DNA from: an uncultured Owenweeksia sp.
GTDB lineage: Bacteria; Bacteroidota; Bacteroidia; Flavobacteriales; Schleiferiaceae
Direction: 5' to 3'
Assembly (NCBI GenBank): GCA_937146805.1
Contig: CAKZRR010000039.1
Coordinates: 1-58,964, forward strand
Length of the DNA: 58,964 bases
Shown here: piece after piece, positions 1 to 58,964 of the stretch
How the letters are laid out: each line of letters begins with the position of its first letter
Position numbering within the stretch: the stretch's first letter is position 1
Program-made: the position numbers and the translations under genes
Notes under the pieces: generated by a model
What the model was told of the DNA's origin: nothing
The model's database searches: none
What the model saw: only the letters and a program-made list of their open reading frames with translations

Positions 1-1403
1 TCAGAAATACCCGTTATCACATTCAAAATAGTAGCGATGTTGTTACTGTACGTCGCTAACTCATTGACTTTTTCAACAGCGCTATCCATATCATGGGACA
101 ACTTATCAATCGCAGCGGTTGTCTTACCTACAACCGCAACCCCTTGCTCTGCTGCTTTATCAACCTGATTAGCATTCCCTGCAGTGTTTTGTGCGTGCTG
201 CGCCACTTCTTGAGCGGTTGCAGACATTTGATGCATCGCTGTTGCTAACTGATCAAGCTCGCCTAACTGCTGCTCAAGATGTGCTAAAGATGAGCTCGCA
301 TTGCTTGCCGTAATATTAGTATCTTCTAATATCTCAACGGATGTAGTTTTCACGCCTTGTATCAGCGATTGCAAATGCCCCACGAAAGCATTGAAATCTT
401 TTGATACATCGCCAAATTCATCTTTACTTGTAATACTTAAACGCTTCGTTAAATCGCCATCACCGGAATTGATATCAATCAGTGAAGAGTGGAGCTTGTT
501 TAATGGCACTAGTACCTTAATCGTTGCTAGGTACAAGATAAGTGAGCAACTGATAACACTGAATATGGTGATAAAAAACGCATTCCAGCCCTGCTGCGTA
601 GCCTCAGCTAATACTACTTTTTGATCTAATACCACCCCAATTGACCATTGGGCACCCACTAAATTATCGACCTTTACAAAGGATGCAAATACCGCTTTAC
701 CTTCAGAGTTTGATTCAACTAGATCACTTCCTTTTTCAGGTGTTTCACCATCAAATAACTCACTGAGCTGCTTATTGGCATAGTCTGTATTTGGATGACT
801 AATAATAGTGTTATTTTGATCGAGCAAAAATGCGTAACCTGCACCGCTAAAGTTTACCGTGTTAAGCGCATCAGAAATGCTTTTCAAACTCAAATCTCCA
901 CCAAAAGCACCTTTTGTTTCGCCTTTGTCAGTTATTTTCGCTACCACGGAAACTAGAAGATCACCTGACACTGCATCACGATAAGGCGCTGTCAATGCAG
1001 CACTTGGATTGTTCATTGCAACAGCATACCAAGGACGTTTTCGTGCATCCCAACCATCTGGCTGCCAACTTGGGTCATTCGTAATTGGCTTTCCATCGGT
1101 CGATAATCCACCAAATATCAGCTCAAAGTCTCGTGCTAAAACAGGCGCATCAAAAGCTGTTTGTATTCCATTGTCACTAAAGTTAGCTGAAATGGATTGG
1201 CCTGTTATATCGATTAAACCGATTTTACCGTTGAGCCAATTACTAATCTGGTTAGATAATACGGATAGGGTTTCATGGGTGCTGTGCTGCGCCCCAGAAT
1301 ACAGTGTATTTTTCGTTGATTGATATTGAATAAGAGAAGATAGGGTGAACACTAACGTGATCACTAAGGATGCGACAATCGCAATTTTTACTGATACTTT
1401 CAT
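1..1403 (-). CDS. Methyl-accepting chemotaxis protein, 3' end outside window
   Basis: Transmembrane chemoreceptor that senses a periplasmic ligand and signals to CheA/CheW. The start is the ATG at 1403 (MKVSVKIAIV). A first membrane helix lies at about residues 5-27, followed by a dCache-like sensor region with the usual WY/D-type motifs (DARKRPWY near residue 110). A second helix (FFITIFSVISCSLILYLATI) lies near residues 275-295, then a HAMP segment (DEFGDVSKDFNAFV) and the start of the coiled-coil signalling domain. The frame is still open at base 1, so the methyl-accepting hairpin tip and C terminus are missing. The style is gammaproteobacterial (Pseudoalteromonas/Vibrio/Shewanella type) and unlike the rest of the window. 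Family call is firm; belonging to this genome is doubtful. Confidence 0.88.
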   Translation of the reverse strand, partial: MKVSVKIAIVASLVITLVFTLSSLIQYQSTKNTLYSGAQHSTHETLSVLSNQISNWLNGKIGLIDITGQSISANFSDNGIQTAFDAPVLARDFELIFGGLSTDGKPITNDPSWQPDGWDARKRPWYAVAMNNPSAALTAPYRDAVSGDLLVSVVAKITDKGETKGAFGGDLSLKSISDALNTVNFSGAGYAFLLDQNNTIISHPNTDYANKQLSELFDGETPEKGSDLVESNSEGKAVFASFVKVDNLVGAQWSIGVVLDQKVVLAEATQQGWNAFFITIFSVISCSLILYLATIKVLVPLNKLHSSLIDINSGDGDLTKRLSITSKDEFGDVSKDFNAFVGHLQSLIQGVKTTSVEILEDTNITASNASSSLAHLEQQLGELDQLATAMHQMSATAQEVAQHAQNTAGNANQVDKAAEQGVAVVGKTTAAIDKLSHDMDSAVEKVNELATYSNNIATILNVITGIS

Positions 1404-1821
1404 ACGAACTCCTGACTGGCTACCATCCATAGCAAGATATTGAAAATTAATAACTATTAATTTGGCGTTTGCGTAGTTCAGAACTGTTACTAGATTGTAC
1501 CTTATTTATCACTTTAACTATAGACCTAGCTAAGTAGCAACCCAATAGACTCAAGCTTGCCGTTAAGATTCTGAAGCTGGAGCACTTATACTCTCAATTT
1601 ATGACTATTTTGTTACATATTGGATCTATCTATCAAATGCAAATAAAAACCTCTCTGCACTACCTTTATACCCCTGTATTTTTTAAAAATGATGCTAATA
1701 TTGTATTAATTAAAAATTAACAAAACAAACAAAAGAATGTTTTATTAAACAGTATTTTGACTATGTTTACTCATTTTTATAAGCTCATTGATAATGACTC
1801 CAAATACATAGGCACCTTTAA
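1404..1821. other. Intergenic region between divergent MCP and EAL-type genes
   Basis: About 420 AT-rich bases between two divergently read genes. I see no ORF, RNA gene or clear repeat. Promoters for both genes would have to lie here, but I cannot place convincing boxes. Confidence 0.5.
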
Positions 1822-2373
1822 ATGATAAAAGAATTAGATTTGCGCCATGCCTTTTCTAAAATGCTTTGTGTTAGCAATAACGTTCATTTTGCCCGTATTT
1901 TCGATTTATCAGTAACTAGCGCCTTCCAGCCGATCCTTCACAAAAATGGCACCTTATTAGGCTATGAAGCCCTAATAAGGCCCTTTCAAAATGGAGAGCT
2001 CGCATCTACTGATGTGTTTCTTAATCAAATGCGCAGCAGCGCTAATATTGCATTTGTAGATCGCTTGATTCGCGCACTCCACTTGCGTAACTTCTCACTA
2101 CTCAATGAGCAAAGCCAATATCTTTTTTTGAATTATGAGTATGAAAGCATTACTGATTTAACTCAACGAGTTGAATGGCAAGATATTTTTGAAGGAAAAT
2201 CAATCATTATCGATGAAAACGGAATTGAATACGAATGGGATTCCTCAAAAAAGAATGAAGTCGGAACTGTATATAATTACAGTTTAATTCCTACTTCAAG
2301 AGTTTCGGAATTAATCGCTGAATGTTTAAAAAGAGTAAATATTGACCAAAATATCTGTGAATTTAACTTTTAA
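1822..2373 (+). CDS. Chimeric ORF: N-terminal EAL-domain fragment joined to a Bacteroidota-like tail
   Basis: Residues 1 to roughly 115 look like the start of an EAL (cyclic-di-GMP phosphodiesterase) domain: FQPILHKNG followed by GYEALIR, which carries the E-A-L signature. A functional EAL domain needs about 240 residues and later metal-binding motifs that are absent here. From about residue 120 (base ~2180) the sequence becomes IIIDENGIEYEW / KKNEVGTVYNY, the style of small Bacteroidota cytosolic proteins. It is followed after 3 bases by a matching Bacteroidota gene. I read it as a junction that happens to stay in frame, not as a working protein. Whether the join is biological or an assembly artefact cannot be told from the sequence. 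Confidence 0.6.
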   Translation: MIKELDLRHAFSKMLCVSNNVHFARIFDLSVTSAFQPILHKNGTLLGYEALIRPFQNGELASTDVFLNQMRSSANIAFVDRLIRALHLRNFSLLNEQSQYLFLNYEYESITDLTQRVEWQDIFEGKSIIIDENGIEYEWDSSKKNEVGTVYNYSLIPTSRVSELIAECLKRVNIDQNICEFNF

Positions 2374-2376
2374 GAA

Positions 2377-2758
2377 ATGAGTTGGGACATTGTACTTTTT
2401 AATTCAAAACAGAAAATAGAATCAGTTGCGGAATTGAACGAAAACCAACTTGAACCGACTGATTTTACTGGGATTTTGGAAAACTCATTTGACCGAATTA
2501 AAAAAGATGATAAACACAGAGAAATAATCGGAACTGATTTTACGCTTGACTTTTCTGCGGACAATGAACACTCAAGCAATTTTATGCTTTCATTGTACGG
2601 AGAAAATGGAATTTACGCTCTAATCAAGCTTGCTAAAAAGCATAATTGGCAGATTTACGACTCTGGAATTGATGGAATGGTTGACTTGGAAAATCCCCAA
2701 AAAGAACGGATTTGACAATCACAGAAAATATGTTGAACAGATACTAAAACGGAAATAA
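2377..2758 (+). pseudogene. Small Bacteroidota hypothetical protein with probable one-base frameshift near its end
   Basis: Begins MSWDIVLFNSKQKI, 3 bases after the previous stop, suggesting the two were co-transcribed. Function unknown; soluble, acidic, no signal peptide. As read, the frame stops at 2715 after NPQKERI. Removing one base in the CCCCAAAAA run at 2695-2703 gives NPKKNGFDNHRKYVEQILKRK with a stop at 2756-2758, a much more natural C terminus. This is either a sequencing indel in a homopolymer or a recent mutation. Confidence is high that a gene is here and moderate for the frameshift. Confidence 0.6.
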
Positions 2759-3067
2759 AAACGGTGTACAACACGCTGTATAAAACATAGCTAATAAGTG
2801 CTAAACCGAAAGGTTTAAGTATATTTATAAAGTACGCTAAATCGTTGATTTGGCTTTTAAAATGAATAAGACAAAAACAAAATAGCAACCCTTAGTCTTT
2901 CAGTTGGACTTCTGATTATTGCATTGACACAAAAATGTTATCGTACAACAAGCTTATGTGGTGATTCAACATCTGTTTTCATATTTGGAATTTTGTTGTT
3001 ATTACTATTACCGAGTTTGTCTACCCCCTACTTGCGGCCCCTAAAGTAAACACCAGAATAATTTGCA
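2759..3067 (+). other. Structured intergenic spacer without gene
   Basis: About 310 AT-rich bases with no convincing ORF. It contains a short hairpin (ACCGAAAGGTTTAAG region near 2803-2819). Near its right end, TAATTTGC just before the next ATG resembles a degenerate Bacteroidota -7 box. Confidence 0.4.
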
Positions 3068-3679
3068 ATGAAAAATATCCAGTTTGTAATACTTACTTTA
3101 ATAGCATTTGCAAAGCCATCATTTTGTCAAGAACCTGAAATAGAACTCCTAAATGGAGTGTTTAATGCTCAGCTTGAGTTTTTAACTTCAGAAACAGAAA
3201 AGTATGCGGACTCTAGTACCTATGTAAAAAAGCTAAATCTGATTTATAAAAGCCTTAAAGCAAACCAACAACAAGACATAAAAGAAAATAGTTTAAAATA
3301 CACTTTCTATAAAAAGTATATTATAAACCAAATTCCGCTTGAAAATATTTTATACGTAGTTGAAAGATTAAATTTCGGTTTTCAGGTAGCAATCATATAT
3401 AAAACAGATGACCTTCTGATTCATAAAAAAGTGTTTATGGATAAAGTAAACGGAAAATGGCAATTGATTTCTCCTGTAAAAGAAAAACCGTTGGATGTCT
3501 TTCCATATTTGGAGAGTTTTGAATCAAGATTAAGCTTTGCCTGTGATTATTTTAGTTTCTCGCCCAATTCTTTTATATCAATTACAAGGCTAAACGATGA
3601 TGGGTACAAAAGTATTATTCTTCCTTTAGGCTGTGTAAACGTAAAGGAATTGAAAGAAGTAAATAGTGCCTTTTTTTAA
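3068..3679 (+). CDS. Secreted protein of unknown function
   Basis: 203 residues starting with a clear signal peptide (MKNIQFVILTLIAFAKPSFCQ, cleavage probably after FCQ). The mature part is mixed alpha/beta with no motif I recognise. It sits alone between two structured spacers, as do the next few genes, and all of these encode small exported proteins. The ATG at 3068 follows an AT-rich stretch resembling a -7 box. Real gene very likely; function not assignable. Confidence 0.7.
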   Translation: MKNIQFVILTLIAFAKPSFCQEPEIELLNGVFNAQLEFLTSETEKYADSSTYVKKLNLIYKSLKANQQQDIKENSLKYTFYKKYIINQIPLENILYVVERLNFGFQVAIIYKTDDLLIHKKVFMDKVNGKWQLISPVKEKPLDVFPYLESFESRLSFACDYFSFSPNSFISITRLNDDGYKSIILPLGCVNVKELKEVNSAFF

Positions 3680-3896
3680 TGGCGTATATTTGAAAACTGC
3701 TGGCAGCTATAAACTGGATAAAATGCCTATTGAGGTAGTTGGCGTTTGCATGGCTCCCTCCTGTTTTTCTGCCTTTATTGCAGGTAAAAACGCATTGCTA
3801 AATAGCTTAACACCAATAAACGCGAAGCTGGAGGTTACCCGCCATGCTCTATAGATAGCCACATTACTCCTTAGACTAGGCAACAACTAAATACAC
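3680..3896. repeat. Intergenic segment with inverted-repeat structure
   Basis: Contains GCGTTTGCATGGC near 3741 and, downstream, AAACGC and GCCATGC (3818-3847), which can pair partly with it. The stretch CACCAATAAACGCGAAGC at 3811-3828 closely resembles CACCAAATAAACGCAAGC at 39790-39807 in another spacer, so this is a recurring intergenic element of this genome. A 62-codon frame here is probably not a gene. Confidence 0.45.
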
Positions 3897-4484
3897 ATGA
3901 AGTTACTATTTCTAGCCATGCTACTCACTAGCTCTCTTACCAGCTTGTATTCTCAACAGGATGAATTTAACGAGCTTTTTGGAAAGTTAAAACTCGATTA
4001 TCGTGGTTATGAACTAAATGTTTCTAACATTAAAATTGAAATCCTCGAAGATTCATCATCCACAACAACAAATGCTTTAGGTAACTTTAAATTTCAAAGA
4101 ATAAAGAATGATACGGTTTCAATTAAGCTTCATTTGCCTGTCTATCCAATAACTTACATGGGTGTCGTTCCAAAAGACCTAGCTGGCGATACGATCTTTA
4201 TAACTATCAATAAAACTGAAAACTGGATTACAGAAGAGACTATCCAAATAGATCTAGACAATAACATGCCAAGATTGTTTATTGGTTGTACACTATTTGT
4301 ATATCCAAATGACCCAACGTTTGAATCTAAATATGGTGTATTATACGTTGAAACAGGGTGTGTTGTAACTGTTAAATGTTCGGACATGGAAAAATACAAC
4401 CAACTTATTTTTAATTATTTAGATACTAAATTTGGAAATACTTGGAGAGAAAAAGTAAATCCTGAAGTTATCGGAATAAAATAA
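3897..4484 (+). CDS. Secreted hypothetical protein with carboxypeptidase-regulatory-like region
   Basis: 195 residues with signal peptide (MKLLFLAMLLTSSLTSLYSQQ). Residues 35-75 (NIKIEILEDSSSTTTNALGNFKF) read like a carboxypeptidase-D regulatory beta sandwich, in which a variable tail is followed by an xGxF turn. The C-terminal part (FESKYGVLYVETGC, then YNQLIFNYLDTKFGNTWR) resembles small secreted Bacteroidota proteins sometimes described as FEKKY-type. The assignment is a pattern memory, not a search result. Monocistronic between spacers. Confidence 0.65.
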   Translation: MKLLFLAMLLTSSLTSLYSQQDEFNELFGKLKLDYRGYELNVSNIKIEILEDSSSTTTNALGNFKFQRIKNDTVSIKLHLPVYPITYMGVVPKDLAGDTIFITINKTENWITEETIQIDLDNNMPRLFIGCTLFVYPNDPTFESKYGVLYVETGCVVTVKCSDMEKYNQLIFNYLDTKFGNTWREKVNPEVIGIK

Positions 4485-4699
4485 AGGAAACTCGTTGATA
4501 ATTAAACCAATTGTAAATAAGATACCTGCCGAAAAAGAAAAGAATCGAATTAAATCTGAGGTAAACAAGTACAAGTAAGGGCTATAACCTAATTTTAAAA
4601 TAAAGGGTTTAAAAGAAGGTCCCAGTAGCTTTTTCAGAATCGTCATTTCTCAGTCTCGTCCAAAGTAAATTGTCAGTAAAACATCGTACCTTACACGTC

Positions 4700-5047
4700 A
4701 TGAAAACTTCATTAATCTTATTCTTTATCTCCCTTGTTTTCAGTTCATTTGGACAAAATCAAACGGTAACAAACGATACGATTTACAATTCGGAGGATTC
4801 GGTGGTAGTATTTGCGACCGTTAAATTAGACTCGTTTATTACCTGCCAATATTACGGTGCTTACACGGAGTATGAATACAGTACTTATAGGTATGGCTTT
4901 TTGTGGCTTAAAAAGCGAACTTGGCGACTTAGGCCTATTTCTCATGTGTGGGATGAAAAGTATTATACCGAATGGCATAAATATTACCCAGGTCTTCGTA
5001 TTTGTCTTAGTCGACCTGAAGTTATCTATCTACCTGCAGTTGAATAG
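4700..5047 (+). CDS. Small secreted hypothetical protein
   Basis: I place the start at 4700, not at the in-frame ATG at 4670, because MKTSLILFFISLVFSSFGQ is a complete signal peptide. The remaining ~96 residues are rich in Tyr, Trp and Arg (KKRTWRLRPISHVWDEKYYTEWHKYYPG) with no recognised domain. The next gene, a lipoprotein, begins 13 bases after its stop, so the two are probably co-expressed. Confidence 0.6.
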   Translation: MKTSLILFFISLVFSSFGQNQTVTNDTIYNSEDSVVVFATVKLDSFITCQYYGAYTEYEYSTYRYGFLWLKKRTWRLRPISHVWDEKYYTEWHKYYPGLRICLSRPEVIYLPAVE

Positions 5048-5059
5048 AAAAAACACACT

Positions 5060-5626
5060 TTGAAGATATCTATAGCACTTTTGATACTAACCGTTTTAGG
5101 TTTGGCCTCGTGTAAACCACTAAAAAATTTAAGTCCAGCCGATTATGAAGCTCAAGAAATAACTAAGAACAACTATGAACAGTTAAACGGAGAGTATAAA
5201 AATATTCAAGACACCGTTTTTGGACAAATTATTCATCTTCCAGGTAATGGTTTAAATGAAAACAATAAAACGCTGAATAACCGACTGTTCTTAATGGCTA
5301 AGTACGGCTATTTAGACAGTTTAGACATAAAACTTCACTTTGTATCAAAACGGAAATGTGTACTAAGTGGCATATACCAATCAGATGTTTTATTCTCAAA
5401 AAAGATACGGGGTAAAATTAAAAAAGGCTACTTCTACGTCCGACCTAAATTTTATATAGTCCCATTTTTTCCTCTTTTCTATATTCATCGTTTTAAAAGA
5501 GTACGAATTACAACAACAAAAACCAACCATTTAGTAGTTGATCATACTGAAAGAACATGGGGGTTTGCCCTTTTTGCGGGTGGCTTGGACAAAGGCAGAG
5601 TTACCGCTATTTACGAAAAAAAATAA
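5060..5626 (+). CDS. Lipoprotein of unknown function (TTG start)
   Basis: 188 residues. The N terminus MKISIALLILTVLGLASCKP is a lipoprotein signal with lipobox L-A-S-C, so the protein is probably anchored in the inner or outer membrane. The start codon is TTG; no ATG lies in a position that would preserve the signal peptide. The body is basic and beta-rich (KRKCVLSGIYQSDVLFSKKIRGKIKKGYFYVRP). Typical single-copy Bacteroidota lipoprotein with no function I can name. It forms a pair with the preceding secreted protein. Confidence 0.65.
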   Translation: MKISIALLILTVLGLASCKPLKNLSPADYEAQEITKNNYEQLNGEYKNIQDTVFGQIIHLPGNGLNENNKTLNNRLFLMAKYGYLDSLDIKLHFVSKRKCVLSGIYQSDVLFSKKIRGKIKKGYFYVRPKFYIVPFFPLFYIHRFKRVRITTTKTNHLVVDHTERTWGFALFAGGLDKGRVTAIYEKK

Positions 5627-5845
5627 TGTGTTGATTTGTAATTGCTTAATAAGGTTATGATGAAGTGTAACGTTAATTAGCCTTGCCGTTCCCTGTTTTC
5701 ATTGTATACCTCTCAAATAAAATATAAGCTAATTAGCCTACTAGCGCAAATAACCAGACGAAGTTTCGAGATGCTGGCGTTCGCTGCTTAGTTAATAAAT
5801 ATTTCTAAAGCGTTAGCGGTCATTTAAAACACACACGAGCAAATA

Positions 5846-6187
5846 CTACTTGGTAGATAAGGTTTTGGCATATGATTTACCCCAATCGGAAATACTATCT
5901 ATAACGGGACTTAGACTTTTGCCAATTTCACTAAGCGAATATTCCACTTTTGGAGGAACTGTGGCGTAGGCCTTTCTTGTCACTACTTCTTTTTCCTCAA
6001 GATGCTTTAATTCTTTAACCAACATACGCGTAGAAATATCTGGAATAGCCCGCTCTAATTCCTTAAATCTCAATGTGCCTTTATTTAAAAGCACATACAA
6101 AATTGCAAACTTCCATTTTCCTTCCAAGGTGTTCATGGCTAAATGAAATGGACAACCTAAATATTCTTCTAAAGTTTTTTCTCTCAT
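5846..6187 (-). CDS. HxlR-family winged-helix transcriptional regulator
   Basis: 113 residues with the full HxlR layout: a Cys near the N terminus (LGCPFHLAMNTLEGKWKFAILYVL), the winged helix (LRFKELERAIPDISTRMLVKELKHLEE) and a C-terminal PPKVEYSLSEIGKSL segment. In this family the N-terminal Cys often senses redox or electrophiles. It is divergent from the SnoaL-like and SDR genes, with a palindrome and promoter in between (6260-6285), so it most likely regulates them and itself. Confidence 0.9.
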   Translation of the reverse strand: MREKTLEEYLGCPFHLAMNTLEGKWKFAILYVLLNKGTLRFKELERAIPDISTRMLVKELKHLEEKEVVTRKAYATVPPKVEYSLSEIGKSLSPVIDSISDWGKSYAKTLSTK

Positions 6188-6259
6188 AACTCATTGATTT
6201 TCAGTAAAGCTTACATAAATGTTATTACTTCACATTGGTGTAACTACTTTCAAAAGTAA

Positions 6260-6285
6260 AGTGTTGCGTTTAGATTTGCAACACT
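6260..6285 (+). promoter_or_regulatory. Palindromic operator overlapping a TAnnTTTG promoter
   Basis: AGTGTTGC (6260-6267) and GCAACACT (6278-6285) are perfect 8-bp inverted arms. TAGATTTG at 6271-6278, between them, is a match to the Bacteroidota -7 box, and TTTC at 6248-6251 lies 19 bases upstream in the -33 position. A protein bound here would block transcription of the downstream SnoaL-like gene. The adjacent divergent HxlR protein is the obvious candidate. Confidence 0.6.
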
Positions 6286-6307
6286 AAATCTTAAAAAAAA
6301 GAGAAAA

Positions 6308-6844
6308 ATGAAAATGAAAAAAACACTAAAGGCAGCACTGATTACAGTTGCTTTTACTACAGTTATTACGGGCTGTGGAGAAACCATAGCAAATGAAAAT
6401 ACAAACAACCCAGACAACTTTAAAACGTATAAAATGGAGTTAGGAGAAAACAAAGAATTAGTAGCTGAATTTATTGAAGCCATGAGAGTTTCTAATGTGG
6501 AAAAGCTCAAAACCATGATTACAGGTGATTTTAGTTGGTGGATTATTGGAAAGCCGGAATATTTGGTAACAGCTGGAGAACACGATACCGAATATTTTCT
6601 TGACTTTTTTAAAGGGACAGAGTTATTTCCTGAAGGACTCGAATTTAAAATTGTTTCAATAATAGCGGAAGACAATAAAGTAGCTACAGAAGCAACAATT
6701 AAAGCTAAAACCGCAATGGGAACCTTTTACGAAAACACCTATCACTTTCTATTTATAATTGAAAATGGAAAAGTAAAGAGAATGAAAGAATACATGGATA
6801 CGTTTAGTGCTGTAAAACTATTTGAATCAATACCGCAACAATAA
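6308..6844 (+). CDS. SnoaL-like (NTF2-fold) lipoprotein
   Basis: 178 residues. The N terminus MKMKKTLKAALITVAFTTVITGCGE is a lipoprotein signal with lipobox I-T-G-C. The mature region has the NTF2/SnoaL pattern: an initial helix (LVAEFIEAMRVSNVEKLKTMI), then W/F-rich strands and a final FLFIIENGKVKRMKEYMD strand-helix. Such folds bind small molecules or act as isomerases/hydrolases; the substrate cannot be told. The stop is 2 bases before the SDR gene, so the two form an operon, probably under the divergent HxlR regulator. Confidence 0.75.
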   Translation: MKMKKTLKAALITVAFTTVITGCGETIANENTNNPDNFKTYKMELGENKELVAEFIEAMRVSNVEKLKTMITGDFSWWIIGKPEYLVTAGEHDTEYFLDFFKGTELFPEGLEFKIVSIIAEDNKVATEATIKAKTAMGTFYENTYHFLFIIENGKVKRMKEYMDTFSAVKLFESIPQQ

Positions 6845-6846
6845 CT

Positions 6847-7731
6847 ATGAGCTGGACACCTAAAAATATAAAAGACCAGAGTGGAAAAACATTTCTGATT
6901 ACAGGAGCAAACACTGGACTTGGTTTTCAAACGGCTTTAGAGTTAGCCAAGAAAAATGCTTTGGTAATAGTAGCTGGACGAAATGAAGAAAAGATAAATC
7001 AAGCAATAGAAAGTATAATACAGGAAATACCCACGGCCAAATTAGAAGCAGGGATTGTAGATTTATCAGATTTAAAATCTGTAAAATCATTTGCAGCAAA
7101 CGTTATTAAAAATCATAATCGTTTAGATGTCTTAATTAATAATGCGGGTGTAATGTTTCCTCCGGCAAGCAAAACAAAAGATGGCTTTGAATTACAGTTT
7201 GGAGTGAATTACATGGCTCATTTTGCGCTTACCTCCTATTTGTTTGAATTAGTAAACAGTACAAAAGATAGTAGAATTGTAACGTTAAGCAGCATTGCCC
7301 ATAAAAATGGAACTATAGATTTTGATAATCTAAGATTGGAAAAACCGTATGATAAGTTTAGAGAATACGGACAAAGTAAGGTGGCAGATTTAATTTTTAC
7401 TTTTGAATTGCAAAGGCGCCTGACTACAATAGGCTCCAACACAATTTCGGTTGGTGCTCACCCAGGCATTAGCAAAACAGAATTACTACGAACGGACAAG
7501 CCAGAAATGATAGATGAGTTTCCACACATGAGTGCTAACCAAGGAGCATTTTCAAGTTTGTTTGCGGCAACAGAAACAATAGAAGGAGGAAGTTACATCG
7601 GCCCTAATGGCGATGGAGAAATGACTGGTTTTCCTGCACCTGCTTTTATTGCCGAATACGCAAAAGATAAATTAATCGGGAAAAATTTATGGAAATATAC
7701 CAATAGTGAGTTAGGGCTAAGTTTCCTTTAA
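6847..7731 (+). CDS. Short-chain dehydrogenase/reductase
   Basis: 294 residues, a classical SDR. The Rossmann NAD(P) motif is TGANTGLG (near residue 19), followed by AGRNEEK (cofactor choice loop), NNAGVM (about residue 98), the catalytic Ser in TLSSIAH and the catalytic Tyr-Lys in YGQSKVADL (about residues 178-182). It resembles the retinol dehydrogenase/WWOX-like branch, which acts on diverse carbonyls or alcohols. Operon partner of the preceding SnoaL-like lipoprotein; HxlR regulators commonly control such oxidoreductases in response to electrophiles. Family firm, substrate unknown. Confidence 0.9.
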   Translation: MSWTPKNIKDQSGKTFLITGANTGLGFQTALELAKKNALVIVAGRNEEKINQAIESIIQEIPTAKLEAGIVDLSDLKSVKSFAANVIKNHNRLDVLINNAGVMFPPASKTKDGFELQFGVNYMAHFALTSYLFELVNSTKDSRIVTLSSIAHKNGTIDFDNLRLEKPYDKFREYGQSKVADLIFTFELQRRLTTIGSNTISVGAHPGISKTELLRTDKPEMIDEFPHMSANQGAFSSLFAATETIEGGSYIGPNGDGEMTGFPAPAFIAEYAKDKLIGKNLWKYTNSELGLSFL

Positions 7732-7800
7732 AGAACTGATTAAAGACCAACTACCAATAAATAGCGGTGCAAAATTCAAACTAAAAACCTCAGGTGTAAA

Positions 7801-8178
7801 CTACTTAGTCTCAAGAATTGATTTTCTATATTCAATTCCCCAATTTGCTAACTCTTCTATGATTGGGGAAAGTGTTTTTCCGTGTTTGGTTATAGTGTAT
7901 TCAACAGTTATTGGTTTTGTATTCATAACGGTTCTACTAACAAGGTGGTTTGCCTCTAAATCTTGAAGTTCCTTAGAAAGCATTTTTGTGCCTATTCCAT
8001 TCACTTCTCTTAGTAAATCCATAAAACCCAATTTATCTCCTTCAATAAGAGTACCTAATATGTGAAACTTCCATTTCCCAGATAAAATACTCATTGCATC
8101 TCTTATTGCTAGCATTCTAAGTTGGCAAATTGGTGTGTTATTAATAAGCGCGTTTTTTTTCATCAGTTTAATTGACAT
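7801..8178 (-). CDS. HxlR-family winged-helix transcriptional regulator (second copy)
   Basis: 125 residues. HxlR signatures: a Cys near the N terminus (TPICQLRMLAIRDAMSILSGKWKFHIL), winged helix (GFMDLLREVNGIGTKMLSKELQDLE), wing and TVEYTITKHGKTLSPII. It lies divergent to the DsbA-like lipoprotein gene, with a 24-bp imperfect palindrome just upstream of its own start. It is a second HxlR-plus-target unit within 3 kb of the first, but the two regulators are only moderately alike. Confidence 0.9.
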   Translation of the reverse strand: MSIKLMKKNALINNTPICQLRMLAIRDAMSILSGKWKFHILGTLIEGDKLGFMDLLREVNGIGTKMLSKELQDLEANHLVSRTVMNTKPITVEYTITKHGKTLSPIIEELANWGIEYRKSILETK

Positions 8179-8183
8179 AGTTA

Positions 8184-8207
8184 AGTAGTTTCATTTATGA
8201 AATTACT
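8184..8207. promoter_or_regulatory. Imperfect palindrome, likely HxlR operator
   Basis: AGTAGTTTCAT and ATGAAATTACT flank a 2-base centre; 10 of 11 positions pair. It lies 5 bases upstream of the HxlR start codon on the minus strand and 55 bases before the divergent gene, a place suited to autoregulation and control of the neighbour. Confidence 0.5.
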
Positions 8208-8249
8208 TTCTAAAAGGAAATGCATGTCAAATATACAATTCATAAGATC

Positions 8250-8257
8250 TATTTTTG
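8250..8257 (+). promoter_or_regulatory. -7 promoter box of the DsbA-like gene
   Basis: TATTTTTG matches TAnnTTTG exactly and ends 5 bases before the ATG at 8262, so the transcript would begin at or beside the start codon. No good -33 element is visible. Confidence 0.45.
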
Positions 8258-8261
8258 AATT

Positions 8262-9269
8262 ATGATTTTAAGGAAACAAATTATAGGAATGGTAGCTTCA
8301 ATAGCGATCCTCACCTCCTGCAGCGGACAAACAAAACAATTAGAAATGAATACATCAAAAAAGGAAAATAACCCCCTCTTGTGCGATCCACAACTAGGAA
8401 TGTGTGAAGTTAATACAACTTCGCAACCTGATTCTACCAAATTGAAAGCTAAAGCCGATAACAACAAAATTCAAATCATCTATTTTACGGACCCAATTTG
8501 CTCTTCTTGCTGGGGTATAGAACCTCAATTAAGAAAACTCAAATTGGAATATGGGGAGAGCATAGAAATTGAATACCGTATGGGAGGCCTATTACCTGAT
8601 TGGAGCTACAACAGTGGCGGAATTAGTAAGCCCTCTGACGTAGCTCATCATTGGGATGAAGTAAGCATCTATTATGATATGCCAATTGACGGAGACCTTT
8701 GGTTAGAGGATCCTTTGCACTCTTCTTATCCTCCTTCAATTGCATTTAAAGCAGCACAAATGCAGGACAAGCAAAAAGCTATTTTGTTTTTAAGAGAGAT
8801 AAGAGAAATGGTTTTTTTAGAAAAAAAGAATATCACCAAATGGGAACATCTAGAAGAAGCCGGTAAAAAGTCGGGGTTGGATACTGATCAGTTTAAAGTG
8901 GATTATGAAGGCCATGCCAAAAGTCTTTTTGAAGGCGACTTAAAATTAGCTCAAGAATATGGTGTAAGAGGCTTTCCAACACTATTGTTTGTGGATAGTT
9001 TAGGAAGTAAGGAGATCGTATACGGGTCTAAACCATATACTGTATTTGAACAAGCTCTTTTTAAAAGCTACTCAAAAGCTCGTAAGAAAGAATACGATAA
9101 AAGTTGGCAATCACTTTTTGCTAAGCATAACTCTTTAACAGCTAGGGAATTTTCAGAGTTGGCTCTTAAGCCACGAAAGGAGGCAGAAACCATATTGAAC
9201 GATCTTGTTAATCAGGGGCAACTGGAAAAACAAACCACTAAGAATGGCTCTTTGTGGATTTTAAGATAA
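8262..9269 (+). CDS. DsbA-family thiol-disulfide lipoprotein with C-terminal extension
   Basis: 335 residues. Lipoprotein signal (IAILTSCS) with the lipobox Cys near residue 20. The thioredoxin-like core starts near residue 70 (IQIIYFTDPICSSCWGIEPQL), with a C-x-x-C active site, an inserted helical domain and the cis-Pro region RGFPTLLFV. This is the FrnE/YjbH-like branch of DsbA proteins. The last ~75 residues (from KEYDKSWQSLF) form an extra helical, winged-helix-like tail. Its site is periplasmic; oxidising or isomerising thiols is likely, the exact role unknown. Divergent HxlR neighbour suggests redox or electrophile control. Confidence 0.82.
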   Translation: MILRKQIIGMVASIAILTSCSGQTKQLEMNTSKKENNPLLCDPQLGMCEVNTTSQPDSTKLKAKADNNKIQIIYFTDPICSSCWGIEPQLRKLKLEYGESIEIEYRMGGLLPDWSYNSGGISKPSDVAHHWDEVSIYYDMPIDGDLWLEDPLHSSYPPSIAFKAAQMQDKQKAILFLREIREMVFLEKKNITKWEHLEEAGKKSGLDTDQFKVDYEGHAKSLFEGDLKLAQEYGVRGFPTLLFVDSLGSKEIVYGSKPYTVFEQALFKSYSKARKKEYDKSWQSLFAKHNSLTAREFSELALKPRKEAETILNDLVNQGQLEKQTTKNGSLWILR

Positions 9270-9740
9270 GCCGTGGCTAACAAAGAACTGCGCTAAAATT
9301 CAAACAAAAATCACCATTACTATAATTTTATTTTGAAAGTCTTTATTGGAGGGTGCCTTGCTTTTTTAGTACCTTCCTCCCATAAGTTATGGAAACCGGT
9401 ACAGACCTGACAGGTTTTTTTACCAACTGCTAAAAAACCTGCAAAGTCTTAATCAGTTAGCTAAATAAAAGCTGAAAGTCAAGTGTTCTTAAAGTGAACC
9501 CAGTCTCGTCCAAGGCGACTTTAAGTAGTACCCGACCCCCGTTGTTTAGCTTGGCTAAACCCCATCAATCGGCATGAAAAACATTAAGCTGTTTACTTAG
9601 AAACTACGTACATTGAGAACCTCCTTATATATCTATAATACATTATGTGCAGGCACTATATTTGGAGCAGGATAAAGGAAATATAAACGTAACTGAGTTA
9701 CGTTTACTAACTTGTTTGGTACAATTAATAAAATAAGGTT
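9270..9740. other. Non-coding spacer with small repeats
   Basis: About 470 bases without a gene. ACCTGACAGGT at 9408-9418 is an 11-base palindrome followed by a T run; this ACCTG/CAGGT element is common between Bacteroidota genes. CGCTAAAATTCAAAC (9291-9305) recurs in variant form near 7769 and 40956. No RNA gene recognised. Confidence 0.45.
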
Positions 9741-9962
9741 ATGGGACAAATATTAGGGATACTCGGTGAATTGATACCTCTACTCGGAGGAATTTATATC
9801 GTGGTATATTTTGGAGGGTATAGGACTCCAAAATATAAAAATGAGGCTCAGAAAGAGAGCTTTGAGAAACTAAGAAGCAAACATGGAAAGAAGGTTTTCT
9901 ACCTTGGAATATTCCTAATTCTTTACGGAGCCTACGGGATAACAAGAATGATATTAAAGTAA
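9741..9962 (+). CDS. Small two-helix membrane protein
   Basis: 73 residues: a hydrophobic segment (ILGELIPLLGGIYIVVYFG), a charged loop (RTPKYKNEAQKESFEKLRSKHGKK), then a second hydrophobic segment (VFYLGIFLILYGAYGITRMIL). ATG start preceded by AAAATAAGG. No family recognised. Plausible as a real gene because of its clean topology. Confidence 0.5.
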   Translation: MGQILGILGELIPLLGGIYIVVYFGGYRTPKYKNEAQKESFEKLRSKHGKKVFYLGIFLILYGAYGITRMILK

Positions 9963-10047
9963 AAGTCACCTAACAAAATAGTCATAACACAACCCTTTCC
10001 AACACAAAACAATTGATTTAATAAAAGTCTGTAGCAGGCTTTTTACT

Positions 10048-11304
10048 TCATCTCGCTCCATCGCTTCTTCTCAGCTCCCTAAGTAAATCCAAGGGCTCCC
10101 CTTCTATTTCAAGCAAATCGTGGCAGGCCTTTTTAATAGGTATGTTTGGATAATACTCATCTCTTAAAAAATGTACCAGCTTAAGCATTTTAAAGCCATC
10201 CAACCAATAGCTAAAGTTCTTGTTCCATTGCTCCTTGGTTTTAGATCTTTTTTTGAGTTGCTGAAGCTCCCCCAACCAATCGTAATTTTCAACAAAATGA
10301 ACAATGGATTTAGGCCAAGTAGCGAGCGCTAACTGTGCAATATCCAGGGTCAGCCATTCTTTTATCTCTTTAAATAGAGCTGGATTATAAATCTGATCAA
10401 AACTTTTACTGCCTTCTTTCATTTCCAGCATGGCTCTTCCGGTACCAAAGGGCACCCTTTCGGATGTTCTTGCCGAAGGAAATACGCGGCATTCCGTTTC
10501 ATCTACAAAGTTACCTTGCGGCATTAATTTGTGTAAAAAGTAAAAGTCCTCTCCTGCCTTTCGTTTGTTCATTCCTCCTATTTTGGCATAAGCCGATGCC
10601 CGTACCGCCATGCTAGATCCAATGGTGTGAAAACTATGTGGATAACAGGTGTAACGCAAAGCCTGGATGTAATATCTAAGGAATATTTCATACATCACAA
10701 TTCTATCTTTATCTAATTGTGAATCAATTAATTCAATGTCATGTTCAAAAGCAATGCTTACACCATTTGTTTTAGTGGCTTCTATCGTTAATAATCGCTC
10801 TAAGTAATTCACACTCACCGTGCAATCACCATCTAAGCAAACAATAAGCCCATCGTGATTTATGGCAGCCATTCGCTGCAAAGCTAAATCCATACCCAGC
10901 TTACGCGCCAAACCCACTCCTGCATGCTTACTAGGTAAGTCAAAAGCCTTTACCGAATAAACAACTAAACCATTGCTTAACTGTTGATTATCCCATTGTT
11001 TGCACTGCAAATGATGCTTACTTTTTAGAGTGGCATCCGCAGTAGTACCATGATTAAATACCAATAACACCTCGGCTGTGTTAGGCTCTAGCTCACAACT
11101 AGCTAGGCTTGTAAGCAACGCATCTAAATCCTCATTGTAACAAGGAATTACCACGCACAACTTCATTTTTTTATGGGCTGGATAATGGCAAGTAGCTGGT
11201 TTTGAATAACCAAAGCGCTGCTGGTAAAACTCCTGAATTTGAATTAGATTTTTCAATTGACTTTTGCGGTAAGTTTGCCAAAAATACTTGTAATGGAGCT
11301 TCAT
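10048..11304 (-). CDS. Family 2 glycosyltransferase-like protein
   Basis: 418 residues. The GT-A core begins at about residue 47 (MKLCVVIPCYNED), with LVFNHG, GLARKLGMDLAL and the metal-binding segment CLDGDCTV near residue 160. A later region (GGMNKRKAGEDFYFLHKL) fits the acceptor/ED motif of GT2 enzymes. The sugar donor and product are unknown. The start at 11304 overlaps the beginning of the divergent miaE by 12 bases; an alternative start at Met47 (11166) would begin exactly at the GT core and leave the miaE promoter free. The N-terminal 46 residues look protein-like, so I keep the longer form. Confidence 0.75.
   Translation of the reverse strand: MKLHYKYFWQTYRKSQLKNLIQIQEFYQQRFGYSKPATCHYPAHKKMKLCVVIPCYNEDLDALLTSLASCELEPNTAEVLLVFNHGTTADATLKSKHHLQCKQWDNQQLSNGLVVYSVKAFDLPSKHAGVGLARKLGMDLALQRMAAINHDGLIVCLDGDCTVSVNYLERLLTIEATKTNGVSIAFEHDIELIDSQLDKDRIVMYEIFLRYYIQALRYTCYPHSFHTIGSSMAVRASAYAKIGGMNKRKAGEDFYFLHKLMPQGNFVDETECRVFPSARTSERVPFGTGRAMLEMKEGSKSFDQIYNPALFKEIKEWLTLDIAQLALATWPKSIVHFVENYDWLGELQQLKKRSKTKEQWNKNFSYWLDGFKMLKLVHFLRDEYYPNIPIKKACHDLLEIEGEPLDLLRELRRSDGAR
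11270..11277 (+). promoter_or_regulatory. -7 promoter box of miaE
   Basis: TAAGTTTG matches TAnnTTTG and lies 16 bases before the miaE ATG. It falls inside the 5' coding part of the divergent glycosyltransferase gene as annotated. Confidence 0.5.
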
Positions 11305-11880
11305 GAACTACAACTGGCCACAAATTCTTCACAAGCGTGGATCGACACTGTATTGGCTAACTTCGATGCCTTTTTAAAAGACCATGCCGACTGTGAACGT
11401 AAGGCGTCCTCAATGGCCATGAGCTTTGTAGCTAAGTATCCTGATAGAACAGAGGTTATTCCGGAGCTGATACATACCGGCATTGAAGAACTGGAACATT
11501 TTAGATTGGTTTATAAAATAATGGAAGACAGAGGCTTACAATTAAACCATTCGATACCCGAAGATTTATATGTAAAGCGACTTTTAAAGCATTGCCATTC
11601 GGACAGGAACAAACGTTTTAGAGACCGTCTGATTATAGCGGCTATTGTTGAAAATAGAGGTTTTGAACGCTTTAAGTTGGTAAGTGAAAATATTGAAGAT
11701 GCGGCTTTGGCCGAATTTTATAAAATGATTTATCTCTCGGAAGCCAAACATGGCGATAGTTTTACCAAAATGGCTTGCATTTATTTTGATAAACAGGAAG
11801 TGGTAAAACGTTGGATGGAATTAGCGGATGCCGAAGCCGAAATTTTACATAGTTTAGAGCTCAAACCAGCCCTGCATTAA
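11293..11880 (+). CDS. miaE: tRNA-(ms2io6A)-hydroxylase-type di-iron protein
   Basis: 195 residues from ATG 11293. MiaE hydroxylates the isopentenyl group of 2-methylthio-N6-isopentenyladenosine at tRNA position 37. The ferritin-like four-helix fold shows the di-iron ligands: E in ADCERKASSMAM, E-x-x-H in IEELEHFRLV, E in ENRGFERF and E-x-x-H in SEAKHGDSF. Its length fits the family. An upstream TTG at 11257 in the same frame lies within the promoter and is unlikely. The next gene starts 12 bases downstream and may be co-transcribed. Confidence 0.88.
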   Translation: MELHELQLATNSSQAWIDTVLANFDAFLKDHADCERKASSMAMSFVAKYPDRTEVIPELIHTGIEELEHFRLVYKIMEDRGLQLNHSIPEDLYVKRLLKHCHSDRNKRFRDRLIIAAIVENRGFERFKLVSENIEDAALAEFYKMIYLSEAKHGDSFTKMACIYFDKQEVVKRWMELADAEAEILHSLELKPALH

Positions 11881-11891
11881 TTAACGCATTT

Positions 11892-13361
11892 ATGGAACCC
11901 AACAATAACCCCACTCCCGACAGCGAAAACTTGCCAGACAAGGAGGTGAAATCAAAGGAAGAGCTGAAGTTTAGCTTTAAATCTTTTTTACAAAACTTCA
12001 TTGCTTATTTCAATTCGGTGGTAAGCATTCGCTCGGAGGTTGACTTTTCGGGATCGGTAGAATCTATAAAAAAAGACATTGACTTTAAAGGTGTAAGTGT
12101 TTGGATTTTAGGCGCCTCTATTGTAGTAGCTTCAGTAGGACTTAATGTAAACTCTACCGCTGTAGTTATTGGCGCCATGCTTATTTCCCCATTAATGGGA
12201 CCTATTGTAGGTACTGGTTTAGCCATCGGAATAAACGATTTTCAACTGCTCACACGCTCCCTAAGAAGCTTGGCTACAGCCGTTGTTATTTCGGTACTTA
12301 TATCAGCTTTATATTTTGCTGTTACGCCTTTTGGCGAGGTACAATCGGAGCTGATTGCACGTACACGACCCAACTTACTGGATGTGATAATTGCCATTTT
12401 TGGTGGAATGGCACTAATTGTAGCTAAAACCCAACGAGGCACGGTGGCCAGCGTTATTTTTGGTGTAGCTATTGCCACCGCCTTAATGCCGCCACTTTGC
12501 ACTGCTGGATATGGCTTAGCCAATGGCAACTGGCAATTCTTTTTTGGAGCCTTTTATCTGTTCTTAATCAACTCTACCTTTATCGCACTCTCCACCTTTA
12601 TCATTGTAAAATACCTACGTTTTCCATTGGCCACTTATATCGATCCGGCCAAGCAAAAAAGAGTACGCAATTCTATTCTAATTATATCTATTGCTATGAT
12701 TGTGCCTAGCAGCATTACCTTTTGGAGCACTATACAAGAAAGTATTTTTGAGCGCGATGCGAATGTTTTTATTATCGAAAACTTTGCTTTTGAGGGATCA
12801 GAGGTGATTAATAAGAAGATAGACTACAAGGATGGCGACAATGCCCTAATTGAAGTGTTTGTAATTGGAGAGCTCATTAGCGAAAAGGTAGAGCGTGAAC
12901 TAAATACTAAATTGGCGCAATACGATTTAACGGAAGCCACCTTAAAAATTCATCAATCAAAGGATAAAACCAGCGAAATTGCAGGACAGCTCAGCGCTCA
13001 AGTAAAATCAGGGATTATTGAAGATTTATATGAACGAAATGAGACGATTTTAAAAGACAAAGACGATAAAATTGCCTTTTTAGAATCTAAATTAAGGCAA
13101 TATCGTACCGATACCATTCCATTTACAGCCATTAAGAAGGAGCTAAAAGTTCAACACAAAGAAATAGCCAGCTTATCGTATGGAAATACCATCAGCACTG
13201 ATTTTGAGAATAAACAGGATACCATTCCTATATTTTATGTGCGCTGGAATAACAACTTAAGCAAAGAAGCTGGGAAGCAAAAAACAGCGGCCGTAGAAGC
13301 TTGGCTGCAAGTGCGCATTAAAAAGCCTAAAGCCCGTGTGTTTGACCTAACAGGTTTATAA
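11892..13361 (+). CDS. DUF389-family membrane protein
   Basis: 489 residues. The central membrane part (about residues 68-290) has six or so helices with the family's conserved NVNSTAVVIGAMLISPLMGP and ATALMPPLCTAGYG stretches. N-terminal ~65 residues are cytoplasmic. The C-terminal ~200 residues are hydrophilic, with a coiled-coil-like segment (KDKDDKIAFLESKLRQYR). DUF389 (TIGR00341) proteins are widespread with no settled role; transport has been suggested. It follows miaE closely. Confidence 0.85.
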   Translation: MEPNNNPTPDSENLPDKEVKSKEELKFSFKSFLQNFIAYFNSVVSIRSEVDFSGSVESIKKDIDFKGVSVWILGASIVVASVGLNVNSTAVVIGAMLISPLMGPIVGTGLAIGINDFQLLTRSLRSLATAVVISVLISALYFAVTPFGEVQSELIARTRPNLLDVIIAIFGGMALIVAKTQRGTVASVIFGVAIATALMPPLCTAGYGLANGNWQFFFGAFYLFLINSTFIALSTFIIVKYLRFPLATYIDPAKQKRVRNSILIISIAMIVPSSITFWSTIQESIFERDANVFIIENFAFEGSEVINKKIDYKDGDNALIEVFVIGELISEKVERELNTKLAQYDLTEATLKIHQSKDKTSEIAGQLSAQVKSGIIEDLYERNETILKDKDDKIAFLESKLRQYRTDTIPFTAIKKELKVQHKEIASLSYGNTISTDFENKQDTIPIFYVRWNNNLSKEAGKQKTAAVEAWLQVRIKKPKARVFDLTGL

Positions 13362-13372
13362 CCCTCTAACGT

Positions 13373-14035
13373 TTACAATGAGGTTATAGGCTTTCTTTCG
13401 GTTAAGCTACCGTCTGCAAAACCACGATTTAAGATCGACTCAATGAGCTTGTCTTCTTCAATACCCTCTGGATTGTAAGGTATTTTTAAATCTATATCGT
13501 AAAAAGCAGCTGCGGTATTCCACCAAAAGGCATTCCAGCCACTGCGGTAGGTGCTTATCAGTTCGTAAGTAGTAATATTAGCTTCGCGCGAAATAAGCTT
13601 CGAAAGAATTTGTCCTTCGGAACGGGTTAAACTTTTAAGCTTTTCTTCAAAGCGATCTTCTAAATACTCTTGAAAGTTTTTGATGTACTTTTTACGCTTG
13701 CGCTTGCCATCAATGCCCGCTAATAACAGGTTTAAACTATCCAACTTATTGCCCGCTATAACCGCATACGGGTACACTTTATGCACTCTTCTGCGCAACA
13801 AATAATAGCGCCTCATAGCCTCTTCACTATCAAAGGTGGGCTTATCAATAAACAATACCTCATTCAGCACCATAATAGGCACGGTATCACCATTAATAAT
13901 AAAGGCGTCCATCAATTTGTTATCGGCCTTACTAAGGTATTTAATCAAGCCAGGCTGGCTTTTAGAAGAATCAGGTTGTGCCCATAAAACCGCCATAAAA
14001 CAGCTCAGAAGCAATGTAAAAAGTAAACGTTTCAT
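13373..14035 (-). CDS. DUF4294-family secreted protein
   Basis: 220 residues with signal peptide (MKRLLFTLLLSCFMAVLWAQ). The mature part carries the family-typical YYLLRRRVHKVYPYA stretch followed by KRKRKKYIKNFQEYLEDRFEEKL and the aromatic SGWNAFWWNTAAAFYDIDLK. DUF4294 is essentially confined to Bacteroidota; its role is unknown. It ends convergent with the DUF389 gene (11 bases apart) and lies just downstream of accC on the same strand. Confidence 0.85.
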   Translation of the reverse strand: MKRLLFTLLLSCFMAVLWAQPDSSKSQPGLIKYLSKADNKLMDAFIINGDTVPIMVLNEVLFIDKPTFDSEEAMRRYYLLRRRVHKVYPYAVIAGNKLDSLNLLLAGIDGKRKRKKYIKNFQEYLEDRFEEKLKSLTRSEGQILSKLISREANITTYELISTYRSGWNAFWWNTAAAFYDIDLKIPYNPEGIEEDKLIESILNRGFADGSLTERKPITSL

Positions 14036-14071
14036 AGTTCTAATTTAGGATAAATTCTACAAAATCCTTTT

Positions 14072-15556
14072 TTAGCGGGCTCTATTCAATTTCCATTTAG
14101 AAATTCCATCCTCTGCCAACACCGAGTTAAGACTTTGCTTTTTACGCTTTTCCAAAAGATGTACCAAAGTTAAGGCAGCTACTTCCGCCTCTTCCGCATT
14201 AGCGGCCTCTAAATCGCTTACATTAAAGTGCTTGGCAACAAAATGCGTATCAAAATCACCCGATTTAAAATGCTCATTTTTCATTACCAGTTTCCCAAAA
14301 GGCAACGTAGTTTGTATGCCTACCACTTTATAGTCATCGCAAGCGTGAATCATCCTTTCAATGGCCTCTTCCCTATCCTTACCATGGGTAATTAGTTTAG
14401 AGATCATAGGATCGTAATAAATTGGAACTTGCATGCCTTCTTCAAAGCCATCATCTACACGTACTCCTGGGCCATGCGGTCTTTGGTAGGTTTGCAAGGT
14501 GCCAATATCCGGCAAAAAGTTTTCGCGTGGGTTTTCAGCATATACCCGCACTTCCATAGCATGGCCATTAATTTTTAAGTCTTGCTGAGTAAAGCTTAAT
14601 TTTTCGCCTTTGGCTACTTTTATTTGCTCTTTTACCAGATCAATTCCTGTAATCATCTCGGTTACCGGATGCTCTACTTGCAAACGCGTATTCATTTCCA
14701 AAAAGTAGAAATTATGATTTTCATCAAAAATAAATTCTACGGTTCCGGCTCCTACATAATTACAAGCTTTGGCCACCATCAAAGCAGTTTCGCCCATTTT
14801 TTGGCGTACCTCAGGGCTTACCACCGCACTGGGCGCTTCTTCAATTACTTTTTGGTGCCTACGCTGTATGCTGCACTCACGCTCAAACAAATGCACGCCA
14901 TTTCCATGCTTGTCGCACAGCACCTGTATTTCGATATGCCTTGGCGAGGTAACGTACTTTTCAATAAATACCGCACCGTTACCAAATGCCGAAACCGCCT
15001 CATTAATAGCCAACTGCATTTGCTCTTCAAACTCATCCGCATTTTCTACAATACGCATTCCTTTACCACCGCCACCAGCGCTGGCTTTTATCAAAATAGG
15101 AAAACCAATTTCGGCACTAATGCGTTTGGCTTCTTCAATATCATCAATAGCGCCTTCGGTGCCCGGCACCAAGGGTATGTCAAACTTTTTGGCGGCTTCT
15201 TTGGCCGATAGCTTATCGCCCATCACCCGCATCGAATCAGACGAAGGTCCGATAAACGTAATACCGGCTTGTTCTACTTTATCGGCAAACTCAGCATTCT
15301 CGGATAAAAATCCATAGCCCGGGTGAATACCATCCACGCCCAGTTCTTTGCAAAACTCAATTATTTTATCGCCCAATAAGTAGCTTTCGCTAGAAGCTGG
15401 AGGCCCTAACAACACGGCTTCATCGGCATATTTTACGTGAGGGGCATTTCTATCAGCCTCCGAATACACGGCCACCGTTTTAATTCCCATTTCACGAGCC
15501 GATTTCATTACTCTTAAAGCTATTTCGCCCCTATTGGCTACTAATATTTTTTGCAT
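14072..15556 (-). CDS. accC: Acetyl-CoA carboxylase, biotin carboxylase subunit
   Basis: 494 residues. ATP-dependent carboxylation of biotin on BCCP, the first half-reaction of malonyl-CoA synthesis. It starts MQKILVANRGEIALRV, a hallmark. ATP-grasp features follow: KASAGGGGKGMR (glycine-rich loop), FIEKYVTSPRHIEIQVL, ERECSIQRRHQK and FLEMNTRLQVEHPVTE with the catalytic Glu/Arg. About 45 residues longer than E. coli AccC, with an Ala/Glu-rich tail common in Bacteroidota. No accB is adjacent. TATCTTCG about 20 bases upstream resembles a -7 box. Confidence 0.93.
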   Translation of the reverse strand: MQKILVANRGEIALRVMKSAREMGIKTVAVYSEADRNAPHVKYADEAVLLGPPASSESYLLGDKIIEFCKELGVDGIHPGYGFLSENAEFADKVEQAGITFIGPSSDSMRVMGDKLSAKEAAKKFDIPLVPGTEGAIDDIEEAKRISAEIGFPILIKASAGGGGKGMRIVENADEFEEQMQLAINEAVSAFGNGAVFIEKYVTSPRHIEIQVLCDKHGNGVHLFERECSIQRRHQKVIEEAPSAVVSPEVRQKMGETALMVAKACNYVGAGTVEFIFDENHNFYFLEMNTRLQVEHPVTEMITGIDLVKEQIKVAKGEKLSFTQQDLKINGHAMEVRVYAENPRENFLPDIGTLQTYQRPHGPGVRVDDGFEEGMQVPIYYDPMISKLITHGKDREEAIERMIHACDDYKVVGIQTTLPFGKLVMKNEHFKSGDFDTHFVAKHFNVSDLEAANAEEAEVAALTLVHLLEKRKKQSLNSVLAEDGISKWKLNRAR

Positions 15557-15687
15557 AACGATATTTTGAGAGGGCGAAGATAAATTTTAGCGTGCAAAAT
15601 GACTCTATCCAATTAAACAAAGAAAACAACAGTAGCTGGTTAACTAATTCTGTAACTAAAAGGAGCTTTTACTATGCGCCAAAAAAG

Positions 15688-15695
15688 TAGCTTTG
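15688..15695 (+). promoter_or_regulatory. -7 promoter box of mnmE
   Basis: TAGCTTTG matches TAnnTTTG and ends exactly 5 bases before the mnmE ATG, implying a leaderless or nearly leaderless mRNA. A TTTT run 17 bases upstream is a weak -33 element. Confidence 0.5.
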
Positions 15696-15699
15696 CCCC

Positions 15700-17091
15700 A
15701 TGGTTTTACACGATACTATTTGCGCCCTTTCTACCGCCCAAGGTATGGGTGCCATTGCGGTAATTCGCCTTTCGGGCGATGAAGCCTTTACTATTTTAGA
15801 TGCCTGTTTTAAACCTGTAAAAAAAGAAGCCTCTGCCGTTAAAGCAAAAGGCTACAGCTTGCTTTTTGGTAAAATTATGGATGGTAACACCGTAGTGGAC
15901 GAAGTATTGGTGAGCTTTTTTAAAAATCCACACTCCTACACCGGGCAAAATGTGGTAGAGGTAAGCTGCCATGGCTCTGTTTACATTCAAAAACAGCTGT
16001 TGCGCTTGTTTCAAAAACTAGGTGCCCGCATGGCCGAAGCCGGAGAGTTTACCCTACGCGCCTTTGCCAATGCCAAGCTCGACTTAACCCAAGCCGAAGC
16101 CGTAGCCGATTTAATTGCCTCCGAAAGTAAAGCGGCTCACCAAGTAGCCATGCAGCAAATGAGAGGTGGTTTTTCGTTAGAAATTAAAGAATTACGTGAG
16201 CAGCTTATCAAGTTTGCTTCGCTTATTGAGTTGGAACTTGATTTTGGCGAGGAGGACGTAGAGTTTGCCGATAGAGGTCAGTTGCACCAACTTTTGGCAC
16301 AAATAAAAAGCACTTTACAAACGCTGTTACAATCCTACCAAACAGGTAATGTTATAAAAAACGGATTACCGGTAGCCATTGTAGGCGCCCCCAATGTGGG
16401 TAAATCTACCCTGCTTAATACGCTGCTTAATGAAGATAAAGCCATTGTAACCGAAATAGCTGGCACCACCCGAGATGCCATTGAGGATGAGCTTATTTTG
16501 GGCGGCATACGCTTTCGCTTTATAGATACTGCGGGTATTAGAGCTACCGATGATGTGGTAGAGCAAATAGGAATTAAAAAAACCTATGCCAAAATTGCCG
16601 AAAGCAGCGTGGTATTTTACCTGTTTGATGCCCAAGCCAATGGCTTTGAAGAGCGCCTACCTTTAATTGAACAAGAACTGGAACAATTAAAAAGCAACAG
16701 CCCTCACAAAACTATTTTGGCTATTGCCAATAAAATGGATGTAGCCGATAAAAACCAGTTGCAAAACCTTACTTTTAACTACCTAGGTATTAGCGCCCAA
16801 AGTAAAACGGGCATGGAAGCGCTTAAAAAGGCACTGCTCAAAGAAGTAGATTTAGCCGGGCTCAATAGCAACCAAACTATTGTTACCAACGAGCGGCACT
16901 TTAATGCCCTGCAAACCAGCTTAACCGATATTGAACAAATTGAGCAAGGCTTGGCCAACCAAATTAGTGGCGACTTTTTAGCACAAGATATACGCGAGGC
17001 GCTGCGCCACTTGGGCGAAATTATAGGAACCGTAGATGTAGACCAGGATATTTTAGGGGCTATTTTTTCTAAGTTTTGTATTGGGAAGTAA
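15700..17091 (+). CDS. mnmE: tRNA modification GTPase MnmE
   Basis: 463 residues. With MnmG it installs the (carboxymethyl)aminomethyl group on U34 of certain tRNAs. N-terminal folate-binding domain (DTICALSTAQGMGAIAVIRLSG), helical domain, then an inserted Ras-like G domain with GAPNVGKST (G1), GTTRD (G2), DTAGIR (G3) and NKMD (G4). It ends in the conserved FCIGK, whose Cys is catalytic. The last codons (17076-17091) form the left attachment site of the integrated island, so the gene keeps its full C terminus. The promoter box sits 5 bases before the ATG. Confidence 0.96.
   Translation: MVLHDTICALSTAQGMGAIAVIRLSGDEAFTILDACFKPVKKEASAVKAKGYSLLFGKIMDGNTVVDEVLVSFFKNPHSYTGQNVVEVSCHGSVYIQKQLLRLFQKLGARMAEAGEFTLRAFANAKLDLTQAEAVADLIASESKAAHQVAMQQMRGGFSLEIKELREQLIKFASLIELELDFGEEDVEFADRGQLHQLLAQIKSTLQTLLQSYQTGNVIKNGLPVAIVGAPNVGKSTLLNTLLNEDKAIVTEIAGTTRDAIEDELILGGIRFRFIDTAGIRATDDVVEQIGIKKTYAKIAESSVVFYLFDAQANGFEERLPLIEQELEQLKSNSPHKTILAIANKMDVADKNQLQNLTFNYLGISAQSKTGMEALKKALLKEVDLAGLNSNQTIVTNERHFNALQTSLTDIEQIEQGLANQISGDFLAQDIREALRHLGEIIGTVDVDQDILGAIFSKFCIGK
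17076..17091 (+). repeat. Left attachment repeat (attL), within the mnmE 3' end
   Basis: TTGTATTGGGAAGTAA, encoding the final C-I-G-K and stop of mnmE. It matches TTGCATTGGGAAGTAA at 38921-38936 except at one position, which is a silent TGT/TGC difference if read in the mnmE frame. Confidence 0.8.
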
Positions 17092-17104
17092 TTACATTTC
17101 TTTT

Positions 17105-17226
17105 GGTTGCCAACCCCTTGTTTTTATTGACTTTATAGCGATTTAACTTCCTTTATTTGTTGCCAAATAGCTCTTATTTGCGTATATTTGTTGCCTAACT
17201 GTTGCCAAGGCAACACGTTTGTTGCC
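17105..17226. repeat. Cluster of GTTGCC repeats at the left island end
   Basis: GTTGCC occurs at 17106, 17159, 17190, 17201 and 17221, with an inverted GGCAAC at 17209; GGTTGCCAACC (17105-17115) and GTTGCCAAGGCAAC (17201-17214) are palindromes. Two more copies lie just inside the right end (38863 and 38874). Position and repetition suggest arm-type or excisionase binding sites. Confidence 0.5.
17160..17190 (+). promoter_or_regulatory. Promoter reading into the island integrase region
   Basis: TTG at 17160-17162 and TATATTTG at 17183-17190 are 20 bases apart, matching the Bacteroidota TTG/TAnnTTTG pattern. It overlaps two GTTGCC repeats, so a protein bound there could control integrase expression. 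Confidence 0.5.
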
Positions 17227-17308
17227 CAAACTCTTATTCTTATTGAGGTTGGCGAAATGATGCACCAACAAGCACCATTCTGCAACAACGAGCAACACAC
17301 AGCAACTA

Positions 17309-17704
17309 ATGAGCAGTAATATTAAAATACCAAAGTTTTGTCAGTATTGTGGACAGGCATTTGTTGCCCAGACCACAACTACAAGGTATTGCTCTAAAAC
17401 TTGCAACAGCAGACACTACAAACAGAAGAAGCGAGAAGAGAAAGTTCAAGCTGCCTTACAGCAGGAAATGAATACACCTTCTCAAATGGAACAGATGCAA
17501 ACTTTGCAAACTCTTCCAATTAAAGTTGGCAATCACGTAAACCTAAGAGAGAAAGAATTTCTAAGTGTGCAAGAAGCTGCCGATTTAGTTGGTGCAAGTA
17601 GGTGGACAATACAGAGGATGATTAAAAGAGAACAAATCAAAGTTGGCAAATTAGGCAGACGAACAATTATCCCAAGAACAGAAATAGACAACCTCTTTAA
17701 ATAA
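17309..17704 (+). CDS. Zinc-finger plus helix-turn-helix protein, possible recombination directionality factor
   Basis: 131 residues. The N terminus CQYCGQAF...RYCSKTCNSRHYKQ is a treble-clef-like zinc finger (four Cys). A Q-rich linker follows, then an excisionase-type HTH from about residue 83 (LSVQEAADLVGASRWTIQRMIKREQI KVGKLGRRTIIPRTEIDNL, split here for length). It stops 7 bases before the integrase ATG, so the two form an operon. A role in excision or integrase control is inferred from fold and place. Confidence 0.75.
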   Translation: MSSNIKIPKFCQYCGQAFVAQTTTTRYCSKTCNSRHYKQKKREEKVQAALQQEMNTPSQMEQMQTLQTLPIKVGNHVNLREKEFLSVQEAADLVGASRWTIQRMIKREQIKVGKLGRRTIIPRTEIDNLFK

Positions 17705-17711
17705 CGGCATT

Positions 17712-18818
17712 ATGAAAGTAACACTTAGAAAACGAAAAAAGGGCAGTAAGGTAACTTTGTACCTGGACTACTACGACAAAGGAAAAAGAGAGTATGAACA
17801 CTTAGGATTATACCTCACACCTGACCCAGAGAAAGGAAGCCTTACCAAAGCTCAAAAAGACGAGAACAAAAAAATATTAGCACTTGCCGAAAGCATTCGT
17901 TCTAAGAGACACCTTGAAGTTCAGAATAACATATACGGCTTTAGAGACAAGGAAAAACTAAGAGGTAGTTTTCTAAATTACTTTAATAACCTAACGGAGA
18001 AAAAGAAAGCAAGTAACGGTAACTATGGTAATTGGGATGCAGTGCGAAAACACCTGAAAGCCTATTGTCCAAAAGATGTAACATTTGAGAGATTAGATGC
18101 AAAATGGGTACAAGGGTTTAGAGATTACTTGGACACGAAAGCTATAACCAAAACAGGAGATGGTATTTCACTCAATACAAAGTACTCTTACTTCAATAAA
18201 TTAAGGGCAGCTCTTAAACAAGCAGTCAAAGATGGAGTAATGAAATTCAACCCTTCTGAACAAGTAGAACCATTTCCACAAGACGAACCACAAAGAGAAT
18301 TTCTAACCTTAGACGAACTAAAGACACTATCAAAATCACACTGCAAGAATGATAATTTAAGACGGATGTTTTTATTCTCTTGCCTTACAGGCTTGAGATG
18401 GTCTGATATTGAAAAATTGAAATGGTCAGAGATACAACACTCAAAAGAGCTTGGTTACTACATACGTTTTAGACAAGCTAAAACTAATGGTATTGAAACA
18501 CAACCTATATCTGATGAAGCAAGAGCTTTGCTTGGTGATGAAGGAAAACCAGAAAAGAAAATCTTTACTGGCTTTAAATATGGGAATTGGAATAAGACAC
18601 TTTTAAAAGATTGGTTACTGGAAGCAGGTATTACTAAAAAAATAACCTTCCATTGTGCTCGTCATACTTACGCTACGCTTCAGTTGACGTTAGGCACAGA
18701 TATTTATACCGTCAGTAAATTACTTGGTCATAGGCATTTGAAAACAACAGAAATCTATGCAAAAGTGATAAACGAAAAGAAAGTAGAAGCAGCTCACAAA
18801 ATAAATATCGGACTATAA
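17712..18818 (+). CDS. Tyrosine recombinase (integrase) of the island
   Basis: 368 residues. Arm-binding N terminus (KVTLRKRKKGSKVTLYLDYYDKGK), SAM-like core-binding domain (about 90-200), catalytic domain from about 200. Catalytic residues are seen: Arg in TGLRWSDIEKL, His-x-x-Arg in FHCARHTYA, His in LLGHRHLKT and the nucleophile Tyr in TEIYAKV. It catalyses integration/excision by strand exchange; the mnmE 3' end is the inferred target because the gene lies beside attL and the direct repeats flank the island. Its stop overlaps the next gene's ATG. Confidence 0.93.
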   Translation: MKVTLRKRKKGSKVTLYLDYYDKGKREYEHLGLYLTPDPEKGSLTKAQKDENKKILALAESIRSKRHLEVQNNIYGFRDKEKLRGSFLNYFNNLTEKKKASNGNYGNWDAVRKHLKAYCPKDVTFERLDAKWVQGFRDYLDTKAITKTGDGISLNTKYSYFNKLRAALKQAVKDGVMKFNPSEQVEPFPQDEPQREFLTLDELKTLSKSHCKNDNLRRMFLFSCLTGLRWSDIEKLKWSEIQHSKELGYYIRFRQAKTNGIETQPISDEARALLGDEGKPEKKIFTGFKYGNWNKTLLKDWLLEAGITKKITFHCARHTYATLQLTLGTDIYTVSKLLGHRHLKTTEIYAKVINEKKVEAAHKINIGL

Positions 18819-19891
18819 TGGAATTAACTATATACAAGAACGTGCTATATGGCACATTAAAACCTTGGTTAATTCCAAGTGATGCTGAGAAGTTTTATCG
18901 TCAGAATATGACACCGAAATTTCAGAAACCAACTGAAAGTATTTTAGACTATTACCGAGCATTAAAAGACATACACTCTGATAAAAAGACTTTGTTCAAT
19001 GATGATGGTTTAGATATTTACAAGTCATTACCAAAATCAGACAAAGCCTTTTCTATTTTATCACCATTAGTAGATATGCTGTTACCTGTTCCAATTAATT
19101 CGGTTCAAAAATTTTATCATTATTTATTGCTAAATGAAACGACCAGATTGACAAATAGAGTTTACAATAGCTTCGTTAATTCTAATGATGAATTGCTTCA
19201 AAAAGACATTGTTCTAAATACAGTTAGATCTGCCAAAGATTTACTTCTAAAGATTGGTTCAGATAAAGAAGCATTTCCCACTGATGACCTAACAAAATTT
19301 GCATTAGAAACATTATCTATTTGTATAGTCCGGCTACTAAAAGAAACAGAATTATTATACCCTTCATTTCTAAATAGTATTCCCACAGACAAGACAGAGG
19401 CGTTTGCTGAACTTCTGCAAGCAGAAGTGCCAGCTTTTGATATAGATAAAACAACACCACTATTTACAACTATAAAAGGTATCCTTATTGGTGCTGATAA
19501 TTTCGAGTTACAGTCAGATGATAGGTTTGCTTTTGGCTACAACCAGAGGAACACAGATAGCCTAAAAACAGTGCTTTATAGTTTGCAGCGTGAAATTGAA
19601 TTGATTAATGAAACAGAAAATACTGTAGATGATTTATTAGCAATCCTTACAAGTAAGGATTTGCAATTAGGAGCAAAGCCTGTAAATCTTTTTTGTGAAA
19701 CAACACAATTCAGTTATATAGTTGCAAAATTGGAACTTCATTTTACCAATTTTAATCCTACTTCTATAGAGAAATCAAAGCTCTTTAAATCCAAGAAAGG
19801 CAACCATATAAAACGAAATAATCTATATAAAAACAAAAGCCAAAACTGTAAAAAACAGCAACAAATAGACACTATACTAAAGGGGCTGTAA
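18818..19891 (+). CDS. Unknown integrase-linked protein
   Basis: 357 residues; its ATG shares a base with the integrase stop (TAATG), so translation is probably coupled. Largely helical and acidic in the middle. The basic tail (EKSKLFKSKKGNHIKRNNLYKNK) follows a conserved-looking CETTQFSYIVAKL stretch that I associate with Bacteroidota element proteins (possibly DUF6617), without certainty. No catalytic motif is visible. A role in control of transfer, replication or regulation is possible but unproven. Confidence 0.6.
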   Translation: MELTIYKNVLYGTLKPWLIPSDAEKFYRQNMTPKFQKPTESILDYYRALKDIHSDKKTLFNDDGLDIYKSLPKSDKAFSILSPLVDMLLPVPINSVQKFYHYLLLNETTRLTNRVYNSFVNSNDELLQKDIVLNTVRSAKDLLLKIGSDKEAFPTDDLTKFALETLSICIVRLLKETELLYPSFLNSIPTDKTEAFAELLQAEVPAFDIDKTTPLFTTIKGILIGADNFELQSDDRFAFGYNQRNTDSLKTVLYSLQREIELINETENTVDDLLAILTSKDLQLGAKPVNLFCETTQFSYIVAKLELHFTNFNPTSIEKSKLFKSKKGNHIKRNNLYKNKSQNCKKQQQIDTILKGL

Positions 19892-19899
19892 ATAAAAAC

Positions 19900-19943
19900 A
19901 GTAAGATGAGTAAGATATAGTAGTAAGACGTTACTGTCTTACT
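19900..19943. repeat. AGTAAGA repeat cluster with inverted copy
   Basis: AGTAAGA occurs directly at 19900, 19909 and 19922 and inverted (TCTTACT) at 19937. The last two form an 8-bp stem (AGTAAGAC / GTCTTACT) around GTTACT. It lies in the only gap between the integrase unit and the HTH/primase unit, where an operator or origin would be expected. Confidence 0.5.
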
Positions 19944-20012
19944 GATTGCCAGTGTGTTACGAAAGAAGTTTGTCGAGTAATTATTTGATAAACATTTAAA
20001 AATCGTAACACA

Positions 20013-20315
20013 ATGAGTAACGAAAATTTAATCTTAGAAAGGCTCTCACAGATAGAGCAAAAAATTGATGAACAAGCATTACTAAAGAAAGAAGTTCTCA
20101 ACTTCAATGATGCCTGTAAGTATTTAGATATAAGTGCTTCTCACTTATACAAACTCACTTCTCAAAAATTAGTACCGCACTTCTGCCCACAGGGCAAGAA
20201 GTTGTACTTCAATCGTGCCGAACTGGACGAGTGGTTACAACGTAATCGCCAAAGCTCTACGGAAGAAATTGAGCAAGAAGCTGCCAATTATGTCATTAAC
20301 AATAAAAGGAAATAG
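20013..20315 (+). CDS. Helix-turn-helix (excisionase-type) DNA-binding protein
   Basis: 100 residues. N-terminal coiled-coil-like helix (LILERLSQIEQKIDEQALLKKE), then a MerR/Xis-type HTH: LNFNDACKYLDISASHLYKLTSQKLVPHFCPQG, followed by the wing KKLYFNRAELDEWLQ. Proteins of this type serve as excisionases or repressors in Bacteroidota mobile elements. It is followed 2 bases later by a second, related protein. Confidence 0.8.
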   Translation: MSNENLILERLSQIEQKIDEQALLKKEVLNFNDACKYLDISASHLYKLTSQKLVPHFCPQGKKLYFNRAELDEWLQRNRQSSTEEIEQEAANYVINNKRK

Positions 20316-20317
20316 AT

Positions 20318-20596
20318 ATGGGCTTCTACAATCCTTTAGACGAGAAATTGGAACAGATTGAAGACCGATTGGATGATATGCTTCTAATGCTTAAAGACAA
20401 GCAAAGAACCAATCCAGATCAAGTCTTTTTTGACAACCAAGAGTTTCTGCAAATTATGAATATCTCAAAGCGTACCGCCCAATATTGGCGAGACAGTGGG
20501 CAGGTTGGCTATTGCCAAATCGGCCACAAAATCTACTACCGCTTATCAGACATTCTCACTTTGCTCGATAAGAATTTCAAAACACCAGTTCAATAA
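20318..20596 (+). CDS. Second helix-turn-helix DNA-binding protein
   Basis: 92 residues, built like its neighbour: N-terminal coiled coil (DEKLEQIEDRLDDMLLMLKDK), HTH (FLQIMNISKRTAQYWRDSGQVGYCQIG) and wing (HKIYYRLSDILTLLDK). The tandem pair is a usual feature ahead of DUF3987 genes in Bacteroidota elements. Together they may set excision or replication of the island. Confidence 0.78.
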   Translation: MGFYNPLDEKLEQIEDRLDDMLLMLKDKQRTNPDQVFFDNQEFLQIMNISKRTAQYWRDSGQVGYCQIGHKIYYRLSDILTLLDKNFKTPVQ

Positions 20597-20621
20597 TGCA
20601 CGACCTTCAAAATTTATAATA

Positions 20622-22865
20622 ATGGCTTCTTCAACAATATTTAAAAAATTCAATCAACCTATAGAAAACAAAGCAATTCTACTCATAACCAAAGACATTG
20701 CAGAGGGCAAATACAAAGACCTTGTAGAGCCTATAAGAATGGCAATAGGAATGGGTAAACCTGAAAGAGTAGATAGGTTAAAAAAAGACTTGCCAGCTTT
20801 CACACCTTCTGGAACATTTGAAGGTGGTCGTAAAATGGAATACTTAAAAATGTATAGTGGTTTTGTTCACTTAGATTTTGATAAGCTAAGACCTGATGAA
20901 TTAGCTAAAGCCAAATCACAGGTACAAGAATTACCTACCACTTTTGCTTGTTTCACAAGCCCAAGCGGTAACGGCCTAAAAGTTTTTATAGAAGTAGATA
21001 GTTCTGTAGAACACCATAGTGCCGCATATAAGCAAGTACAGGAACATTACGAGCAATATCTGAGCATAGAGGCAGACCCAAAATGTAAAGACGTTACAAG
21101 GCTTTGCTTTGTGTCTCACGACACAGAAGCATACCGCAATATCCATAACGAAAAGTTCAAAGTTGAACTATCACAAAACAGCTTACTGGAACAAGTCCCA
21201 AAACCTTTGGTTTCGCCACCAGTTATTCAAGAATCGTACAATCCATTCTTAGATGAACAATTAGCTGAATGTGTACGATTTACCGAAAACAAATACCAGT
21301 ACTATGATGGTAACAGAAATAACTACATATATCAATTAGCGTGTAACTGTAATAGAAAAGGGATTGCCTATGACGATACATTGGATTTTATCAAGCAGAA
21401 CTATGACCTTAAAGAGTTTGAAATTAACGCTTCCGTAAAAAGTGCTTATAATCATAACGCTACTCAATTTGGACAGTACAAGAAGATAAAACCACCCATT
21501 CAAGAAAACACGGATGCAGAAACAGATTATCTTAAAAATACACCTACATATAGAGATGAATTATTTGAAGTTCTTCCAGAGATATTGAAGAATGGCTCGC
21601 AAGCATTTGATGATAAAAGAGAAAGAGACGTATTTCTAACAGGAGCTTTGGCTATCCTTAGCGGTTGCCTTCCTAATGTAAGTGGCGAATATGCAAGAGA
21701 AACAGTTTATCCTAATCTGTTTGCATTTGTAATAGCACCTGCCGCAAGCGGCAAGGGTGCATTAAAGTTTGCAAAGAACTTAGGAGATAAATACCAGGAT
21801 CACCTATTAGAATGTCATAAAGTTGCCAAAGAACAATATGAAGTAGAACTGGCAGAGCATAAAGCGGTACAAAGAGACAGAAAGAAAGGTGAACCTGTTA
21901 ATACAGAAGAACCAGAAAAACCACCATTTAAAGTAGCATTCATTCCTGCCAACAGTAGTTACGCTAAAATCCTACAACATATACAGCAGAATGAAGGTAC
22001 GGGCATAATTTGTGAAACAGAAGCCGACAGTATGGGTAATGTAATGAAACAAGAATGGGGAGGTTACTCTGATATGCTTCGCAAATCATTTCACCACGAG
22101 ACCATAAGTTTATCACGAAAGACCAATGATGAATACATTTCTATAAAAGAACCTAAAATATCTATTGCCTTGTCGGGCACACCCGGACAAGTAGGTAATT
22201 TGATTTCTTCAGCAGAAGATGGTTTATTTAGTCGCTTTATCTTTTACACTTTCAAAGTTGAAGAACAACTTTGGCGTGATGTGTCGCCTTTCGGCAACCC
22301 TATCAACTTAAATGAACATTTCACAAACTTGTCAAGCCAAGTCTTTTCAATGGTTCAGTTTTTTGAGCAATCCAATACCATTATAAAACTAACTCGTGAC
22401 CAATGGTTAACTATCAATGAAGTTGGACAAAAATGGTTGACAGAAATTACAATCTTCACTTCGGAGGAAGCAGGAAGTGTAGCCAAACGTTTAGGAGTAA
22501 TATTATATAGATTGGCAATGATATTTACAGCGTTAAGAAAGTTTGAAAATGGAGAGGTAACCCAAGAAGTGTTATGTACGGATGAAGATTTTGAGATAGC
22601 CCTAAGCATTGCAAATACATTCATAGAGCATAGTGTTATTATGTTTAATAATCTTCCAAAACAAGAAAAGGTAATGCCATTTAAAGGTAGTAACAAGCAA
22701 GCATTCTTTACAGGTTTACCTATTAAGTTCAAGCGAGAGGAAGCGGTACAGATTGGTATATCTCACAATATCAAAGAAAGAACGGTTGGTTCACTACTCA
22801 AAAAACTACTGCAACAAGGCATTTTAACCCAACCAGAGTACGGCTTTTATCAGAAAGTTAGTTGA
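20622..22865 (+). CDS. VirE-N/DUF3987 primase-helicase-type protein
   Basis: 747 residues from ATG 20622; a longer frame from 20496 would overlap the previous gene and is rejected. N-terminal ~200 residues match the BT4734/VirE-N type (MEYLKMYSGFVHLDFDKL, TFACFTSPSGNGLKVFIEVD), a primase-like fold. The middle and C-terminal part is DUF3987, with a P-loop-like APAASGKGALKFAKNLG near residue 370 and an acidic CETEADSM further on. Such proteins are taken to help replicate or mobilise the excised element. Reads with the two HTH genes. Confidence 0.8.
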   Translation: MASSTIFKKFNQPIENKAILLITKDIAEGKYKDLVEPIRMAIGMGKPERVDRLKKDLPAFTPSGTFEGGRKMEYLKMYSGFVHLDFDKLRPDELAKAKSQVQELPTTFACFTSPSGNGLKVFIEVDSSVEHHSAAYKQVQEHYEQYLSIEADPKCKDVTRLCFVSHDTEAYRNIHNEKFKVELSQNSLLEQVPKPLVSPPVIQESYNPFLDEQLAECVRFTENKYQYYDGNRNNYIYQLACNCNRKGIAYDDTLDFIKQNYDLKEFEINASVKSAYNHNATQFGQYKKIKPPIQENTDAETDYLKNTPTYRDELFEVLPEILKNGSQAFDDKRERDVFLTGALAILSGCLPNVSGEYARETVYPNLFAFVIAPAASGKGALKFAKNLGDKYQDHLLECHKVAKEQYEVELAEHKAVQRDRKKGEPVNTEEPEKPPFKVAFIPANSSYAKILQHIQQNEGTGIICETEADSMGNVMKQEWGGYSDMLRKSFHHETISLSRKTNDEYISIKEPKISIALSGTPGQVGNLISSAEDGLFSRFIFYTFKVEEQLWRDVSPFGNPINLNEHFTNLSSQVFSMVQFFEQSNTIIKLTRDQWLTINEVGQKWLTEITIFTSEEAGSVAKRLGVILYRLAMIFTALRKFENGEVTQEVLCTDEDFEIALSIANTFIEHSVIMFNNLPKQEKVMPFKGSNKQAFFTGLPIKFKREEAVQIGISHNIKERTVGSLLKKLLQQGILTQPEYGFYQKVS

Positions 22866-22915
22866 TGCTTTAATTTCTATCCTGTTTCTATTGTCCTATT
22901 TTCTCTTGTTTGTTG

Positions 22916-22948
22916 TACATTTGTCATTTAATGTCAAGTGAACATTTG
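22916..22948 (+). promoter_or_regulatory. Promoter region of the XRE-Argonaute unit
   Basis: TACATTTG (22916-22923) matches TAnnTTTG. A second near-match, AACATTTG (22941-22948), ends 5 bases before the XRE ATG with TTTG 17 bases upstream of it. The region follows the end of the DUF3987 gene, so the Argonaute unit probably has its own promoter. Confidence 0.4.
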
Positions 22949-22952
22949 AACA

Positions 22953-23237
22953 ATGAATAATTTTGGAGACCTTATTAGAGCCAAACGAGAAGAAAAAGAA
23001 ATGCTTCTACGACACCTGGCAGCAGAGTTAGATATTGACACAGCTCAGCTTAGCAAGATGGAAAGAGGGGAACGAACAGCAAGACGTGAACACGTAGTTG
23101 AACTTACTAAAATACTTAGTCTTGATAAAGAAGAAACATTGTCAATCTGGTTAGCTGACCAAATATGTTTGCTATTGGCAAAAGAAAAACAAGCTCTGAG
23201 AGCCTTAAAACTCGCAGAGACAACATTGAGTAAATAA
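22953..23237 (+). CDS. XRE-family regulator, controller-protein type
   Basis: 94 residues. HTH_3 fold from the start: FGDLIRAKREEKEMLLRHLAAELDIDTAQLSKMERGERTAR (about residues 4-45), then LTKILSLDKEETLSIWLADQI and a helical tail. In Bacteroidota, close relatives stand in front of restriction-modification genes and delay their expression on entering a new cell. Here the following gene is an Argonaute, 8 bases downstream, so the regulator probably controls it. Regulation of a defence gene is an inference from position. Confidence 0.85.
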   Translation: MNNFGDLIRAKREEKEMLLRHLAAELDIDTAQLSKMERGERTARREHVVELTKILSLDKEETLSIWLADQICLLLAKEKQALRALKLAETTLSK

Positions 23238-23245
23238 TTCAAAAC

Positions 23246-25294
23246 GTGCAGAAACTTAATATCAATATAATTCCATTTAGCCACCCCTTTGCAAGCAAAG
23301 AGTTTGGCTTTTATGCTGAGAAAAAAGAAGGCACATATCCTGTCCATAGGTCAGAGTTACCACAGCCTCTTTGGGCAAAGTATGAAGAAGAATTTCAAGA
23401 TATTAAGTACCTCTATTCTGATTTTGTTTCTGTTGATGATACAGATTATAAGGCAACAGTAGATTTTAAAGAGAGTTCAAGGTTTGCAAAACACTTTTAT
23501 ACCACCAGTATTTTATCATATTTTAAGGACAAGGCTGATGCAATAAACAAGAACTTTGTAGGAGATATACAATTATGGTTTAAAGATGAAAGCCTTTCGG
23601 CTTCCACTTTTACAGCATACGAGAAATACACTTTGAAAATAGAATTTTCAAGACTTACTTCAAGCCCTGCATTATTAATTACCTATGATGGCGTGTCTAA
23701 AGTTTCTACAAAAAGTATTGCTGAAATAGATATACCTACAGAGAATTTTAAAACCATAATATTCAGAAACAGGATTACTAAGTTCGATAGATTAGATGAA
23801 GAAGCAAAGCAGAACCTTACAGAGGCATTCCCATTACTTTCATTCTCATTAAAAGACATTCTCAAAATACCACAAAACAGACCAAAGAGAGTAAATAAAT
23901 ACCTACCATATCACAAGAAGATAAATGAGTTTTATAATCAGTATTTGAACAATAAAGCATTCAGAGAATTGCTTCCTTTAGATAGTAATGGGTTTTATAA
24001 TATTCCAGATAAGGACGTATTCAGAATAAACTATAAATCCAATAACTTAAAATTTTACAACGGTACAGAAATAGATCCTCAAAAGGGAATGAAAATGGGG
24101 CCATATAAAACAGCCCAAAATCCAAATAATATTAGTTTCTTTTTTGTGTATCATAAACCAGATAGAGCAAAAGCTGTTGCACAGCTTTACTCTTATTTTA
24201 CAAATGGTTATCAGAAAAACGGCTACACAGTTTTCAAACCCCTAAAGGAATATATTAAGCAACCATTTCATATAGCCAAGGATGATAGTATCGCATTTGA
24301 AAATCCTGAGACAGCATTAAAGGAAATTAAGCAACATTTAGTTGACTTCAATCCCAAGCCGAATACTCAATATGTAGCTATTTATGTAAGCCCTATAAGT
24401 AAGAACGAGAGAGACCCGGAAAGGATAATGCTTTATTACAAGGTCAAAGAAGAATTACTTAAACATAATATCACTTCTCAAGTAATATACAATCAGAATA
24501 TATTCAATGATTACTTCAATTACTACTTGCCTAATATCGCTATCGCTCTATTGGCAAAAATTGGTGGTATTCCTTGGCGTTTAGACAGAGCACCCACACA
24601 AGAGCTTATTGTTGGTGTAGGTGCATTTAATTCTATCACTACTAAAAGTCGATATGTAGGCAGTGCATTTTGTTTTAATAATGAAGGTGAGTTTAAAGGC
24701 TTTGACTGTTTCAGAAATAATGAAATGGATTTATTGGTAGGTGCTATAAGAAAGCAAATACTAACATATTTAATAACCAATGGCGAGAATGCCAAAAGAC
24801 TAATCATACATTATTACAAGGTATTTAGTAAAGACGAATTAGACCCAGTTCAGCGTATGTTAGGAAAATTAGGCTTGGACATTCCTGTAATAGTAGTAAC
24901 AATAAACAAGACAGAGAGTAAAGACTATGTAGCTTTTGATACTAATTCAGATGCTTTAATGCCATTAAGTGGGACTATTATTGACATATCAAGAAATAAG
25001 CATTTATTATTCAATAATACTCGCTATTCAGAAAATGGATATGCACCTAAAGACAATCCGTTTCCTGTAAAACTACAACTCTATTGCACAGTAGAAGGTT
25101 ACTTTGACAATCCCGCAGTTAAGAAAGAAATAATAGACCAGGTATATCAATTCAGCCGTATGTATTGGAAATCAGTAAAACAACAAAACCTACCTGTTAC
25201 TATTAAATACCCAGAAATGGTAGCTCAAATATTCCCGTTTTTTGAAGCAGATAAATTAGAAGATTTTGCTAAAAATAATTTGTGGTTTTTATGA
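23246..25294 (+). CDS. Prokaryotic Argonaute (long type) with probably inactive PIWI
   Basis: 682 residues. The N-terminal ~360 residues hold the N and linker (and possibly PAZ-like) regions. MID spans about 370-445: QYVAIYVSPI, then the guide 5'-end pocket pattern Y-K (398-399), Q (412) and K (438) in SQVIYNQ / LAKIGGIPWRL, a strong Argonaute hallmark. PIWI spans about 450-682. The first catalytic Asp (IGID-type) is Gly459 in LIVGVGAF, and the second (H-x-D) is Tyr524 in IIHYYKVF, so slicing is unlikely. The C terminus LWFL fits the family. It follows an XRE gene by 8 bases and overlaps a Fur gene (ATGA). Guide-dependent target binding is inferred; no fused or directly adjacent nuclease is seen. 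Confidence 0.9.
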   Translation: MQKLNINIIPFSHPFASKEFGFYAEKKEGTYPVHRSELPQPLWAKYEEEFQDIKYLYSDFVSVDDTDYKATVDFKESSRFAKHFYTTSILSYFKDKADAINKNFVGDIQLWFKDESLSASTFTAYEKYTLKIEFSRLTSSPALLITYDGVSKVSTKSIAEIDIPTENFKTIIFRNRITKFDRLDEEAKQNLTEAFPLLSFSLKDILKIPQNRPKRVNKYLPYHKKINEFYNQYLNNKAFRELLPLDSNGFYNIPDKDVFRINYKSNNLKFYNGTEIDPQKGMKMGPYKTAQNPNNISFFFVYHKPDRAKAVAQLYSYFTNGYQKNGYTVFKPLKEYIKQPFHIAKDDSIAFENPETALKEIKQHLVDFNPKPNTQYVAIYVSPISKNERDPERIMLYYKVKEELLKHNITSQVIYNQNIFNDYFNYYLPNIAIALLAKIGGIPWRLDRAPTQELIVGVGAFNSITTKSRYVGSAFCFNNEGEFKGFDCFRNNEMDLLVGAIRKQILTYLITNGENAKRLIIHYYKVFSKDELDPVQRMLGKLGLDIPVIVVTINKTESKDYVAFDTNSDALMPLSGTIIDISRNKHLLFNNTRYSENGYAPKDNPFPVKLQLYCTVEGYFDNPAVKKEIIDQVYQFSRMYWKSVKQQNLPVTIKYPEMVAQIFPFFEADKLEDFAKNNLWFL

Positions 25295-25704
25295 GTGATA
25301 AAATAGAAAACGAACTAACCCAACGCCACATAAAGCCTACCGCTATGCGGATATTGGTCTTGCAATATTTTATGGAGCAAACTCGTGCAGTCTCGCTTCA
25401 AGACATAGAGTTATCGTTTGTAAATGCCGATAAAAGCACCCTATACCGAACTCTAAAAACATTTGAAAAAAACAAATTAGTACATACCATAGATGATGGC
25501 ACAAAGCAACTCAAATACGCCTTATGTCTATCTACCTGTCAGTGTGAAGCCATAGATCAACACTATCATTTCCACTGTCTTAATTGTGAAAACACTTACT
25601 GCCTTACTTCTCTCAATATTCCAACCATTGAATTACCGCAAGACTTTACAATGAAACAAGCCAATCTGGTAATCAAAGGGAGGTGTGCAAATTGTAAAAC
25701 ATAA
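25291..25704 (+). CDS. Fur-family metal-dependent regulator
   Basis: 138 residues or so from the ATG at 25291, which overlaps the Argonaute stop as ATGA. Winged helix (KPTAMRILVLQYFMEQT...SLQDIEL...DKSTLYRTLKTFEKNKLVH), then the metal-binding dimer domain with CQCEAIDQHYHFHCLNCENTYCL: His/Cys ligands and two C-x-x-C pairs (HCLNCE and GRCANCK) for structural zinc. This is the Zur/PerR/Fur group; the metal sensed is not clear. Downstream lies a metal-efflux operon, so it may belong to that module, yet it is translationally coupled to the Argonaute. Confidence 0.87.
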   Translation: MSDKIENELTQRHIKPTAMRILVLQYFMEQTRAVSLQDIELSFVNADKSTLYRTLKTFEKNKLVHTIDDGTKQLKYALCLSTCQCEAIDQHYHFHCLNCENTYCLTSLNIPTIELPQDFTMKQANLVIKGRCANCKT

Positions 25705-25735
25705 CCTTTGCAACTAACTTGCAAGGAAGGTTTCT

Positions 25736-25743
25736 TATCTTTG
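25736..25743 (+). promoter_or_regulatory. -7 promoter box of the metal-efflux operon
   Basis: TATCTTTG matches TAnnTTTG and ends 5 bases before the GTG start at 25748, implying an almost leaderless mRNA. A Fur-type or ArsR-type operator is not obvious around it. Confidence 0.45.
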
Positions 25744-25747
25744 CTTC

Positions 25748-26071
25748 GTGAAATTACTAACAGGCATAATGGCAATCTATTTCACGGCACTTTCTATAAT
25801 GCCGTGTACTGATGGTATTTCGCAAATAGAAACCCACACCTCTTCTGAGGTTTCAGTATCAGATAATCACCACGACCACTCGCATAATGAAGAAGATGGC
25901 TGTACGCCTTTTTGTGTTTGTGCTTGTTGTGGTACAATAGTGGTGATGCCTTCTATTTTTCAAATTGGTATGAGAAGAATTGATTTAACTTCTACCTACC
26001 AGTTTTCATATACTTTTGATTATTCCTTCGATTACAATGAAGGTATTTGGCACCCACCTGCCATAAGTTAA
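25748..26071 (+). CDS. Small His/Cys-rich exported protein (DUF6660-like) of the metal operon
   Basis: 107 residues, GTG start. Signal peptide (MKLLTGIMAIYFTALSIMP), then HHDHSHNEEDGCTPFCVCACCG, a cluster of His and Cys residues well suited to binding soft or transition metals. Small proteins of this type precede CzcA/CusA genes in Bacteroidota (DUF6660). Probably a periplasmic metal binder serving the efflux pump encoded 67 bases downstream. Confidence 0.7.
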   Translation: MKLLTGIMAIYFTALSIMPCTDGISQIETHTSSEVSVSDNHHDHSHNEEDGCTPFCVCACCGTIVVMPSIFQIGMRRIDLTSTYQFSYTFDYSFDYNEGIWHPPAIS

Positions 26072-26138
26072 GACTACTATACAGGGATAAGTATGCCCTG
26101 TTCATTCCACAGTACTTAACTTTTATAAAAAATAGCAA

Positions 26139-29100
26139 ATGTTTGATAAAATAATTGCTTATTCCGTGCGGAATAAGTTTGTCATAGGGCTGATGGTGGT
26201 CGCCCTGGCAATTTGGGGTATATATTCCCTTCGCCAAATCCCCATAGATGCAGTACCCGATATTACCAATAATCAGGTGCAGATAATTACGATAACACCA
26301 ACCTTGGCTACTCAAGAAGTGGAGCAATTCATAACTACACCAATTGAGTTGTCTTTACAAACCCTACAACGAGTAGAAGAAATTCGGTCAATCTCACGTT
26401 TTGGACTATCGGTAATTACCGTAGTCTTTGACGAACAACACGATATTTATTTAGCTCGGCAGTTGGTTGATGAACGATTACAAGAAGCCCAAGATGCTAT
26501 ACCTGACGGTTTAGGTACACCAGAGATGGCACCTATTTCAACTGGATTGGGTGAGATATACCAATATGTAGTAAGACCCACAGAAGGCTATGAAGTTAAA
26601 TATAGTCCTGCCGAATTAAGGTCTATACAAGATTGGATTGTAAAACGACAGCTATCAGGTATAGAAGGGGTGGCAGAAGTCAATTCTATGGGTGGCTATC
26701 TCAAACAATATGAAGTAGCCGTAAATCCAAACCTACTTAAATCAATGGGGATAAGCATTACAGATGTATTTAATGCTTTGGAAAATAGCAATGAAAATAC
26801 AGGTGGAGCATACATAGAGAAAAATCCAAACACCTATTATATCCGAACGGAAGGAATAGTAAAGTCATTAGATGATATAGGCAACATAGTAGTCAATGAA
26901 ATAGGCAGCACCCCAATATTGATAAAAGACATTGCCAGCGTTCAGTATGGAGAAGCACCTCGATATGGAGCATTGGTCAGAAATGGCGAAGAAGTAGTTG
27001 GTGGGAAAGTAATGATGTTCAAAGGTGCAAACTCTGCAACGACTACAGAATTGATTAAAAAAAGAGTTGTCCAAATCCAAAAATCACTACCCGAAGGTGT
27101 GGTAATCGAGCCTTATTTAGTAAGAGATAAATTGGTTTCAACGGCAATAGGAACAGTAAAGAAAAACCTTATAGAAGGAGGCTTAATTGTCATTTTCATT
27201 TTGGTATTAATGTTAGGCAATTGGCGAGCAGGGCTTGTTGTTGCTTCTGTCATTCCTTTAGCAATGTTGTTTGCCATAGCAATGATGAATGTGCTGGGTA
27301 TTTCGGCCAATTTAATGAGTTTGGGTGCTATTGATTTTGGACTAATTGTAGATGGAGCGGTTATAATAGTAGAATCCATTGTACATAGGTTACAAGTCAA
27401 ATTTGCAGGTCAAAAATTATCAGCTACTCAAATGGATGATGAAGTAATACATTCTTCTCAGAAAATAAGAAGTTCCGCAGCCTTTGGTGAAATTATCATT
27501 CTAATGGTGTATATCCCCATATTGGCATTGGTAGGTATAGAAGGCAAAATGTTTAAGCCAATGGCTGAAACGGTTATGTTAGCTATTGCAGGAGCATTAA
27601 TTCTCTCACTTACTTATGTGCCAATGATGACAGCACTTTTTCTGAGTAAAAATGTATCGAACAAAAGAACTATTGCAGATAAAATTATTTCAGCTTGTCA
27701 GCGAGTATATGCACCCGTGTTAAATTATGCACTCAAATTTAAAGCAGCATTTGCAATAGCGGCCATTGCACTTTTCGCGGTAAGTCTATTTGCTTTCAGC
27801 AAAATGGGTGGAGAGTTCATTCCTACTTTAGAGGAAGGGGATTTAGCAATGCAGCATATTCTACCACCGGGTAGCTCATTGAGCCAAAGTGTAGAAACTG
27901 CCAAAATGGTTCAAAACAAATTACTTAATGATTTTCCAGAGATAGAAGACATTGTGGTAAATATAGGTTCGGCAGAAATTCCCACAGATCCTATGCCTGT
28001 AGAAATTGGAGATTATGCTCTTATTATGAAACCAAAATCAGAATGGACTTCTGCCACTAACAGAAAAGATATGTTTGAACAACTGGAAGAATCACTACAC
28101 GACATACCAGGCATAGGTTATGAATTTTCACAACCTATTCAACTTCGTTTTAATGAATTAATGACTGGTGCTAAAGCTGATATTGCTATTAAATTATATG
28201 GAGAAGATTTAAACTTGATTTATCAAAAAGCAAAAGAAGCTGAAAAAGTTATTAATGGAATTGATGGAATTGGAACTGTAAATGTGGAACAGACTATCGG
28301 AATGCCTCAAATAATCATATCCTACAATTATGCTAAAATGGCTCAATATGGCTTGCATATCAAAGAAGTAAACCAAGCCGTAAGAAGTGCTTTTGCAGGA
28401 GAAAAAGCAGGGGTGGTTTACGAAGGAGAAAAACGATTTGATTTAGTTATAAGGTTAGATAAATCGAATAGAAAAGAACTTGCTGACGTAGAGAACTTAT
28501 TTCTCACACTTAGTAATGGTTCACAAATTCCACTATCGGCTGTAGCCAATGTAGAACTCAAAGATGCACCAATGCAGATTTCTCGTGACAATACCAATAG
28601 AAGAATTGTCATAGGTGTAAATGTGGGTGACACAGATGTTGAATCCTTAGTAGAGAAAATACAAACTGAATTAGATGTAAAAGTAAAATTGCCTTCGGGT
28701 TATTATTTTACCTATGGTGGTCAATTTGAAAATCTCAAAGCAGCCAATGCAAGATTGGCTATTGCTGTTCCATTAGCTTTGGCACTCATTTTTATATTGT
28801 TGTTTTTTACCTTCAAATCTGTTGCACAAGCAGCACTTATTTTCACAGCTATACCCTTGTCGGCTATTGGTGGAATTTGGGCATTGCAATTAAGAGGTAT
28901 GCCTTTTAGTATTTCGGCAGGTATTGGATTTATTGCACTTTTTGGTGTAGCAGTACTTAATGGAATTGTCTTGATAGGTTATTTCAATCAACTTAAAAAA
29001 GAAGGTGTTGCAGATTTAAGAGAAAGAATACTAAAAGGAACTAAAGTAAGATTACGACCAGTATTGATGACTGCCTCAGTGGCCTCACTTGGGTTTTTAC

Positions 29101-30449
29101 CTATGGCATTATCCACTTCTGGAGGTGCAGAAGTACAAAGACCTTTAGCGACTGTGGTTATCGGTGGCTTACTTACCGCTACTTTTCTGACTTTGCTGAT
29201 TTTACCCATTCTATACAGTTGGTTGGAGCAATGGAAAGAGAGAAAATCAAAAGGCAATAGCAAAGCAGGAGCTACATTAGTTGTGCTTGTTTTGAGTATG
29301 GTAGGTTTCACGGCTAATGCACAAAATGTTGTTTCGCTCGACTCAGCCATTGCCATTGCCATAAAGAATAATCCTTCCATTTCTGCAAGTTCATTAGAAG
29401 TGCAACAGGCAGAAAAACTATCCAATCTTAAATACAACTTAGGTACTACAGACATTTCTTATCAAGGAGACGGCTTGGCAGATAATCAATTTGGGCAGCA
29501 AGTAAATCAAATTGGTTTTATACAAAACATTCCAAATCCTTCTGCCATAAATGCTCAGAAAAAGCTGAATGAACAGAAATTAATAGGAAGCCAAATCAAT
29601 AAGAAAATTACTGTTGCCGAGCTTACGCTTCAAGTGAAACAACAATATTTTTCTATCCAATATAAGAGTGAAATGCTCTCGCTATATGAACGGTTTATTA
29701 CTTTGTATTCCGATTATTTAAAAAAGGCAGAAATAAGAGTTTCAGTAGGAGCAGCCAATGGTTTAGAGAAATTAAATATTCAATCCAAGTTGCAAGAATA
29801 TGAAATGTTAAAAGCTCAAACTGAATTAATCGTTCAGAATTTGGAAAAACAGTTTCAGCTCCTACTCAATAGTCCAAATCCAGTCAGTGTAAAGGACTCT
29901 TTATCACAATTTTCTTTTACAATTGTAGATAGTACTAATGGACTTTGGGTCCAAGATGCCCAACTACAATCTAAGATAGAAGCAGCAGAAATAGGAGTAT
30001 TAAAATCTACTACTAAGCCAGACTTTAATGCTGGCTATGCAGCCCAAAGATTTAATGAAGGCGGTTGGCTCAGTGCAGTACAAGTAGGCGTTTCTATTCC
30101 TCTATTTAATGGGAATACTAAGAAGAAAATTAAGGCACAAGAATTAAAAGTGCAAGCCTCAGATATGCAATCACAAGCAGTTCTATTAAATTATCAAAAG
30201 CAACTTTTGGAAAGCAGAAATGCAATAGTCGTATATCAAAAAGGAGTAGATTTTTATATCAATCAAAAAAACACTTTGAATCCCGAATTGAACCGAATAG
30301 CTAATCTGAATTACCAGGCAGGTGAGCTTACTTACTTAGAATTACTCAATGTACTCAATCTGGTATCACAGTCAGAAAGCGGCTACCTCACTCAACTCTA
30401 TGAGCACAACAAGGCAGTGGCTTTATATCAATTTCTTTCAACTAAATAA
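26139..30449 (+). CDS. CzcA/CusA-type heavy-metal RND pump fused to a TolC-type outer-membrane factor
   Basis: 1436 residues. Residues 1 to ~1035 are a heavy-metal-efflux RND pump with 12 membrane segments: start MFDKIIAYSVRNKFVIGLMV, proton-relay motif DFGLIVDGAVIIVE in TM4, and the GGEFIPTLEEGD periplasmic start. After the last pump helix comes a hydrophobic stretch (about 1043-1060, LVVLVLSMVGFTANAQ) that looks like a retained signal peptide, followed by ~375 residues of TolC-like coiled-coil/barrel sequence. The fusion may need cleavage after ANAQ to put the TolC part in the outer membrane. Exports divalent or monovalent metals (Zn/Cd/Co or Cu/Ag). Reads with the adaptor gene 11 bases on. 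Confidence 0.9.
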   Translation: MFDKIIAYSVRNKFVIGLMVVALAIWGIYSLRQIPIDAVPDITNNQVQIITITPTLATQEVEQFITTPIELSLQTLQRVEEIRSISRFGLSVITVVFDEQHDIYLARQLVDERLQEAQDAIPDGLGTPEMAPISTGLGEIYQYVVRPTEGYEVKYSPAELRSIQDWIVKRQLSGIEGVAEVNSMGGYLKQYEVAVNPNLLKSMGISITDVFNALENSNENTGGAYIEKNPNTYYIRTEGIVKSLDDIGNIVVNEIGSTPILIKDIASVQYGEAPRYGALVRNGEEVVGGKVMMFKGANSATTTELIKKRVVQIQKSLPEGVVIEPYLVRDKLVSTAIGTVKKNLIEGGLIVIFILVLMLGNWRAGLVVASVIPLAMLFAIAMMNVLGISANLMSLGAIDFGLIVDGAVIIVESIVHRLQVKFAGQKLSATQMDDEVIHSSQKIRSSAAFGEIIILMVYIPILALVGIEGKMFKPMAETVMLAIAGALILSLTYVPMMTALFLSKNVSNKRTIADKIISACQRVYAPVLNYALKFKAAFAIAAIALFAVSLFAFSKMGGEFIPTLEEGDLAMQHILPPGSSLSQSVETAKMVQNKLLNDFPEIEDIVVNIGSAEIPTDPMPVEIGDYALIMKPKSEWTSATNRKDMFEQLEESLHDIPGIGYEFSQPIQLRFNELMTGAKADIAIKLYGEDLNLIYQKAKEAEKVINGIDGIGTVNVEQTIGMPQIIISYNYAKMAQYGLHIKEVNQAVRSAFAGEKAGVVYEGEKRFDLVIRLDKSNRKELADVENLFLTLSNGSQIPLSAVANVELKDAPMQISRDNTNRRIVIGVNVGDTDVESLVEKIQTELDVKVKLPSGYYFTYGGQFENLKAANARLAIAVPLALALIFILLFFTFKSVAQAALIFTAIPLSAIGGIWALQLRGMPFSISAGIGFIALFGVAVLNGIVLIGYFNQLKKEGVADLRERILKGTKVRLRPVLMTASVASLGFLPMALSTSGGAEVQRPLATVVIGGLLTATFLTLLILPILYSWLEQWKERKSKGNSKAGATLVVLVLSMVGFTANAQNVVSLDSAIAIAIKNNPSISASSLEVQQAEKLSNLKYNLGTTDISYQGDGLADNQFGQQVNQIGFIQNIPNPSAINAQKKLNEQKLIGSQINKKITVAELTLQVKQQYFSIQYKSEMLSLYERFITLYSDYLKKAEIRVSVGAANGLEKLNIQSKLQEYEMLKAQTELIVQNLEKQFQLLLNSPNPVSVKDSLSQFSFTIVDSTNGLWVQDAQLQSKIEAAEIGVLKSTTKPDFNAGYAAQRFNEGGWLSAVQVGVSIPLFNGNTKKKIKAQELKVQASDMQSQAVLLNYQKQLLESRNAIVVYQKGVDFYINQKNTLNPELNRIANLNYQAGELTYLELLNVLNLVSQSESGYLTQLYEHNKAVALYQFLSTK

Positions 30450-30460
30450 AAAATAAAATA

Positions 30461-31690
30461 ATGAAACATATATCATATATCACAATCCTATTATTAGTGG
30501 CAATGGTCACTTTATTTTCGGCTTGTAAACACGAACACAAAGAAGGAGATGGCCATAATCACGGCTCAGAAGAAACCCATAGTGATGATGATGGACACAA
30601 CCACGGAGAAGAAGAACACGAAGAAGGTGGTTTACATTTGACCCAATCACAAATCAAAACTGTAGGCTTAGAGTTTGGAGATTTTAGCAATGTCAAAGTA
30701 AATGATTTTGTAAAAGCCACAGGTTCATTGGGTGTACCACCCAATGGCCTTACTTCGGTTTCGCCAAAGGCAGGAGGGATTATTAATTCAAACAAAAAGT
30801 TTGTAGAGGGAGATTATATAAAGAAAGGTGCTTTAATTGCTTACATTGAAAACCCTGAATTTATAACAAAGCAGCAAGAGTATTTACAAACCAAATCTAC
30901 TTTGGTCTTTACTAAGGCAGAAGTAGCACGACAGCAATCTTTGGTAAATGCCAATGCAGGAGTAGAAAAAAACCTTCAGCAACTACAAGCACAATTAGAT
31001 GCCCAACAAGTTCAATTACAAGGCTTGGCTAAATACCTCAATTATTTAGGCATTAGCACTACCAACTTATCAGGAAATAACATTACAGATCGTATCGGAA
31101 TTTATGCCCCAAACTCTGGCTACATATCCAACATACAGATGCACAACGGTATGTATGCACAGCCTACCAGTAGCCTCTTAGAAATAATAGACAATAGTCA
31201 TTTGCACTTAGAATTGGATGTATTTGAAAAGGATGTAGCTCAAATCAAAAAGGGACAGCGAATTACTTACAGTATTCCAGCCTTGGGTACAGATAATTAT
31301 GAAGGTGAAGTGAGTGTCATTGGCAAGGAGTTTAATGCTGCAAATAAAACAGTTCGAGTTCACGGTCATTTAGAAAATGCCAAACCCCAGTTTATAAAAG
31401 ACTTATTTATCAATGCAAAAATATGGCTCAATGATAACTCTGTAACGGCACTACCAGAGAAAGCAATTATAAGAGATGAAGGAAGCTCTTTTGTGTATGC
31501 TGCCATACCAAATACTGAAAGTGAAGAAGTAGAATTTACCAAACTAATGGTAAAACCTGGCACTACAGATAATGGATACACAGCGGTTCAGCTGATAGAT
31601 GAGTTGCCTGATGGAATGGAAATAGTAACAAAGGGAGCGTACTACGTTTATGCCCAATCCAAAGCGGGAGAATTAGAACACGAACATTAA
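30461..31690 (+). CDS. Metal-efflux RND periplasmic adaptor (CzcB/CusB-type) lipoprotein
   Basis: 409 residues. Lipoprotein signal with lipobox F-S-A-C (residue ~22) followed by a His/Asp/Glu-rich stretch (HKEGDGHNHGSEE, then GHNHGEEEHEEGG) likely to bind metal ions. The membrane-fusion core then shows the lipoyl halves (GGIINSNKKFVEGDYIKKG; IYAPNSGYISNIQMHNGMY), a helical hairpin (residues ~145-195) and a beta-barrel domain. It joins the inner-membrane pump to the outer-membrane channel across the periplasm. Short 5'-gap to the pump gene shows an operon. Confidence 0.9.
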   Translation: MKHISYITILLLVAMVTLFSACKHEHKEGDGHNHGSEETHSDDDGHNHGEEEHEEGGLHLTQSQIKTVGLEFGDFSNVKVNDFVKATGSLGVPPNGLTSVSPKAGGIINSNKKFVEGDYIKKGALIAYIENPEFITKQQEYLQTKSTLVFTKAEVARQQSLVNANAGVEKNLQQLQAQLDAQQVQLQGLAKYLNYLGISTTNLSGNNITDRIGIYAPNSGYISNIQMHNGMYAQPTSSLLEIIDNSHLHLELDVFEKDVAQIKKGQRITYSIPALGTDNYEGEVSVIGKEFNAANKTVRVHGHLENAKPQFIKDLFINAKIWLNDNSVTALPEKAIIRDEGSSFVYAAIPNTESEEVEFTKLMVKPGTTDNGYTAVQLIDELPDGMEIVTKGAYYVYAQSKAGELEHEH

Positions 31691-31700
31691 ACTAAAGAGT

Positions 31701-32285
31701 ATGGCACTACTAATATTTTTATTGATTTATTTCTTCCTTGTTTTCTTTCTGAGGTCATTTTTGCTTTGGAAAAAGACGGGAATAAACCCTTTAACTTTCA
31801 AGAATGGGGATGATGCTCACGGTTTTAATGGAAAGGTATTTTCCTCAATCTCAATACTTGAGTTAATTATAATTTCAATTTATGCTTTTAGCAATAATTG
31901 GAGAGAGTATCTATTGCCTTTGTGGTATCTCGAAAATCCTATTCTACATAAAATTGGTTGGGTAATGCTTTTCCTCTCATTACTGATTGTATGGGTTGCT
32001 CAATCTCAAATGGCTAATTCTTGGCGTATTGGCATTGATGAAGAAAACAAGACAGAATTGGTTACAAACGGTCTTTTTAAGTATTCCAGAAACCCAATTT
32101 TCCTTGGCATTATGGTAGCAAATATCGGATTATTCTTAATTCTTCCTAATGCTTTTACAATGCTAATAGTAGCACTTTCAACGATAAGCATAAACACCCA
32201 AATTCGATTAGAAGAAGAACATTTAGAAAAAACACATTCCGACATATACATTCAATATAAAAATAAAGTCAGAAGATGGATATAG
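31701..32285 (+). CDS. Isoprenylcysteine methyltransferase-like (ICMT/PEMT family) membrane protein
   Basis: 194 residues, four or five membrane helices. The C-terminal signature of the ICMT/PEMT family is clear: NGLFKYSRNPIFLGIMVANIG, followed by IRLEEEHLEKTHSDIYIQYKNKVRRW with the conserved Glu-Glu and Tyr. Substrate in bacteria unknown; such genes recur inside Bacteroidota metal-resistance operons. It overlaps the following P-type ATPase gene by 10 bases and so is translated with it. Confidence 0.8.
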   Translation: MALLIFLLIYFFLVFFLRSFLLWKKTGINPLTFKNGDDAHGFNGKVFSSISILELIIISIYAFSNNWREYLLPLWYLENPILHKIGWVMLFLSLLIVWVAQSQMANSWRIGIDEENKTELVTNGLFKYSRNPIFLGIMVANIGLFLILPNAFTMLIVALSTISINTQIRLEEEHLEKTHSDIYIQYKNKVRRWI

Positions 32286-34309
32286 ATAAAAATCACAAAC
32301 ATACATACGATAAAAACGGAAATATCACTTGCTGTTCTTTAGAACAAAAAATTGATTACAAAACTGCACCACCTGTAATGACTAAAGAAGAACATAGTGA
32401 TGATGATGGACACAATCATTCTCATAGTCATAGCGAAGATTCTTCTTGGAAAGAGTACCTTCCTTCCATTATAAGTTTAGGTCTTTTATTATCCGGTTTA
32501 GCAACGGAACATTTACTTAATGCTTCCTTTTTTACTGGATGGGTGGAAATTATTTGGTATTCAGCAGCTTATGTGCCTGTAGGATTACCTGTACTCAAAG
32601 AAGCCTTACAGGCTCTTCGTAAAGGTGAAGTATTTACGGAGTTTTTCTTAATGTCAGTGGCTACCATTGGTGCATTTGCTATTGGCGAATATCCAGAAGG
32701 AGTAGCAGTAATGTTGTTTTATGCGGTTGGTGAATTATTTCAAGCGGCAGCAGTTAGACGGTCTAAAAACAATATCAAAGCCCTTTTGGATGTAAGACCT
32801 CGAATAGCCAATGTACTTAAAAATGGGACCTATGTAGAAGTCAATCCTGAAGCAGTGAAAATAGGTGAAACAATACAAGTAAAAGTAGGAGAGAAAATTC
32901 CTTTAGATGGCAAACTATTAAGTGAGAATACAAGTCTAAATACAGCGGCCCTAACAGGTGAAAGCAAACCACAAACGGTACAGAAAGGTGAGAAAGTATT
33001 AGCGGGATCTATTAACTTAGAAAATGTAGTAGAAATAGAAGTAAGTTCATTATTCAATGACAGTTCCATAGCAAGGATATTAGATCTTGTTCAAAATGCA
33101 ACAGCTCGAAAATCCAAAACAGAATTACTTATAAGACGTTTGGCTAAAATTTATACACCCATTGTAGTTTACCTTGCAATTGCTATTTGTGTGTTGCCAT
33201 ACTTCTTTGTAGAGTCTTATGTGTTTTCCGATTGGATATATCGTGCTTTAATTTTTTTAGTTATTTCCTGCCCTTGTGCATTGGTTATTTCCATACCATT
33301 AGGCTATTTCGGTGGCTTAGGTGCAGCTTCTAAAAATGGCATACTGTTCAAAGGAGCAACCTATCTTGACCAAATCACAAAGGTAAATACTTTGGTAATG
33401 GATAAAACGGGAACAGTTACAAAAGGGGTATTCAAAATCAAGAAGATAAAACTATTTAGTGATATTTCAGAAAAGGATTTTATGAGAGTATTAATGTCTA
33501 TCGAATCCAAATCTACTCACCCTATTGCCAAAGCAATATTAGAATACAATGAAGAAAATACAATCCTACCAGAAGCAACTAATATCAATGAAATTGCTGG
33601 TAAAGGACTAAGCGGAACAGTAGAGAATAAAGTCATTGCCGTTGGCAATAATAAGCTAATGAATGAAATTGGTGTCAGTATTCCACCTGAAACTAAAGAG
33701 ATTGTAGAGAGCATTGTTTTGGTTAGTATTGACAATGAGTTTGCAGGCTTTGTAACTATTGCAGATGAATTAAAGGAAGATGCAGCAGAAAGTATAAATC
33801 TTTTGAGAAATGCAGGTATTCAAGAAATGGTAATGCTTTCAGGAGATAAAGACACTATCACACAACAGGTAGCAAAGGAACTAAAAATTGACAAAGCCAA
33901 AGGAGGATTATTGCCAGAAGACAAACTAAATGAAGTTGAAGAAATCAAAAAAGATAGCTCAAAAATAGTAGCATTTGTAGGAGACGGTATAAATGATGCA
34001 CCTGTAATAGCAGCAAGTGATGTAGGTATAGCAATGGGCGGTTTAGGTAGTGATGTAGCAATAGAAACAGCAGATGTAATTATTCAAACCGATCAGCCTT
34101 CTAAAATTGCAACAGGAATAAAAATTGGAAAATCTACCCAGCGTATTATTTGGCAAAATATAGTTTTAGCCTTTGGCGTAAAAATCATTGTTCTAATTCT
34201 TGGAGCAGGAGGTTTAGCTACTATGTGGGAAGCTGTATTTGCAGATGTAGGTGTAGCCTTATTAGCAATATTGAATGCCGTTCGATTGCAGAAAATGGAA
34301 TGGTCGTAG
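32276..34309 (+). CDS. Heavy-metal P-type ATPase (P1B-2, Zn/Cd/Pb type)
   Basis: 677 residues. Exports Zn/Cd/Pb from the cytoplasm at the cost of ATP. His-rich N terminus (HSDDDGHNHSHSHSED) plus a CC motif near residue 21 replace a classical HMA domain. Conserved motifs: TGES (actuator), SCPCALVIS (CPC in the transport helix), DKTGT (phosphorylated Asp), the HP of KSTHPIAKA, and GDGINDAPVIAASDVG. A Lys in GVKIIVLILG and an Asp in FADVGVALLA fit the P1B-2 metal site. A CadA/ZntA relative. Overlaps the ICMT-like gene. Confidence 0.93.
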   Translation: MDIDKNHKHTYDKNGNITCCSLEQKIDYKTAPPVMTKEEHSDDDGHNHSHSHSEDSSWKEYLPSIISLGLLLSGLATEHLLNASFFTGWVEIIWYSAAYVPVGLPVLKEALQALRKGEVFTEFFLMSVATIGAFAIGEYPEGVAVMLFYAVGELFQAAAVRRSKNNIKALLDVRPRIANVLKNGTYVEVNPEAVKIGETIQVKVGEKIPLDGKLLSENTSLNTAALTGESKPQTVQKGEKVLAGSINLENVVEIEVSSLFNDSSIARILDLVQNATARKSKTELLIRRLAKIYTPIVVYLAIAICVLPYFFVESYVFSDWIYRALIFLVISCPCALVISIPLGYFGGLGAASKNGILFKGATYLDQITKVNTLVMDKTGTVTKGVFKIKKIKLFSDISEKDFMRVLMSIESKSTHPIAKAILEYNEENTILPEATNINEIAGKGLSGTVENKVIAVGNNKLMNEIGVSIPPETKEIVESIVLVSIDNEFAGFVTIADELKEDAAESINLLRNAGIQEMVMLSGDKDTITQQVAKELKIDKAKGGLLPEDKLNEVEEIKKDSSKIVAFVGDGINDAPVIAASDVGIAMGGLGSDVAIETADVIIQTDQPSKIATGIKIGKSTQRIIWQNIVLAFGVKIIVLILGAGGLATMWEAVFADVGVALLAILNAVRLQKMEWS

Positions 34310-34438
34310 TTTTCTAAACATTCTTTGGTAGCAGTTCCTTTTATAGTTATGCCATAATTAGTAATGGTCCTATCCTCATTATTAATAACAGATAAGTAAT
34401 GGGTCTTCACAAAGAAAGTATTGTGGCTTCTGTAATCT

Positions 34439-34479
34439 ATTTAAGCATTTGCTTAAATACTTATTTATCTTTACCTTTG
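34439..34479 (+). promoter_or_regulatory. ArsR-type operator and promoter of the arsR-mer unit
   Basis: ATTTAAGCATTTGCTTAAAT at 34439-34458 is a perfect palindrome (two 9-bp arms, 2-base centre). TTTG at its middle (34448-34451) serves as -33, and TACCTTTG (34472-34479) lies 20 bases further on as -7. The -7 box ends 5 bases before the arsR ATG. The repressor encoded next would cover the -33 element until metal is bound. Confidence 0.75.
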
Positions 34480-34483
34480 CCTT

Positions 34484-34846
34484 ATGCAAAAAGGTGATAA
34501 TAATAGTTGTGTTAGAATAGATAGAGATATTACTCAGATCAATAGAGCAAAAGCAATATTGAAAGAGAATAGTGATTATTTAGTTAAACACAGTTCAGCA
34601 TTAAGTCTATTAGGTAATCAAGTTCGGTTAAGTATTGTGCTGTTGCTTAAAGAAGAGACCAAACTTTGTGTTTGTGACCTTGCCGAAATTTTGGAAATGA
34701 AAATACCAGCCGTTTCACAACATTTAAGAAAACTAAAGGATGGTGGTATAGTTAGCTCAAACAGAAATGGTACTGTACTTTATTATACAATGGTAGATGA
34801 ATATGTAACTTTTACAGAAAATATTTTAATCCAAGAATTGGTATGA
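34484..34846 (+). CDS. ArsR/SmtB-family metal-sensing repressor
   Basis: 120 residues. Winged helix: LSLLGNQVRLSIVLLLKEETKLCVCDLAEILEMKIPAVSQHLRKLKDGGIV, then the wing NRNGTVLYYTM. The C-V-C-D-L motif in the recognition-proximal helix is the metal/metalloid-binding signature of ArsR/CadC-type sensors, with a further Cys at residue ~8 (NNSCVR). A palindrome overlapping its promoter suggests autorepression. It overlaps the MerT-MerP fusion gene by 4 bases. Confidence 0.9.
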   Translation: MQKGDNNSCVRIDRDITQINRAKAILKENSDYLVKHSSALSLLGNQVRLSIVLLLKEETKLCVCDLAEILEMKIPAVSQHLRKLKDGGIVSSNRNGTVLYYTMVDEYVTFTENILIQELV

Positions 34847-35457
34847 AAAAACAATCAAAAACAGGTAAGTGGGCAGGGGCAAGTATATTGTCAGCAATAG
34901 CAGCTTCACTTTGTTGTATTACACCCTTGTTGGCATTAATCTCTGGTGCTTCGGGTGCAGCTTCTACATTCTCTTGGATGGAACCGTTACGACCTTATTT
35001 AATAGCGATTACCATATTAGTTTTAGCCTTTGCTTGGTATCAACTATTGAAACCTAAATCCAAAGAAGATATAGATTGTAATTGTGAAGAAGATGGCAAA
35101 ACCCCATTTATGCAGACCAAATTATTTCTTGGTTTAGTTACAGCGTTTTCCTTTTTAATGCTAACGTTCCCTTATTACTCAAACATATTTTATCCCTCAA
35201 ATGATAAAACGGTTATCATAGAGAATAAAGCAGATGTCTTAACCAAAGAGTTCAAAATAGAAGGAATGACCTGTACAGGTTGTGAAGAACACGTTAATCT
35301 TAAAGTAAATGAGCTTAAAGGAATTGTTAATGTCAATACTTCTTATGAAAAAGGAAACACAATTATAGAATATGACAAAACGAAAACCAATGAAATAGAG
35401 CTTGAAAAAGCAATCAACTCAACTGGCTATAAAGCTATATTACAAACTAAAGAGTAA
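34843..35457 (+). CDS. MerT-MerP fusion mercuric transport protein
   Basis: 204 residues. The first ~115 residues are MerT-like: three membrane helices with the Cys pair in ASLCCITPLLAL and a second Cys pair in DCNCEED. The C-terminal ~70 residues are a heavy-metal-associated domain with GMTCTGCEEHV. In mercury resistance such a fusion brings Hg(II) into the cell for reduction by MerA. No merA lies in this window, so its role here may differ or rely on a gene elsewhere. Coupled to arsR by an ATGA overlap. Confidence 0.85.
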   Translation: MKKQSKTGKWAGASILSAIAASLCCITPLLALISGASGAASTFSWMEPLRPYLIAITILVLAFAWYQLLKPKSKEDIDCNCEEDGKTPFMQTKLFLGLVTAFSFLMLTFPYYSNIFYPSNDKTVIIENKADVLTKEFKIEGMTCTGCEEHVNLKVNELKGIVNVNTSYEKGNTIIEYDKTKTNEIELEKAINSTGYKAILQTKE

Positions 35458-35664
35458 ATGGAATTGATATTAAAATCAGAAATTACGTGCCCTAAATGTG
35501 GTCATAAGAAAGAAGAAAATATGCCTACAAATGCGTGTCAATATTTTTATGAATGTATAAATTGTAAGACGGTATTAAAACCAAAGGAAGGTGATTGTTG
35601 CGTGTATTGCAGCTACGGTTCAGTGGCTTGCCCACCTATCCAGCAGGACAAGAGTTGTTGTTAA
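35458..35664 (+). CDS. Small GDCC-motif zinc-ribbon-like protein of mer-type loci
   Basis: 68 residues, starting directly after the MerTP stop. It contains a zinc-ribbon C-x-x-C (TCPKCGHK) and a second pair (YECINCKTVL), then GDCCVYCSYGSVACPPIQ, the GDCCVxC signature of small proteins near mercury-transport genes; in some bacteria the Cys pair includes selenocysteine. It ends in DKSCC. Probably a cytoplasmic thiol protein that binds soft metal ions. Function not established. Confidence 0.85.
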   Translation: MELILKSEITCPKCGHKKEENMPTNACQYFYECINCKTVLKPKEGDCCVYCSYGSVACPPIQQDKSCC

Positions 35665-35978
35665 TACATTATAATTACAAATAACCTTCCCACCCACGCC
35701 ACCGCACAAGCACGGCTTATGTAGTGAGCCACCCTACGAAGCCGACACTATTCACTACATACTATGGCACTGCCGCCATTTTTAACTGTCATACTTTTTG
35801 TGTGGTGTGTGACACCCTTTCAGCACATTGCTTTTAATTGGTAAAGCATTTATTTTATTGAGGTACAAATTAAAAGCAAAGAGCTGAGCCAACCCTTCAC
35901 ACCAAACAAAAAGACCGCTACATTCCAACCACCACCACCATTTCGCTTATGCCAGTATAAAAATGTCGGAAGCATACA

Positions 35979-36067
35979 TTAACATAATGTGGCATTATAG
36001 TACTTTATCCCCACGCTTATAGGCGACTATGCCAACGCAATAAAGTCCTATAATAACATTATGTTAA
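35979..36067. repeat. Long inverted repeat, 89-base hairpin
   Basis: Outer arms TTAACATAATG (35979-35989) and CATTATGTTAA (36057-36067) pair perfectly over 11 bp. After a small internal loop, ATTATAGTACTTTAT (35994-36008) and ATAAAGTCCTATAAT (36040-36054) pair over 15 positions with one mismatch. The 31-base loop is GC-richer. No T tract follows, so it is not a plain terminator. Confidence 0.7.
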
Positions 36068-36597
36068 GTAGCCAGTGCCATAGCTGTCCTTATCAGTCCA
36101 GAGCCGTGCTTTTAGCCACCGCACCCCACCCAAAGTCCAACAATTCCCCACCACCCTTTTCAGCGGTCAGAAAAAAAATAAACTATGAGAAATTGTCGGC
36201 TTTAAGTAGGTGCTATTCCGTTTCTCTACATACCACCCACTACAGCCTATAATAGCCAAGCAAGAGTAGCTACTGCATTCCATTCCACGAAAGCAACCCT
36301 TTATTCCATTTCGCAATTCGTATGCTTACCCAAGCAATAAACTTTGCAGTTATGTAAAGTTTGCAAAGTTTGCAATCCTGCAAAGCATACAGAAATGCTT
36401 CATTCCATACCCACCCAATTCGTTCCATTTCATTCCGTAGCTACACTTGCTACACATAATGCCTACGCTTCTAATAGCGGTATAGTTTATTTTTTTCTGG
36501 TCATAATACCCCAAATGGAATTGAAACCTGAATATTAATAAGAAATAGCAGTGAAGAAATCATTTGAGCAAAAAGGAACAAAAAGGGAAGCAAAAAT

Positions 36598-36748
36598 AGG
36601 GTGGCTCGCACAATGCCAACCCTCTTAAAAAGCCAAAAGACTACGGCATAATGAAAGGCAAATATTAGTTGATTATTCAATAAGGTATTTGCCTTTCAGC
36701 CTTCGGCACTTATTCCGTTTCCTTTTGTCTTTTTAGCCACGCCACCCT
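36598..36748. repeat. Second long imperfect inverted repeat, ~150 bases
   Basis: AGGGTGGC (36598-36605) pairs with GCCACCCT (36741-36748), and GAAAGGCAAATA (36653-36664) pairs perfectly with TATTTGCCTTTC (36686-36697). Between them, ACGGCATAA and CTTAAAAAGCCAAAAG also pair partly with TTATTCCGT and CTTTTGTCTTTTTAG. The whole stretch can fold into one long bulged stem just upstream of the DUF6943-like gene. Confidence 0.6.
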
Positions 36749-36836
36749 GTTCAAGGGCTTTCTTTTTTTTCCGTTTTTTTCTTTGTCAAAAAATTTTTGT
36801 GGTGAAGCGAAGCGGAACAAACCAAAAGTCCGTTTT

Positions 36837-37265
36837 ATGAAACAGAAATTCACAGTCAAAACAAACAGTCCTTCAGCTAATCTGAACAAGCCACACTTTT
36901 ACGTTCTATCCAAAGGATTAAACAGCGGAAAGCCACTTGATGCACCTTGTCCGAATTGCTTTATCATTACCACACGTAATGAAGCCTTAAAAGAACAGTT
37001 GTACTGGCTCTGTCATAGCTTGTGGCAGTCAAAAGCCTTGCACAAATATTTGAGAGGTTCAGTCATTCCCTTTATTTCAATAGTAGAATTTAGAAAAGTA
37101 CTTTCTTTAAATTTTGAAGAGGTGGTAAAAGATGAGCCGAGATTTAAAAAGTCTGTTCAAGCTCTGCAAGCCTTAGGCAAAAAGCAATGCCAATATTCCG
37201 AGAATATCAGACTAATTGAAGAAGCTAAAAGAATAGTAATGTATCGCTACATTAAAAGGCGGTAG
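36837..37265 (+). CDS. DUF6943-like protein of Bacteroidota mobile elements
   Basis: 142 residues from ATG 36837 (a TTG at 36783 in frame is less likely). Conserved core HFYVLSKGLNSGKPLDAPCPNCF, then LYWLCHSLWQSKALHKYLRGSVIPFISI, recognisable to me as a family frequent in Bacteroidota integrative elements. The Cys pair CPNC hints at zinc binding. Function unknown. It stands alone after the hairpin region. Confidence 0.7.
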   Translation: MKQKFTVKTNSPSANLNKPHFYVLSKGLNSGKPLDAPCPNCFIITTRNEALKEQLYWLCHSLWQSKALHKYLRGSVIPFISIVEFRKVLSLNFEEVVKDEPRFKKSVQALQALGKKQCQYSENIRLIEEAKRIVMYRYIKRR

Positions 37266-37355
37266 ATAGGTGTTTAAATACACTATAAACCGTATTTAAT
37301 TGCACCATAAAGGCACACCCTTAGAAAATGGATGCAAAATATACAGACAAAGAAA

Positions 37356-37384
37356 AAGCCCAACTGCCAAAGGCAGAAGGGCTT
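37356..37384 (-). terminator. Terminator hairpin downstream of the 268-aa gene
   Basis: AAGCCC-AA-CTGCC / GGCAG-AA-GGGCTT around an AAA loop. Read on the minus strand it is followed by TTTTTCTTTG, suitable for intrinsic termination of the gene ending at 37414. It may also stop transcripts from the left. Confidence 0.7.
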
Positions 37385-37413
37385 CTTTATCCAAAATTCT
37401 AAATAACGGCTTC

Positions 37414-38220
37414 TTAGAATAGTTCGGAGATTTTCATTGCATTGCCTTGAGCAAATACATAATAGTTTGAATTTACTTGTTGATAGAACTCAATACCTAC
37501 AACATTCACCACCTTAACGTCTGTAGTCATAGTTGGAGTACCAGGTAATGTTGCTACTAATGAAGTGGTAGTTGCTATTGCTTGGTCAACAGGCAAGTAG
37601 TTTGAATACTCAACCGCTTTCAATTCATTCAAAGCATTTTCTTTTGGCTCGTAAACTTTAGAAACAGCATTGAACTCAAAATCAGAAATAACGCTAATGC
37701 CGTTTATAATTCTGAAATGAGTTGCACCAGCAGGAATACTCAAATAATTCAGCGGATTGAATGCAGGAACGTCTAAGGTTGACTCGTCACGGTTAGCACC
37801 CGGAGTAATCGTAAATGGAGCTGAAAACGTTCCGTCAAAAGAAGTAAATCTATTAAATTCAAATCCTTCTAAAAATTGAGGCTCTTGCGAAATCAATACA
37901 GCTCTTTTACCTCTGGCTTCTGAACCGTCCTCTAAATTTATTTTTTTCATTATAGCTGTAAGTCTTCCAGTCACTTGACTGTCAGCCATATTTTTCATTA
38001 GGCTTGCTAATCCAACTCTAATAGATTTCCCTGCCAATGCACAACCGCCAAATTCGTTCATATTCTCACGAGTTCTTTGGAATGCAGGATCAGTTGCAAT
38101 TTGGTCAGCTGTTGGACCACCAGTTAGTCCAGCAAAATAGCCTTGATTTCCCTTGATTTTAAAATGTCTAATGTCGCCAAGAGTTCCGACATACTTTAAT
38201 GGTCCTTTTTGCCTTGCCAT
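37414..38220 (-). CDS. Conserved Bacteroidota protein of unknown function
   Basis: 268 residues. It opens MARQKGPLKYVGTLGDIRHFK, then FAGLTGGP and DPAFQRTRENMNEFGGCALAGKSIR, a start I recognise from many Bacteroidota proteins of unknown role. The rest is beta-rich (FEGFEF-type strands, YLSIPAGATHFRI) and ends GIEFYQQVNSNYYVFAQGNAMK. No signal peptide or catalytic motif. Structural or phage-derived origin is conceivable but unproven. It has its own terminator and is divergent from the nuclease-like gene. Confidence 0.65.
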   Translation of the reverse strand: MARQKGPLKYVGTLGDIRHFKIKGNQGYFAGLTGGPTADQIATDPAFQRTRENMNEFGGCALAGKSIRVGLASLMKNMADSQVTGRLTAIMKKINLEDGSEARGKRAVLISQEPQFLEGFEFNRFTSFDGTFSAPFTITPGANRDESTLDVPAFNPLNYLSIPAGATHFRIINGISVISDFEFNAVSKVYEPKENALNELKAVEYSNYLPVDQAIATTTSLVATLPGTPTMTTDVKVVNVVGIEFYQQVNSNYYVFAQGNAMKISELF

Positions 38221-38292
38221 AATTTTAATTTTTTAATGTTATACAAATAATTATTACTATTGCAAAGTAACTCATAACTAATTGATTATCAG

Positions 38293-38805
38293 TTGTTAAA
38301 AGAAAGTAAGCAAGTGCAAACAAATGCAAACAAACAAATAGTGGTCAGACCACATTTTGAAATCGTCAAAATCCTTGATGGTGATGGTATGATTGTAAAA
38401 AATATTTTCACAAATCAAGAAGAAGAAATACGATTATTAGGAATTGATGCACCAGAAATAAAAGTCAGTTCAAAAACCGAAAAGGACGAAAGAGAAACTC
38501 ATATACCTGCACAATTTTTACTGGAGCTTGGTTATAAATCAATGAAGTTTCTAATCAAGAAAACCAAAAACCAAAGTTCTGTTACACTAATCCAAGAGCG
38601 AAAGAATTTGAAAGACCGATACGGCAGAACCTTAGCTTATGTTCTTTTGCCTAACGGCAAAACTCTCAATGAAATTCTAATCCGTAGAGGCTATGCAAAG
38701 CCATACAGTAAAGTTTATTGCTCAGAGTTACACAACTATCAAAAGCTAAACCTAAGAGCAAGAACTAAGCAAAAAGGCTTATATTCGCTTACTCAATCAT
38801 TCTGA
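38293..38805 (+). CDS. Staphylococcal-nuclease-like (thermonuclease) protein
   Basis: 170 residues with TTG start; no signal peptide, so cytoplasmic unless the start is misplaced. SNase/OB fold: KILDGDGMIVKN (metal-binding Asp), RLLGIDAPEI (catalytic Arg and Asp), then KDERETH and DRYGRTLAYVLLPNGKTLNEILIRRGYAKPY with the second catalytic Arg. The calcium site and both arginines are therefore present, which suggests an active DNA/RNA nuclease. It is the last gene before the right end of the island. Confidence 0.87.
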   Translation: MLKESKQVQTNANKQIVVRPHFEIVKILDGDGMIVKNIFTNQEEEIRLLGIDAPEIKVSSKTEKDERETHIPAQFLLELGYKSMKFLIKKTKNQSSVTLIQERKNLKDRYGRTLAYVLLPNGKTLNEILIRRGYAKPYSKVYCSELHNYQKLNLRARTKQKGLYSLTQSF

Positions 38806-38818
38806 TAATCTGACTATA

Positions 38819-38879
38819 TTTTCCTTTGTTTTCCTTTGTTTTCCTTTGATTTTCAGCTTCTTGTTGCCTATTTGTTGCC
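38819..38879. repeat. Tandem and GTTGCC repeats at the right island end
   Basis: TTTTCCTTTG is repeated three times without gaps (38819-38848), followed by GTTGCC at 38863 and 38874. The left end has the related order TTCCTTTATTTGTTGCC near 17149. Both ends thus share the elements expected of recombinase arm sites. Confidence 0.5.
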
Positions 38880-38920
38880 CAAAACACCTAACTGACTGAT
38901 AATCACATATCAATTATATA

Positions 38921-38936
38921 TTGCATTGGGAAGTAA
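38921..38936 (+). repeat. Right attachment repeat (attR)
   Basis: TTGCATTGGGAAGTAA, 15 of 16 bases identical to the mnmE 3' end at 17076-17091. Excision between the two would restore mnmE directly followed by GCCAAG. Confidence 0.8.
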
Positions 38937-39358
38937 GCCAAGTTTTTACGAGAAAGCACTTCAAATGCCTTTGAATTTATACCCTTACGGCAAGCATTAC
39001 ATTGTGGATGTTTAACATTTACACATAAACGTAGTACCACCCTATGCTGCCGTACATGCTCCGTATATATTGAGAATGTACTCGCCTTAGCGGGATGATT
39101 AGCCTCCCGCTGTTCGCTTTGATTTTGAAACCCGAGAACTAAAACCCATTAAGTCTGTAGCCCTGCTTTTTGCATCTTCTAAAATCATTTTCGATAATTA
39201 ACAGTAGCCAAACTGTTTTTGATTGTTTCGCCCTACATTTACATCATTGAACCAAGTACGCAATAAACACTTGTTGCTACTGGTTTTTTTGAGTTTAATA
39301 TATAGAGGATATAAACCATTTGGTTTAGCATCTAGTTAGCACCCATTCAAAAACGACC
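38937..39358. other. Non-coding stretch right of the island
   Basis: About 420 bases without a gene. AGCGGGA / TCCCGCT (39098-39120 region) forms a 7-bp hairpin that could once have been the mnmE terminator. GTTAGCA at 39335-39341 stands 17 bases before the next gene and matches the right core of the attC-like site at 39784-39914. Confidence 0.45.
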
Positions 39359-39775
39359 ATGAAACACATTATTTTTACGATAATAATATTGTTTGCATCC
39401 AACCTATTGGCTGCCCAAGACTATTCTAAAAAAGACCTGATTGGTAAATGGATTATGACCAAGCAGACAGATGAAAATGGTAAGGAAGAAGAAATCATTT
39501 CTTTAACCGGCAAGACAACTACACCAGAAGATTCAGAAGCAAATAAAATTTTTATTTTTAGGACTGATGGCAAATGCGTAATTGTCATCGGAAATCGCGA
39601 TGAAACCTTCGAAGAATTCGGGCCTTATCTATTCGACTTAACAGGACCGACCTTGAAAATCGGAAACATGATTTATGAAGTTGTCGAATTGACTGACCAA
39701 ACGATGATACTAAAAGAACAAGAAACCATTTACACCATTTTCACGATTATAGAGCACTTTGAAAAAATGAAATGA
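39359..39775 (+). CDS. Small secreted lipocalin-like protein
   Basis: 138 residues with signal peptide (MKHIIFTIIILFASNLLAAQ). The mature sequence begins DLIGKWIMTKQTDENG, the usual first strand of Bacteroidota lipocalin-like (DUF4923/lipocalin_4-style) proteins, followed by IFIFRTDGKCVIV and ending with alternating strands (YEVVELTDQTMILKEQ). Ligand unknown. It is flanked by GTTAGCA motifs on both sides (39335 and 39908), as a gene cassette would be. Confidence 0.65.
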   Translation: MKHIIFTIIILFASNLLAAQDYSKKDLIGKWIMTKQTDENGKEEEIISLTGKTTTPEDSEANKIFIFRTDGKCVIVIGNRDETFEEFGPYLFDLTGPTLKIGNMIYEVVELTDQTMILKEQETIYTIFTIIEHFEKMK

Positions 39776-39936
39776 AATAAGGGTGCCAACACCAAATAAA
39801 CGCAAGCCGGCTTTAACCCCGCTCCGGTTGGGGCTTCACGGTGGACAGAGAAAGATTCCGTTTCTTTACAAAACCACGGACGAAGCCGCCCTGTGTTTAT
39901 TAAAACCGTTAGCAGTAACCTAATTAGATAAATAAA
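39776..39936 (+). repeat. attC-like recombination site or structured spacer
   Basis: TGCCAAC (39784-39790) and GTTAGCA (39908-39914) are nearly complementary outer boxes. Inside them, AATAAACGCAAGCCGGCTT (39795-39813) and AAGCCGCCCTGTGTTTATT (39883-39901) pair at 16 of 19 positions. Total 131 bases, within the size range known for integron attC sites. The next gene starts 23 bases after the right box. No integron integrase is in the window. Confidence 0.5.
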
Positions 39937-40791
39937 ATGAACAGAACCTTAATCATTATTTTATCACTAATCACAATTAGTGCATTTGGACAAAAAAACC
40001 CAACAGAAGAAGCTCAGCCAATTGTTGAAGAAGGAAAGCTACTTTATAGGTCTGAAATGGCCGCTTGGTACGGAACCGACTTGTTTTTGGAAAAATATAA
40101 CAACAGGGAAAATATAGGAGGCTATTTTTCTTATACAGCAAATGATACTTCCAAATGCATATTCTTTTCAAAGACAGAAAACCCAATAGTGATTGGTACA
40201 ATTTCTTTTGATAGCACTTATGATATTAACACAGCCAAAACAGACTTATCAGAAAGAAAATTCACTGAAAATGAAACTGATCTTTACATAATTAGAAAAC
40301 TTTCTTTAGCTGAAATTAATTCCGACACCCTTTTCAAAACATACAATAACACCAGGTTAAATCTAATCCCATTAATAAATGGAAAAGAAAAAAAGGTCTA
40401 TGTATTAACAGGACCTCAAAAAAACGGTGTTGTAATATTTGGAAATGACTATTTATTGACATTTGATAAAGACAATAAGCTGACCCATAAAAAACAACTT
40501 CACAAGAACATTATTCCAATTTATTATGGCGGTGAAGAGGAGAAAGACAAACAAATTGAAGGCGCAATGCACAGTCATTTACCAGAGACAGGCGACTTTA
40601 TTACAGCAACTGATGTTTGTACTTTAATGCTTTATGAGAAATTTGCCAAATGGAAAACTCACAATGTAGTCACAAAAAAATATTTGAATATCTGGAATTG
40701 TGAAACAGACCAGTTAACTGTCATTTCTATGGACGCTGTTGAGAAAATCAACAAAGACCAAGAAAAGCGAAAAAAGAAAAAGAAAAAATAA
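39937..40791 (+). CDS. Secreted hypothetical protein
   Basis: 284 residues with signal peptide (MNRTLIIILSLITISAFGQ). No family recognised. The middle holds segments such as NDTSKCIFFSKTENPIVIGTISFD and MHSHLPETGDFITATDVCTLMLYEK; the C terminus is a Lys-rich tail (EKRKKKKKK). Follows an attC-like site closely. Likely a real gene; function unknown. Confidence 0.65.
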   Translation: MNRTLIIILSLITISAFGQKNPTEEAQPIVEEGKLLYRSEMAAWYGTDLFLEKYNNRENIGGYFSYTANDTSKCIFFSKTENPIVIGTISFDSTYDINTAKTDLSERKFTENETDLYIIRKLSLAEINSDTLFKTYNNTRLNLIPLINGKEKKVYVLTGPQKNGVVIFGNDYLLTFDKDNKLTHKKQLHKNIIPIYYGGEEEKDKQIEGAMHSHLPETGDFITATDVCTLMLYEKFAKWKTHNVVTKKYLNIWNCETDQLTVISMDAVEKINKDQEKRKKKKKK

Positions 40792-41099
40792 AGTATACTG
40801 CTAATAACTAAACATTCGTTTTGCCGATAGGCCAAAAATGAATGCCTTGTTGACGAATCCGGGTTTGCTAAGGGGAAAGCGATTTTCTGAGTGAGTTTTT
40901 TAAAGAAGTACTCTAGAAAAATCCTTTTCCGGGCTGTTTTTAAACCAATAACGGTGCTGAAATCCAACTGAAAATCATCTCAATTTCTATTTTCTTTTTC
41001 TTTGTCTATCCTTTTTTTGAGAATTAGTATTTAAAATCTCCATCCTATTTTCTTAGTATCTTCCTCCACAAGAAATGCAAACAATAACCCGCACAAACC
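40792..41099. other. Non-coding spacer with partial inverted repeats
   Basis: About 310 bases, no gene. ACATTCGTTTTG and CCAAAAATGAATG (40811-40844) form an imperfect hairpin. CGGTGCTGAAATCCAAC (40952-40968) is a variant of a motif also seen near 7765 and 9288. TAGTATCTTCCTCC before the cupin gene resembles TAGTACCTTCCTCC at 9367. Confidence 0.4.
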
Positions 41100-41420
41100 A
41101 TGATCAATAAACTCATTAAATTTGAGAGTATGCCTTGGGAAACGCCCCATAAAGGAGTTGCCCAAAAGGTATATATAGAAGATACTAACAGATTGCGTTT
41201 ACTGCGATTTAATGATGACTTTATGGAGGAGGATTGGTGCTTAAACGGGCATGTAGGTTTTGTGGTAGAAGGTGAAATGAATGTAGATTTTAACGGGGAA
41301 ATGACCGTCTATAAAAAGGGTGATGGACTTTGGATACCAGCAGGAGAAAATAGCAAGCATAAAGTGATAATGGAAAAAGGCAAGGAGGTGCTGCTTATTC
41401 TGTTTGAATCGTTGAAGTAA
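41100..41420 (+). CDS. Small cupin-domain protein
   Basis: 106 residues, a single double-stranded beta-helix. The two cupin motifs are visible: GFVVEGEMNVDFNGEMTVYKKGDGLWIP and the closing HKVIMEKGKEVLLILFE. Several of the usual metal ligands appear to be absent from motif 1, so an enzymatic role is not implied. It lies 17 bases before a GNAT gene and is probably read with it. Confidence 0.8.
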   Translation: MINKLIKFESMPWETPHKGVAQKVYIEDTNRLRLLRFNDDFMEEDWCLNGHVGFVVEGEMNVDFNGEMTVYKKGDGLWIPAGENSKHKVIMEKGKEVLLILFESLK

Positions 41421-41437
41421 AAAACAATATTTGGCCA

Positions 41438-41887
41438 ATGGAAATTCAACTTAAAACACTTTCGCCCAAGGATGTAGTTGACTTTGTGCAGCTCATCCAA
41501 ATATTTGAAGATGTTTTTGAATTGGATGACTTGGAAATACCGCCTAACTCACACCTGGAAAACTTATTGAGTCAGTCCAACTTTTTAGTGCTGGTAGCAA
41601 CAACTAAGGGCAAAGTAGTTGGTGGACTTACCGTTCACCTTTTAAGCAGTTATTACTCCCTAAAACCAACCGCTTATATTTACGATGTAGGCATAAAACC
41701 AGCTTATCAACGAAAAGGTATTGGAAAACGCTTAATAACTTACCTCACCCAATATTGCAAAAACAATGGTTTTAAGGAAGCCTATGTAGAAGCGGAAACG
41801 GATGACCAACAAGCCGTTAACTTTTATCGAAAAACTCAAGCCTCTAGCGAAATGGAAGCTACCCACTTTACTTATTGGATTAATTAA
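41438..41887 (+). CDS. GNAT acetyltransferase resembling the AAC(3)-I family
   Basis: 149 residues. GNAT fold with the acetyl-CoA loop motif KPAYQRKGIGKRLITYL (R/Q-x-x-G-x-G/A). Overall arrangement (FEDVFELDD..., VLVATTKGKVVGGLTVHLL, AYIYDVGIKPAYQRKGIG, EAYVEAETDDQQAVNFYRKT, final HFTYWI) follows aminoglycoside 3-N-acetyltransferase type I enzymes. Chromosomal homologues of this group need not confer resistance. Downstream of the cupin gene. Confidence 0.75.
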   Translation: MEIQLKTLSPKDVVDFVQLIQIFEDVFELDDLEIPPNSHLENLLSQSNFLVLVATTKGKVVGGLTVHLLSSYYSLKPTAYIYDVGIKPAYQRKGIGKRLITYLTQYCKNNGFKEAYVEAETDDQQAVNFYRKTQASSEMEATHFTYWIN

Positions 41888-42133
41888 AGACAGAAACATA
41901 CCAATTCAAGTGACACAGAAGAAGGTTCGATTACATTAGCCCTATTGAAAAACTAAAAACCCGATGTGTTGCATTTATGGGTTGAACTCAGCTTCTTAGT
42001 TACAAACCACTTTTTTCCCTTTGCTATCGGGCCACTTTAATTGTTAGATATTTAAATATGACAGGTGGCTTTATTAAATAACTTAAGACTTAAAGCTTGA
42101 TGAATACTAATCTTAACATATTAAATTTGCTCT

Positions 42134-42141
42134 TATTTTTG
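42134..42141 (+). promoter_or_regulatory. -7 promoter box of the truncated haemoglobin gene
   Basis: TATTTTTG matches TAnnTTTG and ends 5 bases before the ATG at 42146, which again points to a leaderless transcript. Confidence 0.45.
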
Positions 42142-42145
42142 TTAA

Positions 42146-42550
42146 ATGAAAAAGCTAGATACACGCGAAGAAATTGATTTTTTGGTGCGTCAATTTTATA
42201 AAGCCGTTAGAACTGATTCTTTGATTGGCCCCATCTTTAACGAAGTAATAGGCAGTGAAGAAAATTGGGAAAAGCATTTTGATAAACTCACCGATTTTTG
42301 GGTTACCAATTTACTCAATCAAGTGGCTTATAAAGGCAGCCCAATTGTAGCGCACCAAAAAGCCGACAAAGAAACGGGCGAAAAAATAGAGCAAAACTAT
42401 TTTGATAGATGGATGGAATTATGGTACGCCACACTGGATGAACATTTTGAAGGTGATAAAGTACATCGCGCCAAGCAAAACGCTCAAAACATAGCCACCT
42501 TTATGTTGCTAAAAATAAAAATGGCGCGGCAAACCAAACCTATTGCCTAG
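42146..42550 (+). CDS. Group III truncated haemoglobin
   Basis: 134 residues, a 2-on-2 globin fold. Features: IDFLVRQFYKAVRTDSLIGPIFNEVIG, FWVTNLLNQVAYKGSPIVAHQKAD with the His likely to contact haem, and FDRWMELWYATLDEHFEGDKVHRAKQNAQNIATFML. Group III members bind oxygen, NO or sulfide; suggested roles are detoxification of nitrosative stress. Convergent with glutathione peroxidase, one base apart. Confidence 0.87.
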   Translation: MKKLDTREEIDFLVRQFYKAVRTDSLIGPIFNEVIGSEENWEKHFDKLTDFWVTNLLNQVAYKGSPIVAHQKADKETGEKIEQNYFDRWMELWYATLDEHFEGDKVHRAKQNAQNIATFMLLKIKMARQTKPIA

Positions 42551-42551
42551 G

Positions 42552-43130
42552 CTACTTTTTACCTTTAGCAAAAGCTTTAATCGCATCATCGGTGGGCGAA
42601 GTACGTGAACCATAATGGGCTACCCACTCCCCTTTTTCGTTCACTAAAAACTTATTGAAATTCCATTTTACTTCGGCATCCGAAACCCCATTTTTTGTTT
42701 GCTGTGTTAACCACTGATATACTGGGTGTGGCTCCGATCCCTTTACCAATACTTTCTCTAGCATGGTAAAAGTTACCCCGTAATTTTTCTGGCAAAAAGC
42801 AGCAATGGCTTTTGCCGTTCCAGGTTCCTGCTTTCCAAAATCGTTGCTCGGAAAGCCTATAATTTCAAAACTCTCGCCACCAAACTCATCATACAACTCC
42901 TGCAACTGCTTATACTGAGGCGTAAAACCGCATTCACTAGCCGTATTTACTATTAGTACTCGCTTTCCTTTTAGCTGCGTAAAATCAAACTCTTCCCCCA
43001 TAAGGGTGTTTATTTTAAAATCGTAAAAAGAAGGCGTTTCTTCTACCACAGCAGTGCGGCTATCATTGGGGTTTATCAGACTAAAGCTGAAAATTTGACT
43101 CATTAAAGCGAGGGTAAATACTAATTTCAT
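42552..43130 (-). CDS. Glutathione peroxidase-family thiol peroxidase, exported
   Basis: 192 residues with an N-terminal signal-like helix (MKLVFTLALMSQIFSFS), so probably periplasmic. Hallmarks: VNTASECGFTPQYKQLQ with the peroxidatic Cys (no selenocysteine), FPSNDFGKQEPG with the catalytic region, and VKWNFNKFLVNEKG with the catalytic Trp-Asn. Bacterial members usually use thioredoxin and act on hydroperoxides. Monocistronic. Confidence 0.9.
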   Translation of the reverse strand: MKLVFTLALMSQIFSFSLINPNDSRTAVVEETPSFYDFKINTLMGEEFDFTQLKGKRVLIVNTASECGFTPQYKQLQELYDEFGGESFEIIGFPSNDFGKQEPGTAKAIAAFCQKNYGVTFTMLEKVLVKGSEPHPVYQWLTQQTKNGVSDAEVKWNFNKFLVNEKGEWVAHYGSRTSPTDDAIKAFAKGKK

Positions 43131-43206
43131 TTCTTAATTTTTGGCCAAGGTAATCCCTTTTTTCCTTGGCGGGAAATGGCTTTTCAAAACACATTAAATT
43201 TATCCT

Positions 43207-43214
43207 TAGGTTTG
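43207..43214 (+). promoter_or_regulatory. -7 promoter box of lolD
   Basis: TAGGTTTG matches TAnnTTTG and lies 21 bases before the ATG at 43235, giving a short leader. Confidence 0.45.
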
Positions 43215-43234
43215 ACCCTACTTAGCAATAAACT

Positions 43235-43888
43235 ATGATTGAAGCTCAAAAAATTGAAAAGTCGTACGGGGCATTAAAAGTGCTTAAGGGCGTTGATTTT
43301 AGTGCCAAAGCGGGCGAAATTGTTTCCATAATGGGCGACTCAGGAGCAGGCAAAACCACCCTATTGCAAATTTTAGGAACCTTAGATTTAGCCGACTCGG
43401 GTAATCTCAATTTATGCGGTACCTCGATAGCCAGTTTATCTGCCAAAAAGTTGGCGCAATTTCGAAACCAGCACATCGGTTTCATATTTCAGTTTCATCA
43501 TTTACTGCCCGAGTTTACAGCACTCGAAAATGTTTGCATTCCTGGCTTTATTGGCAAACGCCCTAAAAACGAAGTTGAAAAAAGAGCCAAGGAATTGCTC
43601 GATTTTTTGGGCTTGGCCGAAAGGTTGCAACACAAACCTGCCGAAATGAGTGGTGGCGAGCAGCAACGGGTAGCCGTGGCACGTGCCTTAATAAACAACC
43701 CACAGGTGTTATTTGCAGATGAACCTACAGGTAATTTAGACTCTAAAAATGCCGAAGAGCTACACCAGCTATTTTTTAAAATTAGAGCTGAGTTTAACAA
43801 CACCTTTGTTATAATTACTCACAATCCTGATTTGGCGGCTTTGGCCGATAGGCAACTAAAAATGCAAGACGGTTTATTGCTGCATTGA
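43235..43888 (+). CDS. lolD: Lipoprotein-releasing ABC transporter ATPase, LolD type
   Basis: 217 residues. Energises release of outer-membrane lipoproteins or, as a MacB-like relative, export. Motifs: Walker [13 protein letters not shown]-loop [18 protein letters not shown], signature [14 protein letters not shown], Walker [13 protein letters not shown] and H-loop IITHNPDLA. The length and the [14 protein letters not shown] segment are typical of LolD. No permease gene (lolC/E) is next to it. Confidence 0.87.
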
Positions 43889-43924
43889 AATTTAAAAATA
43901 GCATTGCCAACCGTTAGATTAGGC

Positions 43925-43932
43925 TAAATTTG
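43925..43932 (+). promoter_or_regulatory. -7 promoter box of kdsD
   Basis: TAAATTTG matches TAnnTTTG, 19 bases before the ATG at 43951. It argues against the in-frame TTG at 43930, which would lie within the box. Confidence 0.45.
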
Positions 43933-43950
43933 CGATACAAATCCAATTGC

Positions 43951-44550
43951 ATGATTCAGTCTAAAATCAAAGATTTAGTAGCTAAAGAAATTGAAGCCAT
44001 TCAAAATATTCCAATTGATGGTGTGGTACAAAAAGCGGTAGAACTTATTTACCAGCAAGTACATCAAAACAAAGGCAAAGTAGTAGTAAGCGGCATGGGT
44101 AAAGCCGGTCAAATTGGGGTAAACATCTCCACTACCCTAAGCTCTACAGGCACACCTTCCATTTTTTTACACCCCAGCGAATCGCAGCATGGTGATTTAG
44201 GAATGGTACAAGAAAATGATGTGATGTTTTTGATTTCGAACTCGGGTAAAACTCGCGAAATAATAGAATTAGAAACTTTGGTAAAACGCCTTTACCCTAA
44301 TATAAAAATTATAGGCTTAACCGGAAACCCCGATGGCGACCTTGCCCAGTTTAGCGATGTTTGCTTACTAACCGGAAACCCTAAAGAAATTTGCCCACTA
44401 GGGCTTACACCCACCACCTCTACCACGGTAATGACCGTTACCGGAGATGTATTGGTAGTATTAATGATGGAAAAAATTGGCTTTACCAAACAGGAATACG
44501 CTAAGCGCCACCACAGTGGTTATTTAGGCTCCAAGGCACGAGGAGAGTGA
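43951..44550 (+). CDS. kdsD: Arabinose-5-phosphate isomerase, SIS domain only
   Basis: About 199 residues from ATG 43951. Converts ribulose-5-phosphate to arabinose-5-phosphate for Kdo. SIS fold: GKVVVSGMGKAGQIGVNISTTLSSTGTPSIFLHPSESQHGDLGM, with the Ser/His/Glu region typical of KdsD, then NSGKTREIIELETLV and PLGLTPTTSTTVM. The tandem CBS domains of E. coli KdsD are missing; SIS-only forms are known in Bacteroides. The other Kdo genes, kdsA and kdsC, lie 3 kb downstream. Confidence 0.87.
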   Translation: MIQSKIKDLVAKEIEAIQNIPIDGVVQKAVELIYQQVHQNKGKVVVSGMGKAGQIGVNISTTLSSTGTPSIFLHPSESQHGDLGMVQENDVMFLISNSGKTREIIELETLVKRLYPNIKIIGLTGNPDGDLAQFSDVCLLTGNPKEICPLGLTPTTSTTVMTVTGDVLVVLMMEKIGFTKQEYAKRHHSGYLGSKARGE

Positions 44551-44606
44551 TCGGAGTCTTTATTCTGAAGTAAAAATATTCTTTTTGAAGAATCGTTAAG
44601 CACATT

Positions 44607-45782
44607 ATGAATACAAACAAATGGCTTTTGGTAGGGTTGGCTGCTACGCTACTCTTTTCGTGCAAAAAAAGGAAGGACATTACAACTGAGCCAAACCCTA
44701 GTGTGAAATTTGAAAAAAGCTTGGGTGGTGCGCTAGATGACCAAGCTAAATCGGTGCTGGTTAAAAATAACGCGTTGTATGTATTTGGCACTACCAAAAG
44801 TTTTGGCGAGCCTAATGGCGATCACTATTTGTTAAAGCTAGATTTGAATGGTAATATACTATTTGAGAAAACCTATGGCGGAGCGTTGGCCGAAGAAGGT
44901 TTTAAAATACTGACTACCAAAGATGGCAACCTACTGTTGGTAGGATCAACCGAAAGCACCACTAGCAACCAAAAAGACGTACACGTAATAAAGGTAGATA
45001 CCGCAGGAAACTTGCTTTGGGAAAATATATTTGGTGGCCCGCTAGATGATTGGCCCAATACCGTAATTGAAACTAGTAGAAATGAGTTTTGTATTGTGGG
45101 TACTACTGAGAGCTACGGTGCCGGTGCCCGTGATATATACCTTATTTGGGTTAATCAAGATGGAAATTTATTAAGCGAGATTTACCATGGAGAATCTGGC
45201 ATTGACGGAGGCGCTGATTTACTGGAAGTTGAAAATAATAACCTTTTGCTATTTGGCTATACCGAGAACTACGGTGCTGTAAACCGCGATCTCTATTTGT
45301 TAAAAATGAACTCACTCGGAGATTCTATTTGGGCAAAAATATACGGTGGAAATGATTATGAAGAGAGCCAAAAACTGGTGAAAACTCAGAAAGGTGATTT
45401 TCTATTACACGGCCATTCGGCCAGCACCGATCCTATTCATGATATGTACACGGTAAAAGTAGATAATACAGGCAACCCCATTTGGGCTAAAAATTACGGT
45501 GGTACTAGTCATGATGGTGGGCAAGCTATGCTAATAAATAGCGAGGGTAATTATGTTTTAATTGCCCGTAGCACCAGTTTTGGTGCCGGAGACAGAAACA
45601 TTTACATGGTTACCACCAACACTAACGGAGATGTCCTTTCGGAAGAAGTTTTAGGCGGCAGCAAAGCCGATTGGGGTCAAGACATACTAGAACACCAAGG
45701 GCATTATTACATTGTGGGTCATAGCAATTCGTTTAGCCATAATAACGATGATGATGTGTATGTAGTAAAGTACGGGAAGTAG
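44607..45782 (+). CDS. Lipoprotein with seven tandem propeller-like repeats
   Basis: 391 residues. Lipobox L-F-S-C near residue 19. After ~12 residues come seven repeats of about 50 residues, each like YGG-x(8)-hhhLTxDGNhhhhGxTxSxGxxxxDhYLhKhDxxGNhLWxK; units begin at SLGGALDD, YGGALAEE, FGGPLDDW, YHGESGID, YGGNDYEE, YGGTSHDG and LGGSKADW. Seven units strongly suggest a seven-bladed beta propeller on the cell surface or in the periplasm. Ligand unknown. Confidence 0.8.
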   Translation: MNTNKWLLVGLAATLLFSCKKRKDITTEPNPSVKFEKSLGGALDDQAKSVLVKNNALYVFGTTKSFGEPNGDHYLLKLDLNGNILFEKTYGGALAEEGFKILTTKDGNLLLVGSTESTTSNQKDVHVIKVDTAGNLLWENIFGGPLDDWPNTVIETSRNEFCIVGTTESYGAGARDIYLIWVNQDGNLLSEIYHGESGIDGGADLLEVENNNLLLFGYTENYGAVNRDLYLLKMNSLGDSIWAKIYGGNDYEESQKLVKTQKGDFLLHGHSASTDPIHDMYTVKVDNTGNPIWAKNYGGTSHDGGQAMLINSEGNYVLIARSTSFGAGDRNIYMVTTNTNGDVLSEEVLGGSKADWGQDILEHQGHYYIVGHSNSFSHNNDDDVYVVKYGK

Positions 45783-45841
45783 AAATTTGGTTGGTCGGAT
45801 GTTTCAACCCTGCCCTGAGTTGGTATTCTGACCCCACTTCT

Positions 45842-45918
45842 ATATCGGGTTTTAAACCGATATAATTAAATATCGGTCTTTAAGCAGATATATTTGGATA
45901 TCGGGTTTTAAACCGATA
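45842..45918. promoter_or_regulatory. Three palindromic operator-like repeats at exact 28-bp spacing
   Basis: TATCGGGTTTTAAACCGATA at 45843-45862 and 45899-45918 are identical; a diverged copy, TATCGGTCTTTAAGCAGATA, sits at 45871-45890. Start-to-start distances are 28 and 28. TACCTTTC (45917-45924) right after the last copy is one base off the -7 consensus, so the array covers the promoter of the SatD-like gene, which encodes a helix-turn-helix. Confidence 0.7.
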
Positions 45919-45936
45919 CCTTTCCAAAAAAAAATA

Positions 45937-46536
45937 ATGATTGCAGTATTAACCGGAGACATCATAAACTCTAGAAAAAGTGAAGTGGGCGATTGGCTTA
46001 CCAAGCTTAAAGAAGTACTGAGCTATTACGGCCAAACTTCTCAAAACTGGGAAATTTTTAGAGGAGATAGTTTTCAATTATCTGTTTCTCCAAACAAAGC
46101 GTTAGTAGCGGCTATTCACATTAAATCGGTACTAAAGCAAACCAAGCATCAAGATGTAAGAATAGCTATTGGCATTGGCACCGAAACATACACTGCTCAA
46201 AAAATATCAGAATCAAACGGAGACGCCTACATTAGATCTGGAGAAATGTTTGAAAGCCTCAAAAAGCAGACGCTTGGTATAAAATCAAAAGATGCCCAAT
46301 GGGACGAAACCCTAAACTTGATGCTTAGCCTAGCACTACTTACAGCAAATAATTGGAGCAATACGGTAGCCGAGATAATAGCTACGGTAATAGAAAACTC
46401 AGGTAAAAATCAAAAAGACATAGCCCAAATATTACGTAAATCTCAAAGTGGCATTAGCGAAGCACTTAAACGAGGTGGGTTTGAAGAGATAATGAACCTG
46501 AATAACTACTACCAGAAACACCTAACCTCTCCATGA
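45937..46536 (+). CDS. SatD-family protein with C-terminal helix-turn-helix
   Basis: 199 residues. N-terminal part (MIAVLTGDIINSRKSEVGDWL...FRGDSFQLSVSPNKAL...VRIAIGIGTETY) has the SatD look, a cyclase-like alpha/beta fold. The C terminus (KNQKDIAQILRKSQSGISEALKRGGFEEIM) is a helix-turn-helix. SatD proteins are found next to DUF3307 membrane proteins, exactly as here (ATGA overlap). The palindromes directly upstream are likely targets of this protein. The signal sensed is unknown. Confidence 0.8.
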   Translation: MIAVLTGDIINSRKSEVGDWLTKLKEVLSYYGQTSQNWEIFRGDSFQLSVSPNKALVAAIHIKSVLKQTKHQDVRIAIGIGTETYTAQKISESNGDAYIRSGEMFESLKKQTLGIKSKDAQWDETLNLMLSLALLTANNWSNTVAEIIATVIENSGKNQKDIAQILRKSQSGISEALKRGGFEEIMNLNNYYQKHLTSP

Positions 46537-47252
46537 TTTCTCTTCTTTTAAAATTACTAATAGCTCACTCTATCGGAGACTTTGTTTTGCAACCAAGCCA
46601 TTGGGTAAAAAGCAAGCAAAAGAAAAAGCATAGCTCCAAATATTTATATTTTCACGTAATTATTCATGCCTTGCTCCTGGCCTTGTTGCTCAAATTTGAT
46701 TGGAGTTATTGGTTACTAATACTTGTGATTACTCTAAGCCATTTTATTATTGACCTAGTTAAACTGAATATTGATAAAGGTAAATTTAGCGGGCTGCTAT
46801 TTGCTTTAGATCAAGTAGCACATTTATTGGTAATAATGTTTGCCGTACACATTTATGAGCCCTATCAAATAGATTTTCATTTAATCTATTCCCAACAATC
46901 ATTGCTAATCATATTTGCCCTATTGTCCACCACCTATATCTCATCCATAATTATGAAAATAATTATGAGCCAATGGACCATTGAAGGAAATGATAAATCA
47001 TTGCAAAATGCAGGAAAATATATTGGTGTTTTAGAGCGTCTTTTTGTTTTTGGCTTTATTGTATTAAACCAATGGCAAGCAATTGGCTTACTAATTACCG
47101 CAAAATCCGTCTTTCGATTTGGAGATCTATCAAAAGCTAAAGACCGAAAACTAACAGAGTATGTACTTATCGGTACACTACTAAGTTTTGGCCTCGCCAT
47201 AGTCATCGGTCTTCTCTATAAATTCGTTTTAAACAACTTACTGAGTTTGTAA
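46533..47252 (+). CDS. DUF3307-family membrane protein
   Basis: 239 residues with about six membrane segments. Family start LKLLIAHSIGDFVLQPSHWVKSKQKKK, then HVIIHALLLALLL and HFIIDLVKLNID: conserved His/Asp residues within membrane helices. Overlaps the SatD-like gene, with which it forms a known two-gene unit. Function unknown; a small-molecule or ion role with SatD as its regulator is possible. Confidence 0.82.
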   Translation: MISLLLKLLIAHSIGDFVLQPSHWVKSKQKKKHSSKYLYFHVIIHALLLALLLKFDWSYWLLILVITLSHFIIDLVKLNIDKGKFSGLLFALDQVAHLLVIMFAVHIYEPYQIDFHLIYSQQSLLIIFALLSTTYISSIIMKIIMSQWTIEGNDKSLQNAGKYIGVLERLFVFGFIVLNQWQAIGLLITAKSVFRFGDLSKAKDRKLTEYVLIGTLLSFGLAIVIGLLYKFVLNNLLSL

Positions 47253-47320
47253 AAACACCTACCCTAACTTTTGATTATCCTCAATTCAAAGCCTTAATTT
47301 CGCAACCTTAAAGAGTATAC

Positions 47321-48097
47321 ATGAAATTTACATTAATAGCCGGCCCTTGTGCCATTGAGAGTAAGGAAATGGCTTTGCATATTGCCACCGAGGTAAAAGC
47401 CATTTGCCAAGCGCTAGATATAAACTTTATTTTTAAAGGAAGTTACCGTAAAGCCAACCGATCGCGCTTAGATAGCTTTACGGGTATTGGAGATGAAAAG
47501 GCGCTTAGCATACTTAAAGAAGTAGGCGAGGAATTGGGTTTAGAAACCATTACCGATATTCACGAAAGCCATGAAGCCGCTTTAGTAGCGCAGTATGTGG
47601 ATCATATTCAAATTCCGGCTTTTTTATGCCGCCAAACAGAGCTGTTGTTGGCTGCAGGCAAAACAGGCAAAGGCGTTAATATTAAAAAAGGGCAATTTCT
47701 ATCGCCTGAGGCTATGACTTTTCCGGTAGAAAAAGTACGCTCAACGGGCAACGAAAAAATTTGGGTTTGCGAGCGAGGCGTAAGCTTTGGTTACTCTGAT
47801 TTAATTGTAGATGCTACGGCAGTACATCGACTTAAAAAGCACGCAGTGCCTGTAATTATGGATTGTACCCACTCGGTTCAAAAGCCCAATAAAACAGAAG
47901 GTGTAACCGGTGGCGATCCTAGTTTAATTGAAACTATCGCCTTATCGGCTATAGCCACAGGGGCAGATGGTTTTTTTATTGAAACCCATCCCGATCCTAA
48001 AACCGCTAAAAGCGACCCACATACCATGCTTCAACTGGATAAGTTGAAAGGTATTTTAGAAAAATCGATGAAAATTAGAAACGCGCTGCATGCTTAA
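47321..48097 (+). CDS. kdsA: 3-deoxy-8-phosphooctulonate synthase
   Basis: 258 residues. Condenses phosphoenolpyruvate with arabinose-5-phosphate to Kdo-8-phosphate. Hallmarks: LIAGPCAIESKEMA, FKGSYRKANRSRLDSFTGIG, DIHESHEAALVAQYVDHIQIPAFLCRQTELL, ERGVSFGY and DCTHSVQKPN, with the final FIETHPDPKTAKSDPHTMLQLD. TAATTTCG near 47293 may be a degenerate -7 box. Overlaps kdsC by 8 bases. Confidence 0.95.
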   Translation: MKFTLIAGPCAIESKEMALHIATEVKAICQALDINFIFKGSYRKANRSRLDSFTGIGDEKALSILKEVGEELGLETITDIHESHEAALVAQYVDHIQIPAFLCRQTELLLAAGKTGKGVNIKKGQFLSPEAMTFPVEKVRSTGNEKIWVCERGVSFGYSDLIVDATAVHRLKKHAVPVIMDCTHSVQKPNKTEGVTGGDPSLIETIALSAIATGADGFFIETHPDPKTAKSDPHTMLQLDKLKGILEKSMKIRNALHA

Positions 48098-48734
48098 TAC
48101 GCAACAATATCTTCAAAATTTAGAATACCTCGTAAAGCAAAATCACCTGCTCGAAATTCCTGATGAAAATGATTTGCAAACGCTGCTATACATATCCCAC
48201 GAAAGTGGAATTAGCGTAGATACCCTGCTTTTTAAAAATATGGAAATGCAGGATGCCATTAAAAATAGTGGCCTAAAAATGTTAGTAATGGATTGTGATG
48301 GCGTGCTTACCGATGGTGGCATGACGTTTACCAAAAATGGTGATGAGATAAAACGCTTTAACGCCAAAGATGGCCAAGGCATTAAAAATGCGATGCAAGC
48401 TGGAATGAAAACTGGTATTATAAGTGCAGGAATAAGTACCGGTTTGGTAGAAAAAAGGGCCGAAATGCTGGGCATTGAACATTGCTATGTAGGTAAATCT
48501 CCTAAGCTGGAAATATTGACGGAGTGGAGTGAAAAATTGGGAATAGAACTTTCGGAAATGGCCTATATAGGCGATGATGTAACGGATATTGCCATTATGC
48601 AAAATGTAGGAGCTTCCTTTTGCCCTGCTGATGCCGTATGGAAAGTAAAACTGGAAGCCGATGTTATACTAAGTGCCAAGGGAGGTGAAGGTTGCGTGAG
48701 GGAGTTGGTGGAGAATTACCTGTTGCCCCACTAA
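48090..48734 (+). CDS. kdsC: Kdo-8-phosphate phosphatase, HAD family
   Basis: 214 residues. Removes the phosphate from Kdo-8-P. HAD motifs: VMDCDGVLTDGGM (catalytic Asp pair), GIISAGISTGLVEKRAEMLGI (the second motif), KSPKLEIL and YIGDDVTDIAIM. The core is the usual ~170 residues; an extra ~45-residue N-terminal helical segment (LNTQQYLQNLEYLVKQ...) is added, as in some Bacteroidota. Overlaps the end of kdsA, and its own end overlaps the convergent gene by 4 bases. Confidence 0.92.
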   Translation: MLNTQQYLQNLEYLVKQNHLLEIPDENDLQTLLYISHESGISVDTLLFKNMEMQDAIKNSGLKMLVMDCDGVLTDGGMTFTKNGDEIKRFNAKDGQGIKNAMQAGMKTGIISAGISTGLVEKRAEMLGIEHCYVGKSPKLEILTEWSEKLGIELSEMAYIGDDVTDIAIMQNVGASFCPADAVWKVKLEADVILSAKGGEGCVRELVENYLLPH

Positions 48735-50332
48735 TATTTAAGTACTTTTTTGGTAAGCCGCTGCCCTCCTACTTTCATTTTTACAAAATATACACCTTGC
48801 GGTAAATTGCTTAGGTTATAAGTTAACTCATTTTTAGTTTTTTGATGGCTGCTTACTTTTACAGGATGACCTGTTGTATTGTAAAATTGGACATTGGAAA
48901 GATCCTTTATTTCGCCCGAAAGGGTAAGAATACCGTTGGTTGGGTTTGGATACAGTTTTAAGCTTTCAATTAAATGAAAATCAGCTATTTCTAACTGAAA
49001 ATACGAACAGCTCTCATTGTTTAATAAATCATTTTCTAAATTTTGATTAGGCGCCCCTACTTGAAAACATACTGATCCATCTCGTTCCATGCGAATAACC
49101 TGTTGCAAAGTAATACTGTCACCAGGGGCAATATTTAGGTTTACTTCTTTAGATTTCTTTTCAGAACATGAACCAATCTTTAAGAAATCGGAGTAAAGTA
49201 ACGTGAAACGCCTAATAGTATCCGTACCATCATTATGAAGGGTAAGTAAATAGGTGATTTCATAGTTGGGTAATTCGGCTCCGTTATATACTGTATCAAT
49301 TGGTTTACTATTCGAAATTCGCAGCTCACTTCGGTTGGTTTCATTGCTGCTAGTTATGTCTGCTTTAAGCAACATTTCGTACGGAGCACTAAAATTTTCG
49401 GCAATAGCCAAGGCGGATAGAGAATTGGGGTTTGGATTAATTGCAGCCAGTTTAAACTTTGAGCTTAAACCCTTCAAGCTATCTGTGGCTACTAAGTTTA
49501 AGGAGGGCAAGCTGTATTTATAGCTGAGTTTATCTGTAAATAAATAGAGATGGTTATTTACAATTTTACTATCCGTGTAGAACGGCAATGGAATGGTTAC
49601 CGTATTATTAAGTGCGGTATTTGTTTTATATGCCAAGCTGCTACCTACCAATATTAGTGAATCGGAGCCATATGAATATACCGTAGAAGGCTTTTGAGTT
49701 ACACCTCCATTACTTGCGTAATCTACTCCATTCAGAGACTCTAATATCAATACTCCCGCTGATTTTACATAAGAAAGCAAAAATTGACCGGTAAAAACTG
49801 AAGTAAGATAATCGCCTGTATAGCTAGAGGTTGTTAAACTTTGATTGCTTAATTGTTGGGTTTTAAAATTATAAACTTTGGTTTCAGAATTATCAGAAAC
49901 TGCAAGGGTATTGTCGCTAACAAATGCCACTGTATTATATGCACCGATTGTGTTTAACTTCACAGAACTGGTTATAGAAAAATTATTCGTATCTATATCA
50001 TACACCCAAAAATTTGTAGAGTCGCTTATATCACATTGATCTGCATTTAGGGCTATTAAGTGCAACTTTTTAGTGGCAGCAAAGCGGTGCTCAATCAATG
50101 CTTCGGGTAGCACCAGGCTGTTTACTTTCACATATTCATTTCCTTGTTTTTTATACTTTGTAAGTACACCGTTTACTCCCAAGCCATTGGTACGGTTAGA
50201 AAACACAACGGTGGTAGAACCACTACAAAGCAACTCCACTCCCTTGGTAAACCAGCCTTCGTTAAAAGTGGTGGTTTGAGACATGCCCGGTATGGCTAAA
50301 AAAATAAGGAGGCCTGCTAAAAGACGTTTCAT
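48731..50332 (-). CDS. Secreted protein with type IX secretion C-terminal sorting domain
   Basis: 533 residues starting at ATG 50332, chosen over 50410 because MKRLLAGLLIFLAIPGMSQ is a signal peptide. A large beta-rich part with propeller-like strands follows. The C-terminal ~75 residues are a type-A sorting domain: LKLYPNPTNGILTLSGEI, VQFYNTTGHPV, then LPQGVYFVKMKVGGQRLTKKVLKY. It should pass through the type IX system to the surface or medium. Function of the cargo unknown. Confidence 0.85.
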   Translation of the reverse strand: MKRLLAGLLIFLAIPGMSQTTTFNEGWFTKGVELLCSGSTTVVFSNRTNGLGVNGVLTKYKKQGNEYVKVNSLVLPEALIEHRFAATKKLHLIALNADQCDISDSTNFWVYDIDTNNFSITSSVKLNTIGAYNTVAFVSDNTLAVSDNSETKVYNFKTQQLSNQSLTTSSYTGDYLTSVFTGQFLLSYVKSAGVLILESLNGVDYASNGGVTQKPSTVYSYGSDSLILVGSSLAYKTNTALNNTVTIPLPFYTDSKIVNNHLYLFTDKLSYKYSLPSLNLVATDSLKGLSSKFKLAAINPNPNSLSALAIAENFSAPYEMLLKADITSSNETNRSELRISNSKPIDTVYNGAELPNYEITYLLTLHNDGTDTIRRFTLLYSDFLKIGSCSEKKSKEVNLNIAPGDSITLQQVIRMERDGSVCFQVGAPNQNLENDLLNNESCSYFQLEIADFHLIESLKLYPNPTNGILTLSGEIKDLSNVQFYNTTGHPVKVSSHQKTKNELTYNLSNLPQGVYFVKMKVGGQRLTKKVLKY

Positions 50333-50413
50333 AGATTTTGTATTGGGATTGCTAAATATACGTGATTTCTCACAGATTAATATCAAGTCTAAATTTACTC
50401 TTAAGCACAAAAA

Positions 50414-50446
50414 AAAATCCGTTTCAGCTGGGCCAAAACGGATTTT
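50414..50446 (-). terminator. Intrinsic terminator downstream of fabI
   Basis: AAAATCCGTTT and AAACGGATTTT form a perfect 11-bp stem around an 11-base loop. Read on the minus strand, T-rich sequence follows. It is placed between the fabI stop and the start of the sorting-domain gene. Confidence 0.8.
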
Positions 50447-50468
50447 GATATTCTTATAGTAAAAGAGG

Positions 50469-51290
50469 TTATTTATCCTCGTCTACAAACTGTTGCATTA
50501 CAGCATCGCTCACGCCCATATTGCTAAAACCACCATCGTGGTAAAGGTTTTGCATGGTTACTTTACGCGTAAGATCCGAGAATAGTGATACCACATAGGC
50601 CGCACAATCATCTGCCGTGGCATTGCCCAAAGGGCTCATTTTATCGGCATAGCTTATAAAGCCATCAAAGCCCTTTACACCGCTACCTGCTGTGGTTGGT
50701 GTTGGCGATTGTGAAATGGTATTTACTCGCACATTTTTATTTTTACCAAAATGGTAACCAAAACTACGGGCTATACTTTCTAAATAGGCCTTGTTATCTG
50801 CCATATCACTGTAATCAGGAAACGTACGTTGCGCTGCCATATAAGTAAGGGCTACAATACTCCCCCATTCGGCCATGCTATCTAGCTTATAAGCTGTTTG
50901 CATTACTCTGTGAAACGAGGCAGCAGATATATCCCAGCCTTTGGCCATCCAATCGTGGTTTAAATCGGTGTAATGTTTGCCTTTGCGCACATTTATCGAC
51001 ATACCGATAGAGTGAAGAACGAAGTCTAGTTTACCTCCCAGAATTTCTTCTGATTTGGTAAACAAATTTTCTAGGTCTTCCATATTAGTAGCATCGGCAG
51101 GAATTACTTCCGAGCCACATTTTTCGGCTAATTTTTGAATGGCTCCCATACGCATGGCTACAGGTGCATTAGTTAAAACAAACATTGCTCCGGCCTCATT
51201 GGCTTGTTCGGCTACCTTCCAGGCAATCGAATTTTCATCTAAGGCGCCAAATATGATTCCTCTTTTTCCTTCTAAAAGATTTGCTAGCAT
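50469..51290 (-). CDS. fabI: Enoyl-[acyl-carrier-protein] reductase (NADH)
   Basis: 273 residues. Last step of each fatty acid elongation cycle. SDR-like with FabI features: GKRGIIFGALDENSIAWKVAEQ near the start, HSIGMSINV, SIVALTYMAAQRTFPDYSDMADNKAYLESI with the Tyr-x6-Lys pattern, and INTISQSPTPTTAGSGVKGF. The gap to the upstream histidine kinase is short. Terminator directly downstream. Confidence 0.93.
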   Translation of the reverse strand: MLANLLEGKRGIIFGALDENSIAWKVAEQANEAGAMFVLTNAPVAMRMGAIQKLAEKCGSEVIPADATNMEDLENLFTKSEEILGGKLDFVLHSIGMSINVRKGKHYTDLNHDWMAKGWDISAASFHRVMQTAYKLDSMAEWGSIVALTYMAAQRTFPDYSDMADNKAYLESIARSFGYHFGKNKNVRVNTISQSPTPTTAGSGVKGFDGFISYADKMSPLGNATADDCAAYVVSLFSDLTRKVTMQNLYHDGGFSNMGVSDAVMQQFVDEDK

Positions 51291-51371
51291 TTTTAATGAT
51301 TTTTTGAGTGGCTAATTTAATGTTTTTGCCAAACGAGGCACCTTGATTTACGCTTATAAAAACAGAATCGC

Positions 51372-52975
51372 TTAATCTTGAGGAACAGTACTTTTACCAA
51401 AGACAATGGTGAAACACGTACCTATATTTACCAAACTTTTTACCGAAATACTCCCGCCCAAGGCTTCTATCTGATTTTTAATTAAAAATAAGCCTAGTCC
51501 ACGTGCACTGGGTGACGATGGAATGTTTTATACATACCAAAAAGCTTCGCTCCGTATTTTTCTAAATCTATCCCTAAACCATTATCGGCAAAAGCCAGCT
51601 CGGTTTGTCCGGTTTTATTATTTATAGATGTTTTAACGCTTATTTCGAGCGGCACATTAGGTTGCCTAAAACGAATGGCATTCGAAAGTAAATTACGAAG
51701 TATCGATTGTAAATAATCAGGAACGTAGTTTACATAAGCTACCTCAAAATCAGTCTCTAACTCGGCCTCGGTACTCATTAGAGCCTCCTCCATTCGTGTG
51801 CTTATAGATAAAAACACTTTTTCAAAATATACTTTTTTGTAAGTTAAATCGGCTCTAGTTTGCACTCGTACCACCTCATTCAAATATTCCATTGATTCGT
51901 TTAATCGAACCGATACCTCCCCCATTTGCTCTAAATAAAAAGCCCGCTCCTTTTCAGTGGGGCTTTTAGACATTAAAGTTACCAAAGATTGGATATTGCT
52001 GCTATGCGAACGCAAATTATGCGAAATAATATGAGCAAAATCTAACAAGCGATTGTTCTGTTTTTGCAACAAACTCAATGAAGTTTGCAGGTGTAATTCC
52101 TTCTCTTTTATTTCATCTATATCCTGAAAAACACCCCTTAGCGCAATAACCTCTCCCTCTAAATTTAAAATTGGATAGCCTCTAGCACGTACCCATATTT
52201 CGCGGCTCTTGGCGGTTATTAACTTGTATTCAAAATCCCACTCTTGCTTTTTTTCTATTGCATTAGCTATGGCCTTATTTATACTATCGCGATAATCCGG
52301 ATGGTAAAAATTTATAGCCGTTTCCACATCCAGCTCCGTACCTAACGGGAGTTCGTGTATTTGGTACACTTGGTCGGACCAAGTAACCCTAGAGTTGGAT
52401 AAATCCACTTCCCAAGCACCAATTTTAGAAATAGTGCCCGCCTCATTCATCAAAAACTCACTGCGAACATTATTTAACTCCAACAACTTTCGTTCGTGAA
52501 TATCAGCCAAAGCCCCAACCATTTTTACAACGGCACCTTTGGTGTCCTTAAAAACCTTGGCACTGCCCTCAAACCAGCGGTAAGCACCACTTTTTAATTT
52601 AACTCTAAATTCTACCCGATAGGGTTTATTAAGGCGTAAATACGCTTCTAAAGATTTAGCAGCCTCGTCCCTATCATTTGGATGAATTCGCTCGGCAAAA
52701 CTTTCGTAGCTCGATTCGATTTCGTTGGGCTCAAAACCTAAAAGCCTATAGTAACTTTTAGACCAAAACTGTTCGCCTGAGCTTACATTCCATTCCCAAA
52801 AACCCGCGTTAATACCTTCCAGTACAAAACGTAACCGTTCTTCGCTCTCTATACGATCGTTTAGATACTCACGTAAGGTGGCATCTTTCATCTCTCCATC
52901 TAAAACAGCTCTTATGGATCCTATTTCATCCAAGCTATCTGTTTCTAAGTTTTGGTAGTGAGGTTTAATCGACAT
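51372..52975 (-). pseudogene. PAS-domain sensor histidine kinase with one-base frameshift
   Basis: As read, 493 residues ending at 51494 after FHRHPVHVD. N-terminal helix, then two PAS domains with PAC tails (WEWNVSSGEQFWSKSYYRLLGF; GAWEVDLSNSRVTWSDQVYQ), a HisKA-like helix with ISHNLRSHSSNIQSL (phospho-acceptor His) and the ATPase N and G1 boxes (RNLLSNAIRF, FADNGLGID). The G2 box and end are in another frame: SARGLGLFLIKNQIEALGGS, continuing to a stop at 51372-51374. One base is missing near 51509-51513 (GGG). Soluble, so senses cytoplasmic cues; no response regulator adjacent. Confidence 0.8.
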
Positions 52976-53326
52976 TAAAATAATAATTGGCCTACATAAA
53001 TTTAGTGGGAGAAATATAGGCGATTCATGTAATTTTTGGTTCTGTGGATTATTTTACGGTATTACTTTGTGTGTCGGTTGTAAATCCTAAAAAACTAAAC
53101 TGTTAAAAATCAAAATATTGTGTTCGGTCAAATATTTTATTTTCGATTATTATCTTTTTTAAGATTCCCTTCAAGATAGCTATATGTTATCTATCCGACA
53201 ATCAGTAATCCTATTCATTCTTTTAAAAGACGGGCTTTCAGCTGCACCCATGCTAGGTAGATATCAAATAAAAAGGCTCGTGTAATTAGTTTACACGAGC
53301 CTTTTAAAATTAATGTCATCTGAGAT
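52976..53326. other. Intergenic region between histidine kinase and OsmC genes
   Basis: About 350 AT-rich bases. It holds the terminator at 53271-53305 and, on the minus strand, TAAATTTA (near 53004) as a weak -7 box for the kinase. I see nothing else in it. Confidence 0.45.
53271..53305. terminator. Strong bidirectional terminator hairpin
   Basis: AAAAGGCTCGTGTAA and TTACACGAGCCTTTT form a perfect 15-bp stem around TTAGT. A and T flanks on both sides suit both strands; it ends the yebC-osmC unit. Confidence 0.9.
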
Positions 53327-53731
53327 TTATCTCCAATTAAACCGAATGTTTTGAACCAAATCAGGATGTAAACTTTTGGCTACTGGGCAATTACGCCCTA
53401 TTTCCTCTAACACCTTCATTACTTTAATATCTAGCTTGTTTTGCAGGTTAAGTTCTACCTCAATAGCACTTACACGTCTAGGCGCTGCTGCCATTATTTT
53501 AGTAACCTTGGCCGTGGCACCTTCTAAATCAAATCCTAAACTATTGGCCTTTATACCCATTACGGTAAGCATACAAGCTGCCAAAGATGTGGCCATGGTA
53601 TCGGTTGGTGAAAAGGCTTCTCCTTTACCGTGATTATCCGTAGGTGCATCGGTAATAAAGTGGTTTGAAGAAGCTGTGTGCGTTAACTCACATCGTAAAT
53701 TACCTAAATACTTAATTGTTGCTGTTGCCAT
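53327..53731 (-). CDS. OsmC-family peroxiredoxin-like protein
   Basis: 134 residues. OsmC/Ohr fold: LRCELTHTASSNHFITDAP, FSPTDTMATSLAACMLTVMGIKA with the first reactive Cys, and NCPVAKSLHPDLVQNI with the second Cys. It reduces organic hydroperoxides with thiol cofactors in relatives. It starts 3 bases after the yebC stop and is co-transcribed with it. Confidence 0.87.
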   Translation of the reverse strand: MATATIKYLGNLRCELTHTASSNHFITDAPTDNHGKGEAFSPTDTMATSLAACMLTVMGIKANSLGFDLEGATAKVTKIMAAAPRRVSAIEVELNLQNKLDIKVMKVLEEIGRNCPVAKSLHPDLVQNIRFNWR

Positions 53732-53734
53732 ATT

Positions 53735-54445
53735 CTACGAAATATTAGTGTAAACAGCCTGTACATCATCATCATCATCAATCTTCTCTAGCAGCTTTTC
53801 AATGTCTTCCATTTGTTCATCACTAAACTCTACCGGAGAGGTGGGAAACCGTTGAAGCGAAGCTTTTTGTACCTCTAGCTTAAGATCTTCCAAAGCCGCT
53901 GAAAGTGTTCCGAAGTTGGTATAATCTCCGTATAAAAACACGGTATCCTCCTCTTGTTCTATATCTTCCAAGCCGGCATCAATTAATTCCAGCTCTAGTT
54001 CTTCAAGATCAACTTCTTCGGTAGCCTCTAATTCAAAAACGGCTCTTCGGTTAAACATAAACTCTAATGAGCCCGTTGGTACCAAGCTACCTCCTGCTTT
54101 ATTGAAATAAGATTTTACATTCGCTACTGTTCTAGTGGTATTATCAGTCGCGCATTCTACAAAAACCAAAACACCACTGGGGCCTTTTCCTTCGTAATTT
54201 ACTTCTTCAAAGTTTTCAGCATCCTTCGCTATTGCCCGCTTTACAGCATTTTCAATATTATCCTTAGGCATGTTTTGTGCCTTGGCATTTTGAATAGCTG
54301 TACGCAAACTCGAATTCGTATCAGGGTCAATACCCCCCTCTTTGGCGGCCATTGTTATGGCTTTCGCCAATCTTGGAAAAAGACGCGACATCTTTCCCCA
54401 TCTTTTCATTTTTGCAGCTTTGCGATATTCAAAAGCTCTTCCCAT
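53735..54445 (-). CDS. yebC: YebC/PmpR-family translation or transcription factor
   Basis: 236 residues: [23 protein letters not shown] start, then [40 protein letters not shown] and [28 protein letters not shown], the most conserved part of the family. YebC proteins have been shown to relieve ribosome stalling at proline-rich stretches; older work calls them DNA-binding regulators. TAAATTTG about 20 bases upstream is a good -7 box. Followed by osmC. Confidence 0.93.
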
Positions 54446-54559
54446 AATTTTTTCTTTATAAAGGCAAATTTAAAGGCATTCAGCAATCTTCAAAACTTAA
54501 AGCAATATTTGCCACTTTTTTGTTTGATAACTGCTCAATGCCTCTGTTAGCACTAACTT

Positions 54560-55375
54560 TTACACATTGTTTACATGCACATCCATTTGTGGAAACGGAA
54601 TGGTAATATTGTTTTCATCTAGGGCAATTTTTCCTTGCTCCATAATGTCACCCATTACTGTCCAGTAATCTTCGGGCTTGCACCAAGGACGTACTGATAA
54701 ATTAACCGAGCTATCTCCCAACTCAGATACGATAAGACTTGGAGCCGGATCCGAAAGTACCAATTCGTGCTTCTCCATCATGTTAATGAGCACCTCACGA
54801 GCTTGTTTAATATTAGATTCATAGGAAATACCCATGGCCAGGTTTACTCTTACTTTTCCTTCGGATGAATAGTTTTTAATACTACCGCTGCTCATAGCGC
54901 CATTGGGAACAATAATAGTTTCGTTCTCAGTATTCACCAAAACAGTGGTAAAAATTTGAATCTCTTTTACGCCCCCCATTTCGCCTTGCGCGGATATTAA
55001 ATCGCCCACCTTGTATGGTTTAAATATGATAATTAAAACACCTCCCGCTAAGTTTGCCAAGGCTCCTTGCAATGCTAAACCTATGGCTAAACCTGCCGCG
55101 CCTAACACTGCTATAAATGAGGTTGTTTCAATTTCTAATATAGAAGCTATGCTAATAAACAATATAAGTTTTAAACCCCACGAAATTAAATTGCCCAAAA
55201 AACGAATAAGAGTTACCTCTAGCTTGGCTCTTTCCATGCTTTTATGAGCTATACGCCCCAGCCATTTCACCACTTTTAATCCTCCCCACAAGGCTATTAA
55301 AGCCAACAAAACTCTAGGTGCGTACATCATCACCATTTCAATAATTTTATCCCAATACACTTCTAATTTCTCCAT
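54560..55375 (-). CDS. Small-conductance mechanosensitive channel (MscS family)
   Basis: 271 residues, the length of E. coli MscS. Three N-terminal membrane helices, the pore-lining TM3 with its Gly/Ala pattern (AAGLAIGLALQGALANLAGGVLIIIFKPYKVGD), then the beta domain and C-terminal alpha/beta part (MDVHVNN end). It opens under hypo-osmotic stress to release solutes. TACTTTTG about 25 bases upstream on the minus strand is a plausible -7 box. Confidence 0.92.
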   Translation of the reverse strand: MEKLEVYWDKIIEMVMMYAPRVLLALIALWGGLKVVKWLGRIAHKSMERAKLEVTLIRFLGNLISWGLKLILFISIASILEIETTSFIAVLGAAGLAIGLALQGALANLAGGVLIIIFKPYKVGDLISAQGEMGGVKEIQIFTTVLVNTENETIIVPNGAMSSGSIKNYSSEGKVRVNLAMGISYESNIKQAREVLINMMEKHELVLSDPAPSLIVSELGDSSVNLSVRPWCKPEDYWTVMGDIMEQGKIALDENNITIPFPQMDVHVNNV

Positions 55376-55550
55376 TATATTATTGTTTATACGTTTTATT
55401 TTTTTTCAAAAGTAATTGTTTTAGCCAATGAGCCAAAGTAAAAATAACGTAAGCTAACCACCTTTAAACCAGTAAATTTTTGAAGTTTCATTTAAAAAAT
55501 CAATATTTGGCGCATCCGTATTTTCCTAATAATATTTAAGCCTTTAACTT

Positions 55551-56507
55551 TTGAATTACCCCAAGTATTCATACCTCTATCTTACCGTTTTATTCGCCTT
55601 TGCATCAGTTTTATTTACAGGTTGCCACAAGCCCGCTAACCTAAATTCGGTGGCTATTGAAACCAACTATAAAACCGAAAACGTTTTTGTGGTAGTTATT
55701 GATGGCCCAAGGTATAGTGAGACATGGGGTGACCCTACTCATTCGTTAATCCCAAATATGCATAATACCCTAGCGGGAAAAGGAATTATTAACCAAGAGT
55801 TTTACAACTTGGGTACTACGCATACTATGCCTGGGCATACTGCGGTAGCCACTGGAACATATGAAGATATTAGCAATACCGGCAGGCAATACCCTTCCAA
55901 CCCTTCCTTTTTACAGCATTGGTTATATCAAACACAAAATGCCCCAGCCAAAGCTTGGGTCGTAGGCTCCAAAAAGAAACTACAAGTGCTCTCCAATTGT
56001 TCTAGCGTAAGCTGGCGTAACTCCTACTTACCATCGGTTAATACCGTAGATAGACTTGATAAAGAAACCTTTAAAGAGGTAAAGAAAATAATCAGCACCC
56101 ATCATCCTAAACTAATGTTAATCAATTTAAAAGGCCCTGATTTTTGGGGCCATGGCGATGATTGGTTTATGTATAAATATGGTATTAGACAAACAGATAG
56201 TATGCTAAATGCACTGGTTACTATTATTGAAACCGACTCGGTATATGCGGGGAAAACCAGCCTTATAATGACCAACGATCATGGCCGACATTTAGAAGGA
56301 ATGCAAAACGGTTTTGTAAGCCATGGCGATAAGTGCTTAGGCTGCACACACATTAACTTTTATGCCTATGGGCCTGATTTTAAATCTGGAGTAATACTTA
56401 ACAACCAACGCCACCTTATAGACGTTGCCCCAACCGTTGCTGAACTACTAGGTTTTAAAATGGAGCAAGTAAAAGGTGATATAATGACTGAACTTTTTAA
56501 GGAATGA
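55551..56507 (+). CDS. Lipoprotein of the alkaline-phosphatase/phosphodiesterase superfamily
   Basis: 318 residues. N terminus MNYPKYSYLYLTVLFAFASVLFTGCHK is a lipoprotein signal (F-T-G-C). The enzyme core follows: VVVIDGPRYSETW (metal Asp), THTMPGHTAVATG (nucleophile Thr), LINLKGPDFWGHGDD (Asp/His metal site), MTNDHGRH (Asp-His). This is the metal-dependent phosphodiesterase/phosphopentomutase-like fold. The TTG start at 55551 overlaps a TAACTTTT promoter-like sequence, so the start is uncertain. Overlaps the next gene (ATGA). Confidence 0.82.
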   Translation: MNYPKYSYLYLTVLFAFASVLFTGCHKPANLNSVAIETNYKTENVFVVVIDGPRYSETWGDPTHSLIPNMHNTLAGKGIINQEFYNLGTTHTMPGHTAVATGTYEDISNTGRQYPSNPSFLQHWLYQTQNAPAKAWVVGSKKKLQVLSNCSSVSWRNSYLPSVNTVDRLDKETFKEVKKIISTHHPKLMLINLKGPDFWGHGDDWFMYKYGIRQTDSMLNALVTIIETDSVYAGKTSLIMTNDHGRHLEGMQNGFVSHGDKCLGCTHINFYAYGPDFKSGVILNNQRHLIDVAPTVAELLGFKMEQVKGDIMTELFKE

Positions 56508-57133
56508 ATAAAAGGAAACTTTATACCATATTGAGCATCTGCATTAGCACTATACTTTGGAGCCAAAAGGAAAAAGCCGAATTTACTTTTGATGCAGGAA
56601 TGAGCTATATGGGTGTTGACCTTACCGAAAGATTGGAAATGCAATACGGACTAGGCATAAAACGTGGTAATCACAACTTACGAATTGCTCCCATTATTCA
56701 AACCTACTCAAGCGAAGCACAAAACGCACCCAATAACATTAAACTCAATGGGGCGGCTTTAAATTACCTGTTTTGTATTGAAACCCAGTTTAAAAAGCTA
56801 GACCTCCTTTTTGGTTATGAGGTTACTCTACAGCGTTACGAAAATGAATGGGAAGGCACTTTTTTTGATGATGTAAAACAAGAGTTTATTGTCTATCAAT
56901 ACGAATCAAAAGAAGCCTACTCTGCCAACACACTTGGCTATGGTTTCGCCTTTAAAATAATACCCTGTTTGGAGGTTAGAAGTATGATTGAGGTTGGCGT
57001 TTACCTTTCCAGCTTCAAAGGTGAAAAGGAGGGGAATTCGGTACAACCCGTTAATCAAAGGATTGATTTTAGAGGTTATGATGATTTTGGTTTTGTTTGG
57101 AAAAGCAACATAAGAATAGTTTACACTTTTTAA
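56504..57133 (+). CDS. Probable outer-membrane beta-barrel protein
   Basis: 209 residues with signal peptide (MNKRKLYTILSICISTILWSQ). Alternating hydrophobic/polar strands (LNYLFCIETQFKKLDLLFGYEVTLQRYEN) and a final strand ending in Phe (SNIRIVYTF), as for outer-membrane barrels. Coupled by a 4-base overlap to the phosphodiesterase lipoprotein. Function unknown. Confidence 0.65.
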   Translation: MNKRKLYTILSICISTILWSQKEKAEFTFDAGMSYMGVDLTERLEMQYGLGIKRGNHNLRIAPIIQTYSSEAQNAPNNIKLNGAALNYLFCIETQFKKLDLLFGYEVTLQRYENEWEGTFFDDVKQEFIVYQYESKEAYSANTLGYGFAFKIIPCLEVRSMIEVGVYLSSFKGEKEGNSVQPVNQRIDFRGYDDFGFVWKSNIRIVYTF

Positions 57134-57200
57134 AGCCCGTTAATTTCTTGGTATAGACTTTATCTATCTCCGTAAGCCCCCTATTCTGTTATTTTGAAAT

Positions 57201-57208
57201 TAACTTTG
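57201..57208 (+). promoter_or_regulatory. -7 promoter box of the MFS exporter gene
   Basis: TAACTTTG matches TAnnTTTG, 24 bases before the GTG start at 57232, giving a leader of roughly 19 bases. Confidence 0.45.
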
Positions 57209-57231
57209 TGGCCTTCATTTAAAACCATTTT

Positions 57232-58431
57232 GTGAATCAATCCGAAAAGCGCCAATTCATTTGGATCTTAGGTGCTATCGCTGCTTTAGGCCCCTTTTCT
57301 ATTGACATGTATTTGCCTGCTTTTGGCGCCATAGCTAAAAGCTTAGGTAGCACTAATGCCCAAGTCGCCCTTAGCCTTAGCAGTTACTTTATCGGCATTT
57401 CGGTTGGGCAGTTAATTTACGGACCATTGCTTGATAAATTTGGCAGAAAGCCTCCCCTAATAGTGGGCTTATCTCTTTACCTTATAAGTGCTATCGCCTG
57501 TGTGGCTGCTCCCAATGTAGAAACTTTAATCGCTCTTAGATTTATAATGGGCATGGGCGGTTGTGCGGGTATGGTTGCCAGCCGAGCTATGGTGCGCGAT
57601 AGTTTTGAAACCAAAGAGATGGCGCGAGTTTTCTCCACACTTATACTAATTATGGGGGTGGCTCCTATTGTAGCTCCAACAATGGGCGGTTTACTAGTAC
57701 AAGAGGTAAGTTGGCATTATATATTTTGGATACTCGCTATTTTTTCATTGGCTTTAACTTTTGTTATTTTTAAACTGATAAAAGAAACCAGCACTCCCAA
57801 TGCCTCGGTATCATTACAACCCATGGCCGTTGCTAAAAACTACTGGAATATTTTAAAAAACAAACAATTTGTAAAATACTGCTTTATGGGCAGTTTTGCC
57901 ATGGCTGGCATGTTCGCTTATATAGCCGACTCTTCCTTTGTTTTTATGGATTTATACGGTTATTCAGAGTTTAAATACGGATGGTTTTTTGGGTTAAATG
58001 CACTAGGATTTATTGGAGGAAGCCAACTAAATAGATACCTGCTTAAAACAAACAAAGCCATAACACTTACTCGTTTTTTTATGATTGCCTTGCTGCTGTT
58101 GGCCATCTGTATCGCGGTATTTCTACAGTTACAATGGCTCAACGATATTTGGCTGCTGGGTACCATCTTTTTTTTCTTAACCTTTTTAGGTTTTATAAAC
58201 CCTAATAGTACCGCCCTAGCTTTAGAACCATTTAAAAGTAATGCAGGTATTGCCTCTGCCCTTTTGGGCTTTTTTAGGATGCTTATTGGTGCTGCAAGCT
58301 CCGCAGCAGTAAGTATTTTTAATAACGGAAGCCAGAACGTTATGATTTACACCATGATTGGTTGCTCCATGCTAGCCGCGCTTTTCTTGTTTGGAGGAAA
58401 TAAATCCGTTTCCGTTAAATCCAACTTATAA
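57232..58431 (+). CDS. Bcr/CflA-family multidrug exporter (MFS)
   Basis: 399 residues, GTG start, 12 membrane helices. Features of the DHA1 Bcr/CflA group: FSIDMYLPAFGAIAKSLG (motif D1-like), YGPLLDKFGRKPPLIVGLSLY (motif A), FIMGMGGCAGMVASRAMVRD (motif B region) and APIVAPTMGGLLV (motif C, the antiporter motif). Proton-driven export of drugs such as bicyclomycin in relatives. Own promoter; convergent with the last gene. Confidence 0.9.
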   Translation: MNQSEKRQFIWILGAIAALGPFSIDMYLPAFGAIAKSLGSTNAQVALSLSSYFIGISVGQLIYGPLLDKFGRKPPLIVGLSLYLISAIACVAAPNVETLIALRFIMGMGGCAGMVASRAMVRDSFETKEMARVFSTLILIMGVAPIVAPTMGGLLVQEVSWHYIFWILAIFSLALTFVIFKLIKETSTPNASVSLQPMAVAKNYWNILKNKQFVKYCFMGSFAMAGMFAYIADSSFVFMDLYGYSEFKYGWFFGLNALGFIGGSQLNRYLLKTNKAITLTRFFMIALLLLAICIAVFLQLQWLNDIWLLGTIFFFLTFLGFINPNSTALALEPFKSNAGIASALLGFFRMLIGAASSAAVSIFNNGSQNVMIYTMIGCSMLAALFLFGGNKSVSVKSNL

Positions 58432-58433
58432 CC

Positions 58434-58964
58434 TTACAATTTTTGATAGTAAAATAAGAAAGGTGTAAAATTCTGAACCTTCTCGCTCAGTGTATAATAC
58501 CCACCATTGGGCTCCCAACAAATGGCCTCGCCTTGCAGTTCAATAGGGTCATAAGGAAGTAATTTTGGCTCTACCAAGGCCAACATATCCAGGGTACTTT
58601 GAGTGCTACTCTTTTCAAATAGCAAAATACTGTAGTAGCTTTTTAGCAGCAGCCTATTTCCATCTTCCGATATATCAGCTGCGGTAACGGCCGTAGTGGG
58701 TAAGTTTCCCATAAACTGAAGCGTGTTTATCTTATTTAAATCAATACTATCTGATGATAAAAAATAGACACCCACCGCTGCTTCACGCTTACTAACAATC
58801 CAAATATTACCATTTATAGGATCTACCCACATAGCCTCGGCATCCTTGGCGCTATCTGGGTATGCAATTTTAATCAATAGAATTCCCCGAGGCTCTGCCT
58901 CGGGTGTCGGGTAAAGATATTTAGATTTGTGACTATGAGTGAGCATATTCACAAGAGTCATAAT
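58434..58964 (-). CDS. Hypothetical propeller-like protein, 5' end outside window
   Basis: At least 176 residues; the frame is open at the right edge, so the ATG near 58961 is probably internal. It contains AKDAEAMWVDPINGNIWIVSKREA and ITAADISEDGNRLLLKSYYSILLFEK, beta-propeller-style strands with a possible metal-side Glu/Asp, plus GEAICWEPNGGYYTLSEK near the end. It resembles Bacteroidota proteins that read as SdiA-regulated or phytase-like propellers, without certainty. Convergent with the exporter gene. Confidence 0.6.
   Translation of the reverse strand: MMTLVNMLTHSHKSKYLYPTPEAEPRGILLIKIAYPDSAKDAEAMWVDPINGNIWIVSKREAAVGVYFLSSDSIDLNKINTLQFMGNLPTTAVTAADISEDGNRLLLKSYYSILLFEKSSTQSTLDMLALVEPKLLPYDPIELQGEAICWEPNGGYYTLSEKVQNFTPFLFYYQKL

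Follow-up and report, generated by a model that had tools for sequence, protein, structure and literature searches.

We consider it reasonably probable that the XRE regulator and the prokaryotic Argonaute (Ago) of the window (the whole 58,964-nucleotide stretch of Owenweeksia sp. DNA analysed) form a two-gene defence cassette, guide-directed and non-cutting, controlled in the style of restriction-modification (R-M) systems and carried as cargo by an integrative element at the 3' end of mnmE. The cassette is counted as two genes because the Fur-family gene behind Ago belongs to the adjoining metal-resistance operon.

A probable integrative element at the 3' end of mnmE

The 3' end of mnmE is the likely starting point of an island of ~21.8 kb, as judged from the following features of the window:

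15700-17091, mnmE (Pfam MnmE_helical/TrmE_N)
17074..17091, + strand, attL-like repeat TTTTGTATTGGGAAGTAA, the 18-base 3' end of mnmE
17309..17704, + strand, excisionase-like HTH protein of the island backbone (HTH_17; 'excise' TIGR01764; 99% identical in L002)
17712..18818, + strand, tyrosine integrase (Phage_integrase, 1.3e-18)
18818..19891, + strand, DUF6617 backbone protein (PF20322, 1e-25)
20013-20315 and 20318-20596, + strand, two small HTH_17 proteins (profile matches)
20592..22865, + strand, BT4734-like_N and DUF3987 primase/helicase-like protein (PF08800, 1.4e-34; PF13148, 3.9e-60)
22916..22923, + strand, TAnnTTTG-type -7 promoter element (from sequence)
22919..22939, no strand, putative palindromic XRE operator TWGNCAN5TGNCAAGT (sequence pattern)
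22953..23237, + strand, XRE regulator of R-M controller type, 94 aa (Pfam HTH_3, 3.2e-6, above cut-off)
23246..25294, + strand, Argonaute, 682 aa, GTG start, long-B-like, probably catalytically dead and apparently PAZ-less
25291..25704, + strand, Fur-family regulator opening the metal operon, 137 aa, ATG start (PF01475, 34.0 bits against a cut-off of 23.1)
25748..26071, + strand, DUF6660 protein of the metal operon (PF20365, 1.8e-9)
26139..31690, + strand, RND heavy-metal pump (by eye) and CusB-type adaptor (HlyD_D23 for 30461-31690)
31701..35457, + strand, remainder of the metal operon: PEMT/ICMT-like protein, P-type ATPase, ArsR regulator and MerT-HMA (profile matches)
36783-37265 (+ strand), 37414-38220 (- strand) and 38293-38805 (+ strand), island right-end genes with homologues in L004, L006, L030 and others
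38919..38936, + strand, attR-like repeat TATTGCATTGGGAAGTAA, with 2 mismatches to the attL-like repeat

The att-like pair is an imperfect repeat, no exact repeat of at least 14 bases being shared by 16901-17400 with any other part of the window, and because 0.16 chance matches are expected at up to 3 mismatches it is by itself moderate evidence. Six other islands (L004, L014, L018, L084, L135 and L136) have sites similar to the repeat on the right-hand side of Ago, the chance figure applying to the window pair alone, and in two genomes (G026 and G028) mnmE has no window-type integrase behind it within the DNA compared. Together, the integrase and the att-like pair at the mnmE end support the mobile island proposed in the first-pass annotation, whose XRE, 682-aa Argonaute and Fur genes, with their coordinates, also proved right by open reading frames, Pfam and PADLOC matches.

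The primase/helicase-like open reading frame opens at 20496, and its start at 20592 is uncertain. XRE and Ago are the sole genes between primase and Fur, and the PF08800 protein, whose BT4734-like_N domain was, we take it, formerly named VirE_N, is the second gene upstream of Ago. At the right end, the gene at 38293-38805 is thermonuclease-like by eye; the gene at 36783 was considered as an Ago partner and rejected, being also present in the Ago-free loci L092 and L124. Carriage of Ago by plasmids or phages was rejected: a search of 72,556 plasmid records gave one distant match, at 26% identity over 39% of the query, and a search of 50,697 phage records gave none.

A probably nuclease-dead Argonaute

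The Argonaute matches Piwi (Pfam, 1.1e-13) and, across residues 2-682, the PADLOC pAgo model PDLC02385 (6.2e-265); a short pAgo (SPARTA, SPARSA or SPARDA, with MID-PIWI only and an APAZ partner) was ruled out, since the 682-aa protein aligns from residue 1/2 to 682 with full-length Argonautes. The Y-K-Q-K MID pocket recognised earlier is real: Y397, K401, Q412 and K438 pair by alignment with what we take to be the pocket residues of AfAgo, and are invariant in all 34 aligned Ago sequences, that of the window included. This alignment covers 34 of the 42 Ago loci, having dropped four partial or short sequences (L011, L021, L029 and L089), two broken ones (L016 and L030) and two near-duplicates of L022 (L023 and L024).

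The window Ago is probably nuclease-dead, as aspartate is missing at both expected catalytic sites in 34/34 sequences, a point absent from the first-pass annotation. Mapping was to the first, second and fourth DEDX sites of CbAgo (6qzk), presumably the catalytic residues of that protein: the first Asp site falls on G459 (G in 34/34), the second on a gapped part of the alignment at Y524/K525 (position 524 is Y or F, and position 525 K in 34/34), and the fourth on E657 (E in 32/34).

The predicted structure folds like RsAgo and AfAgo, its MID-PIWI portion aligning with AfAgo 8ok9 (Z 27.6, 389 residues, 3.3 Å) and its whole chain with RsAgo 6d9k (Z 28.9, 608 residues, 4.5 Å); the nearest solved sequence is that of AfAgo, a described long-B pAgo. 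It seems to lack PAZ: the model has ~40 residues from L1 to L2 and no PAZ barrel in its DSSP assignment, and a profile search for the domain gave no match at E 1. The gene is under strong purifying selection (dN 0.035, dS 1.26, window against L002), and a search for a second Piwi protein in the same genome gave none at E 0.01.

The XRE regulator and its operator

By the company of its relatives and a conserved operator pattern at its promoter, the XRE protein is of R-M controller type. At 10 of 20 XRE loci outside Ago islands, chosen by the author, the downstream gene was scanned against profiles: nine match methyltransferase or R-M models, bearing out the earlier description of a regulator of the kind that guards restriction systems, and the tenth matches a short-pAgo-associated nuclease model. 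By eye, some of the 10 unscanned loci resemble other genes (Fic-like in L169, RhuM-like in L165), and the window's own genome has an XRE paralogue as first gene of a type III-like R-M operon.

The 19-bp operator pattern TWGNCAN5TGNCAAGT, which overlaps a -7 element assigned on a TAnnTTTG consensus, occurs exactly 5' of 13/18 XRE genes in Ago islands, the promoters from which it was derived; in the independent set of 20 XRE genes elsewhere it is exact 5' of eight and missing in 12. Across ~1.05 Mb of loci, some of them redundant, the exact pattern turns up just once more.

Of the 29 islands that have primase and Ago on one contig, 18 carry XRE between the two, and it follows the primase in 0/9 related Ago-free islands (Fisher p 0.0013; comparison set L093, L094 and L119-L126, less L094, which ends 55 bases past the primase). 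As the other 11/29 islands have no XRE of the same family there, the XRE-Ago pair is frequent and not universal; nor is XRE Ago-specific, since homologues occur in 47/395 genomes, against 11/395 for Ago.

Neighbourhoods of Ago in related islands

In 29 of the 42 Ago loci, the contig bearing Ago also has a related primase upstream of it, a count that keeps the near-identical L022-L025 as four and includes L016 and L030, both with a broken Ago. Among the other 13, two (L031 and L089) have at least 7.9 kb of upstream DNA without a primase, and 11 are on short contigs or end too soon (L003, L005, L006, L007, L011, L015, L017, L018, L020, L021 and L029); in L007 XRE is present and the contig stops there. 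Neighbour lists were drawn up mechanically, with some products named by eye.

Between primase and Ago, 19/29 islands carry R-M genes, which differ in type (type I, type III, AlwI and Eco57I-like), and in 16/34 loci measured Ago starts 1-24 bases past the end of the preceding large open reading frame. Together with a regulator of R-M controller type, these arrangements would suit an Ago that is an R-M companion, a guide-directed arm directing or supporting the variable restriction enzymes of the same XRE-led operon, from which the window has lost, or has not yet gained, the R-M genes. We hold this to be unlikely: R-M genes are absent from 10/29 islands, the window among them, defence genes cluster anyway, and the R-M types are mutually unrelated, so that no single protein interface with Ago is evident. 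A bolder form, which we regard as quite unlikely, posits a Bacteroidota XRE-controlled operon type in which a constant nuclease-dead Ago pairs, as the guide-directed member, with restriction enzymes that are interchangeable, the window being a minimal form that uses enzymes elsewhere in the cell, such as, possibly, those of the type III-like operon headed by the paralogous XRE; if true, Argonaute would give innate restriction a guide-based sequence recognition.

Downstream, within the flanks compared, a fixed effector was rejected, the genes 3' of Ago in relatives being mutually unrelated (GmrSD, reverse transcriptases like UG6, UG19 and AbiP2, PLD, PHP-AAA, UvrD, ResIII helicase, NERD and metal operons). 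BLAST clustering of 36 loci found that, besides Ago, primase and XRE, no gene recurs in more than 8 loci within the flanking DNA compared. Ago distances correlate moderately with those of primase (rho 0.35, 5/2000 permutations) and XRE (rho 0.31, 22/2000) and not clearly with those of integrase (rho 0.30, 187/2000), and the genes have therefore been reshuffled. Several Ago-free relatives carry other defence genes, identified by eye, in the slot behind the primase.

That Ago works on behalf of the element and not of its host, silencing rival elements or controlling copy number as part of a stable element backbone, is decidedly unlikely: the low dN common to Ago, integrase and primase (window against L002) and the recurrent upstream primase are consistent with such a role, but 20/30 genomes with the same primase type are without Ago, which is thus dispensable for the element.

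The Fur gene belongs to the metal operon

Judged by position and relatives, the Fur gene is the regulator of the metal-efflux operon, whose 1436-aa RND pump seems, on inspection of the translation by eye, to carry a fused outer-membrane factor. Its sole ties to Ago are its position and, possibly, read-through. Metal-transport genes accompany all 10 of the Fur genes that share at least 44% identity, four of them inside a metal operon 2.6-6.1 kb from Ago and three (L090-L092) without a nearby Ago; in the family search, three of four such Fur genes besides the window's own had no nearby Ago. Between the window island and its closest relative, L002, dN rises from 0.035 to 0.184 exactly at the Ago/Fur border, and the Fur and RND proteins of L002 are 85 and 87% identical to those of the Ago-free L090 against 76 and 73% to those of the window.

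The overlap of the Fur ATG with the Ago stop, described earlier, is borne out (ATGA at 25291); in L081 Ago shares the same overlap with a different gene. A single XRE-Ago-Fur system in which an Ago-based defence is adjusted by Fur as metal sensor, for which the tight spacing of the three genes in the window, L002 (94% Ago identity) and L080 (38%) could speak, is highly improbable given the metal-gene company of Fur, the dN break and the recurrence of Fur as next same-strand gene 3' of Ago in just 3/42 Ago loci. That count also answers the search for the trio in other genomes that the first-pass annotation had put forward, and with it Fur falls away as a third module member. The annotation had also allowed that the trio was an accident of island assembly, with Fur always tied to metal genes and Ago always alone; the former held and the latter did not, since the Ago of relatives adjoins other defence genes.

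Proposed mode of action

For the preferred two-gene cassette, the analysis shows gene content and synteny, a conserved operator sequence, lost catalytic residues, a predicted fold, likely island ends and the break in divergence between Ago and Fur; we infer that XRE binds its operator, what guide and target are made of, that Ago acts by binding and blocking, that a nuclease helps in trans and that the cassette defends at all. The XRE protein would bind the palindrome overlapping its own promoter and set how much of the XRE-Ago transcript is made, and when, like the controller proteins of restriction operons. The intact MID pocket may load a 5'-phosphorylated guide, probably RNA, and the guide-loaded Ago would pair with complementary invader DNA. 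Since it presumably cannot cut, Ago would either block plasmid or phage replication or transcription, or mark these invaders for a nuclease supplied in trans, which in sister islands might be a neighbouring R-M or other defence enzyme and in the window host possibly a host R-M or RecBCD-type enzyme. Against the cassette, neither a nuclease nor a toxin is encoded in the window operon, so that protection by a dead Ago alone is hypothetical.

Ryazansky 2018 reportedly noted, but did not explain, that 14% of long-B pAgo operons contain RND pumps. The present comparison suggests that the pumps and Fur travel on the same integrative element as cargo in their own right, which would explain the co-occurrence of pump and pAgo for the og_54-like group. 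The VirE_N-associated long-B pAgos, left unexplained in Song 2023 (PMC10620215), become testable as an Ago that has no fixed effector, follows a regulator and promoter of restriction-controller kind and is repeatedly found beside unrelated R-M systems; the question is thereby sharpened to whether restriction enzymes are needed for a dead Argonaute to defend or it can do so by itself.

Comparison with known systems

Controller (C) proteins of R-M systems are small XRE proteins, encoded first in a defence operon, with a conserved palindrome at their own promoter. The window XRE is likewise small, first in its cassette and equipped with such a palindrome, but precedes an Argonaute in an operon without methyltransferase or restriction enzyme. 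Islands of SGI1 type, as far as the accessible accounts go, share insertion at the 3' end of trmE/mnmE, whereas the window island has another integrase, primase and metal/defence cargo. No description of an XRE-Ago or XRE-Ago-Fur arrangement was found in the open-licence PMC literature.

The AfAgo heterodimer and RsAgo (PMC10954474) resemble the window Ago in the YKQK pocket and apparently in a PAZ-less, long-B-like arrangement; AfAgo is split, in contrast to the single chain of the window Ago, and RsAgo retains a reduced PAZ. The BPAN, BPAS and BPAM long-B systems, in the part of PMC10620215 that treats them, similarly have a dead long pAgo expected to find invader DNA by guide, but with a downstream nuclease, Sir2 or membrane effector, where the window Ago is followed by Fur (PF01475). 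By gene context, and not by tree, the window Ago matches the uncharacterised og_54 (VirE_N-associated) long-B pAgos, for which the VirE_N protein is usually the 2nd-8th gene upstream and whose function was left to future work in the accessible sections of Song et al. 2023 (PMC10620215); the probably inactive long pAgo of the window likewise has a VirE_N-domain protein upstream, here as the 2nd gene. New to the group as described there would be an operator at the XRE promoter, an island at mnmE, the link with R-M genes and the exclusion of Fur.

The XRE-Argonaute pair and the adjoining metal operon

Three consecutive genes in the window, each identified by Pfam, lie as the first-pass annotation had placed them:

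22953-23237, + strand: XRE regulator, 94 aa
23246-25294, + strand: Argonaute (Ago), 682 aa; GTG start codon 8 bases past the XRE end
25291-25704, + strand: Fur gene, its ATG at 25291 overlapping the Ago stop

PADLOC pAgo model PDLC02385, which names no class, matches Ago residues 2-682 (6.2e-265), and NCBIfam gave nothing above cut-off for XRE, Ago or Fur. XRE and Ago most likely constitute a guide-directed, non-cutting defence cassette under control in the style of restriction-modification (R-M), carried on an integrative element; Ago would protect by guide-directed action without cutting, with XRE exerting R-M-style control over the cassette. The earlier reading, in which XRE, Ago and Fur form a single module, stands for the first two genes and fails for the third. 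In favour of the trio, a search of other genomes did recover the XRE-Ago-Fur order in L080 (a homologous locus, as are all L numbers here), at 38% Ago identity. Divergence from the closest relative, L002 (94% Ago identity), jumps at the Ago/Fur border: dN is 0.032 for the integrase, 0.053 for the VirE_N/DUF3987 protein (hereafter primase) and 0.035 for Ago, vs 0.184 for Fur, 0.380 for DUF6660 and 0.207 for the RND protein. The L002 Fur and RND proteins are nearer to those of the Ago-free locus L090 (85% and 87%) than to those of the window (76% and 73%). Metal-transport genes accompany all 10 Fur genes that reach 44% identity: three of these Fur genes abut Ago, four are inside the metal operon 2.6-6.1 kb from Ago and three have no Ago nearby, a share of Ago neighbours that is biased upward because seven of the 10 were reached through Ago or are the window itself; when the family was searched by Fur alone, one of four other Fur genes above the same threshold adjoined Ago and three did not. 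Fur is therefore not part of the Ago module. By eye, the RND protein (26139-30449, 1436 aa) looks like a fusion of a pump with an outer-membrane factor.

Gene neighbourhood in related islands

Of the 42 Ago loci, 29 have the primase and Ago together on a single contig and 11 are on short contigs; the remaining two (L031, L089) have longer upstream DNA, which lacks the primase. Between primase and Ago, XRE occurs in 18 of the 29 islands and R-M genes, assigned by HMM match or by falling into a cluster with a protein so identified, in 19 (the near-identical L022-L025 counted as four), the other 10 having been scanned in part:

XRE: window, L002, L004, L009, L010, L013, L014, L016, L019, L026, L028, L032, L080-L082, L086-L088
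R-M: L004, L008, L010, L012-L014, L016, L019, L022-L026, L028, L032, L082, L084-L086

Metal genes follow Ago in 8/10 islands in which R-M genes were not found (L009 by a DUF6660-like gene only, at the contig end) and, within the DNA examined, in 2/19 R-M islands (L028, L085). Genes downstream of Ago in other loci are diverse, many of defence type; in L010, L012 and L026, reverse-transcriptase defence genes (UG6, UG19 and AbiP2 types) adjoin Ago or lie one gene beyond. L023, labelled a Desulfovibrio MAG, is near-identical in gene layout and Ago match to the Bacteroidales loci L022 and L024, and is probably a misbinned contig.

Across 395 genomes of the order, primase was found in 30, Ago in 11 and both in 10. 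An XRE of the window family was found in none of nine Ago-free primase islands with DNA beyond the primase (18/29 vs 0/9, Fisher p 0.0013), a loose comparison because those nine are more distant relatives; judged by eye, this slot is filled by R-M, Dnd-like or GmrSD-like genes in several of the nine and by none of these in the others. Ago distances are correlated with primase distances (rho 0.35, 5/2000 permutations) and XRE distances (rho 0.31, 22/2000), with no clear correlation for the integrase (rho 0.30, 187/2000).

The Argonaute protein

The proposed Y-K-Q-K MID pocket is borne out by 34 aligned Ago sequences, in which no variation is seen at Y397, K401, Q412, K438 or the C-terminal L682. 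On alignment to CbAgo (6qzk), the first catalytic Asp site falls on G459 and the second, at an alignment gap, on Y524/K525; none of the 34 sequences has Asp at 459, 523, 524 or 525, and target cutting would not be expected, since Asp is missing at both mapped sites. Ago is under purifying selection (window vs L002, dS 1.26 against the dN of 0.035). The closest solved sequence is AfAgo (1e-15, residues 395-663). A good AlphaFold2 model (mean pLDDT 86.0, pTM 0.81) aligns over the whole chain with RsAgo 6d9k_F (Z 28.9, 608 residues, rmsd 4.5) and over the 252-682 region with AfAgo 8ok9_A (Z 27.6, 389 residues, rmsd 3.3); eukaryotic Agos of the PIWI clade reach scores just as high (Z up to 29.2), and Z therefore cannot discriminate between Ago families. 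With L1-L2 spacing of only ~40 residues and a DSSP string without a PAZ barrel, the modelled protein is read as PAZ-less, a state known for some long-B pAgos (PMC10954474). Ago frames are fragmented in L016 (8013-10139) and L030 (7992-10037), and a shortened MID-PIWI-only Ago in L089 (8585-9949, 454 aa, match beginning at residue 274), directly 5' of a metal operon, could be a remnant left by truncation.

XRE as a probable R-M-type controller

XRE matches occur in 47/395 genomes of the order (E 1e-10), vs 11/395 for Ago. Thirty XRE loci were fetched, 26 with a clear XRE frame, six in Ago islands and 20 outside. For 10 of these 20, the longest frame within 600 bases downstream was scanned: nine match methyltransferase or R-M models, in keeping with the restriction-system kind of regulator first suggested, and that of L162 matches a short-pAgo-associated nuclease model. 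Among the 10 unscanned loci some appear by eye not to be R-M (Fic-like L169, RhuM-like L165). The window's own genome holds a second XRE, by eye at the head of a type III-like R-M operon. From this genomic company XRE is predicted to be an R-M-type controller.

A putative operator, TWGNCAN5TGNCAAGT, is present as an exact match upstream of 13/18 XRE genes of Ago islands (missing in L004, L013, L016, L019 and L032) and of 8/20 outside them, the latter being the fairer test because the pattern was built from the Ago-island set; across 1,047,878 bases of loci, partly redundant, it turned up in exact form at one further place (L134). The window copy overlaps a TAnnTTTG element. XRE dN between the window and L002 (0.228) far exceeds the values for its upstream neighbour, the primase, and for Ago; inspection by eye shows the HTH half kept (43/48) and the divergence mainly in the C-terminal half. 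In L162 (genome G217), an XRE of the same type, with the operator, stands ahead of a gene that matches models of the short-pAgo-associated Aga REase, so a single type of controller seems to work with two sorts of Argonaute system.

A probable integrative island at mnmE

That the cassette rides on a mobile island is upheld by an integrase module directly right of mnmE, an arrangement shared with L002, L080, L081, L083 (with only part of mnmE, at the edge of the locus) and L087; two congeneric genomes have no such module next to mnmE. The 18-base mnmE end (17074-17091) recurs at 38919-38936 with 2 mismatches, taken alone moderate evidence for island ends because chance would give 0.16 matches with 3 mismatches or fewer. 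Similar candidate sites lie right of Ago in L004, L014, L018, L084, L135 and L136 (one mismatch allowed in one search). The 21.8 kb between the repeats hold an excisionase-like HTH gene, integrase, DUF6617, two HTH genes, primase, XRE, Ago, the metal operon and right-end genes. An integrative element is most likely, and its use of trmE/mnmE as a site is shared with SGI1-type islands.

Relation to published Argonaute groups

Compared by description, the window fits the long-B group of Song 2023 that is marked by a VirE_N protein (og_54), as a rule encoded 2 to 8 genes upstream, whose function was left there to future study (PMC10620215). It likewise fits, by description, the long-B operons of Ryazansky 2018, who report lambda-repressor-like proteins in pAgo operons and RND pumps, their role given as unknown, in 14% of long-B operons (PMC6299218). 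For the RND link in this Ago group, the simplest explanation is that metal pumps are independent cargo of the same island.
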